From Chloranthus sessilifolius (lineage: Eukaryota; Streptophyta; Magnoliopsida; Chloranthales; Chloranthaceae): a DNA stretch of 64,000 bases. Below, piece by piece: positions 1 through 64,000 of this stretch. A program made the translations under genes and the position numbers. The DNA lies in contig CM037591.1 in assembly GCA_021018995.1 (NCBI GenBank), forward strand, positions 69,157,901 through 69,221,900. The letters run 5' to 3'. The notes beneath the pieces were generated by a model. The model did no database searches. It was not told the origin of the DNA and saw nothing but the letters and a program-made list of their open reading frames with translations. The first letter of the stretch is position 1, and each line of letters begins with the position of its first letter.

Positions 1-539
1 CCCTCACCCATAAGCCACATTACAACCCATTTAAAAAGACCTTGCGGATACAAAGTAAAATGAGATGTCATGTGGAGATGAGGAGTTGTCCAATCTATGG
101 TGAAAAGTCATGAGGATGTCAGAAATTAGAAGCTTTGCCTATGCTCATGCTTGCAGGCCCATTTGGGGCCAGTAACTGCTCTTGAGCTGTTGTGAATGTG
201 AACACCCTCAGATTGTCAATGTTGAGAGATAGCCCTGGTGAGAATTGGGTCTAAATTTTAACCTCATTGGGGTTGTATCCAACCTGAATCTTGAATTTAA
301 GGCAAACTGGGTACTGATTTTTACACATTGAATTTCTAATGTAAAATGAATGGTGGTGAAGCAAACACTTGCAAAATTTTGATTTTTAAATGGCCTGCAT
401 CACTGCTGCAGTTTCCTCTAAGTGTTAAAGAATGGGTGTGGAATGAAGCTTTGCACATTGAAATCTGTGTTGTCATTAACTGCACTATACTTAACTGTTC
501 TAATGGTGAAGTTTGTGGGTGTGACTTCACTCCTCCACT
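1..539 (+). other. 3' noncoding internal region of RE1
   Basis: No convincing gene is visible. Positions 1-168 align with 7522-7676 in RE2 (shared phrases such as cctcacccataag and tgcctatg-tcatgcttgcag), so this is the conserved 3' noncoding part of the Athila-like elements. The short open frames here on both strands overlap each other and lack family features. Confidence 0.7.
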
Positions 540-598
540 AGGGATCACCTTGGGGTTTAAAAGGCTTGGTACATATGCTAAATGTACCCGTGATCCCT
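540..598 (+). other. Compound stem-loop near the 3' end of RE1
   Basis: The outer stem pairs AGGGATCAC (540-548) with GTGATCCCT (590-598), nine perfect pairs. Nested inside, GGTACA (568-573) pairs with TGTACC (583-588), six perfect pairs. The structure lies about 65 bp upstream of the 3' LTR and would be near the 3' end of the genomic RNA. Function unknown. Confidence 0.6.
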
Positions 599-625
599 AC
601 AAAAGTGGCATTTAATTAGTTAAAG

Positions 626-663
626 CTTTGCTAAGGGACTAGCAAAGATTAGGTTTGGGGGTG
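626..663 (+). promoter_or_regulatory. Hairpin plus polypurine tract next to the 3' LTR of RE1
   Basis: CTTTGCTA (626-633) and TAGCAAAG (640-647) form a perfect 8-bp stem with loop AGGGAC. Three bases later comes AGGTTTGGGGGTG (651-663), which directly abuts the LTR start TGTTAAG. Its place and G-richness fit the polypurine tract that primes plus-strand DNA synthesis. The same hairpin-then-tract pairing occurs at 6541-6576 and 41485-41530. Confidence 0.75.
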
Positions 664-907
664 TGTTAAGACCTAAAAAGTACCATTTTTCACCCCTTAA
701 CTTAATCTCTGTTAGACCCTTAGTCATTTAATAAATGACTGTTAAGACAATTTTGTAGGTAATAAGCAGAAGCTGCAAATAAGCCCCTAACCATGCCAAG
801 AAGCCTACTGTTGCCCTAGAAGTTCCTCAGAAGAAAGAAGGTTGAATCCAGACAGAGAATTGGCTACAGCATAGGCACAGCAAAGCAAAAATAAGTCAAG
901 AAGAATG

Positions 908-1430
908 CCTCGCACAGATGCCGTAGGGTTCAATTGAATCTGAAAGAATGCTTCGCGCAGTTATCGCGGGCTTCTAAAGGCAGCAAACCAACTGGTCACA
1001 TTGTTCGCGCGCAAATGGATGCCAGCAGGGAGTAAAAAGCCTACTTCACGCAGTTCTCACGAGTCTCAGTCATAAGCGCTCGTTCAGCACTCGCACAGCT
1101 CAAGAAATGAGTTTTCAATCTTCGCACGATTCACTAAAGACAGAGAGCTCTAGGCATTCCTGCGCGAAGCTATCACACAGTGGCCGCGGGATACAAACTT
1201 TGAAGGAACTGCTCGTGCAATCTAGAAGCCCACGCACATTGTTTCTTCGTGAGGATCGCCACGGGATTCATTAAGGAACGAACTGCGCGCGCAATTCTCG
1301 CTCCATTTAAATGGAAAGAACAATCCCGTGACGACCAGAGCATCCCCGCGATGATGAAAGTACCAAGCCCGCGACGGCAAGAGCTTTAAGTCAAACCAAC
1401 CTCGTGACACCAATTCTATCACGCGATAAG
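908..1430 (+). promoter_or_regulatory. CpG-rich reiterated motif array in the U3 of the RE1 LTR
   Basis: Reiterated variants of TTCGCGCAGTT and CTCRCGAG occur upstream of the TATA box, for example cttcgcgcag (951-960), ttcgcgcgc (1004-1012), cttcacgcag (1044-1053) and ctgcgcgcgcaattctcg (1283-1300). Related sites such as cccgcgatgatg follow. The same motif family is in the RE8 LTR (43130-43640) and in front of RE8 ORF3 (51588-51840). Many copies show CG to CA or TG changes, as expected after cytosine methylation. Confidence 0.7.
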
Positions 1431-1590
1431 ACCTGAAAAGCATTTCTACCCAGTGAGGCTCGGGTTCTTAACTTCTCCCCCACTACTGCAGGGGAAATCT
1501 GGGAACTTCCAGCAACTAGGGCACACACTCCAATGCTCCAATCTCGGTGCACATGCCTCGAGGCACCCTAATTCTCACAGAGCTGACGGC

Positions 1591-1598
1591 TATATAAG
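1591..1598 (+). promoter_or_regulatory. TATA box of the RE1 LTR
   Basis: TATATAAG lies just downstream of the motif array; the RE8 LTR has the same octamer at 43836-43843 in matching context. It predicts transcription start about 30 bp downstream and so marks the U3/R boundary region. Confidence 0.75.
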
Positions 1599-2085
1599 CC
1601 TAAGCCTAGCTTAGGATTAAAGGACTTGACTTCTGTACTCCTTCTCCCTCAATCAATTGTAGAATTACAGTAGGCTAAGGTTAGGGTTTAGGTAGTTTCT
1701 TTTTCCCTTTTTTTTCTCTCCATAGTCCAGCACTTGGTGGCTATGCCTTTGTATGTCTATTTGGAATAAATTTAATAGAGTTTTATAATAGGATTTTATG
1801 CATGTATGAGATTAGTGTTTTGTGAGTTGTTCTGTACAAGGCTGCTGCCTTGAGGTCTTCCATTGCTAAGTTGTATTGTAAGCAATGGAGGATTTTTTTT
1901 AAGGTGTTATTTAGATCCAAGTGACCTATGTGTCCAGTTTTGGCACATTACAGGCCTAGCCCCACCACAGGATCCACTAAATCTGAATCCCCATGCGAGC
2001 TTGAGCTGGTAGCCTTGTGAATATGGTGGCGGCAGCAATGTTCTTGTTCTGTCTTAGACCTCTGTGGGGAGGATAGCCTCTGTGG

Positions 2086-2117
2086 ATAGTCTGTGACCAT
2101 TTAAGTGGATAGATTAT
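2086..2117 (+). other. Conserved R/U5 stem-loop, RE1 copy 1
   Basis: ATAGTCTGT (2086-2094) pairs with ATAGATTAT (2109-2117), nine pairs with two G-U wobbles. Inside, CCAT pairs with GTGG around a TTAA loop. Equivalent stem-loops are in the LTRs of RE3, RE8 and RE10, with compensating base changes. Confidence 0.6.
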
Positions 2118-2353
2118 AGCCCTAGGGTTAGGCCAATCCACAGATCTAAGGCAGATTCTTCTTCTCTGTACTTGTGCTTGTAGCCTTGTGAGTGATTGTG
2201 CAGAGACAAACTCCCCTATATTTGTATAAACCCACCATCAGATGGCAGATCTGATATGGCTGTAGAGATTGTAGGCTTGTGACTGGATCACTGCTGTCTT
2301 TCTAAAGCAGTGAATAGCTAAGCTTAAAATCTAGTACTCAAACTCTTGCTGGT

Positions 2354-2402
2354 TCTGTGTGTCCAGGCTAGTGCACATTACAGGCCTAGCCCCACACACA
2401 GA
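2354..2402 (+). other. Long R/U5 hairpin, RE1
   Basis: TCTGTGTGT (2354-2362) pairs perfectly with ACACACAGA (2394-2402), and GGCTAG (2366-2371) pairs with CTAGCC (2386-2391). The terminal region contains GTGCAC, a self-complementary hexamer. The RE8 LTR has the same structure at 44588-44634. A role in RNA dimerisation or packaging is possible but unproven. Confidence 0.5.
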
Positions 2403-2513
2403 ACTTTAGAGGTTGAGGTTCCTATGGATTCTTGAGCTGGTAGCGTGGATGAAGTAGTGCCTACAATGATAAACTTGTTCTGACCCATATCTGAAATATG
2501 GTTCCCCTATTGG

Positions 2514-2545
2514 ATAGTCTATGACCATTCAAGTGGAAAGGTTAT
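2514..2545 (+). other. Conserved R/U5 stem-loop, RE1 copy 2
   Basis: This is the second copy of the ATAGTCT...GTTAT stem-loop, about 428 bp after the first. One pair is mismatched here, but CCAT and GTGG around TCAA are kept. Confidence 0.45.
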
Positions 2546-3064
2546 AGCCATAAGGGATTGGATCATGGCACAGGGGTGAGTTGGATCCTTTCTCCTCTTT
2601 GGTGATAATGTAACCATTGGACAAGATTTCTATATTAGCCGATCTGAGTCTGAGTTATAAGACCCATCAGATCTACACCTAATAGCTTACTTCTCACCCT
2701 TTTATATTTATTTTCTCACACTCGATCATTCTTCTCAACCCTTTCTGTAGTTTTGGCATTAGGTTACCTTAGGATTTAGATAATAGTGACCTTAAATCCC
2801 CTTCCATTTAGGATTGTCAGATCTGTAGGCTGATCTGGAGGGCCTACTAAAGATAGCTCCCTTCGAGCTTTAGATCAACTTTCCCTGTGGGGCAAACTCT
2901 TACTTATTAAAACTTGCTACAACAGGCCCTGTATCTTGTAGGACTGTGTATTTTTAGGCTTGCTGCTCTATAGTTTTCAATCCACCTTTGATTCATTTTC
3001 ACTAACCCCATTCTTATCACTGTCTCCAATAAAGTCAGTAGCAAGCACTCAAAATACCTCAACA

Positions 3065-3612
3065 GTTCCATGAACCTCTCGAATTGATTTCTTTGCTGAA
3101 GCCTTGATCTCGTCGAGAGATCTGCAAGAGCCTCTCGAGACCTTCAGCCTTCTAACCCTGCCATCCCAGCTGATTTTAACTCCTTGATAGGTTGTACCAA
3201 CCTATCGAAACCCTTTCTCCAATCCCGTCGAAGGACGATTTAGGTGTTTTTAAACCTATCGACAACTCATTTTTGCCATTCGACAGCTTCTATGTGCAAG
3301 ATTTATCTCTTCTTTGCCGATTTCTCAGTTCTTTCTTCTTCCTCTACCTCACTGGTTTCTACTCCAATCACCTGGCCATTTTTCCAAGTACTTTAATTTT
3401 ACAAGGGCTACATGTCGCACCTGGTCTGAGCTAATTTGGTGCAGTGCACATCGAGTTCTAAGAAACCCTAGGATTTTTGTGGGTAAGTTCTTTTCCAACT
3501 CCACTCTGTGAATTTTAAGATTTGTACTTTCATTTCCAATTTGTGTGGTTACTTTGATTGTGTAAAGAAGTCTGTGTGGTTGTTGAGATTTATTTTGAGG
3601 ATTGAGTGTCTA
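3065..3612 (+). promoter_or_regulatory. Putative accessory-gene promoter and leader of RE2 ORF3
   Basis: CCTATCGA occurs at 3201-3208 and 3255-3262, with relatives such as cctctcga (3075-3082, 3131-3138) and cccgtcga (3224-3231). These match the reiterated motif of the RE3 LTR. A 'gaaaccctagg' 5'-UTR-like segment (3460-3472) and a GGTAAGT splice-donor-like site (3482-3488) follow. The ORF3 frame opens about 125 bp later. The layout suggests a separate spliced transcript for ORF3. Confidence 0.5.
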
Positions 3613-6270
3613 ATAGCTGATCAAGAGGATACCCTTGCTAACCTTTTCAAAGCTCCTTCCAAATCTGCCACCAAAACCACTAGGAAATCTAGTAGGATAG
3701 CCACACAGCCCAAGGAGAACCCACCTACTAAGAGACAGCTTGTCATGGATAAAGTTGAGAAATCTGACAAATCTAAGAAAGCTAAGAAATCCAAGAAGGC
3801 CAAAATCAGTGAAGGAGTTGTTGATGATATCCCTGAACCTAACCTTATGCCTGAGCCTAACCTTGTGCCTGAACCTATCCCAGAGGCTGAACCTTAAGTC
3901 CCTGTGAACTTATCTACTCCTAATGAGTTTCTAGATGCTTTAGGCCTGATTCCAGAGATAACTTTTGACCTCACCTATTTGTCTAAGGAAGGGGAGTGTA
4001 AGGACACATTGGATTATTTGGTGAAGGCTTGCTTGCCACCCATGTTGACCCCATTGTAAGAAAAATCCTACCCTAGGCTGGTCAAGTTGTGGTATCAGAA
4101 TATCAGGAAGAAAATGAAGCTTGGATCAATTGAGCCTTGCCTTGTGATTTTAATTGATAACTGGGAGATTATTGTAGCCTACTGTGTTATAGGGTTGTCA
4201 TTAGGAGTCCCATCTGTTTTCGATACAGCCTATGGTCTAATAGCACCTGAGAATGTGTCTTTTAGAGCTATGGCCAGACACCTAACTCAAGGCATTGTGG
4301 GCTTTGGGGAGTCATTGATGAGGAGAGATTTACACCCTACCATGCTTTTCATTGATTCCATTCTGAGGAAAAACATCTTTGTCAATGGGCATCAGCAAGA
4401 GAGGAGATCCCCATAGGGGAGGTCCTATATTTTTTCTCCAAGGGTTAGTTTATGAATGCCTCTAAGTTAGTATTTGAGGCAATGGTAGATGTAAATGAGA
4501 AGATCAAAAGAGTATCGGCCTTGCCAGGGCTACCCTACAACAGGCTCATCACTGCTTTGTTAAGAAAACGAAAGTTTGTGATCCAAAAGGATGAGTCTAT
4601 GTAAAAGGTAACTCCAAAGGTGTTTGGGAAGAGGGCCTGGTCTACTAGCAGGACCCTGATTGGAAAGGGCAAGAACAAATTAGTTGAGGATCCTACATTG
4701 GAAGCATCTCAGGCAGCTACATCAGTAGCTACTCCTGCTATGCCCATAGCCCCTTCAGCCAGCTCATCAGCTGCAGCTAAGACCTCTATAGCAGCTAGAT
4801 CTGAGCGTCTCCCTATAGCTGGTACTAGCTCAGAGCCTCCATTGGTACCCTTTTTACCCATACTCATCCCTACCATTGTTGTGCCTCTGCCTTTATTAGC
4901 CCTAAAATTGCCAGCATCTCCTTTCATCACCCTCTCTACCATCCATCTCAGTACCCATTCCCTCCATTGCAATCTCCACTCCCCACAACAACTCAGCCAC
5001 CCTTTCCACCATCACCACCTCTACACCTCTATCAGCTCCTCTTACCACAGACCCCATCCTTACCTTACCTTCATCACCCGTCACATCCACCTACTTGAGA
5101 AGGTCATCTACAACCCCTCCAACCAGCCCATTCATCCCAGCTGTTGAACACTTGAGCCCCGCACCATCTACATTAGCTGATCCATTTATCACTTCTCCAC
5201 CATCCATACCCTTTGACATTAACCCCACCATCTCCTTATCTACTACCCATATCCAAGAGTTGGACCACCTGACCACTTAGGGATATTCATCCCTAATTGA
5301 CTCCATTATGGAAGACATTGGGTACGAATATACCCCCTTACCTGACTCCCCACAACTTACTCATGCCCAACCTACTCCCACCCCACCTTTCCAGCATGCT
5401 TCCACATCTCCCTTCCAACCCATTATCCCCATTCCACCCACTACCCAACCCCATATCCTACCTGAAGCCTCCACCCAAATCCTCACCCTTCTCACCACCA
5501 TCCTAGCCCAGCTCCAAACCAACACAGCTATCCAAGCTGCCATGGCCACTGGTCTCCATGCCATTCAAGCCACTTAAAGTTCAGCTACCCTTGCACTCAC
5601 TTCACCTCCATCCCCTCAGCTATCCCTTATAGGCCTAGTTTCCCCTACTGAGGTGGAACAACCAATCCCTAAACCCTCTACCAGAGACTCCTCCACCCAA
5701 ACAGACTTTGAGGAAGCAGCTTTGCCTTCTCCAACTTTTACCTATCCTTCCACCCCATTGGGTCATTGTCCCATATGGCAGCAACACTTTTTCCCCTCTG
5801 CCATCCCTTGCCAAAGCCGTTGAGGCCAACCCATATGTCCAGGAGGATGTGAGGTTTTTAGTAGATGCAGTCATGATGTTGCTATAGCGAGCCCACCAGC
5901 AAGAGATTGACCTAGTTTTGGAGGCTCATAGAGCCAAGGAATGGAAGTTGTGGGAGATGGTCCTCAACTCCCTCGACCTGTACAGGACCTATAGGACCAA
6001 ATCTGACATGCTTACCAGACTGGTAGAGACCCTCTCCCTTTACTCTGCCCTGGGTCCCTCAGGATCCAAAGCACATTCCATCAGGGAGCCCACCATGTCC
6101 CAAGGCAGTACCACACCTCAAAAGCCAGCTGTTAACAGAACTAAGGAAGGTGCTACCAGCACTGAGAAGCTGAAGAAGAAAGAGAAGCTCAAGGTGGAGT
6201 ATGACAAGCTTGCTGCACATAAAGGATGGGAGCCAATGACCATATCTAGCTCTGATTCAAATTTTGATTA
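3613..6270 (+). pseudogene. Accessory ORF3 ('envelope-position' protein), RE2
   Basis: The frame begins I-A-D-Q-E-D-T at 3613; homology with RE8 and RE10 suggests the original start ATG became ATA. A Lys-rich segment (3640-3815) resembles nuclear-localisation sequence. Next is the core shared with RE8 and RE10: YPRLVKLWYQ (about 4072-4101), then MARHLTQGI, MRRDLHPTMLFID and GHQQERRSP, up to 4416. I recall this core as the Pfam 'putative plant transposon protein' family. A long Ser/Pro/Thr-rich part (4620-5900) and a basic C-terminal tail (5918-6270) follow. Stops at 3895 and after 4416 and several frame changes break it. No signal peptide or membrane segment is visible, so an envelope role is not supported. 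Confidence 0.65.
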
Positions 6271-6540
6271 GGAATAGATTGTGTTTAGGATTTGCTTGTA
6301 GTCCTTAGCTTGTAGTTAGGATTTGTTTGCAATTAGTTTGTTTTTTATTGTGCTATATATATTTTTGTTTAGATTATATTGCTTCTGTTGATACTTTGTA
6401 ATCACTTGTCTACAATAATAGTTTTGTTTTATCAATTCCACTTTGTCTCTTGTTGTCCTTTATATTTAGCTTTGTTCTTTATGTTTCTTTTGCTATTGTC
6501 CTTATATCTCCTTGTTGTGTCTTTTTGATATACTACCAAA

Positions 6541-6576
6541 GCAGTGAGGACACTGCTCCTCATAGGTTTGGGGGTG
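6541..6576 (+). promoter_or_regulatory. Hairpin plus polypurine-like tract after RE2 ORF3
   Basis: GCAGTG (6541-6546) and CACTGC (6551-6556) form a perfect stem with loop AGGA. AGGTTTGGGGGTG follows at 6564-6576, identical to the tract beside the RE1 LTR. Here it lies directly after ORF3 and at least 1.1 kb from any LTR, so it may be a second plus-strand priming site or an RNA processing signal. Confidence 0.55.
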
Positions 6577-7676
6577 TGGCAGGTATGCTAATGAAATAGT
6601 TAATGTTAGTGAAACTTAGTTAAATAAAATTTGTTAAAATAAAGTGAAGTCCCACCTGATTTTTGAAAAAGAGGAAATTTAAAACTTTTTAAAATTGAAA
6701 ATTGTTGTACCTCTAACATTGTCATGAAACAAATGTCAGGAATTTTTCAAAAAAAATTGATGCTTAGTGAACTTGAAAAGAGAGAAAACTGTATGAATAT
6801 TCCCCAAAAACATGATGAAAGACCATACCCAGTGATATTTGGGACTGAATAAAATTTCTTTGAGGAGTGTTTTGGCAAATTTTTCTGCTCTAAGGACTGA
6901 TTGAACCTACCCTTGCTCACTAGAAGTTAGGCAAATCCAAGTTGAAATAGCTTGACAGCATTCATGACATTGAGGACATGAAGTAAGGTCATCCTTTGGA
7001 TAGCTTAAAATTTTCTACCTTTGAACTACCCTTGATACACACCATTTGAGCCTTGAAAACCCAAGTTGTTCTTTGACAAGAAACCAAAGTAATTTTTTTC
7101 CTTAACCTCTTAACCTTTTTCAGTTCACCCTCCATCTGAGAAGTCAGGAAGTAAAGGGAGAAGTTAGGTTGGAGGAGTAAGGTTTCATATTTGGTGGAAG
7201 GAGAAGAAAACACAATAAAAGGCAGGGTGTATCAAAAGTATAGTTGTGGCATTCCAACCCATAAAAAAAAATACAAAAGAAAAGCATACAAAAAAGAAAA
7301 GAGAAGGAAAATAGATAGGCAAAATAAAAGAATGAGAAAGAGAAGTCCATTCATTGAAAGATTAAACAATAAATAAGATTAGAAACTGATCACTTCAAAT
7401 CTAAAAATTCAAGAAGAAGATGAAGATGCGCTGAAATGAAGAAGGTCTTGTCTTGACCACCTCCTTATCTTACTCATTTCTCAAATTTGAATCTCATTCT
7501 ACCCTTTCATTCTTTATAAACCTCACCCATAAGCGACATTACAACCCAATAAAAAAACCCTACTAATCTTAATTGGACTTAGGTGTCATGTGAAGATGAG
7601 GATTTGTTTAATCTATGGTGAAAAGAGTTAGAAAATTTTAGAAATTACAGCAATGCCTATGTTCATGCTTGCAGCC
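6577..7676 (+). other. 3' noncoding region of RE2
   Basis: No gene is supported. The sequence is A/T-rich, and its last 155 bp match the start of the window. It stops abruptly at 7676, where RE1 continues for about 490 bp more, which marks the insertion point of RE3. Confidence 0.65.
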
Positions 7677-7950
7677 TATTAAGTAGTGAAAAATGCCAGT
7701 TTTCACCACTTAACCTAACCTTTGCAGGACTTGTGAGCACATTAATAAATCTCTGTTGAGTTTGTTTTGTAGATAGCAATAAAAGATAGGAAAAATGCAA
7801 GAAACCACTCAAGAATGCCACACAAGGAAGTTTATCTCTCAGCACAGTACAAACCTAACAATAGCACACCAAAGGGTTGCACACCATTGGGCCCTTGGGA
7901 CGCGTGGCAACAGCAAGGCAAGGCGAAGGAAGTGAAAATAGGCTAAAAAT

Positions 7951-8505
7951 ATCCTATCGAAAGGTCATTTGAAGACTCCGATAGGAGCTGAAAGCTAAAT
8001 TGGAGGAATTCGTGCAGTTGGAGAGGGTTCGATAGGATCTGAAGGCAGGGAAAGGATGGATTCGTGTGGATTGATGAGTTTGATAGGATCCAAGAACCTA
8101 TCGAGCAGCTGAAAGAAAGGAAGAAACCATCCTATCAAAATCCTATCTGAGGTGTAAGGGGAACCTATCGAATGGTTTCCTGAACCTGTCAGATGGTGGC
8201 CTGGACCTATCGACATGGAGAAGCTGGAACATAACCTATTGAAGGGTGCTTGAGCCTGCCAATAGGAGTAAGAGAAACCCTATCAGAATGATGGCATGCA
8301 GAGCTGGACCTATCGAAATGGTCCTCCATCCTGTCGAAAAGCTTCTCCAGCCTGTCGAATGCTCCAGACAAAGGACTGAGAATGTTGAAGCCTTAAGAGA
8401 AGAATCATCCTATCTGAACCTATCGAAGAGACCTGAGAACCTATCGAAAGGGGCCACAAACCCCCATTTGAACGGTCGAAAGCTTCCTGAACCTATCGAA
8501 ATTGT
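7951..8505 (+). promoter_or_regulatory. CCTATCGA motif array in the RE3 LTR
   Basis: Exact CCTATCGA is at 7953, 8097, 8164, 8206, 8309, 8419, 8440 and 8492 (first base), with many variants in both orientations (gttcgatagg, cctgtcgaa, cctatcaaaa, ctccgatagg). The C of the central CG or its decayed form falls at 7958, 7979, 8030, 8081, 8102, 8169, 8190, 8211, 8314, 8335, 8356, 8424, 8445, 8477 and 8498. Most gaps are 21, 31-32 or 51 bp. Decayed sites between these (8136, 8147, 8240, 8260, 8284, 8414) fit less well. Confidence 0.75.
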
Positions 8506-9202
8506 GTGAAGAACTTCTCAGAAACTCAGCTATGCACACGCTTCAACTTAGTGACCTGCTGCATGCAAACCGAGGCACTTTGTTACCTGTCGACGATCCA
8601 AAAGATGCCCTAGAAAACCCTAACCAACCCACGTGCTCCAACAAAACTCTAATAAACTCTGAGGACCTTCTAGAAGGGAATATTGGCGAGAAAAATAAGA
8701 GAGAAAGCAATATATTGAGATCCCCAATTACAATTGGGGGAGATCGAGATTTAGATCAAATTCTAGAGATCAGAGCTTGCAGTGAATTCCATTTCTCCTC
8801 TTTTAGCTCAACTATGGTTGGCTAATTCCCTAGGAGCAGCGAGGAGAGAGGTTAGATATGTAATTGGGTAAGGTTGAGAATGTTATTGTGGGTTAATTGC
8901 TGCACAGATTACAGATCTGAGAGCATTTCATTGAAGAGCAAGAGTTATTGCAATGTAAATGTTGTTTTTATTGTTTTAATGAGATCTATAATTCTTTTGG
9001 TTTCATTTTGTTCTCGATCGGATTTGTATAGAGGAGTCTGTTGCTCAGCTCACTCAATTAACTGGTAGAACTCTTAGATACCATCCAATCTCCCTAGATC
9101 TGATATCCTTGTAATTTCTTGTGTCTGTGACCTGAAAATTGCAGCATCTGTAGTAGTTTTAATGCTCTGGTTGAAATATTTGATTTGGAGGAATTCCCTA
9201 GG

Positions 9203-9234
9203 ATGATCTGTGACCATTAAAGTGGATAGATCAT
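9203..9234 (+). other. Conserved R/U5 stem-loop, RE3 copy 1
   Basis: ATGATCTGT (9203-9211) pairs with ATAGATCAT (9226-9234), nine pairs with one G-U; CCAT and GTGG enclose TAAA. Relative to RE1, changes on one arm are matched by changes on the other. Confidence 0.65.
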
Positions 9235-9312
9235 AGCCTTAAGATCAATCCAATCCTTGGTTTCAATTGGAATCTTCTACCACAAACCTTTGGATCGGAT
9301 GAAGTCTATAAG

Positions 9313-9344
9313 ATAGTTTGTGACCATTGAAGTGGACATACCAT
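9313..9344 (+). other. Conserved R/U5 stem-loop, RE3 copy 2
   Basis: ATAGTTTGT and ACATACCAT are in the same arrangement 110 bp after the first copy, with two mismatched pairs. This copy is weaker. Confidence 0.4.
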
Positions 9345-9869
9345 AGCCTTAAGATCAGTTAAATCCTTTGGTTTAGAGTGGAATCTTCTACCCTGCAGCT
9401 GTGCTTGTAGCCAGCTGAGGGATTTGTTTGCTCTGAAACCCTGTAATATGATCAGCTCAACCTTATTGCAGTAAGACCAATCTCCAAGCTGCCCTTCTCC
9501 ATTTTCTATTTTTAAGCCCTTCCATTTGCATGATCTATATCTCTGGACTCGATCTCAGTTAGTTGCATTTTGTTTGTAGTTTAGCTTAAGTGACAACCCT
9601 TTTTAAACTCTCCCCTGTCTTTTAGCTAACTTAGCATTAGTTAGGGTACCAGATCTCTTACAGATATGGAGATTTACCATATTTTGAACTCACCTCCCTG
9701 TGGACATTCCCTTACTCCTACTCTTTTAAAACTTTTTACAAAGGACCTTGTATCTTGTAGGTCTAGGATATTTTTGTTGTGTTGAATTCATCCCTCTTTT
9801 ACTCTGATTTTATTTTGTATTCATCATTATACAATAAATCAGCACACCAAAAATTGCCCAACATGTTTT

Positions 9870-9887
9870 TGGCACCGCTGCCGGGGA
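9870..9887 (+). promoter_or_regulatory. Primer-binding site of RE3 (tRNA-Asp type)
   Basis: TGGCACCGCTGCCGGGGA differs at two positions from TGGCGCCGTTGCCGGGGA, the complement of the plant tRNA-Asp 3' end, as is usual for Athila elements. It starts six bases after the LTR end. Confidence 0.85.
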
Positions 9888-10125
9888 AGTGTTTTTTAAA
9901 TTGGTAGATCTATGTTTGATTTAGTTTGGACCATAGATCTGTAGTAGTTTGTTTGATTTTTCACTAACTCTATTTGTAAGTTTTGTTATTTTTCCAGTAG
10001 TCTGTTTGTATTTCATCAGATCTGAAGCTACTGCGAAAGAGGAGCATTGTGCTGGAAGCTGCTCTTGAATTTGCATCCCTCGGCTCCCCTTTATTTGTCA
10101 GATCTATTAATTTTTAGATTCAGCA
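9888..10125 (+). other. Untranslated leader of RE3, truncated
   Basis: It matches the general layout of the leaders of RE8 and RE10 after the primer site, but it ends before any gag start. Nothing coding is visible. Confidence 0.45.
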
Positions 10126-10269
10126 GTCATATATGATTTAGAAAAGAGAACCAATGTACGGGTCATATATGATCTACCAAAGTTAAGAGGTGGCCAATTA
10201 GTCAAGAATACAACATAATAACAAAAGAGAATTTCTGAACTGAAATAAATAGTGGGGAAAAGGCCTTAC

Positions 10270-11286
10270 CTACTCAGGGATCATCAGATCGAATTGGGAC
10301 CTCAGGCCCATCTCCAGATGCTTCATGCCCACTTCTCAGCACCGGTGTTTGTTCTAGTTGCTCAAAAGGGGGTAAGTGTATATTTCCAATTACGCTAGAC
10401 ATCAACATAGCATAACCAGGCCCGCCCTAGTCGTATCTATAAACGTCGAGCTAATTGTGCACCAGGCTAAGCTGGCCGAGGTTGACCCGTCTGCTATTAA
10501 CATTTGCAAAGATGGTTTTACCCAGCAATATGAGGAGAGTGATGAGGGCCAATACAATCACACGCTCAGGCTCAATGTAAATCTCCACATCTAGCTACCC
10601 CAGATCTACTAACTCATGCAGCCCAATAAGATCAGACAGCCAGGTCATCTTGAACTCGAAACCATGCCGACTGGAGGAGTGGGGTGATCCCCTATCAATC
10701 GGATAATCTCATCTCGATTGGGCATGACAAGGTTGGCTATCGGAATGCCCCCTACCCTAATACCTGTAATCATAGCCCAATCCACGGGCATCAGGGTCAC
10801 CTCAGCGAAGGCCATGTGAAAAGACATGGTCTTTGGGCAAAACCTCTTGATCATAGCTCTCATGTATGCAGAATCCACCCTCATGGCGGGCCATGACAAA
10901 AACTCTCCAAATCCACCCTGCTCGAGCAAGTGCTTCACGACAGGAGGGATGTAGCAATAAAAGTCCTGAAAGTCTAGCCAGCCCCCTCAGAATACAATAT
11001 GGGGCAAGTCCTGCGTCAGAAGAGAAAGATCTATCAGGTCTTGGAAATAGAGTAAAATCTCACTGGAAAAAGAGCTGAACCTATCCTTTACCTTGCCCGC
11101 AATATTGAAATTGGAAATGTGGATTTGTTGCTGGTAGAGGAGACCGACTAGGGCGGCCTCGCCCTGCACAAGCCATGGACACGCCTAGCGTTGTACTACA
11201 AAGAATTGTTCCCCCCGAGGACCATAAACCAAGTCCAGCCCCTCCTCCTGTCCTTCCTCTGGCACGTATTCCTCATCACCAGACAT
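10270..11286 (-). pseudogene. Plant-mobile-domain protein, antisense ORF of RE4
   Basis: The minus-strand ATG at 11286 opens M-S-G-D-E-E-Y. The frame runs through VQGEAALVGLLYQQQ and SAYMRAMIKRFCPKTMSFHM to DWAMITGIRVGG, the pattern of the plant mobile domain (MAIN/MAIL1 type). A TAG interrupts it near 11190 and a TGA near 10987. At about 10655 the frame shifts, and TWLSDLIGLHELVDLG and RVIVLALITLLILLGKTIF continue the family pattern with further stops. A GTAAGG donor-like site at 10264-10269 suggests another exon beyond. The domain is known from host developmental proteins and from transposons; its place inside RE4 argues for the transposon version. It is not functional as read. Confidence 0.65.
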
Positions 11287-11289
11287 TCT

Positions 11290-12126
11290 AAGGCAAAGGC
11301 AAGCAGTCATATCAGAGCAACTCAATGATCAAGGACCATTTTTGCTACAGGCCAAGGGAAGGTAAGTATGCTCATCCCTTTCTTTTGTTTTCAAAAAAAA
11401 TAAATTATATATATACATATGTACCAAACAAATCCCTTTCCTTTTGTTTTCAAAAATAGAATAAAAATACAAAAATCCCTTCCTTTTTGTCTTCAAAAAT
11501 AAATAAAATAAAACAAAGTTTCCCCTTTCTATCTTCAAAAATAAAGCAAATTAAAAGCAGAAAAAAAAATCCTTTCTTTATGCTTCTATAATTAAAGAAA
11601 AAAAAAAAGGGAGAAATCCTTCCTTTATGTTTATAAAATCAAACTAAAACCCCAAAAAAACAATCCCTTCTTTTATGTCCATAAAATCAAAAAACCAACA
11701 AAAATAAAATAATAATAATAAAAAAAAATCCTTAGTTAGATTTCAAAAATAAAAACAAAAACCGAAAATAAAAATCCTTTTCCTTAATTAATAGAAACCA
11801 AAAATAAAATACTTTCCCGTAGTTAGTTTTCAAAAGTAAAGACCAAAAAAAATCCTTTCTTTATGTTCAAAAATAGAAAAAAAAAACCAAAAATAAAGTC
11901 CTCTCTATGTGCACAAATAAAACAACAAAAAATATATATAGATTATGTATTAATAAAACCCATAAAACAACAAAAATAGGGCATCATTCATGAAATATCA
12001 TTAACTCATCATCAATAAGCATGCTTACAATGAAAATAAATCATTTATCATCTAAAAATACAGGATCATGATCGCATTTGCAAGAAAAATCAAGAAAAAT
12101 AAAATAAAATGGGTTTTAAATGGTTA
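11290..12126 (-). other. First intron of the antisense gene, with A-rich degenerate repeats
   Basis: On the minus strand a donor AAAG|GTAACC (about 12127) and an acceptor CTGTAG (about 11345) bracket low-complexity sequence. From about 11370 to 11930 it is a degenerate tandem array of 'cctttctttttgttttcaaa' plus A-rich spacers. No coding capacity is seen. Confidence 0.45.
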
Positions 12127-12330
12127 CCTTTGAAGAAAAAGGGGTCTTTGATCTAGCGCAGAGCGGGCAATCAATCGGCGAAAGCAAATGTCGACAATGA
12201 AGCAGGCTTAGAGGCAATGTAAAGGAACCCTAGGAGAAGGTTTATTTTTGGTTTAGAGAGGGGGAAGGAAATTTTTTTGAAAACACACCCCTTTTGCCCG
12301 AACTCGGGCTCTTTAAAATTGATCCCCAGC
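12127..12330 (-). promoter_or_regulatory. 5'-UTR exon and TATA-like site of the antisense gene
   Basis: Read on the minus strand there is AATTTTAAAG (12311-12320), then a pyrimidine-rich leader with 'cctagggttcc', a typical plant 5'-UTR phrase, and a GTAACC donor at the 3' end. It sits directly downstream of two copies of the Tat-type dyad (12334-12408). Confidence 0.45.
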
Positions 12331-12333
12331 CAT

Positions 12334-12408
12334 GCTTGGCGTATGTATTACATGCGCCAGGTAATTTTGGGCCTACAGTTGGCTTGGCGCAACTAATAGT
12401 TGTGCCAG
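12334..12408. promoter_or_regulatory. Two dyad motifs upstream of the antisense gene promoter
   Basis: Copy 1 has arms GGCGTATGTA and TACATGCGCC (one mismatch) around a central T; copy 2 has GGCGCAACTA and TAGTTGTGCC. The GGCG starts are 48 bp apart (12338, 12386), matching the 47-bp spacing of the dyads in the Tat-type LTRs although the spacer sequence differs. Confidence 0.7.
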
Positions 12409-12599
12409 GTCATTTATGGGCTGGGTTTTGACCTACTGTGGATCATACACTCACAACTCGGTACCCTTCTCTTTGTTTTGTTACCCCCAACAAGTGCACA
12501 TGCTCCCAAATGGTATGCCGATCCTCATTCGGCTTGCTCGGAGAGCTGTGCTAGAGTAAGTAGATCGAGATCGATGAGCACGCTTAAAGAATCCCGATC

Positions 12600-12725
12600 G
12601 GACACATAAAATGATAGCTTTGAAAAACCAAGAAATCCAATAAAATGACAGCTTGGAAAAACTAAAAAATCCACAAAAAATGATAAAGAAAATCCCAAAA
12701 GTAATTCACATAAAATAATAGAATA
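12600..12725. repeat. Minisatellite of cataaaatgata units, left half
   Basis: Units resembling CACATAAAATGATAGCTT with A-rich spacers repeat here and again at 29790-29960. The array was one block before RE5 inserted. Confidence 0.65.
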
Positions 12726-12730
12726 AAGTC
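12726..12730. repeat. Target-site duplication of RE5, left copy
   Basis: AAGTC directly precedes the RE5 5' LTR and is repeated at 29785-29789 directly after the 3' LTR. Confidence 0.9.
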
Positions 12731-13116
12731 TGTAGACACCCAAATTTGGCCCAAGGCCCGATCAAAACACCTTCCAAGAGAGGTACAATTCTGAGCTTTT
12801 GATGGCATGTATGGAACCCTTAGGAATCACCCCAAACCCTTAGGAATCACCTTAGATCCCTTAGGAACCTATCCCAAACCATTAGAAACCAATCCCAACC
12901 CTTAGAACCCATTTCAAACCCTAAACCTAACCTTCCCGAGCAATGGATGAAGAGTGGTGCACCAAGACTATCTAAGATCTTATATAGATAAAAGATCATA
13001 TACCATTAGAAAAAAGACTTCTCCAACTTTCCAACGCGCCAAGAATCGCCTCAATCAGAGTTGTATATCAAAAGTTATGACCATTTGAAAAGCAAGCTTT
13101 TTTGGAGGGATTTTCA

Positions 13117-13340
13117 CCTGACGTAACTAATAGTTGCGCTAGGCCATTTTCCCCCTGGATTTGCCTGGTGCAACTAATAGTTGCGCCAAGTCCTTTTCCC
13201 CCAGAAATGGCCTGGCGCAACTAATAGTTCCGCCAGGTATAAATGGGTCCCCCCACCCCTCGCGAGGCCAACTTCCAGGCTACTGTTCGTTACTGTTTTA
13301 CTGTACATTTGCCTGGCGCAACTATTAGTTGCGCCAGGCA
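13117..13340. promoter_or_regulatory. Four palindromic motifs in the RE5 5' LTR
   Basis: Dyads start (GGCG or variant) at 13120, 13167, 13214 and 13315, gaps of 47, 47 and 101 bp. The fourth is a perfect 29-bp palindrome (13311-13339): arms CCTGGCGCAACTA and TAGTTGCGCCAGG plus flanking G/C around a central T. The first three form a 47-bp tandem repeat with a C-rich spacer. The array lies 280-500 bp upstream of the TATA box. Confidence 0.85.
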
Positions 13341-13617
13341 TATGAACAGTAACTGTTGGGTTTTGCCCCGAATTTCGTATTTGAGGTTTCACTTGTTGAC
13401 CACCTTGACCTTTGGGGTGTGTTTTGATAGTTTTGTTGCACCCATTCACTACCTATTTGCAACCCCTTAAGTGGCTTAAGGCTTCATCCCATCATCCACC
13501 ATTGGAGGACCTTCTCACACATTTCAAGGCTTCAAAAACCCTAGGAAACTTTAGATTTCCCATTACCTAATTGCTAATCCAATTAGGACTTTAACCCCTC
13601 ACTAATCCTCCCTTCCT

Positions 13618-13627
13618 CTATAAATAG
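13618..13627 (+). promoter_or_regulatory. TATA box of the RE5 5' LTR
   Basis: CTATAAATAG lies in a context shared with the RE4 LTR (TATAAATA at 31291-31298). The RE5 3' LTR has a mutated version (tctaaatatag) near 29052. Confidence 0.75.
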
Positions 13628-14350
13628 AGAGCCATCCCTGTTTCTTAAGGGTTGAGAATTTTGGCCTAAGAGAGAAAGAGCTTAAAGTGAGATCTTTCTC
13701 CCTTTGGTGCACACTTCTCATACAAATTCCAGAATTCTAAAACCTCCTTTGAGTGATATTTTTCACCTTAGATCCCTTAATTTAGGTATATGCTACCCAT
13801 TCACCTTCCCTCTCTACCTCTTAGTTAGCAAGCCATAGAGGTTAGAACTCCACTTTCCACCATACAAAGCCTTCAAGAGCTCATCAAAGCAAGCCATGCA
13901 AGGCTCTCCTACGGTGCTACAAGGGCCTGAGGGCTCCGGCTCTCTCCTTTCTTCTCCTATCTCTTTCTAGCTCCTTCCATCCTCCCATTTGTGCCGTTGC
14001 GTCGCCGATTTTTCGGTAGGAACGGAGGGGCTTAAATAGGATTCTAAGCCGTTTTAGGCAAGAGTAAGCTATTTTCTTTTCTTTCATTTCATTTTTTTTT
14101 TTGCCATTAGTAGAGACCACGTTAAGCGGGTTGATCGGGTGCCTAACACCTCCCCGATCGATAACTGAAGCCCCTACCCAAGAGCCTTTGGTGTGGACCA
14201 GATTCAGAGTCATATTTTTAGCACTTAGGTGCTCATAAAAATAAACTAGATATCCCGGGACACCGAAAGATCTGGGTGGCGACTCTATATTTTTTCGTTA
14301 GAGAGCACATCGTCGCGACGGGATCATCCCGATTCCCACGGTTGCACAGA

Positions 14351-14368
14351 TGGCGACTTTGCTGGGGA
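14351..14368 (+). promoter_or_regulatory. Primer-binding site of RE5
   Basis: TGGCGACTTTGCTGGGGA begins two bases after the LTR. The first seven bases fit tRNA-Arg, the primer recalled for Ogre elements; the match beyond that is imperfect, so the tRNA identity is tentative. Confidence 0.7.
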
Positions 14369-14489
14369 GTAGCAAATAGAGCTTCCCCTTGAACTAGGCT
14401 TTTTTTTATATTTTTTTCATTTTATTTTTCTAACATTTTATTACTATTTATTTATTTTATTTTTGCTATTTTTTGTACTCACCCCTCCA

Positions 14490-14780
14490 ATTACGTCATT
14501 TTACTCACCACTATGTTTCCACTTTAAATTTAAGCAATCTTCGCCAAGTCACTTGACTGGCACCTTTCTTACTAACCCCTACGATTCAGCTAAATTTTAG
14601 CAATTTTTGCCTAGTCACTTGACTGGCACCTTTTCTTACTCACCCCTACATTTCCACTTTAAATTTTGGCAATTTTTGCCTAGTCACTTGACTGACACCT
14701 TTCTTACTTCCCTTTACAATTCGGCTTTAAATTTCAACACTTTATATTTCCCGCCTTGTCGCTTGACTGGCCCCGTCATT
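14490..14780 (+). repeat. Tandem repeats of about 73 bp in the RE5 leader
   Basis: About four units contain 'agtcacttgact' (itself a short inverted repeat), 'ggcacctttcttact' and 'ccactttaaatttt'. The rest of the leader (14369-15905) has no ORF and includes the four dyads at 15253-15422. Confidence 0.7.
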
Positions 14781-15252
14781 TTTTATATATTCATATCTTA
14801 ACAGTGGACGCCGGCCCGTAGTGGTGGCACGGGATAATCACCCCCGATCTTTGAAAAAAATTAAAATTGAACCAAGTTAGGGAGCTTAATTAATTTGTTT
14901 TGCGGGGTATATTTTTCAAAGGGGTTTGGTTAGGCACACATACAAATACCCGGGTCTTAGTATGGCGGCAACCCCTAGTGGTGATGATCCAGAAAAATCC
15001 CAGCCCACCTAGTATCTGAGAAAGCGCTTGCGCTGGAGGTATATCGGGTGGGTTCCCATTCCGAAGCTTAAAACCCTTGCGGAGCGCGTTAGCGAGTTAT
15101 ACCGGACTCAATCCTTTAGGTGCGGTGAGGAGAGAATTGATCACCAAAAAATAGCTCAGTTCTCGGAAGCCTAGCTTCCACAAAAAACCAAAAAAGAGAC
15201 TCATTTCGGGCATCAGTGGCTGCTATTTTCGATTCTGGAGAGACAGTTTTTA

Positions 15253-15422
15253 CCTGGCGCATGTATTAGTTGAGCCAGTGTAAAAACACTGAAATTTATT
15301 ACTGGCGCAACTAATAGTTGCGCCAACTTTAAACTCCATGATTTTACCTTGGCGCAACTAATAGTTGCGCCAGTGTAAAATTGCTCCGCCGCAACCTGGG
15401 CGCAAGTATTAGTTGAGCCAGG
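15253..15422. promoter_or_regulatory. Four dyad motifs in the RE5 leader
   Basis: GGCG starts at 15256, 15304, 15351 and 15399, gaps of 48, 47 and 48 bp. Copies 2 and 3 keep GGCGCAACTA/TAGTTGCGCC exactly around a central A; copies 1 and 4 have GAGCC in the right arm. Spacing equals that in the LTR although the spacers differ. Confidence 0.8.
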
Positions 15423-15905
15423 TCTATTTAGCAGCACCCAACCCAAATCCTTGGCCCTTTCCACCTCTCGAGTTCCCTGATCAGTGTGTATAGTGCCTTA
15501 TTTAGGTCCCGCCATCTCCGACACCCAATACTCCCCCGCCGGTCAAGAGAAGGCAACTTCTTTTTCGCTCATTTCGGGGGATCGAGTCGTTTGCCTTGAT
15601 TTTTGTGCCTTCAATAGATTGAAGGTTCTCCTTCGATTCTTCCGAAGTCCCTCAGAATCTTAGCCCCTGGTCTTGAATTAAGGTACGAGAGCCACCCGAA
15701 AAGGGAATTCCAAGGCCTCGGAACCTTTGTTTTTCAAAAAAATTTCATAAAATTCAAAAAAATATATATATAATCAAAATCCAAAAAATATATAGTTTGT
15801 GGTGCCGACACAACGACATCATCTTGCCCTCCGTCGTCCCGTAGGGGAAGGAGGAGAATTTTTGGGCCTTATCCAAGGCACCCTTACCCGACCCGCTCCT
15901 AAAGA

Positions 15906-17485
15906 ATGTTGTTTGTAGTGGACCCGGCCTACGCCAATCCCGACTCATCCCTGCCACATTCTCCAACCCACTCCCATTCGGGGGAAATTTTTTCCACCAT
16001 CCCCCTCACCCAACCCCCCTTCACCGTTACCGGCCCATTTGGCGCCCTCATTTTCCCAACCGATACCCTCCAAAATATCCAAAATCCAATCTCCAACTCC
16101 CCATCTTTTGCCCAAACAATGCCCATTTTCCGTCCCATACCCATGCTAAACCCACCCCATAGTCCTTCCACTTCCATGCCAAACCCATTTTCCCAATCCA
16201 CATCCATACCCCGCTTCCCTTCTTCCCCCTATAGACCCGATCCACCCACATTCACATACACCACTTCCGCCCTATCCGATCCCTCACAAAATCCCCCATC
16301 TACTCGGGTCATGCCCATTTTTTCTCAAACACCCACACTATACCCTCCATCATCCTTAAACATCCCAAATCCATCCCCCTCTGCCAATGCCCCACCCCAT
16401 TCCTTTAATACACCCCCTATCCTATCATCTACCATGGCCATACCCAATATTCCCTCCACATCCACCCCATCCATACCCAATCATCCATTAAATCCACCAT
16501 ACACATCTGACCCTCCTTCCATGGCCATGATGGAGGAGATGTTCCAAGCATACTCCTCATGGAGGGCTTCCCAAAATATCTCTCCTCCACAACCCACATC
16601 CATGAATCCATCCCATACCTTAGCAAACCTCTATGATTCACTCCCCCATGACCCCCATCAACCTCCCATAATCCACACCATTCAAACCCCCATCACCCAC
16701 ATACCCCAAGGCCCCATGGCCCAGCCTCCCACCATCCATACACCCCAAGGCCAAATGTCCCAACCTCCAAACTCCCACATACCCCAAGGCCCATTGGCTC
16801 AAACCCCCTTTTCCCACACATCTCAGGGCCCCATGGCCCAATACCCCACCATCCATGATCTCCAGGGCCCCATGGCCCAATACCCCACTACCCATCGTCC
16901 CCAAGGCCCATTGGCCCAAAACCCCATTACCCATATCCTGCAGGGCCCATTGGGCCAAACCCATCAAATCCAAACCCATCAGGGGCTCATGGCTCAAATC
17001 CACCAATGGTCCATGGCCCAAACCCAACAAGGCCCATCGGGCCAGACCCATCAAGGGCCCATGGCCCAGACCCAATACGGCCCATCGGGCTAGACCCATC
17101 AAGGGCCCACAGGCCAGACCCATCAAGGGCCCATGGCCAGACCCATCAAGGCCCATTGGGCCAAACCCACCAACGCCCATTGGGCCAGACTCACCAAGGG
17201 CCCATGGCCCAAACCTATCCAAGGCCCATGGCCCAAACCTACTAGGGGCCCATGGCCTAAACCCATCAGTGGCCTATGGCCCAAAATGATCAAGGGTTCA
17301 TGGCCCAAACCCAAACCCCACACTCATACCTTCCACAATACCTCCAACATTTAACCCAACCTTCACATCTAGGTCAAACCCATGTCATACCTCAAACCCA
17401 ATTTCCCCATGGCCCCATACCCTAAGGCCATCCTCAAACCTCCCCTCACACCCAATGGCCCTATCCGGCCCTGCCTCAAAGCCAA
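15906..17485 (+). pseudogene. Proline-rich gag N-terminal extension of RE5
   Basis: The ATG at 15906 opens a 395-residue frame extremely rich in Pro, Ser, Thr and Asn, closed at 17091-17093 by TAG where neighbouring units have CAG. The protein then continues in another frame with QGP-type repeats up to the gag domain at about 17486. The second half is encoded by a minisatellite. The coding strand is almost free of G outside the repeats. It probably encodes a disordered N-terminal part of Gag or a separate ORF1; no enzyme motif is visible. A single-base loss near 17142 changes the frame. Confidence 0.55.
16670..17330 (+). repeat. Coding minisatellite (QGPMAQ repeats)
   Basis: Two unit lengths are seen: about 42 nt, encoding 14 residues around IPQGPMAQ (about 16670-16960), then about 24 nt, encoding GQTHQGPM-like octapeptides (about 16960-17330). 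Each unit centres on GGCCCATGGCCC, GGCCCATTGGGCC or relatives, which are themselves palindromic. Long open frames on the opposite strand here are a by-product of the repeat. Confidence 0.8.
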
Positions 17486-19519
17486 ATGCCCTTCAGCCAA
17501 CAAACCTTTCCTCACCCCCAATGGTCTCACCCAACCCCCACTCATGTCATTCCCATCCAACCCATGCAACAACAACAGGAGAATCCCGCCCTCGCTGCAC
17601 ACTATGCCGACCAGCAGTATGAAGAGGACGAGATTAGGAATAGCGGGGCCTATGCTGGGGCTTTGACCAGCCTCAACCCTCCTCTCATAATTATCCATCC
17701 CCTGATAGCCCAGAGCGAGTCCCAGCCAGCTGTTGAAAAAATGGCCCCCATATCCAAAGAATCAGAACAGTTAAGGGAGCAACTAGAGAACACCCAGAAA
17801 CAATTGTTAAAAATTTGTGGTACTGAAATCCACGCCACAGATTTCATGGATTTATGTCTGTTTGTCGAGGTCCCCCTGCCCCCCAAATTTAAAATGCCAA
17901 TATTCGACAAGTACAATGGCACAGGCAACCCGATTGCACACCTCAAGTCTTATTGTGGGGACATGTGCCAGTACGGGTGGGACAAGAGACTGCTAATAAA
18001 TGTCTTTCAGAAAAGTTTGACCAGACCGGCCCTAAGGTGATTCACATCCCTTGAACCATCCATGATGAAGACATGGAAGGATTTGACGCATTTGTTCCAG
18101 GAACAGTATGTCTATAATATTGATATTATACCGCGTAAGTCTGATTTGGCCCGTTTTAAATAGAATCCCAACGAGACCTTTGGCGACTATTTGGGGCGTT
18201 GGATAGCACTGGAAGCTCAAGTCAGAAATAGAATACCAGACAATGGGCAGATAGAGATGATTTCAAAGAACACTCTACCAGTGATTTCTGATTTTCATGT
18301 ATGTCAACAGCAGTCCAGTTTTGCTGATTTGGTGAGGAATGCCAACCGATGTGAGGATGCCATCAAGGAAGGGCGGTTGAGTAAGAATGATTCAGGGGGC
18401 CCTAGTGGGGTTAGGAGGTTTACTGAGCAGAAGAACGACAGGAGGACAGGGGCAGAGGTGTAAAATATTGTGAACACTCGGCCCAATAATAACAATGTAG
18501 CCCCGTTTCAATTCCAAGCAGCACAACTAGCTCCCATCAGGACAAGGCCAGTACAAAGAGCAGGGAATGGGCAGGGAATGCAAATGACCCCGGAGAGGAG
18601 AGCCCGTTATGATCGAGTCTTTATGCCCTTAGGGCAATCCCTGAGTGTACTTTTGCCATTATTAATTGAAAAAGGTTTAATAACTGTTCTCCAACCACGA
18701 CCTCCTCCGAATTCGATTCCATATAATTTTGATCTAAATACTCATTGCAATTTTCATCAGGTTTCGAGTCACCCGACTGATCGCTACTTCCCATTGAAGT
18801 ACGTGATCCAAGACTTAATCGATGCTGGAAAGATCATTCCCCCTGCACCCGCCCAAGCAAACCAGCATGCGAATATCCATCAGGTGCCTTTACCACCACA
18901 CCCTACCGGAATAGCAGGTCCTAGACCCACCATAGGGATGGTAGAGGAGTTTGAAGAAGAAGTGGAGTTTGATCCATCAGACTTCATTTATAATTCAAAA
19001 ATATTTGTGGCACCAAGGAAGAGAAATCTAGGAGAAGGAACTGTTGGGGTGATTGAACCCCTGAATCTGGCAGATTATTTTCCTACCCCTACACCAATAG
19101 CTGAACCCCTAGATCTTAGGGCCTATTTCCCACCATCCACTCCCATTAACTACGTACAAATGAATGTGTATCAACCATATTCCACCACCCCCATCCATTA
19201 CCCAATAAACCAACAGACCCCCGATCCCCCACCACCAATAAATTATCAATGGCCTGCTCCCATCCCATTATCGTCAGCTCAATCACATGTAAACTCTACC
19301 ACCCCTCTCAATTCCCTCATGGCCCATCAAACCCCCAACCCTCTGCCTACACCCATCAATTATCAATGGCCTGCACCCACACCATTACCCCCGGTGCAAC
19401 CACCATTAAACCTCACCACCCCTACCTGGCCAAATTTTGCTACGCCCCATCCATCAAGGAGGAAAGACATGTCTTACCTACCCTCCCAGAGCCATCAGTA
19501 CATGCACTCTAGACACTGA
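17486..19519 (+). pseudogene. gag: gag (capsid/nucleocapsid), RE5
   Basis: One frame runs through the Tat-type capsid pattern, including PPKFKMPIFDKYNGTGNP, IAHLKSYCGDM and FQEQYVYNIDI. Stops at 18038 (TGA), 18161 (TAG) and 18461 (TAA) interrupt it. The nucleocapsid part contains a zinc-knuckle-like run HCNFHQVSSHPTDRY, in which the last metal-binding Cys is Tyr, and then LKYVIQDLIDAGKI, typical of Tat Gag. A Pro-rich tail ends at 19519. The frame is otherwise preserved for 2 kb, which suggests decay by point mutation. Confidence 0.8.
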
Positions 19520-19623
19520 TAGCCATACCATTCCAGCTCTCAGGACCAACCTATGATCCACATCAGGTCCCGCTGAGCTACGAGCAAACCAATGCTAACA
19601 TCGGCAGCAGCTGAGAGGGAGCC

Positions 19624-20469
19624 ATGGACTTTGTTACCAGGTTGGGGAAGATCTTGAAACAGCTTGAGACAGCAGCAGTAGCACAAGCCCAACCAATGGG
19701 GAAGAAAGAGAGCACTGTGAATCCGTTTGAGAAGATGAGTCGAGAACATATACTGGAGACACAACTGAAAAGAATGCCGGCCCATATTACTGTATGGGAT
19801 TTATTGATGACATCTCCACTCCATTTCCAAGCATTAATGGGGGCATTGAAAAATGCTCATGTATCACTTCAAGTCAGCCCGGATGAAGTTGGGCAGATAA
19901 TTGGTCAAGTGATGGCTCCCAATGCCATATATTTTTCGGATGCGGACCTGCCAGAGGAGGGAAATAGTCATTCTAAACCTCTCAAAATCACTGTAGAATC
20001 TGGGAACATGATAATTCCCTTGGTTTTAATTGACAATGGATCTGTATTGATCGTGTGCCCATTGAGAACTACCACCAAAATTGGGGTGGACCCCTGCATG
20101 TTGAGGCCAACAAGGACGAGTGCTTGAGGTTTTGATAACACAAGGCGGGAGATCATGGGAGAAGTTGACCTTGAGCTCGTAATCAGGCCCATGACCTTTT
20201 CCATACCATTCCAAGTGATGGATATCAAATCCTCTTTTAATCTACTGATAGGACGCCCATGGTTGCATGAGGTTGGGGCGATACCTTCTACCCTCCATCA
20301 AAAATTGAAATTCATATTAGGACAGAACGTGATCATCATCATTGGTGAAGGGCACGATGAGAATGACAAGGCCACCCACAGCATTGAAAATCCTAAGGTA
20401 GTGGATGTGCCACATCCGAGAATACACCCACACTGCATTATGAATATGAGGTGTAACAGAAGCCCGTAA
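19624..20469 (+). pseudogene. Aspartic protease domain, RE5
   Basis: A single frame opens with M-D-F-V-T-R. The catalytic region reads VLIDNGSVLIVCPLRTT, with DNGS as in other Tat elements. After an in-frame TGA at 20125 it continues through the flap-like part to LLIGRPWLHEVGAIPSTLHQ, the conserved protease end. It would cleave the Gag-Pol polyprotein. A change to the next frame is needed to reach the G-patch-like segment. Confidence 0.8.
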
Positions 20470-20503
20470 CTCCCTAGAAACATCACTTCAGCAACCAACG
20501 GCG

Positions 20504-20803
20504 GAATGGTAGCGACAGTGGCAATGCTCCAAAAGTGGGGCTATCAGAAAGGAAGGGGTCTGGAACCCAAATTACAAGGCAGAAGAGAGCCAGTAGTGGC
20601 TAAGGGACAAAAAGATTCAGGTTAGGATACAAGCCCACAGAAGAAGAGGTCCGAGAGGCCAAAGAGAAAGCCAGGGTCGCCGCAGCTGTAAGAGCTCGAA
20701 GAATCAACATAGAAGAGAAACCTTGCCCTAGGCCGCACATCAGGGTTTCCATTGTCAGTGTAGGGGTCGTAAAGATCAATCGAAATGGGGAACCCATTTG
20801 ACC
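20504..20803 (+). pseudogene. G-patch-like linker between protease and RT, RE5
   Basis: The reading starts M-V-A-T-V-A-M-L-Q-K-W-G-Y-Q-K-G-R-G-L; WGYQKGRGL and LGYKPTEEEV (in a neighbouring frame) resemble the glycine-rich G-patch segment found before RT in Tat/Ogre polyproteins. A TAG and a frameshift occur near 20622. The stretch 20804-21226 shows no recognisable domain. Confidence 0.55.
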
Positions 20804-21226
20804 CCACACAAAACCATAGCCCCAGTCCATCCCACCAATCCCCAGATCTCCCTTCCCAGCTTGGAGATAGATTTGGCCGCGTTGTCCCTTTTCGAGGAAC
20901 GACGGTCGGTACCTGAACAAACCCCCCTGTGATAAATCACCACAAAATTGATCATTTGAAGACATGATCTCAGACGAAATGGGGATCAATATGATGGAGG
21001 CTGACTCCAATGAGCCATATCGATTGACACCCTCCATCCAAGCAGTAAAGCGGCCTCTCAGTGCATGGCTGGGCATCTTTGCCCCAAACTCTGGAAGCGG
21101 GGAGTGGCCTAACATTTGGTACCCGTTTCTAAAAAAAAACAACCTATAAAAAGTAAGATAAGCCCTTGGCAAGCAATACTTTATATATACACAAACCCGC
21201 CTTGCCAAGGGTCCGTCTCCGAAGAA

Positions 21227-21441
21227 AACAAAAACCTCAAAAACATGGAAAAAATATAAAATCACAAAAACATGAAAAAAATACAAAATCTCAAAAACAT
21301 ACAAAAAACACAAAATCTCAAAAACATGGAAAAAATATAAAATCTCAAAAACATACAAAAGACACAAAAGCTCAAAAACATGGAAAAAATACAAAATCTT
21401 AAAAACATACAAAAAACACAAAATCTCAAAAACATTGAAAA
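21227..21441 (+). repeat. 27-bp tandem repeat in RE5
   Basis: About eight units of 'ctcaaaaacatgaaaaaata' type alternate between 'acatggaaaaaata' and 'acatacaaaaaaca'. They interrupt the region between the protease and RT domains. The hydrophobic open frame on the opposite strand is an artefact of this array. Confidence 0.8.
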
Positions 21442-21459
21442 ATCCAAAGTCCAAAAATA

Positions 21460-22784
21460 TTGTCATTTAAAATTCTAGAAAATGTGCCACAAAAGGATGC
21501 CTTATTCAAAATGTCTGTCCCACGTGAAATCGACCCCTTCCCTGTAGAAATACAAGAAGAGGTAGGGATCACGAGTCTGGATGAAGATGTTCCCTTCGAG
21601 GAGCTCCCGATGAGCTCCTTGACCGATTTGCCGACTTTGAGCATGGCCCTACCCCTATTTTTGAAGAGACTCAAGACGTCAATCTAGGAACTGAGGAGGT
21701 TCTTAGGATAACCAAAATCAGAACGTCACTGTCTCCTGAGGAAAGAAAAAGCATGATCGACTTCCTTTGATCATATCAAGACATTTTTGCCTGGTCGTAC
21801 GAGGACATGCCTGGTCTGGAAACTGATTTGGTCGAGCTTGAGTTGCCTCTCTACCCTGAGATAAAGCCAGTCAAGCAGAAGCTGAGACATCTCCAACCTG
21901 AATGGATGCTGAAAGTCAAAGATGAGGTCATCAAGCAGTATGACGTGGGGTTTCTCATGGCATCCAAATACCCGTAGTAGCTAGCCAATATCGTGCCTGT
22001 ATCAAAGAAAGATGGAAAGTTCCGCATGTGCATCGATTTCCGCAATTTGAACAGAGCGAGCCCAAAGGAAGAATTCCCACTACCACACATCGACATCTTG
22101 GTCGATAACACAACTATGCACAGGATGCTTTCTTTTATGGATGGATTCTCAAGATATAATCAAATCAAAATGGAAGAGGTTGACCGTGAGAAGACAACGC
22201 TCATTACCCCCTGGAGAACCTTTTGCTATCGAGTCATGCCATTCGAGCTGAAGAATGCTCGTGTAACGTACCAGAGAGCTATGACCGTACTATTTCATGG
22301 CATGATGCACCAAGAAATTAAAGTTTATGTCGATGATATGATAGCTAAATCACCAGAGCGAAGCGACCATCTGGTAAACCTTCAGAAGTTGTTTGAAAGG
22401 GTGAGTAAATATAGACTACGTCTGAATCCACAAAAGTGCGCATTTGGTGCTATGTCAGGGAAACTGCTAGGGTTCATCATCAGCAAGAGGGGGATTGAGG
22501 TCGACCCAATCAATGTCAAAGCCATCACTGAAATGCTATCGCTGTCTACCGAGAAGGAGGTTAGTGGGTTTCTGGGCAGAATACAATATATCAGTCGGTT
22601 CATTGCACAGCTCACTCTAATCTGCACGCTGATCTTCAAGTTACTAAGGAAGAATTCACCCGTTGAATGGAATGATGATTGTAAAGCAGCGTTCGAAAAA
22701 ATCAAAAGCTACCTCTTTAATCCACATGTTTTCGTGCCACCTGAGCCAGGGAGACCACTCTTGATGTATCTCTCTACGACTTAA
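21460..22784 (+). pseudogene. pol: Reverse transcriptase domain, RE5
   Basis: An upstream part (21460-21687) is in another frame; the main frame then runs to the end of pol. RT motifs in order: IVPVSKKDGKFRMCIDFRNL, SFMDGFSRYNQIKM, LITPWRTFCYRVMPFELKNA, the catalytic VYVDDMIAKS (about 22327-22356), and LRLNPQKCAFGAMSGKLLGF. Stops at 21768 and a double stop near 21975 (P-stop-stop-L, expected Gln/Glu-Trp) break it. The catalytic aspartates remain. It copies genomic RNA into DNA. Confidence 0.88.
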
Positions 22785-23120
22785 GTTTCGATGGGATGTG
22801 TCCTGGGGTAGCATGATGAAACAGGAAGAAGAGAGCTGGCCATTTAGTATCTGAGCAAGAAGTTTACTGATTACGAGACACGCTACTCTCATTTAGAGAA
22901 AGCATGCCTGGCTCTTGTATGGGCTACTCAAAGGCTCCGCCACTATTTGCTATCTCAGGTGGTTCTGCTCTTGGCCTGAATGGACCCTTTAAAATACCTA
23001 TTTGAAAAGCCAGCTCTAACTGGATGAATCGCTCGATAGCAACTTTTATTATCTAAATTTGACATCACGTACGTCACTCAGAAGTCGATCAAGGGGCAGG
23101 TGCTTACTGATCATCTTGCC
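22785..23120 (+). pseudogene. First RNase H domain, RE5
   Basis: The pattern YLSKKFTDYETRYSHLEKAC and LALVWATQRLRHYL identifies the ordinary Ty3/gypsy RNase H. Stops at 22782, 22809, 22848, 22977 and two near 23025-23040 break it; most restore a common codon by one transition (for example CAG or TGG). The frame is the same as RT. Confidence 0.75.
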
Positions 23121-23198
23121 GACAATCCTTTACCTGACTATGAGCCCTTAAGAACCGAATTCCCAGATGAAGATATCTTGTTCATGACGGAAGACGAT

Positions 23199-23620
23199 AC
23201 AAAAGAAGTAGAAGAGTCATGGGTAATGCACTTTGACGAGGCAGCAAATGTCGAGGGCCAAGGAGTTGGCGCCATCCTGATTTCATCAAAATGATCCCAT
23301 GTACCAGTCTCTATCAAGCTGAACTTCCCTTGCACTAATAATATGGCTGAGTATGAAGCTTACGCCGCTGGTCTGTAGGCGGCTCTCGATCTGAATGTAA
23401 CTAACCTTCGAGTATTTGGCAATTCACAGTTAATCATATGCCAGACGAATGGTGACCGGAAGACGAAAGATGAGAAACTAATCCCTTATCATGAACACCT
23501 CGAGGATCTGATAGCTTTCTTCCAAGATGTGACTTTCTCATACGTCCCCCAGATAAGGAATCGCTTTGCCGACGCATTAGCAACTTTGGCATCAATGATT
23601 GAAATCTCCTATGGTATTGA
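23199..23620 (+). pseudogene. Second (archaeal-type) RNase H domain, RE5
   Basis: WVMHFDEAANVEGQGVGAI, NNMAEYEAYAAGL, VFGNSQLIICQ and RFADALATLASM follow the pattern of the additional RNase H known only from Tat-lineage elements. The first catalytic Asp (HFDEA) and the Glu of MAEYEA are present; at the third site D is N (FGNSQ). TGA at 23292 and TAG at 23376 interrupt it. Confidence 0.8.
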
Positions 23621-23774
23621 GATGAAGCCGATCGTGATCGAGCAGAGGAATGAGCCAGCCTTTTGCTTCAAGATTGAGGAACCTATAAAGCCTGATGATG
23701 AGCCACCTTGGTTCTCAGATATCAAGAATTTCCTCGAGACCCTAACTTTCCCAGAGGGTACATCCAAGATAGAC

Positions 23775-24955
23775 TGACGAACCATTCAACATTTAGCGGC
23801 AGGTTACGTCATTTGCGGGGAATGCCTCTACAAGCGATCATATAATAACATCTTACTCAAGTGCCTTACTGAAAGAGGAGGGGTCAATATTATGAAAGAA
23901 ATCCATGAGGGAGTATGCAGAGCCCACGTTAGCGGTCACATGCTCGCAAAGAAAATCCTATCGCAGGGATACTTTTGGACCACCATGGAATCGGATTGTT
24001 GCAAACATGTTTAAAAATGCTACAAGTATCAAGAACACTCTTGTTTGATACACGCTCCTGCCATTGATCTTCATTGCATGATCACTCCTTGGCCATTTGC
24101 TACATGGGGCCTTGACGTTGTCGGAATGATTAATCCAAAAGCATCAAACGGACATCGATTCATCCTCGTCACCATTGAATACTTCACCAAGTGGGTAGAA
24201 GCGGCGTCATATGCCAAAATCACTGCCAGTCATGTCAAAAAGTTTCTCAAGAATAATATTGTGTGCCGATTTAGAGTACCTAAAGATATCATCACGGGCA
24301 ACAGCACGAACTTTGCGAATAAGCTCATCCGAGACTTCTGCGAGCAATACAAGATCAAGCACCATCACTCATCCCCTTATCGGCCTCAAACTAATGGAGC
24401 CGTGGAAGCCGTGAACAAGACAATCGTCCGCATCCTTGAGAAAATGGTCGTCACTTATTGAGATTGGAGCAAAATGCTGCCATTTGCTTTGTGGGCCTAC
24501 CGAACGTCGATCCGTATCGCAACAGGGGCAACACCATTCTCCCTTGTGTATGGAACCGAGGTCGTCCTCTCGGTAGAGGTTGAAGTACCCTCGCTCTGAA
24601 TCCTCATGGAATCAGGCTTACCCGAAGTAGAAAGAGAGAGATCACACTTTGATCAGCTGAACTTACTGGATGAAAAGAGACTCCTAGCCTTATGCCATAC
24701 TCAATTTTATGAGGGGCGAATCGCACGCGCTTACAATAAACATGTCTACGGTCGAGATCTTAAGGTAGGAGATACTGTGCCAAAGAAGATCTTCCCATCC
24801 CTCCACGCCGATCCGAGAGGCAAGTTTAAGCCGAACTGGGAAGGACCTTATGTCATTCGAGAAGTGCTGCCGGGATGCACCATCCGCCTCGCCACCATGG
24901 ACGGAGATCATCTTCCTGAGCCCATTAACACGGGATACGTCTGACGGTTCTACTC
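23775..24955 (+). pseudogene. Integrase domain, RE5
   Basis: The zinc-binding part reads IHEGVCRAHVSGH and later CCKHV-stop-KCYKYQ, an HHCC pattern. The core has WGLDVVGMINP (first catalytic Asp) and VEAVNKTIVRILEK (Glu). The second Asp is lost: IITGNSTNF stands where DNG is usual. The C-terminal part includes VGDTVPKKIFP and KFKPNWEGPYVIREV. Stops lie at 24012, 24459, 24597 and 24942. It is inactive as read. Confidence 0.82.
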
Positions 24956-25610
24956 TTCGTCTATCACGATAAGGTAAGTATTGATGAAATAAATACGTGA
25001 CTGCTTAAGAACCACCCAAAAGAGGCCATCATTCCAAGTACAGTAGCCCAAAAACATCCCTAAAAATGATGATATCCTTTGATACCCCATTTGAGCCTGG
25101 GCCTTTCTTTCAATAAACCCATTCCCCCAAGAAAATATACGTGTACATATACCAAAAAAGAGAGAGAAAAGATGGATGTGTATAAAGTTACTATCAAATC
25201 CCAAAAAATTGAAAAAGCAAAACCTAAAAAAAGAGATTGCGTGAAATGGAGGAAAAGGAATAACAAAAAAATATGTATAGAAGAATCACGGGGCATGTAC
25301 AGTAAAAACCCCCATGGAAGAAAGTATGTTGATAAAACTAAAGTTGTATCAAGGAAACCCTTTTAGCCCAGCATACCTTCAAATCCTAACCTAACCCATG
25401 GCCAAGCTACATCCTGAAGGAAGCCCTCTTTGTAGGTTCGCAAGCAGTTATAATATCTATTAAGTCAACATGAGCCAAGTCGTGAGACGACACCAGAACC
25501 CCACCAGCCGGCTATAACGAAATCGAAGTCTATGTCGTGGCTCTTGAAAAAAAAAATAATAAAAAGAATAAAAAATTAAAAACATAAAAATACAAGCTCA
25601 AAGTAAGATG

Positions 25611-25753
25611 GACATAGTGAAAACCCGGAAGGGCATTACGGGTAAAAACACCGGGCTTGTGCGGACCAGGTGAAAACCCGAAAGGGCGCTTGGGGTAAGA
25701 GAGCTAAACCCATGGACGTAGTGAAAACCCGAAAGGGCGCCACGGGTAAAAAA
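25611..25753 (+). repeat. Three GTGAAAACCCG repeats after RE5 pol
   Basis: Three units of about 50 bp carry 'agtgaaaacccgaaagggcg' and end in CGGGTAAAA or a relative. In two units ACCCG pairs with CGGGT across 11 bases. Similar 'gtgaaaacccg' units are, as I recall, common in the 3' region of Tat/Ogre elements. Confidence 0.65.
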
Positions 25754-26500
25754 AGGGAGATAAAAAATTGAAAAAGAAAGGTTTGGACTGATTGAGAGGA
25801 TTGATGTTTGAGGAACCCTTTTGTTACTCTTCTTGAACCCTCTTGTCTAACTGAGCCGCTCATGCTAGTTCGAATCGGGTCCCGACCATAATTGTCTTTG
25901 TGAAACCGGCAACGTCAAACGTATAACCCGAGGCAAGGAGAAAGGTTTAACTCAATCCAAAGGGATCAACGTTTCGGCCTTGGTAAAATTTGGAAACTCA
26001 CTCAGGACCGATTGCATGAAAGACTTCGACTATGCTCATCTGTCTCACTATCAACGCATCAAAAATAGAAAAAGAAGAAAAGCCAAAAATAAAAAATCAA
26101 GAAAAATACAAACACTAAAAAAATGTGTATATATTTCTACTTATTTTCATGTACATATTTCCAGCATCATATTTCAATCTCAAAAATGAAGAAGAATAAT
26201 TAAAAATCTCTAAAAATAAAAATCCAAAAAATATCTTGAAAATGAAAAAGTGTAGGTAGAAATCTACTTTTTCTTCTGTTGTTTAGGATGCATTTTCTTT
26301 ATATCTATAAACAAAAAAGGGACTTACGTTTTCTCAAGAATGTGTAGGAACATCACACGGTCCAAAGCCTCGAAGCGGGCAACTTCTTAGAGATGGACAA
26401 ACCAGATAAAGCATCTCACCACCGATGTCAGGTCTAACAAAAAAAATGATGATGAAAATCATTTTGAAAAGAAAAAGAAATCTATGTTTTCATGGTACGC
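25754..26500 (+). other. Noncoding 3' region of RE5, A-rich
   Basis: No gene is supported. The region is A-rich with simple runs. Short open frames such as 25980-26189 are Lys/Arg-rich readings of 'aaaaatagaaa' sequence. Confidence 0.6.
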
Positions 26501-26519
26501 ATGGCTATGCACTCACATA

Positions 26520-27080
26520 CGATAAAATGTCAATATTTTACTGGCAACGCAGCTGTGCAAAATTGATGTCTTTGGTCTAAGGTTCACCTTGGATCCATGA
26601 ATCCTATTTCAAAATAGGAGCGACGGTATCAATTTCGGTCAAATAGTCAATGCTTGGAACGGATTGATTCCACCACTAAATCTTCACCCTGATCATTCCA
26701 TATTTTGGTTTCAGGTGAACTTCAGTACGTTGGCTTCAGTCTAGTCACAAACTATTGCAGAGGAACGAGCTCTTGGTATGCATTGTCTGGGCGTGCGCCT
26801 CCCGAGGTTCGAGTCCAGATAATGCTTAAAAAAAAAAAATTAAAAAAAGCAATCTTTAAAAAAATGAAAAAGAATAAATTTGTGCTTCCCCACAAAGCGG
26901 CGCACAAGCATGAAGCGGTAAAATGTCAATATTTTATCAGCAATGCAGTTGTGCCACATCGAAGTCCTGAGTCAGAGGTTCGCCTCGGATCTTTGGATCC
27001 TGCCTTAAGGCAGGAGCAACGGTGTCGGTCTCAGTCAAACAATCAATGTTTCGATCGAGTCAACTCCACTGCTAAATCTT
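26520..27080 (+). repeat. Duplicated segment of about 165 bp with variable hairpins, RE5
   Basis: 26523-26690 and 26919-27080 are two diverged copies starting 'aaaatgtcaatatttta' and ending 'ctaaatctt'. Each has a hairpin at the same place: CCTATTT/AAATAGG (26603-26618) and CCTGCCTT/AAGGCAGG (26999-27014). Both hairpins are followed by AGC-ACGG. A third related hairpin lies at 27673-27689. Confidence 0.65.
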
Positions 27081-28181
27081 TGCAACGAGCGCTTCATTTT
27101 CGACTCATGTGATCTTAAGTGTCTTAAGCTTCAGATTCTCCATTTGAAAAGGTCAATCGTTGGTTGAGACCAACCTGTTGAGAATGAGATTATGTGTCAA
27201 TCAAACTATGTGTAACCATGCATTGAGAAGGGTTCATTTCCCTTTTATTTTCTGCAGGCTTAAAACCTGTATGGGCAGCGGTATCCCTATAAAGTTTACA
27301 CCATGCATCTGGGTATCCGTATGATGGTCATTTGTCCCCGTAAATTATACTCGGGCGGGTCTGGGTCGGGGCTTCCATCACCTTTATTGTTGCTTATTGC
27401 CCCTAATGGGTGCATGTTTATGCATAGTTAATTGATGTTTATGATCATTGTTGGCAGAAACCAGGATTGGATGTCTCTTTTACGTAGACACCCAATGTTT
27501 GGTTGGATCTGTTCAAGGTAGTTGAAGCTGAATACTCTAGCTTCCGTTGATCCAGGGCACATTTTCAAAAATGGCTTGCTCTCCCAAAAAGCGTTGTGAC
27601 ATCTATTCACTTCGCTCGGGTGGTCATGCTAAATAAACTTTGGGATCGATGGGTTCGCCTAAAGATCTCGAACCCTGCTTTCAGCAGGGGCACCCACGAA
27701 TAATCCAATGAGGTCGTCAAATGCCTTGTGGGATTGGACGCAAACTGTGGAGCCTTGTGTATGTTTACTTCTTGCATATCTTTGAATGTGGGTCGATCAC
27801 CCGTCTTACTTACGAAGTTGTTGCATTCAGAATGAATTTTAAACATCAATCACCTTCAAATCATCTCGAGAAGCGGATGTTCTTCCCGACTAAGGGTCTT
27901 TCGCAACTCGAGAGGCAAACATTTTTCTCAGCTATTGGGCTTTCGCAACTCATTCCACCTCGATTATGCCCAGTAATGTCGCTAAGCGCTTGGGAACCGA
28001 TTACCTCGAGAAACGAATAATTAGCCTGGCACTCTAGGGCTTTCATTTTCTCACCATGTTACTCACCAGATGTTTAAAGTTCATTCTAAATATAGCAGAC
28101 CCGTCAGTAATGCCGTAGGCCTCTTCGGATGTCTCTTTTCTTTGGCATTCGATCATTATTGATCGGATACCAAAGAGGGGC
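27081..28181 (+). other. Noncoding 3' region of RE5 shared with RE4
   Basis: Positions from about 27740 to 28194 align with 29990-30425 of RE4, through the phrases 'tttgaatgtgggtcgatcac', 'aagcggat-ttcttcccgac' and 'ggctttcgcaactcattcc'. A hairpin CCCTGCT/AGCAGGG lies at 27673-27689. No coding region is supported. Confidence 0.65.
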
Positions 28182-28194
28182 ATCTGTAGACACC
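28182..28194 (+). promoter_or_regulatory. Polypurine tract of RE5
   Basis: AAAGAGGGG followed by CATC directly precedes the 3' LTR; RE4 has AAAAAGGGG and CATC in the same place (30413-30425). Confidence 0.75.
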
Positions 28195-29784
28195 CAAATT
28201 CGGCCCAAGGCCTGATCGAAACACCTTTCGAGAAAGGTACAATTATGAGCTTTTGATGGCATGTATGGAACCCTTAGGAATCACCCTAGATCCCTTAGAA
28301 ACCTATTCCAAACCATTAGAAACCAATCCTGACCCTTAGAACCTATTTCGAACCCTAAACCTAACCTTCACAAGCAATAGATGAAGAGTGGTGCACCAAG
28401 ACTATCTAAGATCTTTTATTGATATTAAATCATATACCATTAGAAATAAGACTTCTCCAGCTTTCCAACGAGCCAAGAATCGCCTCAATCAGAGTTGTAT
28501 ATCAAAAGTTATGACCATTTGAAAATCAGGATTTTTTTGGAGGGAGTTTTGCCTGACGCTACTAATAGTTGCGCCAGGCCATTTCCCCCTAGATTTGCCT
28601 GGCACAACTAATAGTTCACCAGGTCTTTTTCTCCCAGAAATGGCCTTTCATAACTAATAGTTGCACCAGGTATAAATGGGTCCCCCCACCCCTCGCGAGG
28701 CCAACTTCTAGGCTACTATTCGTTACTGTTTTACTGTACATTTGCCTGGTGCAACTATTACTTGTGTCAAGCATATGAATAGTAACTGTTGGGTGTTGCC
28801 CCAAATTTCGTATTTGGGGTTTGACTTGTTGACCACCTTGACCTTTGGGGTGTGTTTTGATAGTTCTGTTGCACCTCTTCACTACCTATTTGCAACTCCT
28901 TAAGTGGCTTAAGGCCTCACCCCATCATCCACCATTGGAAGACCTTCCCACACATTTCAAGGCTCTAAAAACCCTAGGAAACCTTAGATTTCCCATTACC
29001 AAATTTCTAATCTAATTAAGACTTTAACCCCACACTAATCCTCCCTTCCTCTCTAAATATAGAGCCACCCCTCTTTCTTAAGGGTTGAGAATTTTGGCCT
29101 AAGAGAGAACGAGCTTAAAGTGAGAAGATCTTTCTCCCTTTGGTGTACACTTCCCATACAAATTCCATAATTCTAAAACCTCCTTTGAGTGATATTTTTT
29201 ACCTTAGATCCCTTAGTTTAGGTATATGCTACCCATTCACCTTCCCTCTCTACCTCTTAGTTAGCAAGCCATAGAGGTTAGAACCCCACTTTCCACCATA
29301 CAAATCCTTCAAGAGCTCATCAAAGCAAGCCACACAAGGCTCTCCTACGGTGCTATAAGGGCCCGAGGGCTCCAGCTCTCCCCTCTCTTCTCCTATTTCT
29401 TTCTAGCTCCCTCCATCCTCCCATTTGTGCCGTTACGCCGCCGATTTTTCGGTAGGAACGGAGGGGCACAAATAGGATTCTAAGCCCTTTTGGGCAAGAG
29501 GAAGCTATTTTCTTTTATTTTATTTTATTTTATTTTTGGCCATTAGTAGAGACCGCGTTAAGCGGGTTGATCGGGTGCCTAACACCATCCTGATCGATAA
29601 CCGAAGCCCCTACCCAAGAGCCTTTTGTGTGGACCGGATTCAGAGTCATATTTTTAGCACTTAGGAGCTCATAAAAATGAACTAGGTATCTCGGGACACC
29701 GAAAGCTCCGGGTGGCGACTCTATATTTTTTCGTCAGAGAGCACATCATCACGACGGGATCGTCCCGATTCCCACGATTGCACA
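28195..29784 (+). repeat. 3' LTR of RE5
   Basis: About 1590 bp, from TGTAGACACCC to CGATTGCACA. Four dyad copies lie at about 28551, 28598, 28643 and 28744 in the same spacing as in the 5' LTR, but they are more decayed (cg to ca or tg). The TATA box is altered. It was identical to the 5' LTR at insertion. Confidence 0.92.
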
Positions 29785-29789
29785 AAGTC
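29785..29789. repeat. Target-site duplication of RE5, right copy
   Basis: AAGTC follows the 3' LTR and equals 12726-12730. Confidence 0.9.
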
Positions 29790-30425
29790 ACATAATGTGA
29801 TAGAATAAAATAGAATGGAGTGATAGATTAAAATCACATAAAATGATAACTTAAAAATCAAACAAATCACATAAAATGATAACTCAAAATCCAAAAACCA
29901 CATAAAATGATAAACATAAAAAAGTCAAAAATTTCCCACATAAAATAACAAAAAATGTATTTTGAAAAGATAGCACATACTCCCAAACTGTGGAACCTTT
30001 CGTACTTGCTTTGTACCTATCTTTGAATGTGGGTCGATCACTCCCACTTACTTATGAAGCTGTTGTATTCAGAATGATTCTTGAACATCAAACTCATTCA
30101 AATCATCTTAAGAAGCGGATATTTTTCCCGACTAACGGGCTTTCACAACTCGAGAAGCAAATGTTTTTCCTTGCTATTGGGCTTTCGCAACTCATTCCAC
30201 CTCAGCTATGCCCAGTAATTTTTCTAAGCACTTGGGGACCGGTTACTTTGAGAAAGGATCCTTTTTCTCGACATACAAGGCTTTCGTTCTCTCACCATGT
30301 TACCCGTCTAATATTTGAAGTTCGTTCTAAATGCAGCAGACCCATCAGTAATGCCTTTGGCCTATTTGAATATCTCTTTTCTTTGGCATTTGATCATTAG
30401 TGATCGGATACCAAAAAGGGGCATC

Positions 30426-32022
30426 TATAGACACCCAAATTTGGCCTAAGGCCCGATCGAGACCCATTTCGAGAGGCACACTTTCAAGCTTTCGATGGCA
30501 TTTGTGGTACCCTTAGGAACCTTTTCAAAACCTTAGGAGTCATTCCAAACCCTTAGTAATCACCCTAGATCCCTTAGAAGCCTTCTCGAAACCTTAGAAA
30601 CCCATCCCGACCCATACAAACCATTCTGGACCTAAACGTAGCTTTCCCGAGTAATGGATGAAAAATGGTGCACTAGGACTAGCTGTGACCTTCTACTATG
30701 ATTGAATCTCATACCATTGAAAAGTAGAACTCTCCAGCTTTCCAACGGGTCAAGGATCACCCCAATCAGAGTTGTACATCAAAAGTTACGACGTTTCAAA
30801 GTGTAGGGGCAAAATAGTAATTTAGTGGAGTTCCCCTAGGGTTTTGGCACAAGTATTACTTGCGCCAAGCCATTTCTCCCCAGAAATGGCTTGGCATAAC
30901 TAATAGTTGCACCAGCTTTACGACGGCCACCTCGGGCAGCCAACTCCGAGGCCATTGTATGGCACTATTTTATTGTATATATGCTTGACACACCTATTAG
31001 TTATGCTAGGCTTATGAACAGTAATCCTATGTTTTTATCTCAACTTTTGAGATTGGGGTTTCACTTGTTGACCATCTTAATTTTTGGGGTGTGTTTTGGT
31101 AGTTCTGTTACACCCATTCACTACCTATTTGCAACCCCTTAAGTGATTTAAAGCCTCACTATCATCCACCATTGGAGCTAACCTTCACACATTTCAAGGC
31201 TCCAAAAACCCTAGGAATACTTTGATGGCTAGATTACCTAATTGCTAGTCCAAGTTATTCTCTAAATACCCTCCTAACTTCTTTTTTTCCTATAAATAGA
31301 GAGGCACCCCTCCCTTTATAAAGGCTTGAAAAAATTTGCAAAACAAGAGATTAGGAACTCTCTCTCTCTCTCTCTCTCTCCTCTAGTGCACCTTTTGTAT
31401 ACAAATTCTAAAATTCTAAAACTCACTTTGAGACCCAGCCTTTCATCTAAAAGCTCTAGGTTAGGTGTGTGTTATCCCCTAGCCTTCTCTGTCTACCTCT
31501 TAGCTATCAAGCCTTAGGAGCTAGAATTTCATTTCTCACCATACAAGTCATTGAAGCTCACCGAAGCAAGCCTACACAAGGTTCAACAGTAGTGCAACAA
31601 TGGCCCGAGAGCTCTAGCTCTCTCCTCTATTCCTCTACCTTCTCGGTTCTTCCTCCATCCTCCAATTTGTACCGTTGCACCGCCAAATTTTTGATAGGAA
31701 CGGAGGGGTACAAATAGGATTTTAAGGCCCTTTGGGCAAGAGGAAGGCTTTTTTATTTATTTTATATTATTTCTATTTTAGCTATATGTAGAGACCGCAC
31801 TAAGTGGGTTGATTGGGTGCCTAACACCTTCCCAATCAATAACCAAAACCCCTACCCAAGAGCCTTTGGTGTAGTCCAGATTCTGAGTCAATTTTTGGCA
31901 CTTCGGTGCTCTTTAAATTTGATTTGGGTTTCTCGGGACACCAAAAGCTTCGAGTGGCGACTATATAATTTTCACTAGTGCGCATCATGCAATGGGATCA
32001 TCTCGATTCCCACAGTTGCATA
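30426..32022 (+). repeat. 3' LTR of RE4
   Basis: About 1597 bp, starting TATAGACACCC (expected TGTAGACACCC) and ending GTTGCATA (expected CACA). Dyads start at 30846, 30893 and 30987. The first has arms GGCACAAGTA and TACTTGCGCC, one CG to CA change from perfect, and a different inner sequence from RE5. A TATAAATA box is at 31291-31298 and a CT microsatellite at about 31359-31386. Confidence 0.85.
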
Positions 32023-32029
32023 GCTCCAC

Positions 32030-33180
32030 TACATTCTCGACACAATGTTTGAGTCTCTGTCTAGTGACTTTCATGACCCTTCCAGAAATTGGGTCCATGA
32101 TCTCCACAACACTAGATGGGGATGCATGAGTGATAGTAAATGGGCCATCCCATCTAGATCTCAATTTTCCTGAGAAGAACTTTAACTTTGAATTGAAAAT
32201 CCATACCTTAGCTCCATCAGCAAATTCCTTCCTAAGAAGGTTCTTGTCAAAAAAACCTTGGCTTTCTCTTTGTAGATTCTAGCATTTGAATAGGCATCCA
32301 GCCTAAGTTCTTCCAGCTCAGACCGTTTCTGGTTCCTGTTTAAACCCGCAGAAGTTAGGTCCATATTAAAAGTTTTAATGGCCCAATAGTCCCTGTGCTC
32401 TAACTCAACTGGGAGATGACAAGCTTTTCCATAAATTAGTCTGAATGGTGACATTCTAATAGGGGTCTTATAAGTAGTCCTATAAGCCCACAGTGCATCA
32501 GTCAATTTCATGGACCAATCCTTCTTGTCTGTCCTCACAGTTTTCTCTAGAATGTGATTGATTTCTCTATTAGAAATCTCCACCTGCCCACTAGTCTGTG
32601 GGTGATATGGAGTAGCAATTCTATGTGTAACAGAGTACTTTTTAAGAAATCTCTCAAAGTATTTGTTATAGAAATGGCTCCCCCCATCACTGATGATAGC
32701 TTTGGGAGTGCCAAATCTAGAGAAAATATTATCTTTAATAAATTTCTGGACAATTCTATGATCATTTGTCCTTATGGAAATAGATTCCACCCATTTGAAA
32801 ATATAATCCACAACCACAAGAATAAAATTAAAACCCATGGAATGAGGGAAAGGACCCATATAATCCCTCAGACAACAAAACAGCTCAACAACAAGGATGG
32901 GTTGCAATGGTATTGAATCCCTTCTAGATATGCCCCACAACCTTTGACATCTCATGCAGGCCTTGTAGTGCTCAAAAGCATCCTTGAACAAGGATGGACA
33001 ATAAAAACCCGATTGTAGCACTTTAGTTGTTGTCTTTTTCACCCCAAAGTGACCTCCACAGGCATTTTGATGACACATTGTTAGAATACTGTGAAATTCA
33101 CTGTCAGAGAAATATCTTCATATCACATGGTCTGCAAAACACTTATAAAGGTAAGGATCCTCCTAGAAAAAATATTTGAT
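32030..33180 (-). pseudogene. Integrase, RE6
   Basis: The zinc-binding region reads [15 protein letters not shown] with CMRCQRL downstream. The catalytic core has RDYMGPFP (a garbled form of GIDFMGPFP, one residue short), IISDGGSHF and [11 protein letters not shown], so the three acidic residues are present. It continues through [14 protein letters not shown] and CHLPVELEH. The C-terminal reading [18 protein letters not shown] runs up to the RE4 junction after a frame change near 32185. Confidence 0.82.
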
Positions 33181-33943
33181 TTAAGTGAAAAACAAGTTTT
33201 CATCCATCTTGGACCAATGAGGGGGGATCTTACCAGCAGGAAGGTAATTCACAATGTTTGCAAACCAGGGTAAACTTGAGTTGATGGCAAACAATTGCTC
33301 ATCAGGGAAGGAATCCTTAAGTGCTGTTTCAGCACTTTCATCAATAAAAATACTGGATAAGTGTTCAACAAGCACATTCTCCACACCTTTTTTGTCTTTG
33401 ATCTCGAGATCAAACTCCTGCAGGAGTAAGATCCATCGAATCAACCTGGGCTTTGCCTCTTTCTTTGCCAGCAAGTATTTCAGGGCCGAGTGGTCAGTAA
33501 AGATTAACATTTTAGACCCTAATAAATAAGGTCTAAATTTTTTCAAGATAAAAACTCCTGCTAGAAGCTCCTTCTCAGTGGTTGTGTAATTCAGATGAGC
33601 ATCTGTCACTGTTTTGTTGGTATAATAAACTACAATTGGTAATTTCTCTCCTCTGTCCTAAAACTGCTCCAATAGCAAAGTCAGAAACATCACACATCAA
33701 TTCAAAGGGAAGAGTATAATCAGGGATCTGGATCACTAGGGCAGAGGTCAAACAATTTTTCAATATCTCAAATGCCCTCAAACATTCCGCATCAAACACA
33801 AAAGGCACATCTTGACACAACAAGTGGCACAATGGTTTGGAGATCTTGTTGAAATTATTAATGAACCTTCTATAAAAACCAGCATGACCTAAAATTGATC
33901 TGACTCGTTTGATGGTTTTTGGTGGAGGTAGGTGTGAAATCAA
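33181..33943 (-). pseudogene. RT end and RNase H, RE6
   Basis: ILGHAGFYRRFINNF and [18 protein letters not shown] mark the RT thumb/connection. [20 protein letters not shown], then in a shifted frame [34 protein letters not shown] and [20 protein letters not shown] mark the RNase H. A frameshift lies near 33600. Confidence 0.8.
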
Positions 33944-34830
33944 ATCAATCTTTACCCTGTCAACCTCTATTCCCTACTGGGACACCACATGGCCAAGAAC
34001 ATTTCCTTGGGTGACCATAAAGTGGCTCTTTTCCCAGCTCAAAACTAAATTGGTTTCTTCACATCTTTGAAGCACAAGACCGAGGTGGTGCAAACACTGA
34101 TTGAAATCATCCCCATAAACTGAAAAGTCATCCATGAAAATTTCTAAGAACTTATCTAACATATCAGAAAAAATAGCATACATGCATCTTTGAAAAGTGG
34201 CAGGAGCATTGCAAAGGCCAAATGGCATCCTTTTGTAAGCAAAGGTGCCAAATGGATAGGTGAAAGTAGTCTTTTCCTGGTCTTGAGGATACAATGGTAT
34301 CTGATTGTAACCAGAATATCCATCAAGAAAGTAGTAAGAAGCTCTGCATGCCAACTTATCCAAAATTTGGTCGATAAAAGGCAAAGGGAATGGTCTTTTC
34401 TAGTTTTGGGGTTCAATTTCCTATAATCTATGCAAACTCTCCAACCAGTGATCTCCTTGGTTGGCATTAACTCTCCAAACTCTTTTGAGATTACTGTGAT
34501 GCCCAATTTCTTGAGGACCTGAATAGGTGATACCCATTCAGAATCAGAAATCAGATAAATGACTCCAACATCCAGTAATTTGATAATTTCTTTCATTACC
34601 ACTTCCTGCATACGAGGGTTTAATTTTCTCTGCATTTCTTTAGAGGATTTGGAACCATCTTCTAAGTGAATTTTATGCATGTAAACTGATGAATCAATTC
34701 TTCCCAAATCAGCAATTGACCATCCTATGGATTTCTTATTCTTCCTAAGGGCACAAAGTAATTTCTCCTCTCGCTCCACAGTGAGAGAGGAGGATATAAT
34801 TACTGGCCGTTTCTAATTCTGCCCCAGGAA
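33944..34830 (-). pseudogene. pol: Reverse transcriptase, RE6
   Basis: Motifs in minus-strand order: KKSIGWSIADLGRID, MQRKLNPRMQEVVMKEIIKL, ITGWRVCIDYRKLNPKTRKD, then, after a frame change near 34385, FLDGYSGYNQIPLY, FAYKRMPFGLCNAPATFQRC and the catalytic FLEIFMDDFSVYGDD. The MDD motif is intact. A stop at 33974 separates it from the next part. Confidence 0.85.
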
Positions 34831-36000
34831 TGCATACTTCAGAGATTCTGGAAACTGCTTCAACTCCAAATCTAGTGGACTTTCAACAGAAGGCAACAGA
34901 GGTGCCTTAGAAGGTTGAGGGAGGGGTAGCAAGGTGGGTTTCCATGTGGAATGGTGCACTAGCCCCACTGAAGAATCGAAGGTATTCATTTCTTCAGCAA
35001 CATGAGTGGGTCCTTCAAAATATCCTCAGTCCAAAATTCCTCAAAATCATCTAACACCTCATCCTAGGCCAGTAACTTGGGTAAGGTCTCTTCCACTAAC
35101 ACATCAATAACATCTACTGTACAGCAATCCTCACTATTATATTACGACTGGTTGGCAGCATTGTACACATTAAGCCTAACTTTCATATTTCCAAAAGTGA
35201 CTTTCATCACTCCAAACCTGCAATGGATGCAAGCAATGGTAATAGCCAAAAATAGCCTGCCCAATATGACAGGTTTTGGAGTGTTGCACTTTGTAGGCTC
35301 CATATCCAACACTAAAAAATCAGATGGGTAGAAAAATTATCCACCCCTACCAGCACATCCTCCACACTACCCATATGTTTTCTCTTAGATCTGTCAGCCA
35401 ACTTTAACACCACCGGTGTGGACTTTAGCTCCCCAAACCAAGCTTCTCATACACCGTGTATGGAAGAAGGTTGACATTAGCTCCTAAATCTAAGAGAGCT
35501 CTTCCTATGGTATGGTCACCTATGATGTAGGGGATGGTAGGTACCCCTGAGTCTTGAAGTTTGGTTGGTGTAGCTATGGATAAAATCGGTTGTACTTTTT
35601 CAGCAGCAAAATTTTTCTTAGACAGGTAGATCCTAGCATTACTCTTTTGAGTGCATAAGTCCTTCAGGAACTTAGTATAGGCTGAGACTTTCTTTAGGGC
35701 ATCAAGCAAAGGCAAATTAATTTTCACCTGCTTAAATGTGTCCATCATTTCCTCTTTTCTGGCATCCCCCTTATCAAAAGGATAAGGCTTTTTAAAAGCT
35801 TGAGGAACAGGCAGGAGAGGTACTGCTGGTACCTCCACTACTGGCCTAACATCCACAGCAGCCCCATTATTTTCCTCCTACTGCTCAACAACAGGAACTA
35901 AATCCTCTCGTTCTATACATCTATTTGCATCAGCACCTACTTGGTTATCAACCACCCTACCACTCCTCAAGGTTGTGATGGCCTTAGCTTCCTCATAAGT
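34831..36000 (-). pseudogene. Gag-Pol linker and aspartic protease, RE6
   Basis: The frame 35425-35856 has PYPFDKGDARKEEMMDTFKQ, VKINLPLLDALKKV and the protease signature HTIGRALLDLGANVNLLPYT. Active-site Asp is in DLG. The following stretch to 34831 continues the family pattern only in fragments of several frames, so it is badly decayed. Confidence 0.72.
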
Positions 36001-37175
36001 TCAAGAAGCTTCACCAATCATGAACCATCCCTTGGAATTGGTCATTATTTGGATTGGGAGCCTGCCCTCTTTATTTTTTGACAGAGCATTTGACAATTGA
36101 CCCAGTTGGTCTTCCATCTTTTTAATACTCTGACTGTGGGAATTCACAGTATGTGATAGGGAGTTGAGGTTTTGTAATGAGGACAAAACCTGCTCCTCAA
36201 TGAAGAGGGCTCTATGTTGTGGTGGTGGTAAGGTCAACTGACTTGACTGTGCCACTGGCTGAGGGAATTGCTGTCTTTGAACATAACCTTGATTATACTA
36301 TTGGGATGGTCTGTAGGGAAATGTCTGCTACTGCTAGGGTTGATAAAAGTTATCTTGTCTCCACCTCAAATTAGGGTGGTTCCTCCAAGGATACTCAGCA
36401 GGCTGCTCTTCATATGATTTGGTAGCATTGGCATGGGCCATTACTAACTCAGGATATTGACCAACAGAGAGACAGTCTAGCAGGGAGTGTGTGAGTGATT
36501 GGCATATCAGGCATGCCTCTCCAACTTGTGTAGCTATTTAGGGCTGCAACACACTTATCACTTTATCAAATTTCTGAGACAAACTGTCCACTTTCTTCTC
36601 TAGGTCATTATACACATTTAATTCATACAATTTCTCTTTAGAAGTGGGTTCTTTTGCAGCTCGAACAACAGGCTCAATGTCATTTCTTGTTAGAGTCTCC
36701 TACTCCAGAGAGTTTTCACTGATAATATCAAATAAATCCCAAGCTTCTTCATCAGTCTTGTTAAGATATGTGCCACCACATGATGCATCCACCATGTGTC
36801 TGCTTCTGGAATCAATTCCTTGGTAAAAGCTTTGCACAAGCTATCATTTTGGAATTTGGTGGTGTGGGCATTGTCTCAATAGTTCTTTAAATCTTTCCCA
36901 AGCTTCATGGAAGTCTTCAGTTGGAAACTGAGCAAAACTGACTTTTTAGGGCATTCCAAGACGTAATGCTATTTGCTGGGAGCATGTTAAGCCAATTTCT
37001 AGCATTATCCTTTAATGAAAAAGGAAACAATCTCATCTTTGTGACTTCATCTCTCAGACCAGCAATTTGGAAGCTTGTGAATAAAGATAAAAACTTATCT
37101 ATGTGCTTATAAGAGTGATCAGTCACATAATTTACCATTTTATCACCCTTAACTTTCTAATGCGAGGTCATAGTT
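36001..37175 (-). pseudogene. gag: gag, RE6 (5' part missing)
   Basis: From 37138: YKHIDKFLSLFTSFQIAGL and LFPFSLKDNARNWLNMLPAN show the capsid pattern. Broken frames then lead to a complete zinc knuckle, CLICQSLTHSLLDC (CX2CX4HX4C), near 36480-36530. A coiled-coil-like tail, HSQSIKKMEDQLGQLSNALS, ends near 36060. The N-terminus is cut by RE7. Confidence 0.78.
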
Positions 37176-38647
37176 TGCTATTAATAAGTTACTGATGTGT
37201 AGATATTAGAGATAAACAAAAAAATAGAGTAAAAGTGTTAATATTCATCAAAAGGAACTCAAAATGTAGTAAAGAATAACAACAAAACTGAAAGATGAAG
37301 CTCCACATACTGAACAGAATGAAAAGTCGTATTTTATGATTTTCGAGAGAATCGTCCGCCAAGTCTTCTAAGTCGTAAGAGTGAGCAGTATGAAGATATA
37401 GATTCGTCATTTACGATTTTACAACAAAACAATAAAAACTGAAGAATCATCTTTTACAATTTTCCCTATATGAACCCTACTAAAAGCAGAAAGGCGTAAT
37501 TTAAGATTTTCTACCAAAGAAGAGTGACAGAGAATCAGTATCAACGATTTTACAGAAAGCTTAGTTCACTACTGCTGATCACGTGCATATTACACCGCCA
37601 TGAACAGAATTCAAAGATATATGAAATTATAAGTTCAGTTGGGCATGGATCTGAGAAGATTGATGAAGATAAGCTTTAGGAAATCTCGGTCACTTAAATA
37701 AAGGAGAATAATCCAGAAGCGCATCTACCGTCTAAGCAAGGAAGAGATAAAATTAGGAATTAGAGTTATAGTAGGAATCTTTTATTTTTAGTAGTTCCTT
37801 TTATTAGAATTAAAAGTCTTTGTAATCCGACTCCTTATGATCTATAGATAAGAGAGTTTTTTGTAGGAATAAGCATCGAAAAATTTTAGCATCAATTGAT
37901 CACTGAGGTTGGATTTTCTTCTGATTAGTAATGTAAAATAGTTAGAGTAGATTTGATATCAGAAGTTTCTCAAGAGCAATTGACAACTGCAATTGAGTGT
38001 TGAAGGTTAGTGTAAATATCCTAGTTTCTCAGAAACAATTGACGACTGCAGCTAAGGGGTGAAAGATATATTTATTTGCTTTCTAGTTTAGATTTTATTT
38101 GCTTTATTTTCATGCTTTACAAACATCTCCCAGTTTTAATTTGAATTGATGACTCAGGTTAGAATTTGTTGATTAGTGTAACGGTTTTTACTTTTCCATT
38201 TTCAGTTTTTTAAGGCTTGATTGACGCCCAAATTTTAGGAAGTTGTTACTTAGATTAAATTTGTATTGATACGATTTTAGACTTGATTGACAACCGATGC
38301 TAAGAAACTAGATATATGGTGTAACGGTACTATTTATTTTATAAATATTCGATAGCTGAAGATTGAGATTGACCATCTCAATCTGAAGGAGGATTTAGAT
38401 TTATTTTATGCACTTTAAATTAAGAAACCATTCTTGTATTCATATTTCTCCGGTAGATTAGATATTAAAGATAAATAGAAGTTTTTAAAATAAGGATTTA
38501 AATAGAAGATATAATTAAGAAGTAATTAGATAAACAAACTTCCTCGTGGGAACGATCCTATGCTAGTACTATGATTTTCATTGTGTGCTTGTAATAGGTT
38601 AATACTTGAGTTTAGCATAATTTTAATATACATAACAAGATCGAGCA
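37176..38647 (+). repeat. 5' LTR of RE7
   Basis: Placed from TGCTATTAATAAG to GATCGAGCA, because TGCTA and GAGCA fit an imperfect terminal inverted repeat and the primer site starts six bases later. About 1472 bp. It contains a TCGT/ACGA dyad array (37327-37548) and duplicated 'ttgatgactcaggttgga' type segments. The left end is less certain than the right end. Confidence 0.6.
37327..37548. promoter_or_regulatory. TCGT-N5-ACGA dyad array in the RE7 LTR
   Basis: The best copy is TCGTCATTTACGA at 37404-37416. Relatives are at 37327 (tcgtattttatga), 37447 (tcatcttttacaa), 37494 (gcgtaatttaaga) and 37535 (tcagtatcaacga). In each, the two CpG positions are 9 bp apart, and ATTTT or TTTT follows. 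Related sites occur at 40127-40157 and, reversed, at 42317-42332. Confidence 0.6.
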
Positions 38648-38653
38648 AGTTTT

Positions 38654-38671
38654 TGGCCCCGCTGTCGGGGA
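38654..38671 (+). promoter_or_regulatory. Primer-binding site of RE7
   Basis: TGGCCCCGCTGTCGGGGA matches the tRNA-Asp complement at 15 of 18 positions. Confidence 0.75.
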
Positions 38672-38940
38672 AGCGAAATTTATCTTTATTTCTATTTTAT
38701 CTACATATTTTTATTCTTTTGGAAATCAATATTTATCTCTCTTTTTACATTTCTTTATATTTTTATTTTTCTTTGGTCAGTTCTTAATCTTCTACAGGTT
38801 TATTCGGAGTAACGGATAAGACCTTTAACACTTTTGCGGGCCCCAAAAATTTAGAAGCACTGATTTGTCTCTCCCTGCTTGCTCAACTAAAATGTAAATA
38901 ATATTAATCAAATCCTAATCCAATAAGTGTCTATACCAGG

Positions 38941-39872
38941 ATGACACACTATAGTAAGAACATGACTAAAATGATGGGGGAACATTACGCTTTAACACCT
39001 CTTACACCTCCCCCATATATACAAATAACCCCTATGACCGGTAATGAGACTTTTAAAATTATGCCCAAAATTTTTCCATGACATCAAATATTCCGAGGGC
39101 TAAGGGATGAAAATCTTTATTTACATTTAAGACAATTTATAGAAGTGTGCAATCCTACCGGAATTCATAATTTACTAGAAACATCTCTTCGTCTAAGGCT
39201 GTTTTCATATTCTCCTAGAGATGAAGTAAAGTAGTGGAAGCATTCATTGCCTCATAATTCGTTCGCCAATTGGGAGGACTTGGAATAAGGATTTCTCAAT
39301 AAATACTTTCCCATATATAGAATGAATCAAATCCAGTATCAGATTAGAACTTTCAAACAATCCCCAGATGAATCTCTTCAAGAGGGGTGGACGTGCCTCA
39401 ACAATCTCATGATGGGTGTCCTCATCATGAAGTCCCCCGTTGGCAAATAATCCTCACTTTCTATGAATGTCTGAATGATAAAAATTGGCATATAGTTGAT
39501 GTTGCCTGTGGGGGGAAGTTCCGCACTTTGATTACTGAGGCTGCTTGGGAACTCTTTGAGAACTATAACGAGGAAATAGTGCAATGCCTAGCACCGGGAG
39601 AGATTGAATCTGAGGCTTCAAGGAGTATACCTCTTAGGCAGAGAGAACTATATAAATTAAAGTTAATGATGAATTGCCTTCTAAAATTAAAACTATGGAA
39701 GACAAAAATTCAATCTCTGGTGGGTGTAAAATTGGACCCAACATCTCAACACAAAATTCCTCAGCACTCTACTGTAATATGCCCCACACAGACCCAAGAC
39801 CACACTGACATTGAGGGAGCCTTGTCGCAATTGGCCGAAAGCTGGATGCAACATGGCCATATTAAAACATAG
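38941..39872 (+). pseudogene. gag: gag, RE7
   Basis: The frame begins M-T-H-Y-S-K-N at 38941. The capsid pattern includes FRGLRDENLYLHLRQFIE, LRLRLFSYSPRDEVK (stop) W, FANWEDLE and FLNKYFPIYRMNQ. After a frame change near 39385 it continues CPHHEVPRWQIILTFYE, VDVACGGKFRTLITEAAWEL. At least three stops and one frameshift are present. No zinc knuckle was found downstream. Confidence 0.72.
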
Positions 39873-40548
39873 CTACTCAATAATCTCTTGGAATCCATTA
39901 CACGGTTAGAAACTCAGGTTGACCATTTAATCATTCTGGTTAACTCGAGAGAGAGTAACTATTCTTTCCCATTACTAGATGGCACCCCAGGAGGAAGTAC
40001 TTTTATGAGAGGGACATCAACTCCCCTTAATTGTCAATAAATTCCTTCTGAATTCGTCGAGCTACCGACTCACCCGTAGCAAACATGTGTAATATATGTA
40101 CATAAATACTTTTGAAATGACCCCTCTACGATTTATAAAATATTACTAATCGTAAAGACTCTTTTCTTTACTTTTTTTATCACATGAAGCGCATGGATTT
40201 GCAAATTCTCGTGAGTTTAGAGTCCAATCATTGTCAGTACAATTTTTTTAGACATAGATTCTCGTGATCGTTATCCAAAATTGGAAACGATAATTCTAGG
40301 GAACAGGAGAACATAGTGATCAGTCTTACTAGAAGTATTGAAAGTGAGACCCATTTAAAATTGTATAGGAAATGGACATGAAATGCATTCAAGACTATCA
40401 CTTCCCAACCACCCTAGCGTAGGAACCTACTCATAGACATTTACTCGGAGAGATGGTTCAATACCTTTCCCAATAAATCTATACCCATACATTAACTAAA
40501 ACCATCCTAGAATCTTTCTTCTTCCTCTATCCTTAACCCTAAAACCCC
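39873..40548 (+). other. Noncoding stretch after RE7 gag
   Basis: No pol domain is recognisable in any frame. It holds 'tacgattta' and 'taatcgtaaa' sites like those in the RE7 LTR and ends in 'cttaaccctaaaacccc', a plant 5'-UTR-like phrase just before an ATG at 40549. Confidence 0.5.
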
Positions 40549-41200
40549 ATGACAGAAGAGAATAACCAGAGCGATTTCAGTAAGCAATTTGATAGAATCC
40601 TTGAGTTACACAAGGTCGATCTACTGGCTGCACAATAAAAAGTAGAAGATTGGAAGTGTCAGCGACTTACTAGAAATGCTGAATCGTCCACTAAAACTAT
40701 CCCTGACCCTAAACCTAACCCAAATCCGAAAACATATACCAGGAACCCATCTTCCCCCACTTCCTAACCTTTACACCATCACAAACCACCCTAAATGCAA
40801 ACTCCCATATGATGATGGTGGATTAAACCATTCCTCGTCACCCCTCTCCATTGCTTATCTTCTCCCTTCGCTTGCGCTATATTCCCTTCACATAGTTTTC
40901 ACAAGGGAACAGTATAGGTGATGGATGATCTGGAGATGTGTTCACTTCTTCACCCTTCGAAGCACTCCCTGTATGACATTGCATTTCTTCTAGGGAAGAA
41001 ATGTGAGGTGCTCCTTTTTGGGGATGCAAGATAAAGAAGGGTAGAGAGGAGTGTTCTACAACTCTTGAGGGAGAGACCTTGCAAAGGCGTGGATATGCCT
41101 TTGAAAGGAAGGAATGTAAGACTTTGATTGAAGGTGGTTAGAAGCCGGAGGACCGATCTTTAGTAAGATTTCTCTCGGAAGTTGCTATCAATGTCTTAGT
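40549..41200 (+). pseudogene. Possible accessory ORF of RE7, unrecognised
   Basis: The ATG at 40549 gives M-T-E-E-N-N-Q-S-D-F-S-K-Q-F and 29 codons to a stop, followed by Pro/Thr-rich and further short readings with more stops. I do not recognise a family. Its position after a motif-bearing, 5'-UTR-like stretch resembles that of ORF3 in RE8 and RE10, but there is no visible similarity. Confidence 0.3.
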
Positions 41201-41484
41201 TTAGTGTGTGTCTAGATTTTTCCTAGGATTTCTTTGATATAATTAGTTTACTTTACATGTTTCTGTAATTAGTTCATACATATATGAAAAGTATTTTTTT
41301 CTTTCTTGTTTGTGACTAATTTACTAAAAGTGTTACTGGCATCTAAATTTTTTTTCATAGAATCGGTAGTATTTTTCTCCAAAGTTTAGGGGAAGATTTT
41401 TTATTCTTTTTGCATATTATAAAATCAGTAACTAACCTAGCAGTAGTAAAGTAAGGTAAAAAATTTTGTATCCTCTGTTCTGCA

Positions 41485-41530
41485 CAATGAGGACATTGTC
41501 CTATTTAAGTTTGGGGGGGGGGGGGAGGGA
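41485..41530 (+). promoter_or_regulatory. Hairpin plus polypurine tract, RE7
   Basis: ACAATG (41485-41490) and CATTGT (41495-41500) pair around AGGA; the tract AAGTTT followed by 13 G and AGGGA ends at about 41530. The stem differs from RE2 (GCAGTG/CACTGC) at paired positions, and the AGGA loop is kept. Confidence 0.6.
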
Positions 41531-42888
41531 AATACATATCAATTTTCAAAAAGATAATATAGTAGTATAGTTTTCTTTAGAGTTTTTTTTTAAGTTAATC
41601 ATTATATGAGAATTGTAAAAAAAAATTATGAAAATCCGACATTCTTAGCAACCCATCATAGTAGTGGTTCAAAAATCAAAATAGAAACAGTTACAATTCA
41701 AAGTAAAGCATCTCTTGAGCACTGTATCAGGAGAATGTTTGAAACTATACAAATGATCTGAATTTTATATATATATTAGATTATAGTTTCAAAATCATAT
41801 AACCGGTGAGCTATAGAGCCTATTTCCTCTTTTATTCTGAGAAAGATTGTTTTTATTCTTGCTAAAATTTTCTAGAACTTCTCTACTATTTAAAATCTCA
41901 TATTTTTTTAACTTAGAATCAAGATATTCTGTAAATAAGATGATTTATTTGTTTAGAACTGCCTATTAAATATCAAAGCAATAAGACATCCATATTAGCA
42001 AATCGTTAAAATGACGAAAGGCCATCTTTTGTTAAACCAGAGCCAAAAAGTTAAAAATCACAAAACATTTTACCCTTTGAGCCCATATTAGAAGCCTAAA
42101 AACTAAATTTCTTTATACCAAAATTTTATAAACCTTTAACCATATGTACTGCCCAAAACATTCTATCCTTGACCTTTACAACTCCTGAGAGTTTAGAATG
42201 TAAAAGAAGGGGAGAAGAGGGAGTGAAAGGAGTATATGCATAACAAATAAAGGATCTACTGAGAAGGGTATAAGTAAAAAGAAATACAATTGTATGAAAA
42301 TATGGGAAAAAAAAAGAAATCGTAAAAAGATGATTCTATGAAAAAGAGAAGCAAAAAACGCTTCCAGCTAGAAAAGAAAATGGGATTCATACTAGAAAAG
42401 AAATGGGAAGAAGTTATCCAAAATAGAAATAATTACTAAAGCTGAAAAATATAGAAGAAGAGAAGAAAGTGCTAAATTCTCAAAAGTAATTTTGAATCCT
42501 CTTTATCTTTTTCTTTAAAACCTTTTGAAAACCTGAAGCCCCATTACAAGCCGAAGGAAAGACCTTTGTGATTTACGATTTGCAAGAATATGAGTCCAGT
42601 AGAGATACATAAAATAGATATTATGAATAAATGAAGAAATTATATGAACATAATTGATTATCCTTTCCATGAGATTTATCTTCTGAGTTAATTATCTGAT
42701 GAAATTTTCATATATATCCACAATATTGTGTGAACCTAAAATTTTGGTTATTTTTTAGAGTATACCAATAAGTGAGAGTTTGAATTTAAATATTTTCTAA
42801 AAACCATAATTTAGAAAAATCTATAATGAATAAACTTTTCACTGATCCACATACTCCATGCTATACCGAATTGAAATTATTGAGTTAT
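41531..42888 (+). other. 3' noncoding region of RE7
   Basis: A/T-rich, no supported gene. It resembles the 3' noncoding part of RE2 in position and composition. It is interrupted by the RE8 LTR after 'gagttat'. Confidence 0.55.
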
Positions 42889-43129
42889 TGTTAAGACCTG
42901 AAAAGTACCACTTTTCACCCTTTAACTTAATCTCTGTTAGTCCCTTAGTAATTTAATAAATGTGTGTTAAGCTCATTTTGCAGGGAATAAGCAATAGCTA
43001 CAGATACGGCCCTAACCATGCCAAGAAGCTTACTTTTGCCCTAGAAGTTCCTCAGGAGAAAGGAGGTTAGACCCAGACAGATAATTAGCTACAACATAGG
43101 CACAACACAACAGCAACAAGTCAAGAAGT

Positions 43130-43640
43130 GAGCCTCGCACAGATGTCACAGGGTTCAATTGAATCAGAAAGAATGCTTCGCGCAGTTGTCGTGGGTTTCT
43201 GAAGGCAGCACACCAATAGGCCGCACAGTTCTCACGCAGATTGATGACAGAAGGGAGTAAAATGCACACTTCGCGCAGTTCTCGTGAGGCTCAGTCATAA
43301 GCTCTCGCGCAGCTCAAGAAAGGAGCCATTAATCTTCGAGTGATTCACTAAGGAGAGAGAGCTTCAGGCATTCCTACGCGTAGCTGTCTCACGATGGGTC
43401 AAGGGATCATGGAATCTTCGTGGAATCGTCAGCGATCCAGAGGCCTATGCACATTTCTTCTTCGCGAGGATCTCACGAGATTCACCAAGGAATGAACCAC
43501 GCGTGCAATTCCCACGCCATTCAAATGGAAAGCACAATCCCGCGATGACTAGAGCAATCCCGCGATGACCAAACCATCTATCCCGCGACTGCAAGAGCTT
43601 CAAGTCAATTCAATCTCGCGACGCCAACTCTATCATGCTA
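43130..43640 (+). promoter_or_regulatory. CpG-rich motif array in the RE8 LTR
   Basis: Repeated TTCGCGCAGTT-STCGTG units (43178-43194, 43271-43287), with relatives ccgcacagttctcacg (43221-43236) and ctctcgcgcagc (43302-43313), then cccgcgatgac twice (43550, 43560) and ctcgcgac. It lies upstream of the TATA box at 43836. Confidence 0.7.
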
Positions 43641-43835
43641 TAAGACCTAGAAATCCTTGCTACCTAGCGAGGCTCGAGATCTTAACTTCCTCCCCCACTT
43701 CCTGAACTAGGGCACGCACTCCAATGCTCTAATCTTCGTGCACACGCCCCGAGGCATCTAAGGAACAGCAATGGGCCACATTTACATCATTAAAATTAGG
43801 GTTTTCCTAACCCTAATGCTCACACAGCCGACAGC

Positions 43836-43843
43836 TATATAAG
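43836..43843 (+). promoter_or_regulatory. TATA box of the RE8 LTR
   Basis: TATATAAG in the same context as in RE1 (about 485 bp before the first R/U5 stem-loop in RE8, 495 in RE1). Confidence 0.75.
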
Positions 43844-44320
43844 CCTTTAAGCCTGGTTTAGGTTGAAGGAGGTTGTTCTTCTTGAATCAACTATAGAATT
43901 CTAATAGGCTAAGGTTAGAGTTTAGGCAGCTTCTTTTTCCCTTTTTCTTCTCTCCATAGTCTAGAACTTGTTGGCTATGCCTTTGTTTGTTTATTTGGAA
44001 TAGTTTTAATGGAGCTTTATAATACGATCTTATGCATGTATGGGATTGAAGTTTGAGGGTTGTTCTGTTCAAGGTTGCTACCTTGAGATCCTCCATTGCG
44101 AAGTTGTATTGTAAGCAATGGAGGATTGTTTTTTAAGGATTTATTTACATCCAAGTGACCTGTGTGTCCAGGTTAGGCACATTGCAGGCCTATGTCCCAC
44201 CACAGGATCTACTAAATCTGAATCCCCATGGGAGCTTGAGCTGATAGCCTTGTGAACATGGTGGTGGCAGTAATCTACTTGTTCTATTTCAGACCTCTGT
44301 GAGGAGGATAACCTCTGTGG

Positions 44321-44352
44321 ATAGTCTGTGGCCATTTAAGTGGACAAGTTAT
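44321..44352 (+). other. Conserved R/U5 stem-loop, RE8 copy 1
   Basis: ATAGTCTGT and ACAAGTTAT with one mismatch; CCAT/GTGG around TTAA. Confidence 0.5.
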
Positions 44353-44587
44353 AGCCCTAGGGTGAGGCCAATCCACAGATCTAAGATAGATTCTCCTTCT
44401 CTACACTTGTGCTTGTAGCCCTGTGAGAGATTGTGCAGAGATAGACCCCCTATATTTGTATAGACCCACCATTAGATGGCAGATCTGATCTAGCTATAGT
44501 GATTGTAGGCTTGTGACTGGATCACTGCTATCATTCTAAAGCAGAGAACAACTAGACCTAAAGCTAGTACTTAAACTCTTACTGGTC

Positions 44588-44634
44588 CTGTGTGTCCAGG
44601 CTAGTGCACATTGCAGGCCTAGCCCCACACACAG
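44588..44634 (+). other. Long R/U5 hairpin, RE8
   Basis: CTGTGTGT pairs with ACACACAG and GGCTAG with CTAGCC; GTGCAC is in the terminal part, as in RE1 (2354-2402). Confidence 0.5.
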
Positions 44635-44746
44635 AACATTAGAGGTTGAGGTTCCTATGGATTCTTGAGCTGGTAGCCTGGAAGAAGTAGTGCCTACAAT
44701 GATAAACTTGTTCTGACCCATCTCTGGACTGTGGTTCCCCTATTGG

Positions 44747-44778
44747 ATAGTCTGTGACCATTTAAGTGGACAGGTTAT
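44747..44778 (+). other. Conserved R/U5 stem-loop, RE8 copy 2
   Basis: ATAGTCTGT pairs with ACAGGTTAT at all nine positions (two G-U); CCAT/GTGG around TTAA. Confidence 0.6.
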
Positions 44779-45301
44779 AGCCATAAGAGATTGGATCATG
44801 GCACAGGGGTGAGTTGGATCCTTTCTCCTCTTTGGTGATAATGTAGCCATTGGATAGGATTTCTATAGCAACAGATCTGAGTCTGAGTTATAAGACCCAT
44901 CAGATTTGTACCTAATAGCTTACTTCACACCCTTTTTTATTTATTATCTGACACTCCGTCATTCTTCTCATCCATTTCTGTGGTGTAGGCATTAGGTTAC
45001 CATAGGATTTAAATAATAGTGACCTTAAATCCCCTTCCATTTAGGATTGCCAGATCTATAGTCAGATTTGGAGGGCCTACTAAAGATAGCTCCTTGGAGC
45101 TTTAGATCATTTTTCCTTGTGGGAAAAACTCTTACTTATTAAAACTTGCTACATTAGGCCCTGTATCTTGCAGGTCTGTGTATTTTTAGACTTGCTGCTC
45201 TATAGTTTTCAATCCACCTTTGATTTATTTTCACTAACACATTCTTATCACTGTATTCAATAAAGTTAGCAGCAAGTGTCTCAAATACCTTAACAAGTTT
45301 T

Positions 45302-45319
45302 TGGCGCCGCTATTGGGGA
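45302..45319 (+). promoter_or_regulatory. Primer-binding site of RE8 (tRNA-Asp type)
   Basis: TGGCGCCGCTATTGGGGA, three differences from the tRNA-Asp complement, six bases after the LTR end. Confidence 0.85.
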
Positions 45320-45617
45320 ATCTTGATCTATTAGTAGACCCTAGATTTTTGTATTTTTTTTTTCTTTGGTAGCTGTGCTTGTGAATAATTGATAATGCTG
45401 ATTTACATTTGGAATTTTTCTTGCAGATCTGGACAGTAGCTGAGAAGGAAAATTGAACTGCACTAGGAGTCTAGCTACCTCTGTTTGCACTTCTCTAACC
45501 CTCAAAAACTCAGTCTATTTCTCCTTTAAAAATTCCATAGCAGTTGCTTAGGATAGTTGTAATTTTGTTAATTGCAATGTGTCTACAAGTAGTCTTCCCT
45601 GCTGTTGGTGTGTGTGC

Positions 45618-47320
45618 ATGTTAGGAAGGATATCCCTCAGTCCCACAATAGAGCCTCCTAACCCTGACATAGAAAGGGACAGAAAACCAAGAAGGCCCAG
45701 ACACACCACAGTTGAGCTCCTTACTGAAACTGAGACAACAGTCATGGGTGAAGAGCAACCCAGAACATTGAAGGAATTGAATGCTCCTGATGATTGTAAT
45801 TCCCCATTCAGCATTCAATTCCCAGATGTTCAGGGCAACTACGAGATTAAAACCTCAATCATCCAAATGCTTCCCTCTTTCCATGGGCTTAGCAAGGAAG
45901 TCCCCTACAAGCACATTGACCAATTCTTGGCCCTGTGCACAACATTCTCCATTACTGGTTTGGGACCACAAGCCATTAGATTAAGGCTCTTTCCTTTCTC
46001 CCTAAAGGACAGGGCCAGCACCTAGTTAGCTACTCTCCCAAACAACCTCACTTCTTGGAAAGACCTCCAGACAAGATTTTTGACGAAATTCTTCTCAGAG
46101 AGAAAAACCAGCCAGTTGAGGAAAGCAATACTTGCTTTTGCCCAATCCCCAACTAAGGATTTTAATCAAGCATGGGACAAATTCAAGGAGATGCTCAAAC
46201 AATGTCCCAACCACAAGATCCCTGACTGGCAGCTTGTCTAGAGCTTCTATAATGGGATTGATAAGAAAAGCAGAGACATGGTAGATGCCTCTTGTGGTGG
46301 AACTTACATGCACAAAATAGCTGATGAGACATGGGACTTGTTCGAGGTCATCAGTGAAAATGCTTTCCAAAAGATGTCTTTGTCAAGAACTGTTGAAGAG
46401 ACTTCTTCTAAAATGGGACTAGCTTAAACTTCCAAAGGAAAGATGTATGAAGTAACTGGGAATAATGACCTAAAAATGCAGATGGCCGATCTTTCTGGTA
46501 AGTTTGATAAACTATTAACTGTGGTGCAACCCAGATTGGCTGCACAGGTGATGGAGGCATGTTTGATATGCCAATCTCCACAACACACAGTGGAAGAGTA
46601 CCCATCTGCAGGGCAATATCCTGAGTATGTGATGGAACAAGCTGCTGCTACCGAATCATTTGGCCAGCAACAATCTGTTGGCTACAACAAACAGCCATTT
46701 GGATACCAACACCAAAATACTGGTTACCAGTGGAGAGACACCCAAATTTGAGGTGGAGACAAGAAAATTACATGCAGCGACAACAGATGTTGGCCTTACC
46801 TCGAAGGCCACAGCAGCAATTTAACCAAGGATATGCCCCAAGGTCAAATTTCCAGCATCAGTAGCTACCCCAGCAGTAAAATCAGTTAGTAGTTCCCCCA
46901 CCTCAGCCCCGAAATGCTTCTTTCGAGGATCAGGTTTTCACTTCATTGCAAAGCCTTAGAATCTTGACTCAGACTGTGACTTCTCACAGTCAAAGCATAA
47001 AGAAAATGGAAGAGTAGCTAGGCCAAATATCCAATGCCTTGGCCAAAAGAGAAGAGGGGAGGTTGCCAAGCCAGCTAGTGGCCAACCCTAAGGGCCAATA
47101 TTCGATTGGAGAATGTTCCTCAAGTTTTGAGGGAGATAATGCCATCACAACCCTAAGGTCAGGCAGGCTGGTGGACAACCAGGTTGGGAAGGAACAAGGA
47201 GAGGTCCTGTTCAAAGAATTTTCCAATGAAAGTGAAAATGAATTTGTTAGAGCACAGAGCCAAGAGTTGCCTGCTACCCTGCAACAAGAGAAAAATAAAG
47301 AGGTTGTAGTTGAGCCTTAG
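45618..47320 (+). pseudogene. gag: gag, RE8
   Basis: The ATG at 45618 (M-L-G-R-I-S-L-S-P) is chosen because RE10 Gag starts with the matching M-F-G-R-R-T-L-S-P. Capsid pattern: IIQMLPSFHGLSKEVPYKHI, RLRLFPFSLKD, WDKFKEMLKQCPNHKIPDWQ, MVDASCGGTY. The zinc knuckle CLICQSPQHTVEEY has Tyr for the last Cys. A coiled-coil tail and KREEGRLPSQLVANPKGQ precede a linker to 47320. Stops at 46024, 46240, 46426 and others, and at least one frame change, break it. Confidence 0.85.
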
Positions 47321-48340
47321 CAGGAAATGAAAGATGAAAAAAGAAAAAAATAAAAGTTTAGTCATAGGCTTGGAGCTGAGGAACCAGCAGTACCTTAGTT
47401 GCCATTTCCTCAAGCTTTGAGTGGCCCTGCCCCTTTTGATAAGGGGAATGTACAAATAGAGGAAATGATGGATACCTTTAAGCAAGTAAAAAATAATTTG
47501 CCCATGCTTGATGCAATTAGACAGGTCCCAGCCTATGCCAAATTTTTGAAAGACCTTTGTACATAGAAAAGAAAAGCTAGAGGTCATTTGTCTAAAAAAG
47601 TCTTTGCAACTGATACAGTTAATTTTGTATTAAACATAACAATGCCAGAGAAGTTGCAAGACCCAGGGATACCCACTATCCCTTGCATAATTGGAGACCA
47701 CACAATTGGAAGGGCCCTTCTAGACCTTAGAGCCAGTGTAAACTTGTTGCCATACAGTGTGTATCAGCAGCTAGGTTTGGGAGAGCTAAAACCCACCCCC
47801 ATTGTGCTTTTAATGGCTGATAGGTTTGAAAGGAGACCTATGGGAGTGGTTGAGGATGTCTTAGTAGGAGTGGACAATTTCTTCTACCCTGCAGACTTCC
47901 TGGTTTTGGACGTGGGCTGCAACAAGAGTACAACCCCTAAACCTGTTATTTTGGGCAGGCCATTCTTGGCCACAGCCAATGCATGCATTCAATGCTGGTC
48001 AGGGATCATGGAGGTAACTTTCGGACATATGAAGGTTGAACTTAATGTGTACAATAGTGCAAAGTACCCGTAGCAGGACAATGAGGAAAGCTTTGCAGTG
48101 GATGTACTAGAGGAAGTTGTTGAAGAAGAATTACCCACTCTGCTGGATTGGGGCAACATTGTGAAAAGTTTAGTTGAAGTTTGGGACATGATAGAGGAAG
48201 AAATCCCAGCTGTTATGACAGAAGACATGACCACATTAAAGTCTTCTGTGGGCTCAGTGCAGCATTCCATTTGGAAACCTACATTGCTGCCTCATCCTCA
48301 AACCAACAAAGCACCAATCTTACCATCCACCCAATAAGCC
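47321..48340 (+). pseudogene. Linker and aspartic protease, RE8
   Basis: PFDKGNVQIEEMMDTFKQ marks the linker. The protease frame 47588-48073 reads DHTIGRALLDLRASVNLLPY, with DLR in place of DLG in the active-site loop. It ends VILGRPFLATANACIQC. After a stop at 48071 the frame leads towards RT. Confidence 0.8.
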
Positions 48341-48373
48341 CCTGATCTGGATCTCAAGAAGCTTCCAGAAATA

Positions 48374-49385
48374 TTGAAATATGCCTTCCTTGGGAAAGGT
48401 GAAAAACTTCCTGTAATTATCTCCTCCTCTCTTACCAATGAGCAAGAGGAAGAATTACTAACAGTCTTGAGGAAGCACAAAAAGGCAATTGGCTGGACCA
48501 TTGCGGATCTAGGAGGGATAGATGCATCAATCTGTATGCACAAGATCCATTTAGAGGAGGGCTTAGTAACCTCAGAGAAATGCAGAGGAAATTGAATCCT
48601 CACATGTAGGAAGTGGTCCTCAAAGAGATCATTAAATTGCTAGATGTTGGGGTAATTTATCCCATTTCTGATTCTGAATGGGTGGCACCTATCCAAGTGG
48701 TACCCAAGAAATCTGGCATAATAGTTGTTACAACTAGGTCTGGAGAGTTGAGACCAGCCAGGGAGACCACTGGCTGGAGAGTTTTCATAGATTATCGGAA
48801 GCTCAACTCTAAGACCAGAAAAGACCACTTCCCTCTCCCCTTCATAGATCAAATTCTGGATAAGTTAGCTAGAAAAGCTTTCTATTGCTTTCTTGATGGG
48901 TACTCAGGGTACAACCAGATCCTTGTGCACCCTCATGACCAAGAGAAAACTATATTTACTTGCCCTTTTGGCACCTTTGCTTACTGAAGGATGCCTTTTG
49001 GGCTGTTTAATGCTCCAGCTACCTTTCAGAGGTGTATGTATGCCATATTCTCTTATATGACTGCCAAGTTCTTGGAAATTTTTATGGATGATTTTTCTAT
49101 ATATGGGGACAGTTTTGGCCAATGTTTGCAACACCTCCACCTGGTCATGCAAAGATGTGAGGAGACCAATCTGGTCTTAAGTTGGGAATAGAGCCACTTC
49201 ATGGTAACACAAGGTATTGTGTTAGGCCATGTAGTCTCTAGAGAAGGGATTGAGGTAGATAAGGCCAATGTTGACCTCATTACAAATTTGTCCCTCCAAG
49301 AACAGTCAAATAAATCAGATCTTTCCTTGGACATGCAGGATTCTATAGGAGGTTCATTAAAGACTTCAACAAAATTACTAAACCA
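48374..49385 (+). pseudogene. pol: Reverse transcriptase, RE8
   Basis: KKAIGWTIADLGGIDASICM, VLKEIIKLLDVGVIYPISDS, VAPIQVVPKKSGI, GWRVFIDYRKLNSKTRKDHF, FLDGYSGYNQILVHPHDQEK, RMPFGLFNAPATFQRCMYAI and the catalytic FLEIFMDDFSIYGDSF are in order. Breaks: a frameshift near 48570, TGA at 48985, TAG near 49189 and a frame loss near 49300. Confidence 0.88.
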
Positions 49386-50021
49386 TTGTGCCACCTGCTC
49401 TGCCAGGATGTGCCCTTTGATTTTTCTACTAAATGTCTTAAGGCTTTTGAAACTTTGAAGATATGCCTCACCTCTGCCCTTGTACTCCAAACATCTGACT
49501 ATGCACTGCCCTTTGAGCTGATATGTGATGCATCCAACATAGCAATAGGTGTTGTTTTAGGCCAAAGGAAAGATAAGCTGCCAGTGGTCATTGCCTATCA
49601 TAGCAAATCACTTGCTGAAGCTCAGCTAAATTATACCACAACTGAGAAAGAGCTTCTGGCAGTGGTTTTTGCTGTTGACAATTTTAGACCTTACCTACTT
49701 GGGTCTAAAACTGTAATCTTCACAGACCACTCAGCATTGAAATACATGTTGTCCAAGAATGATGTTAAGCCCAGGCTGATTAGATGGATACTCCTATTGC
49801 AGGAGTTTGACATTGAAATCAAGGAAAAAAAGGGTGTGGAAAATGTGGTGGCTGACCACTTGTCCAGAATTGTGTTGGAAAAATGTGTTGATGACCTTGC
49901 AACTGATGTTTTCCCAGATGAGCAATTATTTTCCATCCAATCCTCGGTTCCTTCGTATGAACACATTGTAAATTATTTAGTTATAGGTAAGATTCCTGCC
50001 CATTTGACCAAAATGGATTAG
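49386..50021 (+). pseudogene. RNase H, RE8
   Basis: An open stretch of 211 codons: [60 protein letters not shown] and GVENVVADHLSRIVLEK. The catalytic Asp, Glu and Asp positions appear intact. It ends at TAG 50019. Confidence 0.85.
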
Positions 50022-51215
50022 GGCCTATTTTTCTCACAGGTCAAATTCTTTTTCTGGGAGGAACCTTGCTTATACAAGTACTATAGAGACCAAATCATCC
50101 GAAAATGTATTCCAGAAAGTGATGTCCCCAGTATTCTGGCCATGTGCCATGAAAAACAACTGACATAATCTTGCAGTGTGGGTTCTATTGGCCTTCTTTA
50201 TTCAGAGATGCCAACACACACTGCAGGACATGTGAGAGATATCAGAAATTAGGAGGGTTGTCCAAAAGAATCTCAATGCTTTTACAGTCCAACCTTATTG
50301 TGGAACTGTTTGATGTCTGGGGTATTGACTTTATGGGCCCCTTTCCTCCTTCAAATGGTTATCATTTCATCTTAGTGGTAGTGGATTATGTTTAAAAATG
50401 GGTAGAAGCTATTGCCACAAGAACCAATGATAATCAAGTTGTCCTCAAGTTTGTAAAGCAGAATATCTTCTCAAGATTTGGCACCCCTAGAGCCATTATC
50501 AGTGATGGGGGTAGCCATTTCTGCAACAAAAATTTTGAGGGCTTGCTCAAGAAATATTCTATCACCCATAGGATTGCTACTCCCTACCACCCCCAAACCA
50601 GTGGACAAGTTAAAATTTCTAATAGGGAGATCAAGCACATCCTTGAGAAGACAGTGAGGACTGACCGAAAGGACTGGGCTGACAAGCTAAATGATGTATT
50701 ATGAGCTTATAGGATTGCCTATAAGACTCCCATTGGGATGTCCCCATTCAGGCTGGTTTATGGCAAGGCTTGCCATCTTCCAGTAGAGTTAGAACACAAG
50801 ACCCATTGAGCCATAAAAAATTTAAATCTAGACCTAACTTCTGCTGGCCATCACAAGTTGCTGCAGCTGTCAGAACTGGAAGAGCTGAGCATGGATGCAT
50901 ATGCCAATGCCCGGATCTACAAGGAAAGGACCAAGGCTTTCTTTGACAAGGGTTTGTTAAGAAAGAGCTTCATGGCTGGTGATAAGGTTTGGCTGTTTAA
51001 CTCCAAACTTAAATTTTTTTCCTAGCAAACTGAAATCTATATGGGAAGGCCCCTATATTGTCATGAATGTTTCCCCATCTGGTGCTATGGAAATTAAGGA
51101 TCCCAAGTCTGGGAAAACCTTGAAGGTGAATGGTCAGAGGCTTAAGCCTTGTTTAGAAAAACCTACTGAACCTATGGACACCATTCACTTTCATGGGGAC
51201 CCTTCATTAAACTGA
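50022..51215 (+). pseudogene. Integrase, RE8
   Basis: CERYQKLGGLSKR marks the end of a decayed zinc-binding part. The core has [18 protein letters not shown] and [15 protein letters not shown], but the catalytic Glu is replaced by Lys ([15 protein letters not shown]). The C-terminal part runs KLKSIWEGPYIVMNVSPS to 51215. Stops at 50393, 50702 and 50807 and a frame change near 51015 are present. Confidence 0.85.
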
Positions 51216-52158
51216 TCCACAGGTGTGTCATTATTGTATCATATGTACTTCGGTTTTGTTAGATTTTATTGCTTTCTTTTATTCAAATTTTAGAGGAAAT
51301 TCTAGTGGCCTCACTTAAGTCTGAATCTGTCTAGTCTGGTTTCTCTTTATGCTTGGTCTGATGATTACTGATCTTGAATTGATGGTTTTTGCTTGAATTC
51401 ACGATGTTGGATAATGATTTTTGCTGTCTATGCTTGAATGCTTGATCTTAATTTGTCTGGGGGTATCCCTGGTGGTGAGTTGTGCCTAGGATCTAGCCAC
51501 AGCACAAATGGAAATGGCAGAATGAAGAGTGCATGCTCTCTGTTTAATAATTTACTATTTCAGGGTCCAAAAAGAGGCCTGGGAGACTCTCGCGCAATCC
51601 AAACGGAGCCCTCCAATAGATGTCGCGAGATTCAAAGTAAACCTGGGAACTTCTCGCGCGATCTAAATGGAGGATTTCATTAGCTGTCATAAGAAAAGGA
51701 CGCCTGAGAGACTCTCGCGCAATTCAAATAGAATTCTTCACTAGCTGTTGCACGATCCAAAGTGAACCCTAGGAGCCTCTCGCGCAATCCAAGTGGAGAT
51801 TACATCATCGCTAGGTTTCATTTCCCATCTCGCGATAGGATATGTTCCAAAGCGCGCCAAGCTTAGCAACAAATATTTTAACCCCACGCTTGTCTCCCTT
51901 TCCAGTAGTCTCTTCCTTCTTCATTCAGCAAAACCCTAGCTTTCGGCACTCTTCTACCTCTCTCCTCCAGCGTCCATTCTACAACCCATCATTCACACCA
52001 GGATCCTACAGATTTGTTCCTAACGTCATCCCCATCAATTGCCCTTTGCTCAGAGATCTCGTGGTGCACTGTGCGTCAGATCGAACCAAACCCTATGATT
52101 TTAGGGTAAGCACTCAGATCTCAGTCTCCCATTTTCATCTTCAAAAGTATAGTTTGTA
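51216..52158 (+). promoter_or_regulatory. Putative promoter and spliced leader of RE8 ORF3
   Basis: A motif array (51588-51840) has CTCTCGCGCAATCC at 51588, 51714 and 51778 and TTCTCGCGCGATC at 51651, about 61-65 bp apart, with TGTCGCGAGATTC between. It is followed by a weak TATA-like AATATTTTAA (51872-51881), a C/T-rich leader with 'aaaccctatgattttag', and a GGTAAG donor-like site (52106-52111). The motif is that of the RE1/RE8 LTR. No pol or ORF3 coding lies here. Confidence 0.55.
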
Positions 52159-53985
52159 ATGGCCCCTAAGAGTGAACCAAAGAAAAGGGGCAAGGATAAG
52201 GCCCCTGCTCAGTCCACTCCTAAGAAGGTCAAGACTTTTAAGGCACCGAAAAAAGGGAAGGAAGTGGTTGAGGAGGTGGAGTCAACCCCTGAGTTTTCTA
52301 CACCCTCTGAGCTCATGGCTTCAATCCCCTTAGAGCCTGAAGCAACTTTCGACCTGCCCTTCTTTGAGAAGGAGCCTCTCTCTGCTCCTACCATTCAATT
52401 TATGACCAAGGCTAGCCTGACACCCTTAATGAGAGGAATTCCAGCACTAGCCTACCCTAGGCTAGTGCAACTCTTTTATCAGCACATCAGGGTCACCAAG
52501 GACAAAGATGGACAAGCAGGTTTCCTTGTGTTGATTGATAATTTCGAAATGTTAGTTAGCCCTAAGCTGATTGCAGAGGTATTGGGCATCCCAACTGCAT
52601 TTGACACTAGCTGTGGATATGGCCCTCCCCTGAGTGCATCCATTGACACCATTGCAAGGGCGCTTACTAGAGGATTAAAGGTTTGAGGGGATTCCATTAG
52701 AAGAAGAGAGTTGGAGCCTGGACTCCTTTTCATTGACCAGGTATTGAGAAAGAACATCTATTGCTCAGGCCATCAGTAGGAGAAGAGAGCTCCTATTGCT
52801 GATGTTGTTTACTCGTTCTCTTTAGGGCATGGCTTCCATGCCGCCTGATTAATTTTTGAAGCAATGAAGGATCTGGTTTAGAAATTAGGGCAGAACAAGA
52901 AGCCACACACACTCCCCTATGCCAGAGTCATCACTAAATTACTTTTAAAGGGGGGTACAAGATAGCAAAAGGAGAGGAGACTACCACCCTTGCCCCTACA
53001 ACTTTTGCCAAGAGGCAATGGGGAATTAGCAGGAGCCTGATGGAGACCCAGAAGAAGAAGAAAGCAGAGGCTCAGGCCTCTCCCAAGCAAACAAAACAGG
53101 CAGTTGTTACAAGGCCCACCCCAGTTACTACAGAGGAGATTCCAGAGCCTGTCACCACCACTGCTGTAACAGCCCCAACATCCCCCCCACCTTTACTCTA
53201 GGATCCCCTATCCTAACAACATCCCCTACCCCTACTTCATCTCTCTCTCACCCTCCTCTGTCTTCATTATCCATGCCCACACCCCTTTCTCTTGTGATTG
53301 GTACCTGGGAGGACACCCCCATGTCAGCCCTTCACCATCCCCTACCCTACCTCAATACACAGCCCCAATACCCATCATCTTCATAAAACCCAGACAGCCC
53401 TCCACTGATCTCATACAAGAAAAGGAAAACCACTGACACAGCACCCACCATCTCCCTGACACCACCCACAATCCCTTTTATCCCCAGTGACACACCTCAC
53501 ATTGACCAAGACACCACTCTAGCCATGCCTACTACATCCCCATTCACAGACATAGACCTCAACCTTAAAATAATCACCAGATTCGAAGCCTTTATGGCTA
53601 GTTTCCTTGACACCACACCCTCTACACCCCCCTCCCGAACTCCCCAACTACATCACCATATCACTCACCAGAACCCCACTCCCCTCCTTCCACTTTCCAT
53701 CATGCCCCTTCCTCCCCTTTTCAACCTGTTCCATCTTCTACACAATCTCAACCTCCCAATCCAGACACACTGACACTCATCCTCTCCCTCATCCAAGACA
53801 TCCAATCCCAACTATTCACCACAACACACACACAGGACTAGATGCAAATTGAACTCACATCCATCAAATCCATACTTCAGACATTGACCAACCCACCCAT
53901 CCCTTAAAAACCCACTCAAACCCCCCTGGTCCTTTCCCCTCCTAGCCCTGACTCCACAACCCAACCATTCTCGTTTATACCTTTC
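52159..53985 (+). pseudogene. Accessory ORF3, RE8 (cut by RE9)
   Basis: The ATG at 52159 gives M-A-P-K-S-E-P-K-K-R-G-K-D-K, a Lys-rich, nuclear-localisation-like N-terminus (residues 1-37). The core at residues about 99-175 contains ALAYPRLVQLFYQHI, FLVLIDNFEMLVSPKLIAEV, LGIPTAFDTSCGYG and IARALTRGLKV. After TGA at 52684 the same frame continues RRRELEPGLLFIDQVLRKNI and GHQ-stop-EKRAPI. A long Pro/Ser/Thr-rich part in several frames follows. No signal peptide or membrane helix is seen, so the envelope label is only positional. Confidence 0.7.
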
Positions 53986-54728
53986 TGTAGACACCCAAAT
54001 TCGGCCCAAGGCCCGATCCATCTGTACTTCGGGAGAGATGTACCCCTGTGCTTCTGATGGCACCCCCCTGAACCCTTAGGAACCTACCTAGACCAGTAGG
54101 AATCACCCTAAGACCTTTAGAGCCATTCCCCCAATCCTTAGAAGTCACCCCTACACCCTAGAATCCCTTCCCAAACCTAGCTTAAACCCTTCTGGTGGTT
54201 GATGGGAGGAGAGCTACATAATTTCACATAGACTAGTACCATGGATGAGCCATATACCATTGGAAAGCGGGCTTCTTCAGCTTTCCAACAAGCCAAAGAT
54301 CACCCAATTTGGAGCTACGATTAAAAAGTTATGGCCAATTGAAGTTTCACATAAAATCATAAAAATTTTTACTCAGGCGTAGATATTACATACGCCCAGC
54401 CATTTTTACCCCAGATTACTCAGGCGTATATATTATATACGCCTGCCTATTTTGGGGAAAATTTGGCCGGGCGAATATAATATATATGCCCAGCATAGGT
54501 GGGACCGACCACGGGCTTCATCTTCTCAAAACTCCCCTGATTTTGGTGAAAATTACTGTTCCTAAACTAGGCATATATAATATGCACGCCCAGCTTAGCT
54601 ACAGTAACTGTCATCAGTAGCTCGAATTTCCTCCATCTAGTTTGACCCTTTGACCATCCCCTGGGTTGAGGTGGGTGTCTTGAGATTGGTTGCACCCCCT
54701 TTGAGCTTATTGACAACCCTTAAGTCAC
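53986..54728 (+). mobile_element. RE9: 5' part of a Tat-type LTR
   Basis: TGTAGACACCCAAATTCGG starts an LTR of the RE4/RE5 superfamily directly in RE8 ORF3, without a polypurine tract before it, so it is a 5' LTR. After 743 bp it is cut by RE10 at a point equivalent to 'caactccttaagtggctt' in the RE5 LTR. Four dyads (GGCG or variant at 54376, 54423, 54470, 54570) have spacing 47, 47 and 100 bp, as in RE5. The remaining parts of RE9 are outside the window. Confidence 0.85.
54374..54593. promoter_or_regulatory. Four dyad motifs in the RE9 LTR
   Basis: The second copy (54421-54445) is a perfect 25-bp palindrome: arms CAGGCGTATATA and TATATACGCCTG around a central T. Inner bases differ from RE5 (TATA for CAAC), yet complementarity and spacing are kept. 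Confidence 0.85.
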
Positions 54729-54984
54729 TGTTGACAAGTGAAAAATACCATTTTTCACCCCTAAACTTAAGTCTTGATAGACCTTTGAGAGAACTAAATA
54801 AGTGTTTTAAGTACCTATGTTGCAGCTAACAATAAAGACAGGCTTAAACATAAAAGCAGCTCAAAAGTGCCAAAAAGCTGACAATCCATGTCAGTCCAAA
54901 GGAAGGAAGTGAAGAAACAACCTCATCAGCTGTGGAAAAGTCCAAAAGGAAGAGGCAAAGACCTGTAAGAGAAGCAGGGAACAA

Positions 54985-55270
54985 TTCGAACAGAGAAATA
55001 CAATACAGAGTTCTTTTCGCAAAGAACCTGCACGTTTCGCAAAGAACCTGCACATTTCGTAAAGAACCTGGAACTCTGCGAAAAGGAATAAAACCTCCAG
55101 GCTTAGTTTTCGAAGAGCATCTGAACTCTTCGAAAAGAAGATTGAACTTTGCGAAAAGGAGAAAACACAATTCGAAGAGAGATTGAACTCTGCGAAAAGA
55201 GCTTCAGAAGCCACAGCACTCTGCGAAAAGACCCTTAAACTCTGCGAAAAGGTATTCTGGAGATTCGCAG
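54985..55270. promoter_or_regulatory. Phased TTCGCAAAG / CTCTGCGAAAAG array in the RE10 LTR
   Basis: Copies such as TTTCGCAAAGAACCTGCA and GAACTCTGCGAAAAG (inverted relatives of each other) have their CpG at 54987, 55018, 55038, 55058, 55079, 55111, 55131, 55152, 55173, 55193, 55224, 55245 and 55266. Gaps are 31, 20, 20, 21, 32, 20, 21, 21, 20, 31, 21 and 21 bp, close to two or three turns of the DNA helix every time. Confidence 0.85.
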
Positions 55271-56045
55271 CTTTAACAAGGGCAATTCAGTAATCTGTTG
55301 CACGCGTCCCAATGCATTTTAAAACCCAAGGACATTCCGAAAGATTCTGAGCACGAACCAAAGGCATATTCCTCCCCATGTGAACACCCAAAGATGAAAT
55401 TACTTGGCGGGAACTTCTAGAAGTTCCAACAGATTTTTGAATTTCCTAACAGAATTGATGCCTCTGTTTCTTGATTGGCTGAACCAGATCAAACAGTTAC
55501 GATTGGCGAATGCAGATCCGGATCCCGATGCTCGACTCTATTGGTGATATGGATTTAACCAATTCGATTGGTTGATGCACATTAGAGATGGACTTGGGAA
55601 AGCTATAAATTGACGAACCTTTTGCCCAATTTGGGCATCCAGATTTTGAGTTTCATTTCTAATCCCCCATTTCCCAGCCAGATAGTTTGTCTGAAATCCT
55701 TGTAATAGCTTCACTTTGAGTTACAATTGAGAGCTGTGAGACGTTTCTGTAATTCAAAAGAGAGTTGTATTCAAGACTATAAATCTGAGAGCTGTTTAAG
55801 CTGTTCTCTGTAATTGTAACGGTGGATTTGAAAAGGTTGCTGTAAACCGTATTTTCTCAATTGGAATCATGTTAAGGGTTCCCTCTGATCTCCTTATTGC
55901 ATTAGACTCCTTTAGATTTACTGTTTTTTTGCAATTTGCATTGATTCATTAATCTGTAAGAATTAGTGTTGGTAACCTAGTCTCTTCCAGCATTTGTAGT
56001 GATGTTTCCTGTTCTGAATTAAGGATTTGGATTAATAACTATTGG

Positions 56046-56077
56046 ATGGTTTGTGGCCATTAAAGTGGACAGACCAT
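56046..56077 (+). other. Conserved R/U5 stem-loop, RE10
   Basis: ATGGTTTGT pairs with ACAGACCAT at all nine positions (one G-U); CCAT/GTGG around TAAA. Three positions differ from RE1 and stay paired. Confidence 0.65.
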
Positions 56078-56601
56078 AGCCATAAGTGTAGCCTAATCCT
56101 TGAATTAGATTTATCTCTCTTACATCTGCGCTTGTAGCCAGATGAAGATTGGATCACCTCTGCTGAACTGCAGTATTTCTCATTAGATTTCAAAGACCAA
56201 ATCAGAGTTAGATATTACTTCTCCATCTTTGTTTCAATCACTCCCCCAACTCGGATCTGGATCATTTAGTTTAAATTTTCCTTTGTTTTTAGTTTGTTAA
56301 ACGTGACAAATTCAAACCTCTCATCTTATCAGCTTTCTAGATAGGATAAGAAGCCAGATCTGGTAGCTCAGATCTGGAGGTTTATCTTACATTTTAAACA
56401 AATTCTCTGTGGACGATCTTTCACTCACTTACTTTTAAAACTTGCTACAATTGGCCCTGATCTTGCAGGCTAATTCTCTTCTAACTGTGCTGATATTTCT
56501 TTAATTTCTTATATAGTTTAGAGCCACTGTAATTTGGCAACTTTAAAACTGTTTTCAAAATACACATAAATCAAGCACACTAAGAAGCAACAACAAGTTT
56601 T

Positions 56602-56619
56602 TGGCACCATTGCCGGGGA
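56602..56619 (+). promoter_or_regulatory. Primer-binding site of RE10 (tRNA-Asp type)
   Basis: TGGCACCATTGCCGGGGA, two differences from the tRNA-Asp complement, six bases after the LTR end. Confidence 0.87.
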
Positions 56620-56795
56620 ATTTGTTCTAAAATAGATAGACCTAAGTTTTTCATTTTAATTTTTATCAATACAAAACTATTCTATTGTTTATACTTGTGC
56701 AGTTATTCATATTCCGGTTTTTAAAGAAGGGAAATTACTGAAAGGAATTCTGAAGGTTTGCTGTGCATAATCAGATTTTTTTTGTTCCGAGTTGT

Positions 56796-57962
56796 ATGTT
56801 TGGTAGGAGGACTCTCAGCCCTAAGATTCTCCCATTGAATTTAGAAGTTGAAAGGCTACTACGAACCAAGCAAACAACACAGAATTCTGCTACTATGGGT
56901 GAAGAACCTCGACTTTTGAGGGATTACTTTGCACCTGGTGCTTATAATTCCCCCTTTTGCATTCAATTTCCTACTGTGGAAGGAAATTATGAGATCAAAT
57001 CCTCAACGATCCAAATGCTCCCTTCCTTCCATGGGTTGAGTAAGGAAGACCCATACAAACATGTGGATGAATTCTTGGCTCTTTGCACCACATTCAACAT
57101 AGCTGGACTGGGTCCAGAAGCAACCAAGCTTAGGCTCTTTCCTTTTTCATTAAAGGATAAAGCTAGAGCATGGTTATCCATGTTAGCACCAAATAGTATC
57201 ACTTCATGGAATGATTTACAATGTCAATTTTTAGCCAAATATTTCCCAATGTCTAAAACTAGCCAATTGAGACAAAGTATCATTTCGTTCTCCCAAAACT
57301 CAATTGAAACTTTCCATGAAGCATGGGAAAGATTCAAGGAACTGTTAAGGCAATGTCCTCATCATCAAATTCCTAGGTGGCAGCTGGTTCAAAGCTTCTA
57401 TCAAGGAATTGATCAAAAAGGCAAAAATATGGTGGATGCTTCCTGTGGAGGCACTTACTTACAAAAAATAGTTGAAGAGGTTTGGGACTTATTTGAAGTG
57501 ATTGGTGAGAATTCAACTCAGCAGGAATCTCTGTCAAGAGAAATTGAAAATCCGGCTAGGTTGAACAATCACCAACCCTCAAAAGGGAAGATCTATGAGG
57601 TGAATGAGTTGGAAAGAAAAATGGATAATCTAACCACAAAATTTGATAGATTGATGGACTCACTTAAAACTCCAAATGTTTCAAGAGTAGAGGAGGGATG
57701 CCTGATATGCCAGTCCCCTACTCATTCAGTTGATCAATGTCCTGCTGCATCACAGTTCCCAGATTTAATGGTGGAACAAGCTCATGCTGCTCAATCATTT
57801 GGACAGATGCAGTCAAATGAATATCCATGGAGAGCACTCCCCAATTTGAGGTGGAACCAGGGGAATTACCAATCCCAACAACAGCAACAACCAAAGAATC
57901 AAATGCCTTTCAAAACTGCACAGCCGTATCAGCAGAATTTTTATGTCAAACCAAACTTTTAG
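56796..57962 (+). CDS. gag: gag, RE10 (open, 388 residues)
   Basis: The ATG at 56796 (M-F-G-R-R-T-L-S-P) is chosen over upstream non-ATG codons in the same frame. Capsid pattern: IQMLPSFHGLSKEDPYKHVD, LRLFPFSLKDKARAWLSML, WERFKELLRQCPHHQIPRWQ, MVDASCGGTYLQKIVEE. The zinc knuckle CLICQSPTHSVDQC is complete (CX2CX4HX4C). A Gln-rich end reaches TAG at 57960. Gag forms the particle and binds RNA. The family normally continues into pol; here a frame change near 57950 separates it from the linker. Confidence 0.88.
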   Translation: MFGRRTLSPKILPLNLEVERLLRTKQTTQNSATMGEEPRLLRDYFAPGAYNSPFCIQFPTVEGNYEIKSSTIQMLPSFHGLSKEDPYKHVDEFLALCTTFNIAGLGPEATKLRLFPFSLKDKARAWLSMLAPNSITSWNDLQCQFLAKYFPMSKTSQLRQSIISFSQNSIETFHEAWERFKELLRQCPHHQIPRWQLVQSFYQGIDQKGKNMVDASCGGTYLQKIVEEVWDLFEVIGENSTQQESLSREIENPARLNNHQPSKGKIYEVNELERKMDNLTTKFDRLMDSLKTPNVSRVEEGCLICQSPTHSVDQCPAASQFPDLMVEQAHAAQSFGQMQSNEYPWRALPNLRWNQGNYQSQQQQQPKNQMPFKTAQPYQQNFYVKPNF

Positions 57963-58686
57963 CAGCCCATTCCACAACAACACTGCGACAATCGCTATTC
58001 AAAACCCTTCCAGGTCCCTTTCTTTTGAAGATCAAGTCCTAAATTCACTCCAGAATTTAGGATCTTTAACTCAAACTGTGAATTTTCACAGCCAGAGCAT
58101 AAAGAAGATTGAAGAAACATTGAGACAACTTTCAAATACCTTGGCAAAAAGAGAGGAAGGAAAGTTACCCAGCCAACCTTTGAACAATCCTAAAGGACAG
58201 TTCATGGTTGGAGAAGCTTCTAATTCACATGAAGAAGTAAAAACTGTCACCACTTTGAGAAGTGGAAAAATGATAGATAACAAAGTGGGTATTGAAGAAG
58301 GAAGAAATGAGGAAGAGGATAAAGATATGCAGCAGGAGCAGCATAGTGATAGCAGTGGGGTTGCTGATGTACCTCAGAAAAATCAAAAAAATAAAAAACA
58401 GAAAAGTAAAAAAATTTCTGAAGATACTTCTAAAGCTGTAGATGAAAGATTGGTTCCTCATTTACCATTTCCACATGCAATGAAATCTGTATCTCCTTTT
58501 GATAAAGGGAACACAAAAATAGATGATATGATGGAGACTTTCAAGCAAGTCAAGATAAATTTACCTTTGCTTGAGGCAATCAAACAAATTCCAGCATATG
58601 CAAAATTTCTGAAAGATGTGTGCACTCACAAAAGACAATCTAGGATACAGTTGTCCAAGAAGGTCTTTCTTTGTGGAAAGAATTAG
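57963..58686 (+). pseudogene. Gag-Pol linker, RE10
   Basis: The frame overlaps the end of gag from 57943. It has a coiled-coil-like run VNFHSQSIKKIEETLRQLSN, a Lys-rich stretch (KNQKNKKQKSKKISE), then DKGNTKIDDMMETFKQVKIN. It ends at TAG 58684 because of a frame change near 58670. RE6 and RE8 have the same arrangement, so it is a normal part of Athila polyproteins. Confidence 0.75.
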
Positions 58687-59160
58687 TCGTGTTATCCATT
58701 GCTACACCTCCCAAACTTCAAGATCCTGGAATCCCACAATCCCTTGCATTATTGGGGAACACACCATTGAAAAGGCTTTATTAGATCCTGGTGTTAGTGT
58801 CAACCTACTTCCATATTCTGTATATGAGAAACTAGGTTTGGGAGAATTAAAACCCACTCATGTGGTGTTACAACTAGCAGACAGATCTTAAAGAAAGCCA
58901 GTAGGGATAATTGAAGATGTTTTGGTAGGAGTAGATAAATTTTTCTATCCTACTGATTTTCTAGTTTTAGATATGGAACCAACCAAAAGCAAAACTTCCA
59001 TCCCTGTCATTTTGGGAAGACCATTCCTGGCTACAGCAAATGCTTGCATTCAATGCAGGTCTGGTATTATGGAAGTCTCATTTGGAAACATGAAGGTAAA
59101 ATTAAATGTTTATAATGCAGTCACACAGCCCCAATTCAGCTCTTAAGAATGTTTTCATGT
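58687..59160 (+). pseudogene. Aspartic protease, RE10
   Basis: IIGEHTIEKALLDPGVSVNL gives the active-site loop, with DPG for DLG. It ends SIPVILGRPFLATANACIQC. TAA stops at 58889 and 59144 lie in frame. Confidence 0.8.
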
Positions 59161-60340
59161 TGATCTATTGGATGAACTTGTGGAAGAAACTTTACAACAA
59201 TTTCTGCAGGGTGAAGACTTCACCACAGATATCAAAGATGCTTGGGGACATGCTGAAAAAGAAGCAAGTTTTATCTCCAATTCTGAGGAAATTAATGTTG
59301 TGCAAGGAACTCTTAAACAATCAGCAAGTTTTTCTTCTTGGAAACCTGCTACTCTCCCCCTTCCACAAACATCTAAGGTACCTTTGATACCTTCTTTTCT
59401 CAGCCCACCTGATTTAGAACTAAAGAAGCTGCCCAAAAATTTGAAGTATGTGTTCTTGGGTAATCATAAATCATTGCCTGCCATTATTTCTTCCTCTCTC
59501 ACAAAGGAGCAAGAGGAAGAGCTGTTGATAGTCTTGAAAGAACATAAAAAGGCTATTGGCTGGACTATTGCTGATTTAGGAGGAATCAGTCCAGCTGTTT
59601 GCATGCATAAAATCAACTTGGAAGAAGATGCAAAGCCTTCTAGAGAAATGCAAAGAAGGTTGAACCCTCATATGCAAGAAGTGGTCATGAAAGAGGTTGT
59701 TAAGTTGTTGGATGCAGGGGTCATTTACCCCATTTCAGATTCAGCTTGGGTGGCACCTACACAGGTGGTACCTAAGAAATCTGGAATCACCAATTATAAC
59801 CTCAGTTACGGTGAGCATATGTCAACCGGGCAAACAAGCTGGATGGAGAGTCCAGATTGATTACGAAAATTAAATGCAATGACCGAAAGACCATTTTCCC
59901 TCCCATTCATTGATCGGATCTTAGATAAGCTAAAGCGGAAAAGCTTATTACTATTTTCTTGATGGTTACTCGTTACAACATTCTTGTGTACCACAAGATC
60001 GTGAAAGACCACATTCACGTGCCCTTTTGGCACTTTTGCCTATAGGAGAATGCCTTTTGGTCTTTGTAATGCTTCTACTACCTTCCAAAGATGCATGTAT
60101 GCAATCTTTTTACGATATGATTGACCAATTTATGGAGATTTTTATGGATGATTTCTCAATCTATGGCAACAGTTTTTTCCGGTGTTTACACCATCTCAAA
60201 TTGGTACTACAAAGATGCTAAGAAATCAATCTGTTTTGAGTCGGGAAAAGAGCCATTTCATGGTCACCGGGCATTGTCCTTGGCCATGTTGTTTCCCACA
60301 AGGGCATTGAGGTGGACAAAGCAAAATTTGATTTAATTGC
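59161..60340 (+). pseudogene. pol: Reverse transcriptase, RE10
   Basis: Open up to 59800: KKLPKNLKYVFLGNHKSLPA, KKAIGWTIADLGGISPAVCM, VMKEVVKLLDAGVIYPISDS, VAPTQVVPKKSGI. From about 59810 the DNA still aligns with RE8 but drops single bases every few dozen positions, so motifs are scattered over frames: PFSLPFIDRILDKL, RMPFGL, then EIFMDDFSIYGNSF with the catalytic MDD (about 60139-60180). Confidence 0.8.
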
Positions 60341-61202
60341 ACATTTACCACCTCCCAAAAGCTGTTAAACAAATCGAAGTTTTTAGGACATCTTTGGATT
60401 TTACAGAAGATTCATCAAGGACTTCAGTAAAATAACTAAACCTCTTTGCCATTTGCTGTGCCAAGATGTCCCTTTTGTTTTCAATAATGAATGCATGAAG
60501 GCTTTTGAATTCCTAAAAACCATCGATTTCAGCTCCAATATTGCGTCTCAGATTATTCATTACCTTTTGAACTGATGTGTGATGCATCGATTATGCTTTT
60601 GGGAGCCGCCCTTGGACGAGAAAAGATAAGCTGCCTCATGTTATAGCTTATGCCAGAGATCAATGATTGATGCACAACTCAATTACACAACAACCGAGAA
60701 GGAGTCTGGGCAATTGTTTTGCTTTAGAAAAATTCGGTCATATGTCTTGGGTTCACAAATAGTGGTGTTCACGACCATTCGGCTTTAAAATACCTTACAT
60801 AAGAAGGACACCAAACCAAGACTCATCTGGTGGATTCTCTTGTTACAAGAATTTGATCTACAAATTAAAGATAAAAAAGGGGTGGAGAATGTAGTGGCAG
60901 ATCACCTCTCCAGGATTTTAACTGCTGAGATTGATAGGTTGCCTATCAATGAATCTTTCCCTGATGAGCAACTTTTTGCCATTAGTATACACAGTCCTTG
61001 GTTTGCAAACATAGTCAACTTTTTGGCTACTGGAAGAATTCCTCAACATTGGAATAGAATGGATAAAGATCTTTTCTTCTCAAAAGTTAAACACTTCATC
61101 TGGGAGGATCCTTATCTGTTCAAGAGTTGTCAAGATCAAATAATAAGGAAATGTGTCCCTGACCAAGAATTTCATAGAATACTTTCTATGTGTCATGAAT
61201 AG
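60341..61202 (+). pseudogene. RT end and RNase H, RE10
   Basis: 60341-60839 is aligned in DNA to RE8 but has frequent 1-2 base losses, so the RNase H core is unreadable in one frame. From 60840 a clean frame reads [36 protein letters not shown], and SKVKHFIWEDPYLFKSCQDQ up to the start of the integrase zinc-binding part, with TAG at 61200. Confidence 0.72.
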
Positions 61203-62270
61203 GCCTGTGGAGGTCATTTTAGTGGGAACAAAACTGCTGCAAAAGTTTTACAGTGTGGATTTTATTGGCCTACACTTTTCAAGGATGCCTTGCAGCATTG
61301 TAAGTCCTGCCTGTACTGTCAAAAATTAGGCAGCATTTCCAAGAGAAACTCAATGCCTTTATAGCCTATTTTGGTAGTTGAGTTGTTTGATGTTTGGGGG
61401 ATAGACTTCATGGGTCCCTTTCCTCCTTCCAATGGGTATACTTTCATTTTAGTAGCTGTGGATTATGTATCCAAATGGATTGAAGCCACAGCTACTAAAA
61501 CAAATGATCACAAAGTGGTCTTGAAATTTCTTAAGGATCACATTTTTTCCAGGTTGGGTTTTCCCAGAGCCATTATCAGTGATGGGGGAAGCCATTTTTG
61601 TAACAGACATTTTGAAACATTGTTGAAGAAATACTCTGTGACTCATAGAGTAGCCACTCCATATCATCCACAAACCAGTGGACAAGTGGAGGTTTCCAAT
61701 AGAGAAATCAAACATATTTTGGAAAAGACTGTGAAGAAGGATAGAAAGGATTGGTCCTTTAAGCTGAATGATGCATTATGGGCATATAGGACAGCCTATA
61801 AAACCCCAATTGGTATGTCCCCATTTTGGTTGGTCTATGGCAAAGCATGCCATTTACCAGTAGAGTTAGAATATAAAGTTTTTTGGGCCATTAAAACATT
61901 GAACATGGATCTAACTACTGCTGGTAATCACAGGAAATTGCAACTTGCTGAGTTAGAAGAGCTGCGAATGGATGCATACACCAATTCAAGATTATATAAA
62001 GAAAAAGTCAAAACTTTTCATGATAAAAATTTATTGAGAAAAGAGTTCTGACTGGTTCTAAGGTATGGTTATTTAACTCAAAGCTCAAGTTTTTCCAGGA
62101 AAACCGAGATCCGATGGGATGGGCCATACTTGTCGTTCGCCTTCAGTCATGACATCCTTGATCCAAGTAATGGAAGAATCATAAAGGTCAATGGTCAGAG
62201 GCTCAAACCATGCATTGAAAAAACCCAGGAGCCTGTGCTGACCATCCATCATCACGAATCTTCAAAAATC
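61203..62270 (+). pseudogene. Integrase, RE10
   Basis: The zinc-binding part ACGGHFSGNKTAAKVLQCGF continues to CKSCLYCQKLGS. The catalytic core has all three acidic residues: [28 protein letters not shown] and [15 protein letters not shown]. The frame is open from 61371 to 62051 and ends by a frame change. The C-terminal part (IRWDGPYLSFAFS, IKVNGQRLKPCIEKTQEP) follows in other frames to 62270. It is the best preserved integrase in the window. Confidence 0.86.
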
Positions 62271-62977
62271 TGATGGCCGAAAACTGTACATTATGTTTGT
62301 ATATCATAGTTTGTGCTTATTTTTTCTGTTTCTGTTTTTTTTTTTTTTTTCTCTTTTCGCAAACGTTAAATATGCTCAAAATCAAGTCGCAAAGTAATAT
62401 TTCTCTTTTCGTAAAGTTCAATTTGCTTTTCGAATAGATCTGTCGTAATGAACTACTCGAAGAGAAGATGTGCTCTTGAATAGTTGGTACCAAGCCGCTC
62501 TTTTCGAAAAAGTAATTCTGAAGCTAACTCCTTTGCGAAATGATGTTTCTGAAGCTATTAACTTGTCGAATGGTACTGATGCCATTCACAATTTTAAAAA
62601 GGACTCTTTTGGAACTTATCGAAAACTTAAAAGCACTTTGCGATATTAACCTTGAGTATATTTAAACCCTTTCGACGGTGGGGTTTTCATTTCAAACTCT
62701 CTCTGCAGAGCGACTCCTCTCACTAAAACCCTACTTCGTTCTTTCTTTACACGATTCAAAAAGTCTACTACCTTTTTTGTAACTAATTGGTTAGATCATC
62801 TGCATTTTCAGAAGAGGATTGCCGCTTATAATCTGGAGGATTTCTGCAAAGCAAACAACTCGTTCAAAACAGAAACCCTAAATCTCGGTATTTCTTTACC
62901 CATTCTCTCTGGTTATCATATAGTAAGTTGTTCTGTGTCGGCATCTATTTTTGGGCATTATTATACATCGATTTAGG
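62271..62977 (+). promoter_or_regulatory. Putative promoter and spliced leader of RE10 ORF3
   Basis: Motif sites of the RE10 LTR type recur: CTCTTTTCGCAAA (62351-62363), gtcgcaaag (62387-62395), ctcttttcgtaaag (62403-62416), cttttcgaa (62427-62435), ctttgcgaaa (62531-62540), tttgcgata (62638-62646). Then come TATATTTAAA (62657-62666), a C/T-rich leader with 'aaaaccctacttcg', and an acceptor-like 'tcgatttag' directly before the ATG at 62978. The arrangement is a full plant-type promoter plus 5'-UTR intron. A T-run lies at about 62336-62350. Confidence 0.6.
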
Positions 62978-64000
62978 ATGGGAAAAGCAGAGAAATCATT
63001 GGCTGCAATGTTTACCAAATCCTCTGCTAAAAAGATGAGCAAATCGACCCCAAAAGCAAAGGGAAAAACCAAAACTGCAGCTAAACGGAAACATTCAATG
63101 GATAAAGCGGACAGGGTAGAAAAAGGAAAGAAAATTAGACATGAGGAACCCATCCCTGCTGCTGCTAGCCCTGACCCTGAGCTTACTCCTCTGCCCATTC
63201 ATTTGGTTCTACCCAATCCCTTCATTGAAGCTCAGAAGCTACTACCCGAGCTAATGGTTGACGAAACTTTTTTCGACACCAAACCAGAATGCATGCCATC
63301 CTTAAGATACCTTAGAGAAGCTTCACTAAGCAATATCCTTACCCCCTTTCCAGAAAGAATTTACCCAAGAATGGTAAAGTTATGGTACCAAAACCTAGCC
63401 AAGGTCACTGAAAAAGATGCGGATGTCCCTACCCTTGTCATTTTTATTGATGATTGCGATCTGACTGTGACTTTTGAAGACATAGGGAATGCTCTAGGGA
63501 TACCATTCCAATTTGATCCCTCCGCCCTTTGGTCGCTAAATTGCCTCTTTTAGAGAGATGGCTGCCCATCTAACTCAAGGTATTGGGCACGCAGTCCATC
63601 ATGAGAAGAGACCTTGCTCCCCAATTTCTATTGATGGATTCCATTCTAAGGGGTAGTTTTTATGTCACTGGGCACAGCCAAGAGAGAAGATCACCAATTT
63701 TAGAGGCCCTCTTTCATTTTTCCAAGGGGCAGTTTTTCAATGCCCCTATGTTAATTTTGAAGCCATGGCTGATGTCGCATTTCAAGCTAAAGAAAGAGCG
63801 AAGATAGGGCCTACCATTTGGCGTGATTGATCAGCCCTCCTCAAGCCAAATTTGACATTGATCGAGGAGCCCTTTGAAGTCATTACACCACACAATTTTG
63901 GAAAAAGGCTTGGACTACAAGCGTGCAATGTCGAAGGATGAGAGAGGCAGGTGAACCTGCACATGCCCCTATTGCTGCACCAGAACCTGCAGTGGTGAGT
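62978..64000 (+). pseudogene. Accessory ORF3, RE10 (partial)
   Basis: The ATG at 62978 gives M-G-K-A-E-K-S-L-A-A-M-F; residues 14-55 are Lys-rich (SKSTPKAKGKTKTAAKRK), a strong nuclear-localisation-like region. The core has ERIYPRMVKLWYQNLAKV, TLVIFIDDCDLTVTFEDI and NALGIPFQFDPSA. A frame change near 63550 leads to MRRDLAPQFLLMDSILRGSF and GHSQERRSPILEALFHFSKG. It runs off the window. The same core is found in RE2 and RE8. DNA-binding is possible but unproven. Confidence 0.68.

Follow-up and report, generated by a model that had tools for sequence, protein, structure and literature searches.

Family-specific motif arrays are shared by LTRs and regions upstream of accessory genes in Athila-type and Tat retrotransposons of Chloranthus sessilifolius

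Retrotransposons in a 64 kb window of Chloranthus sessilifolius (the window is the whole stretch of DNA analyzed; three or four families were compared) carry an array of motif sites in the U3 region of the LTR and a second array of the same motif upstream of an accessory gene, the motif differing between families. A sequence-only reading had claimed this sharing for each family, and it was confirmed for RE8, RE10, RE3 with RE2 and the Tat element RE4, whereas a fifth element, RE7, failed. Judged from sequence, the chances are about even that these are family-private arrays of protein sites at each of an element's own promoters, bound by a nuclear protein that would keep these promoters unmethylated and active. 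Coordinates are given in Table 1.

Table 1. Motif arrays and accessory genes in the window
Feature	Position	Strand or orientation	Details
RE2 array before ORF3	3067..3290		7 CCTATCGAA-type sites, <=2 mismatches
RE2 ORF3 region	3600..6271	+	several open pieces (broken)
RE3 LTR U3 array	7945..8510		CCTATCGAA sites
Antisense plant-mobile-domain (PMD) piece	10648..10986	-	PF10536, E 4.7e-7
Tat dyads upstream of antisense PMD gene	12335..12409		two: 12338, 12386
Tat RE4 LTR1 dyads, GGCGCAACTAATAGTTGCGCC type	13117..13338		four: 13120, 13167, 13214, 13315
Tat RE4 dyads before gag-position ORF	15253..15422		four: 15256, 15304, 15351, 15399
RE8 LTR U3 motif array	43125..43640		CpG island 43101-43850; TATATAAG follows at 43836
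RE8 array before ORF3	51569..51860		7 TCTCGCGCAA-type sites, <=3 mismatches
RE8 ORF3, open first part	52159..52683	+	K-rich N-terminus; weak Transposase_32-like stretch
Second Tat family dyads, GGCGTATATATTATATACGCC type	54373..54593		four, 47/47/100 layout; LTR 53988-54735
RE10 LTR U3 array	54985..55275	both orientations	spacing mostly 20-21 or 31-32 bp; TATAAA at 55604
RE10 array before ORF3	62350..62650	both strands	10 sites, helically phased
RE10 ORF3, open first part	62978..63550	+	basic N-terminus

The element copies in the window are broken and decaying, and their Athila and Tat labels are ones that we assume from the PBS and the layout. The integrase follows RT/RNaseH, indicating the Ty3 order and not that of Ty1/copia: in RE4 the RT (21993-22781) is followed by the integrase (24045-24458), and the RE8 RNaseH (49386-50018) lies upstream of a stretch matching the RE10 integrase (61371-62048). 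Among viral contigs, neither a relative of the RE8 RNaseH nor a match to the Athila-like PBS pattern was found.

Motif discovery by EM was clear for RE3 and RE10, loose for RE8 and gave compositional noise for RE4 and RE7, and k-mer tests were therefore chosen. Against dinucleotide shuffles, sharing between the U3 and its own partner was matched in 0/300 (k=6) and 1/300 (k=7) for RE8, and in 0/300 at both k=6 and k=7 for RE10, RE3-RE2 and RE4 (pre-PMD and pre-gag). The U3s of RE8, RE10, RE3, RE7 and RE4 were also paired with the regions of RE8, RE10, RE2, RE4 pre-PMD and RE4 pre-gag; at k=6 the 20 mismatched pairings peaked at z 2.2, and some other cells of the k-mer table stood at 2.0-3.2. 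The U3 of RE2L, the second RE8-type LTR, scored 3.0 against the RE8 pre-ORF3 region, not above the RE8 U5 control (3.2). When a k-mer profile was trained on each U3, the best window outside the LTRs of the 64 kb was the own-family region in four of five families: the region before the accessory gene for RE8, RE10 and RE3 (that of RE2 in the last case), and for RE4 the array before the gag-position ORF, followed by the antisense PMD gene. The reverse search, from the pre-accessory region to the LTR, succeeded too. Other parts of the LTRs used for training (k=6) reached their own array in 0/7 cases, and 7/200 random training segments had their best match in any of three arrays. A high z alone is not special, since 80/200 random segments reached z >= 5.6.

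RE7 was negative in the k-mer tests as a further family; its sharing of the ACGA context gave 9/300 at k=4 and was not significant at k=5 or 6. In this context lie 6/11 CpGs of its LTR island and 7/11 of an internal one (40001-40300).

The contexts of the CpGs confirmed that the motif differs between families: six-letter contexts differed among four element families, and the true LTR/internal pairing ranked 1 of 24. With four-letter contexts, the RE8 U3 scored 0.83 to the RE10 U3 and 0.80 to its own partner. The description of the motifs as CpG-centred held for the Athila sites and not for the Tat site, a palindrome of 21-27 bp with a CpG in each arm. The arrays lie, as had been read, upstream of TATA-like and 5'UTR-like sequence, the TATA-like stretches before ORF3 being weak. 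By alignment, the RE10 LTR and pre-ORF3 region share a 42-column block of two units at 86% identity (E 5e-8, in a small comparison); the matches are weaker in RE8 and RE3/RE2, with 59-66 aligned columns and roughly 67% identity (E 0.002-0.013), and the Tat arrays align across 80-160 columns.

The sites reported for RE10 were recovered, 14 in the U3 and 10 before ORF3 within two mismatches of TTCGCAAAG. Those of RE8 were likewise present, at 51588, 51621(-), 51652, 51713, 51748(-), 51778 and 51828 before ORF3, and are the weakest case: exact CTCGCGCA occurs in the LTR only once (43304) and the remaining sites are variants, which makes RE8 the loosest family. The RE3 LTR motif does recur before the RE2 ORF3, with exact CCTATCGA found nine times in the LTR (eight on the plus strand, one on the minus) and twice before ORF3, but RE2 and RE3 do not form a single intact element. 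The LTR of RE3 (7677-9860) comes after the RE2 ORF3/3' region; about 500 bp have apparently been lost between them and a PBS follows the RE3 LTR, so position and the motif itself are the grounds for treating RE2 and RE3 as one family. An RE8-like LTR ends at about 3066, directly before the RE2 array.

The Tat arrays consist of palindromic dyads with GGCG...CGCC arms, at steps that stay 46-48 bp. Dyads had been reported for RE4 in an LTR and before the PMD gene; they were found at 30846/30893 and 12338/12386, respectively, but that LTR is not the copy beside the PMD gene. The pre-gag array is new, being absent from the sequence-only reading; the ORF behind it (15906-17093) had no Pfam match. 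The LTR of the second, related Tat family has a different palindrome at 4/4 dyads, changed in both arms, in the same layout as RE4, and the pre-PMD dyad at 12338 is nearer to this second type than to that of RE4. The arms change together (17 cells vs 9.7 in shuffles, 1/500; covariation score 0/500), and two of five measures were unremarkable (pairs changed on both sides, 193/500; further pair types, 76/500). The pair count covered 19 of 21 dyads; the two omitted, at 28601 and 28647, are decayed copies in LTR2 (6 and 5 of 10 arm matches), their omission raises the paired percentage, and row 30981 is out of register.

The Athila-type arrays occupy the main CpG islands of DNA that is otherwise CpG-erased. 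In RE8 the CpG o/e was 0.08 in gag-pol vs 1.01 and 1.14 in the arrays, with 0-3 CpG per 200 bp except for two peaks, one per promoter, and the pre-ORF3 island runs on to about 52100 across the 5'UTR-like stretch. CpGs are kept beyond the arrays into the promoter/5'UTR flanks, with a Poisson P between 4e-5 and 7e-4 in 5/6 of them and of 0.03 in the sixth. Weak motif matches are present in 5/6 of these CpG-rich flanks; without the CpGs inside them, P was 3e-4 to 6e-3 in 5/6 and 0.03 in the sixth. Selection on the motif alone would not produce such spread. The Tat arrays are not CpG peaks of their element. A further CpG-rich stretch lies in the pol of RE10 (59801-60050).

Conservation of the array by purifying selection was considered and rejected: between the two RE8-type LTRs the array is the faster-changing part (78% identity, vs 85% in the neighbouring U3 and 89% in the rest of the LTR). 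Since the array is the part least alike and 22/49 CpG columns carry CpG transitions, these copies are decaying.

A 10.5-bp phasing of the sites was found in three of six Athila arrays (RE10 U3, 1/2000; RE10 pre-ORF3, 0/2000; RE3 U3, 1/2000); it was absent from the RE8 arrays (1833/2000 and 1095/2000) and reached only 78/2000 before the RE2 ORF3. Good sites occur on each strand in RE10 and in the RE3 U3; the minus-strand sites of RE8 and RE2 are weak (2-3 mismatches), so that only RE10 and RE3 show a firmly mixed orientation. Sites on both strands with helical phasing would suit a DNA-binding protein.

In each of the three ORF3s the first open piece is strongly basic (highest net charge over 40 residues +8, +13 and +11), which would suit a nuclear protein, and the envelope reading of ORF3 was provisionally set aside because of this basic start. 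The best 19-residue hydropathy among six ORF3 pieces was 1.98 (RE2, 4060-4413), a value from which ORF3 may have a membrane role; the others gave 0.60-1.30, including 1.30 for RE8 and 1.13 for RE10. A Pfam scan of nine ORF3/PMD pieces (E<=10) returned no DUF1985 or DUF287; it gave a Transposase_32-like stretch in RE8 ORF3 (E 0.11, far under the curated cut-off), the PMD match (29.7 bits vs a curated cut-off of 34.9, in a 113-residue piece of a broken gene) and other weak matches. In RE10, similar coding resumes in another frame past a stop. RE10 ORF3 and the PMD piece had no relative in protein searches, a structure model of ORF3 had a mean pLDDT of 53.6, and a search of solved structures returned nothing useful. 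In mutants of the PMD proteins MAIN and MAIL1, the downregulated genes show enrichment of a DNA motif in their promoters (PMC7156037).

These observations could be accommodated as follows. The U3 array would stand at the promoter driving genomic RNA and the second array at the accessory gene's apparent own promoter (ORF3 in the Athila type, antisense PMD in Tat), which would include a 5'UTR and perhaps an intron; in RE4 a further array precedes the gag-position ORF. Many sites would be bound jointly by a sequence-specific nuclear protein, which would keep these promoters active and free of CG methylation. Most simply, this would be the accessory protein or a complex that it recruits, and the outcome would be a self-specific positive loop resembling that of VANC. 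The shared, family-specific promoter arrays of the earlier interpretation are upheld, and ORF3 and the PMD protein may be what binds them. Tentatively, and rating it somewhat short of even, we propose that two Ty3 lineages encode self-specific anti-silencing activators, with Athila ORF3 and the Tat antisense PMD protein reading private, fast-changing arrays at every promoter of their own, and the Athila CpG islands being the mutational footprint of protection.

The arrays might instead be bound by host transcription factors, different in each family, which would let genomic RNA be made in the same cells as the accessory mRNA, with the accessory protein doing other work. The position of the arrays upstream of TATA-like and 5'UTR-like sequence agrees with this, any active unmethylated promoter would retain CpG, and the RM boxes of Sireviruses were matched by Bousios et al. 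mostly to sites of stress-related factors (PMC2829016). We nevertheless consider it unlikely, if reasonable: the six-letter contexts separate four families with the true pairing best, two related Tat LTRs have dyads that are unlike in both arms at all four positions, and such private changes are easier with an element-encoded partner.

The internal array could also be a functionless copy of the U3, moved by recombination or template switching, as the RE10 block, the weaker RE8 and RE3/RE2 alignments and the long Tat alignments would allow. This is improbable: three Athila-type families have the internal array at an identical location, Tat has one at two internal positions, a gene follows in every case, and CpGs are kept at the internal arrays and their flanks and lost elsewhere. 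That the arrays act as RNA or DNA hairpins, for example as small RNA sources or structural signals, draws on the folding of the Tat pre-gag array (z -9.2, 0/200 shuffles as good) and on that of the Athila arrays before ORF3, for which z ranged from -2.7 to -3.0 and a single shuffle equalled each of the three. However, the Athila sites are non-palindromic, sites in two orientations fold weakly by themselves and helical phasing is a feature of the DNA level, and we regard a hairpin function as very improbable.

In the passages of PMC7264820 and PMC11963269, the role of the post-pol gene in Athila and Tat is an open question. An array common to the LTR and the accessory promoter would give each protein a concrete DNA target and tie the 'env-like' ORF3 to promoter control, not to an envelope, suggesting that anti-silencing arose not only in DNA transposons but in retrotransposons too.

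Among known systems, Retand TRP28 and Grande gene23 are alike in having an antisense accessory gene between pol and the 3' LTR with a proposed regulatory role (PMC11963269, PMC7264820); Grande gene23 has a promoter of its own and is nuclear (PMC7264820), the Retand antisense proteins are predicted DNA binders, and the domain is TRP28 there and PMD here (PMC11963269). The passages seen of these two papers do not mention a motif shared with the LTR. The sunflower Athila 14 3'aORF, located after pol, has Transposase_32 and a predicted NLS, comparable to the weak Transposase_32 of RE8 ORF3 and the basic ORF3 starts; a promoter array is not described in those passages of PMC11728184. VANC, the precedent cited by the sequence-only reading, seems rather a work-alike. 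In the parts of PMC5735166 and PMC10398659 available, VANDAL target motifs are dense, family-private, short, noncoding and often fast-changing tandem repeats, and VANC binding and anti-silencing are shown, with local loss of CG methylation at the sites. Dense family-private arrays in noncoding DNA occur here too, but VANDALs are DNA (MULE) transposons with a DUF1985 + DUF287 protein, the present arrays are candidate binding sites, and CpG retention in and around them would be only an indirect trace of methylation removal.

The closest architectural precedent, missed earlier, is the RM boxes of Sireviruses. According to the passages of PMC2829016, these Ty1/copia elements have many boxes in the LTR upstream of the TATA and again upstream of ENV after pol (77/79 linker copies lie upstream of ENV); the boxes are element-specific, contain CpG, form CpG islands, are palindromic, 12 of 13 having a CGG-CCG core, gave rise to the idea of an internal promoter, and are reported absent from the classic retrotransposons of Bousios et al. 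2010. RE8, RE10 and RE3/RE2 likewise have a motif cluster in the LTR and upstream of a post-pol gene, and the RE8 and RE10 LTR arrays also form CpG islands near a TATA box. The present elements differ in being Ty3, of the Athila type and Tat; in Athila cores that are non-palindromic and unlike one another (CCTATCGAA, TTCGCAAAG and TCTCGCGCAA types); and in the long dyads, the array before a gag-position ORF and the antisense gene of Tat. New here are the Athila arrays in CpG islands, the spread of CpG to the flanks, the phasing and the Tat dyad layout. If the anti-silencing proposal is true, then together with VANC and the Sirevirus boxes plant transposable elements would share self-recognising anti-silencing as a general strategy, which would give a function to the 'env-like' and antisense genes that have long lacked an explanation.

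The window is made up of nested plant LTR retrotransposons, and the element copies in it are broken. From primer-binding sites and layout, we class RE8, RE10, RE3/RE2 and RE7 as Ty3 elements of the Athila type and RE4, with its relatives, as Tat-type. The ORF in the gag position of RE4 gave no match in a Pfam search; therefore "pre-gag", the region 5' of this ORF, is used as a label only. Long tandem repeats, in units of the CCAAGGCCCATGGCC type, were seen in the Tat gag-position ORF. Two junctions are recombinant or tandem arrangements: at one, no primer-binding site (PBS) separates an RE8-like LTR from the pre-ORF3 array of a different family, which it abuts directly, and at the other about 500 bp of the RE2 3' region are apparently missing before the RE3 LTR, which is followed by a PBS.

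Domains, arrays and other features located in the window (positions 1-64000)
Feature	Element	Coordinates	Strand	Basis
Retrotrans_gag	RE10			Pfam
RNaseH	RE8			Pfam
RT + integrase	RE4			Pfam
Integrase	RE10			Pfam
Integrase	other element	32182-33078 (element)	minus	Pfam
LTR array	RE8	43125-43640
LTR array	RE2L	about 905-1430
LTR, training segment	RE2L	801-1550
RE8-like LTR		663-3066
Junction, LTR/array		3045-3090
Junction, 3' region	RE2	7660-7700
Long tandem repeats, gag-position ORF	Tat	16682-17314
Top non-LTR window	RE8-trained	51576-51825		k=6 scan
Top non-LTR window	RE10-trained	62301-62550		k=6 scan
Top non-LTR window	RE3-trained	3126-3375		k=6 scan
Top non-LTR window	RE4-trained	15201-15450		k=6 scan
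Second non-LTR window	RE4-trained	12201-12450		k=6 scan
CpG island, LTR U3	RE7	37251-37600
CpG island, before small ATG at 40549	RE7	40001-40300
Window overlapping internal island	RE7	40201-40450
CpG-rich stretch in pol	RE10	59801-60050
GGTAAG-like donors, ORF3 leaders		52105, 3482
Weaker donor, ORF3 leader		62887

The sharing of motifs between the LTR U3 and the region preceding the accessory gene (ORF3 in Athila-type elements, an antisense plant-mobile-domain (PMD) gene in RE4) was determined without a preset motif, by comparing the k-mers (k=5 to 7) with the strongest enrichment relative to shuffles. The top k-mers common to the two RE8 regions included CGCGA and TCGCGCA; the RE10 pair shared TCGCA and CGAAAAG, and the RE3 U3 shared CCTATC and ACCTATC with RE2 pre-ORF3. 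Sharing scores of U3 against target regions were judged against 300 shuffles at k=6 and k=7. At k=6 the own pairs gave z 3.6 for RE8 (0/300; weaker at k=7, z 2.7, 1/300) and z 7.0 for RE10 (0/300), RE3-RE2 gave z 9.9 (0/300), and the RE4 U3 gave z 4.6 with pre-PMD and z 18.0 with pre-gag (0/300 each). Some other cells reached z 2.0-3.2, the test was negative for RE7, and the U3 of RE2L, a second RE8-type LTR, scored z 3.0 on the RE8 array versus 3.2 on an RE8 U5 control.

U3-trained k-mers were also used to scan the 64-kb window; the top-scoring regions outside LTRs at k=6 are tabulated above, and k=5 was in agreement. In the reverse scan, trained on internal arrays, the own LTR array ranked first for RE8, RE10 and RE2; pre-PMD training placed the pre-gag array first and LTR1, a dyad-bearing RE4 LTR, next, and pre-gag training placed LTR1 first. 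With training on RE2L, the RE8 array came top at k=5, whereas at k=6 it was outranked by the window overlapping the RE7 internal island and came second. Other LTR parts pointed to their own array in 0/7 control trials. Among 200 random training segments, 7 matched any of the three arrays and 80 reached a z of at least 5.6, so that the place, not the z, is informative. The sequence-only reading, which had described a family-own motif both in the LTR and in front of the accessory gene, holds for RE8 and RE10, with reciprocal best windows; the motif proposed to be common to the RE3 LTR and RE2 pre-ORF3 was likewise recovered both ways, and LTR-type sites before the antisense PMD gene of RE4 were found in the second-best window. 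When U3 and internal islands of four elements were compared by their NNCGNN spectra, the true pairing was best (rank 1/24); by NCGN spectra the RE8 U3 was about equally near the RE10 U3 (0.83) and its own partner (0.80).

CpG observed/expected was 0.38 for the whole window. In RE8 it was 0.08 in gag-pol and 0.05 in the LTR rest, 1.01 in the U3 array and 1.14 in pre-ORF3; the corresponding RE10 values were 0.18, 0.26, 1.08 and 1.45. The RE3 LTR rest showed 0.14 versus 0.55 in the array, and the RE2 array 0.93. The CpGs were concentrated: 66/103 in 12% of the length of RE8, 49/115 in 16% of RE10 (counted to the window end), 37/56 in 17% of RE2/3 and 22/85 in 11% of RE7. A CpG-rich stretch inside RE10 pol is an exception to the two-island pattern. 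In Tat RE4 the CpG-rich stretches are much longer, and the LTR1 array reaches 0.65; the island argument is therefore restricted to Athila. Both short RE7 islands are rich in ACGA contexts; in a comparison of the elements, RE7 showed nothing resembling the pol of the others. CpGs persisted from array to TATA or donor-like sites with P 4e-5 to 7e-4 in five of six flanks and P 0.03 in the sixth (RE2). Weak motif matches are present in 5/6 of these flanks; without the CpGs inside them, P was 3e-4 to 6e-3 in five and 0.03 in the other. This retention fits a promoter domain unmethylated in the germline of the source copies, whatever the agent. Between the two RE8-type LTR arrays, 22/49 CpG columns showed CG-to-TG/CA change, as would be expected of silenced relics. 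These arrays differ by 22% versus 11% in the LTR rest, about twofold.

All six Athila arrays have sites called on both strands, but these calls are firm (0-1 mismatches) only for RE10 and RE3 U3; on the minus strand, the RE8 and RE2 sites carry 2-3 mismatches. From centre to centre, the RE10 U3 sites are spaced 31, 20, 20, 21, 32, 20, 21, 21, 20, 31 and 21 bp, with two stray sites after. The 10.5-bp phasing test gave 1/2000 for RE10 U3, 0/2000 for RE10 pre-ORF3, 1/2000 for RE3 U3 and 78/2000 for RE2 pre-ORF3, and no signal for the RE8 arrays (1833/2000 and 1095/2000). Repeats of period 20-21 bp were called in the RE10 and RE3 U3, and tandem duplication could explain part of the phasing there. 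In the Tat elements, copies of a 21-bp palindrome are spaced 46-48 bp apart in three LTRs, two of which have a fourth dyad 101 bp further on. The same spacing is found among the copies in front of the gag-position ORF and between the two that precede the PMD gene. In a second Tat family, whose LTR has 58% identity to LTR1 (740 columns), all four dyads of that LTR carry GGCGTATATA-type arms where the LTR1 type is GGCGCAACTA, in a 47/47/100 layout versus 47/47/101; the first pre-PMD dyad (GGCGTATGTA / GGCGCATGTA) is closer to this second type. Hairpins are possible in Tat, where the pre-gag array has a folding z of -9.2. With 19/21 dyads and 500 shuffles, both-arm changes filled 17 cells versus 9.7 (1/500) and the covariation score was 0.263 versus 0.176 (0/500; less than 0.08 after sliding). 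Two other measures were unremarkable: pairs with both sides changed (193/500) and additional types of pair (76/500). Since the dyad rows are related, none of these fractions is a probability.

The RE8 and RE2 ORF3 pieces are 31% and 41% identical to that of RE10, and the first open pieces are basic. Since one RE2 piece has a hydropathy of 1.98, it may contain a membrane stretch. RE8 ORF3 matches Transposase_32 weakly, and the antisense gene is PMD-like. A leader with ACCCTA precedes the ORF3 start, and the TATA-like stretches upstream are weak.

We consider the arrays to be probably protein sites serving both promoters; that the accessory protein or its complex is their putative reader has about an even chance. 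No report of an LTR motif array repeated before the accessory gene of Athila or Tat elements was found in the literature searched, which includes few subscription journals. A regulatory role has already been proposed for Retand antisense proteins (PMC11963269). Among the systems compared, the Sirevirus boxes (PMC2829016) are closest to the arrays in architecture, and VANC (PMC5735166) is closest in mechanism to the proposed array reading.
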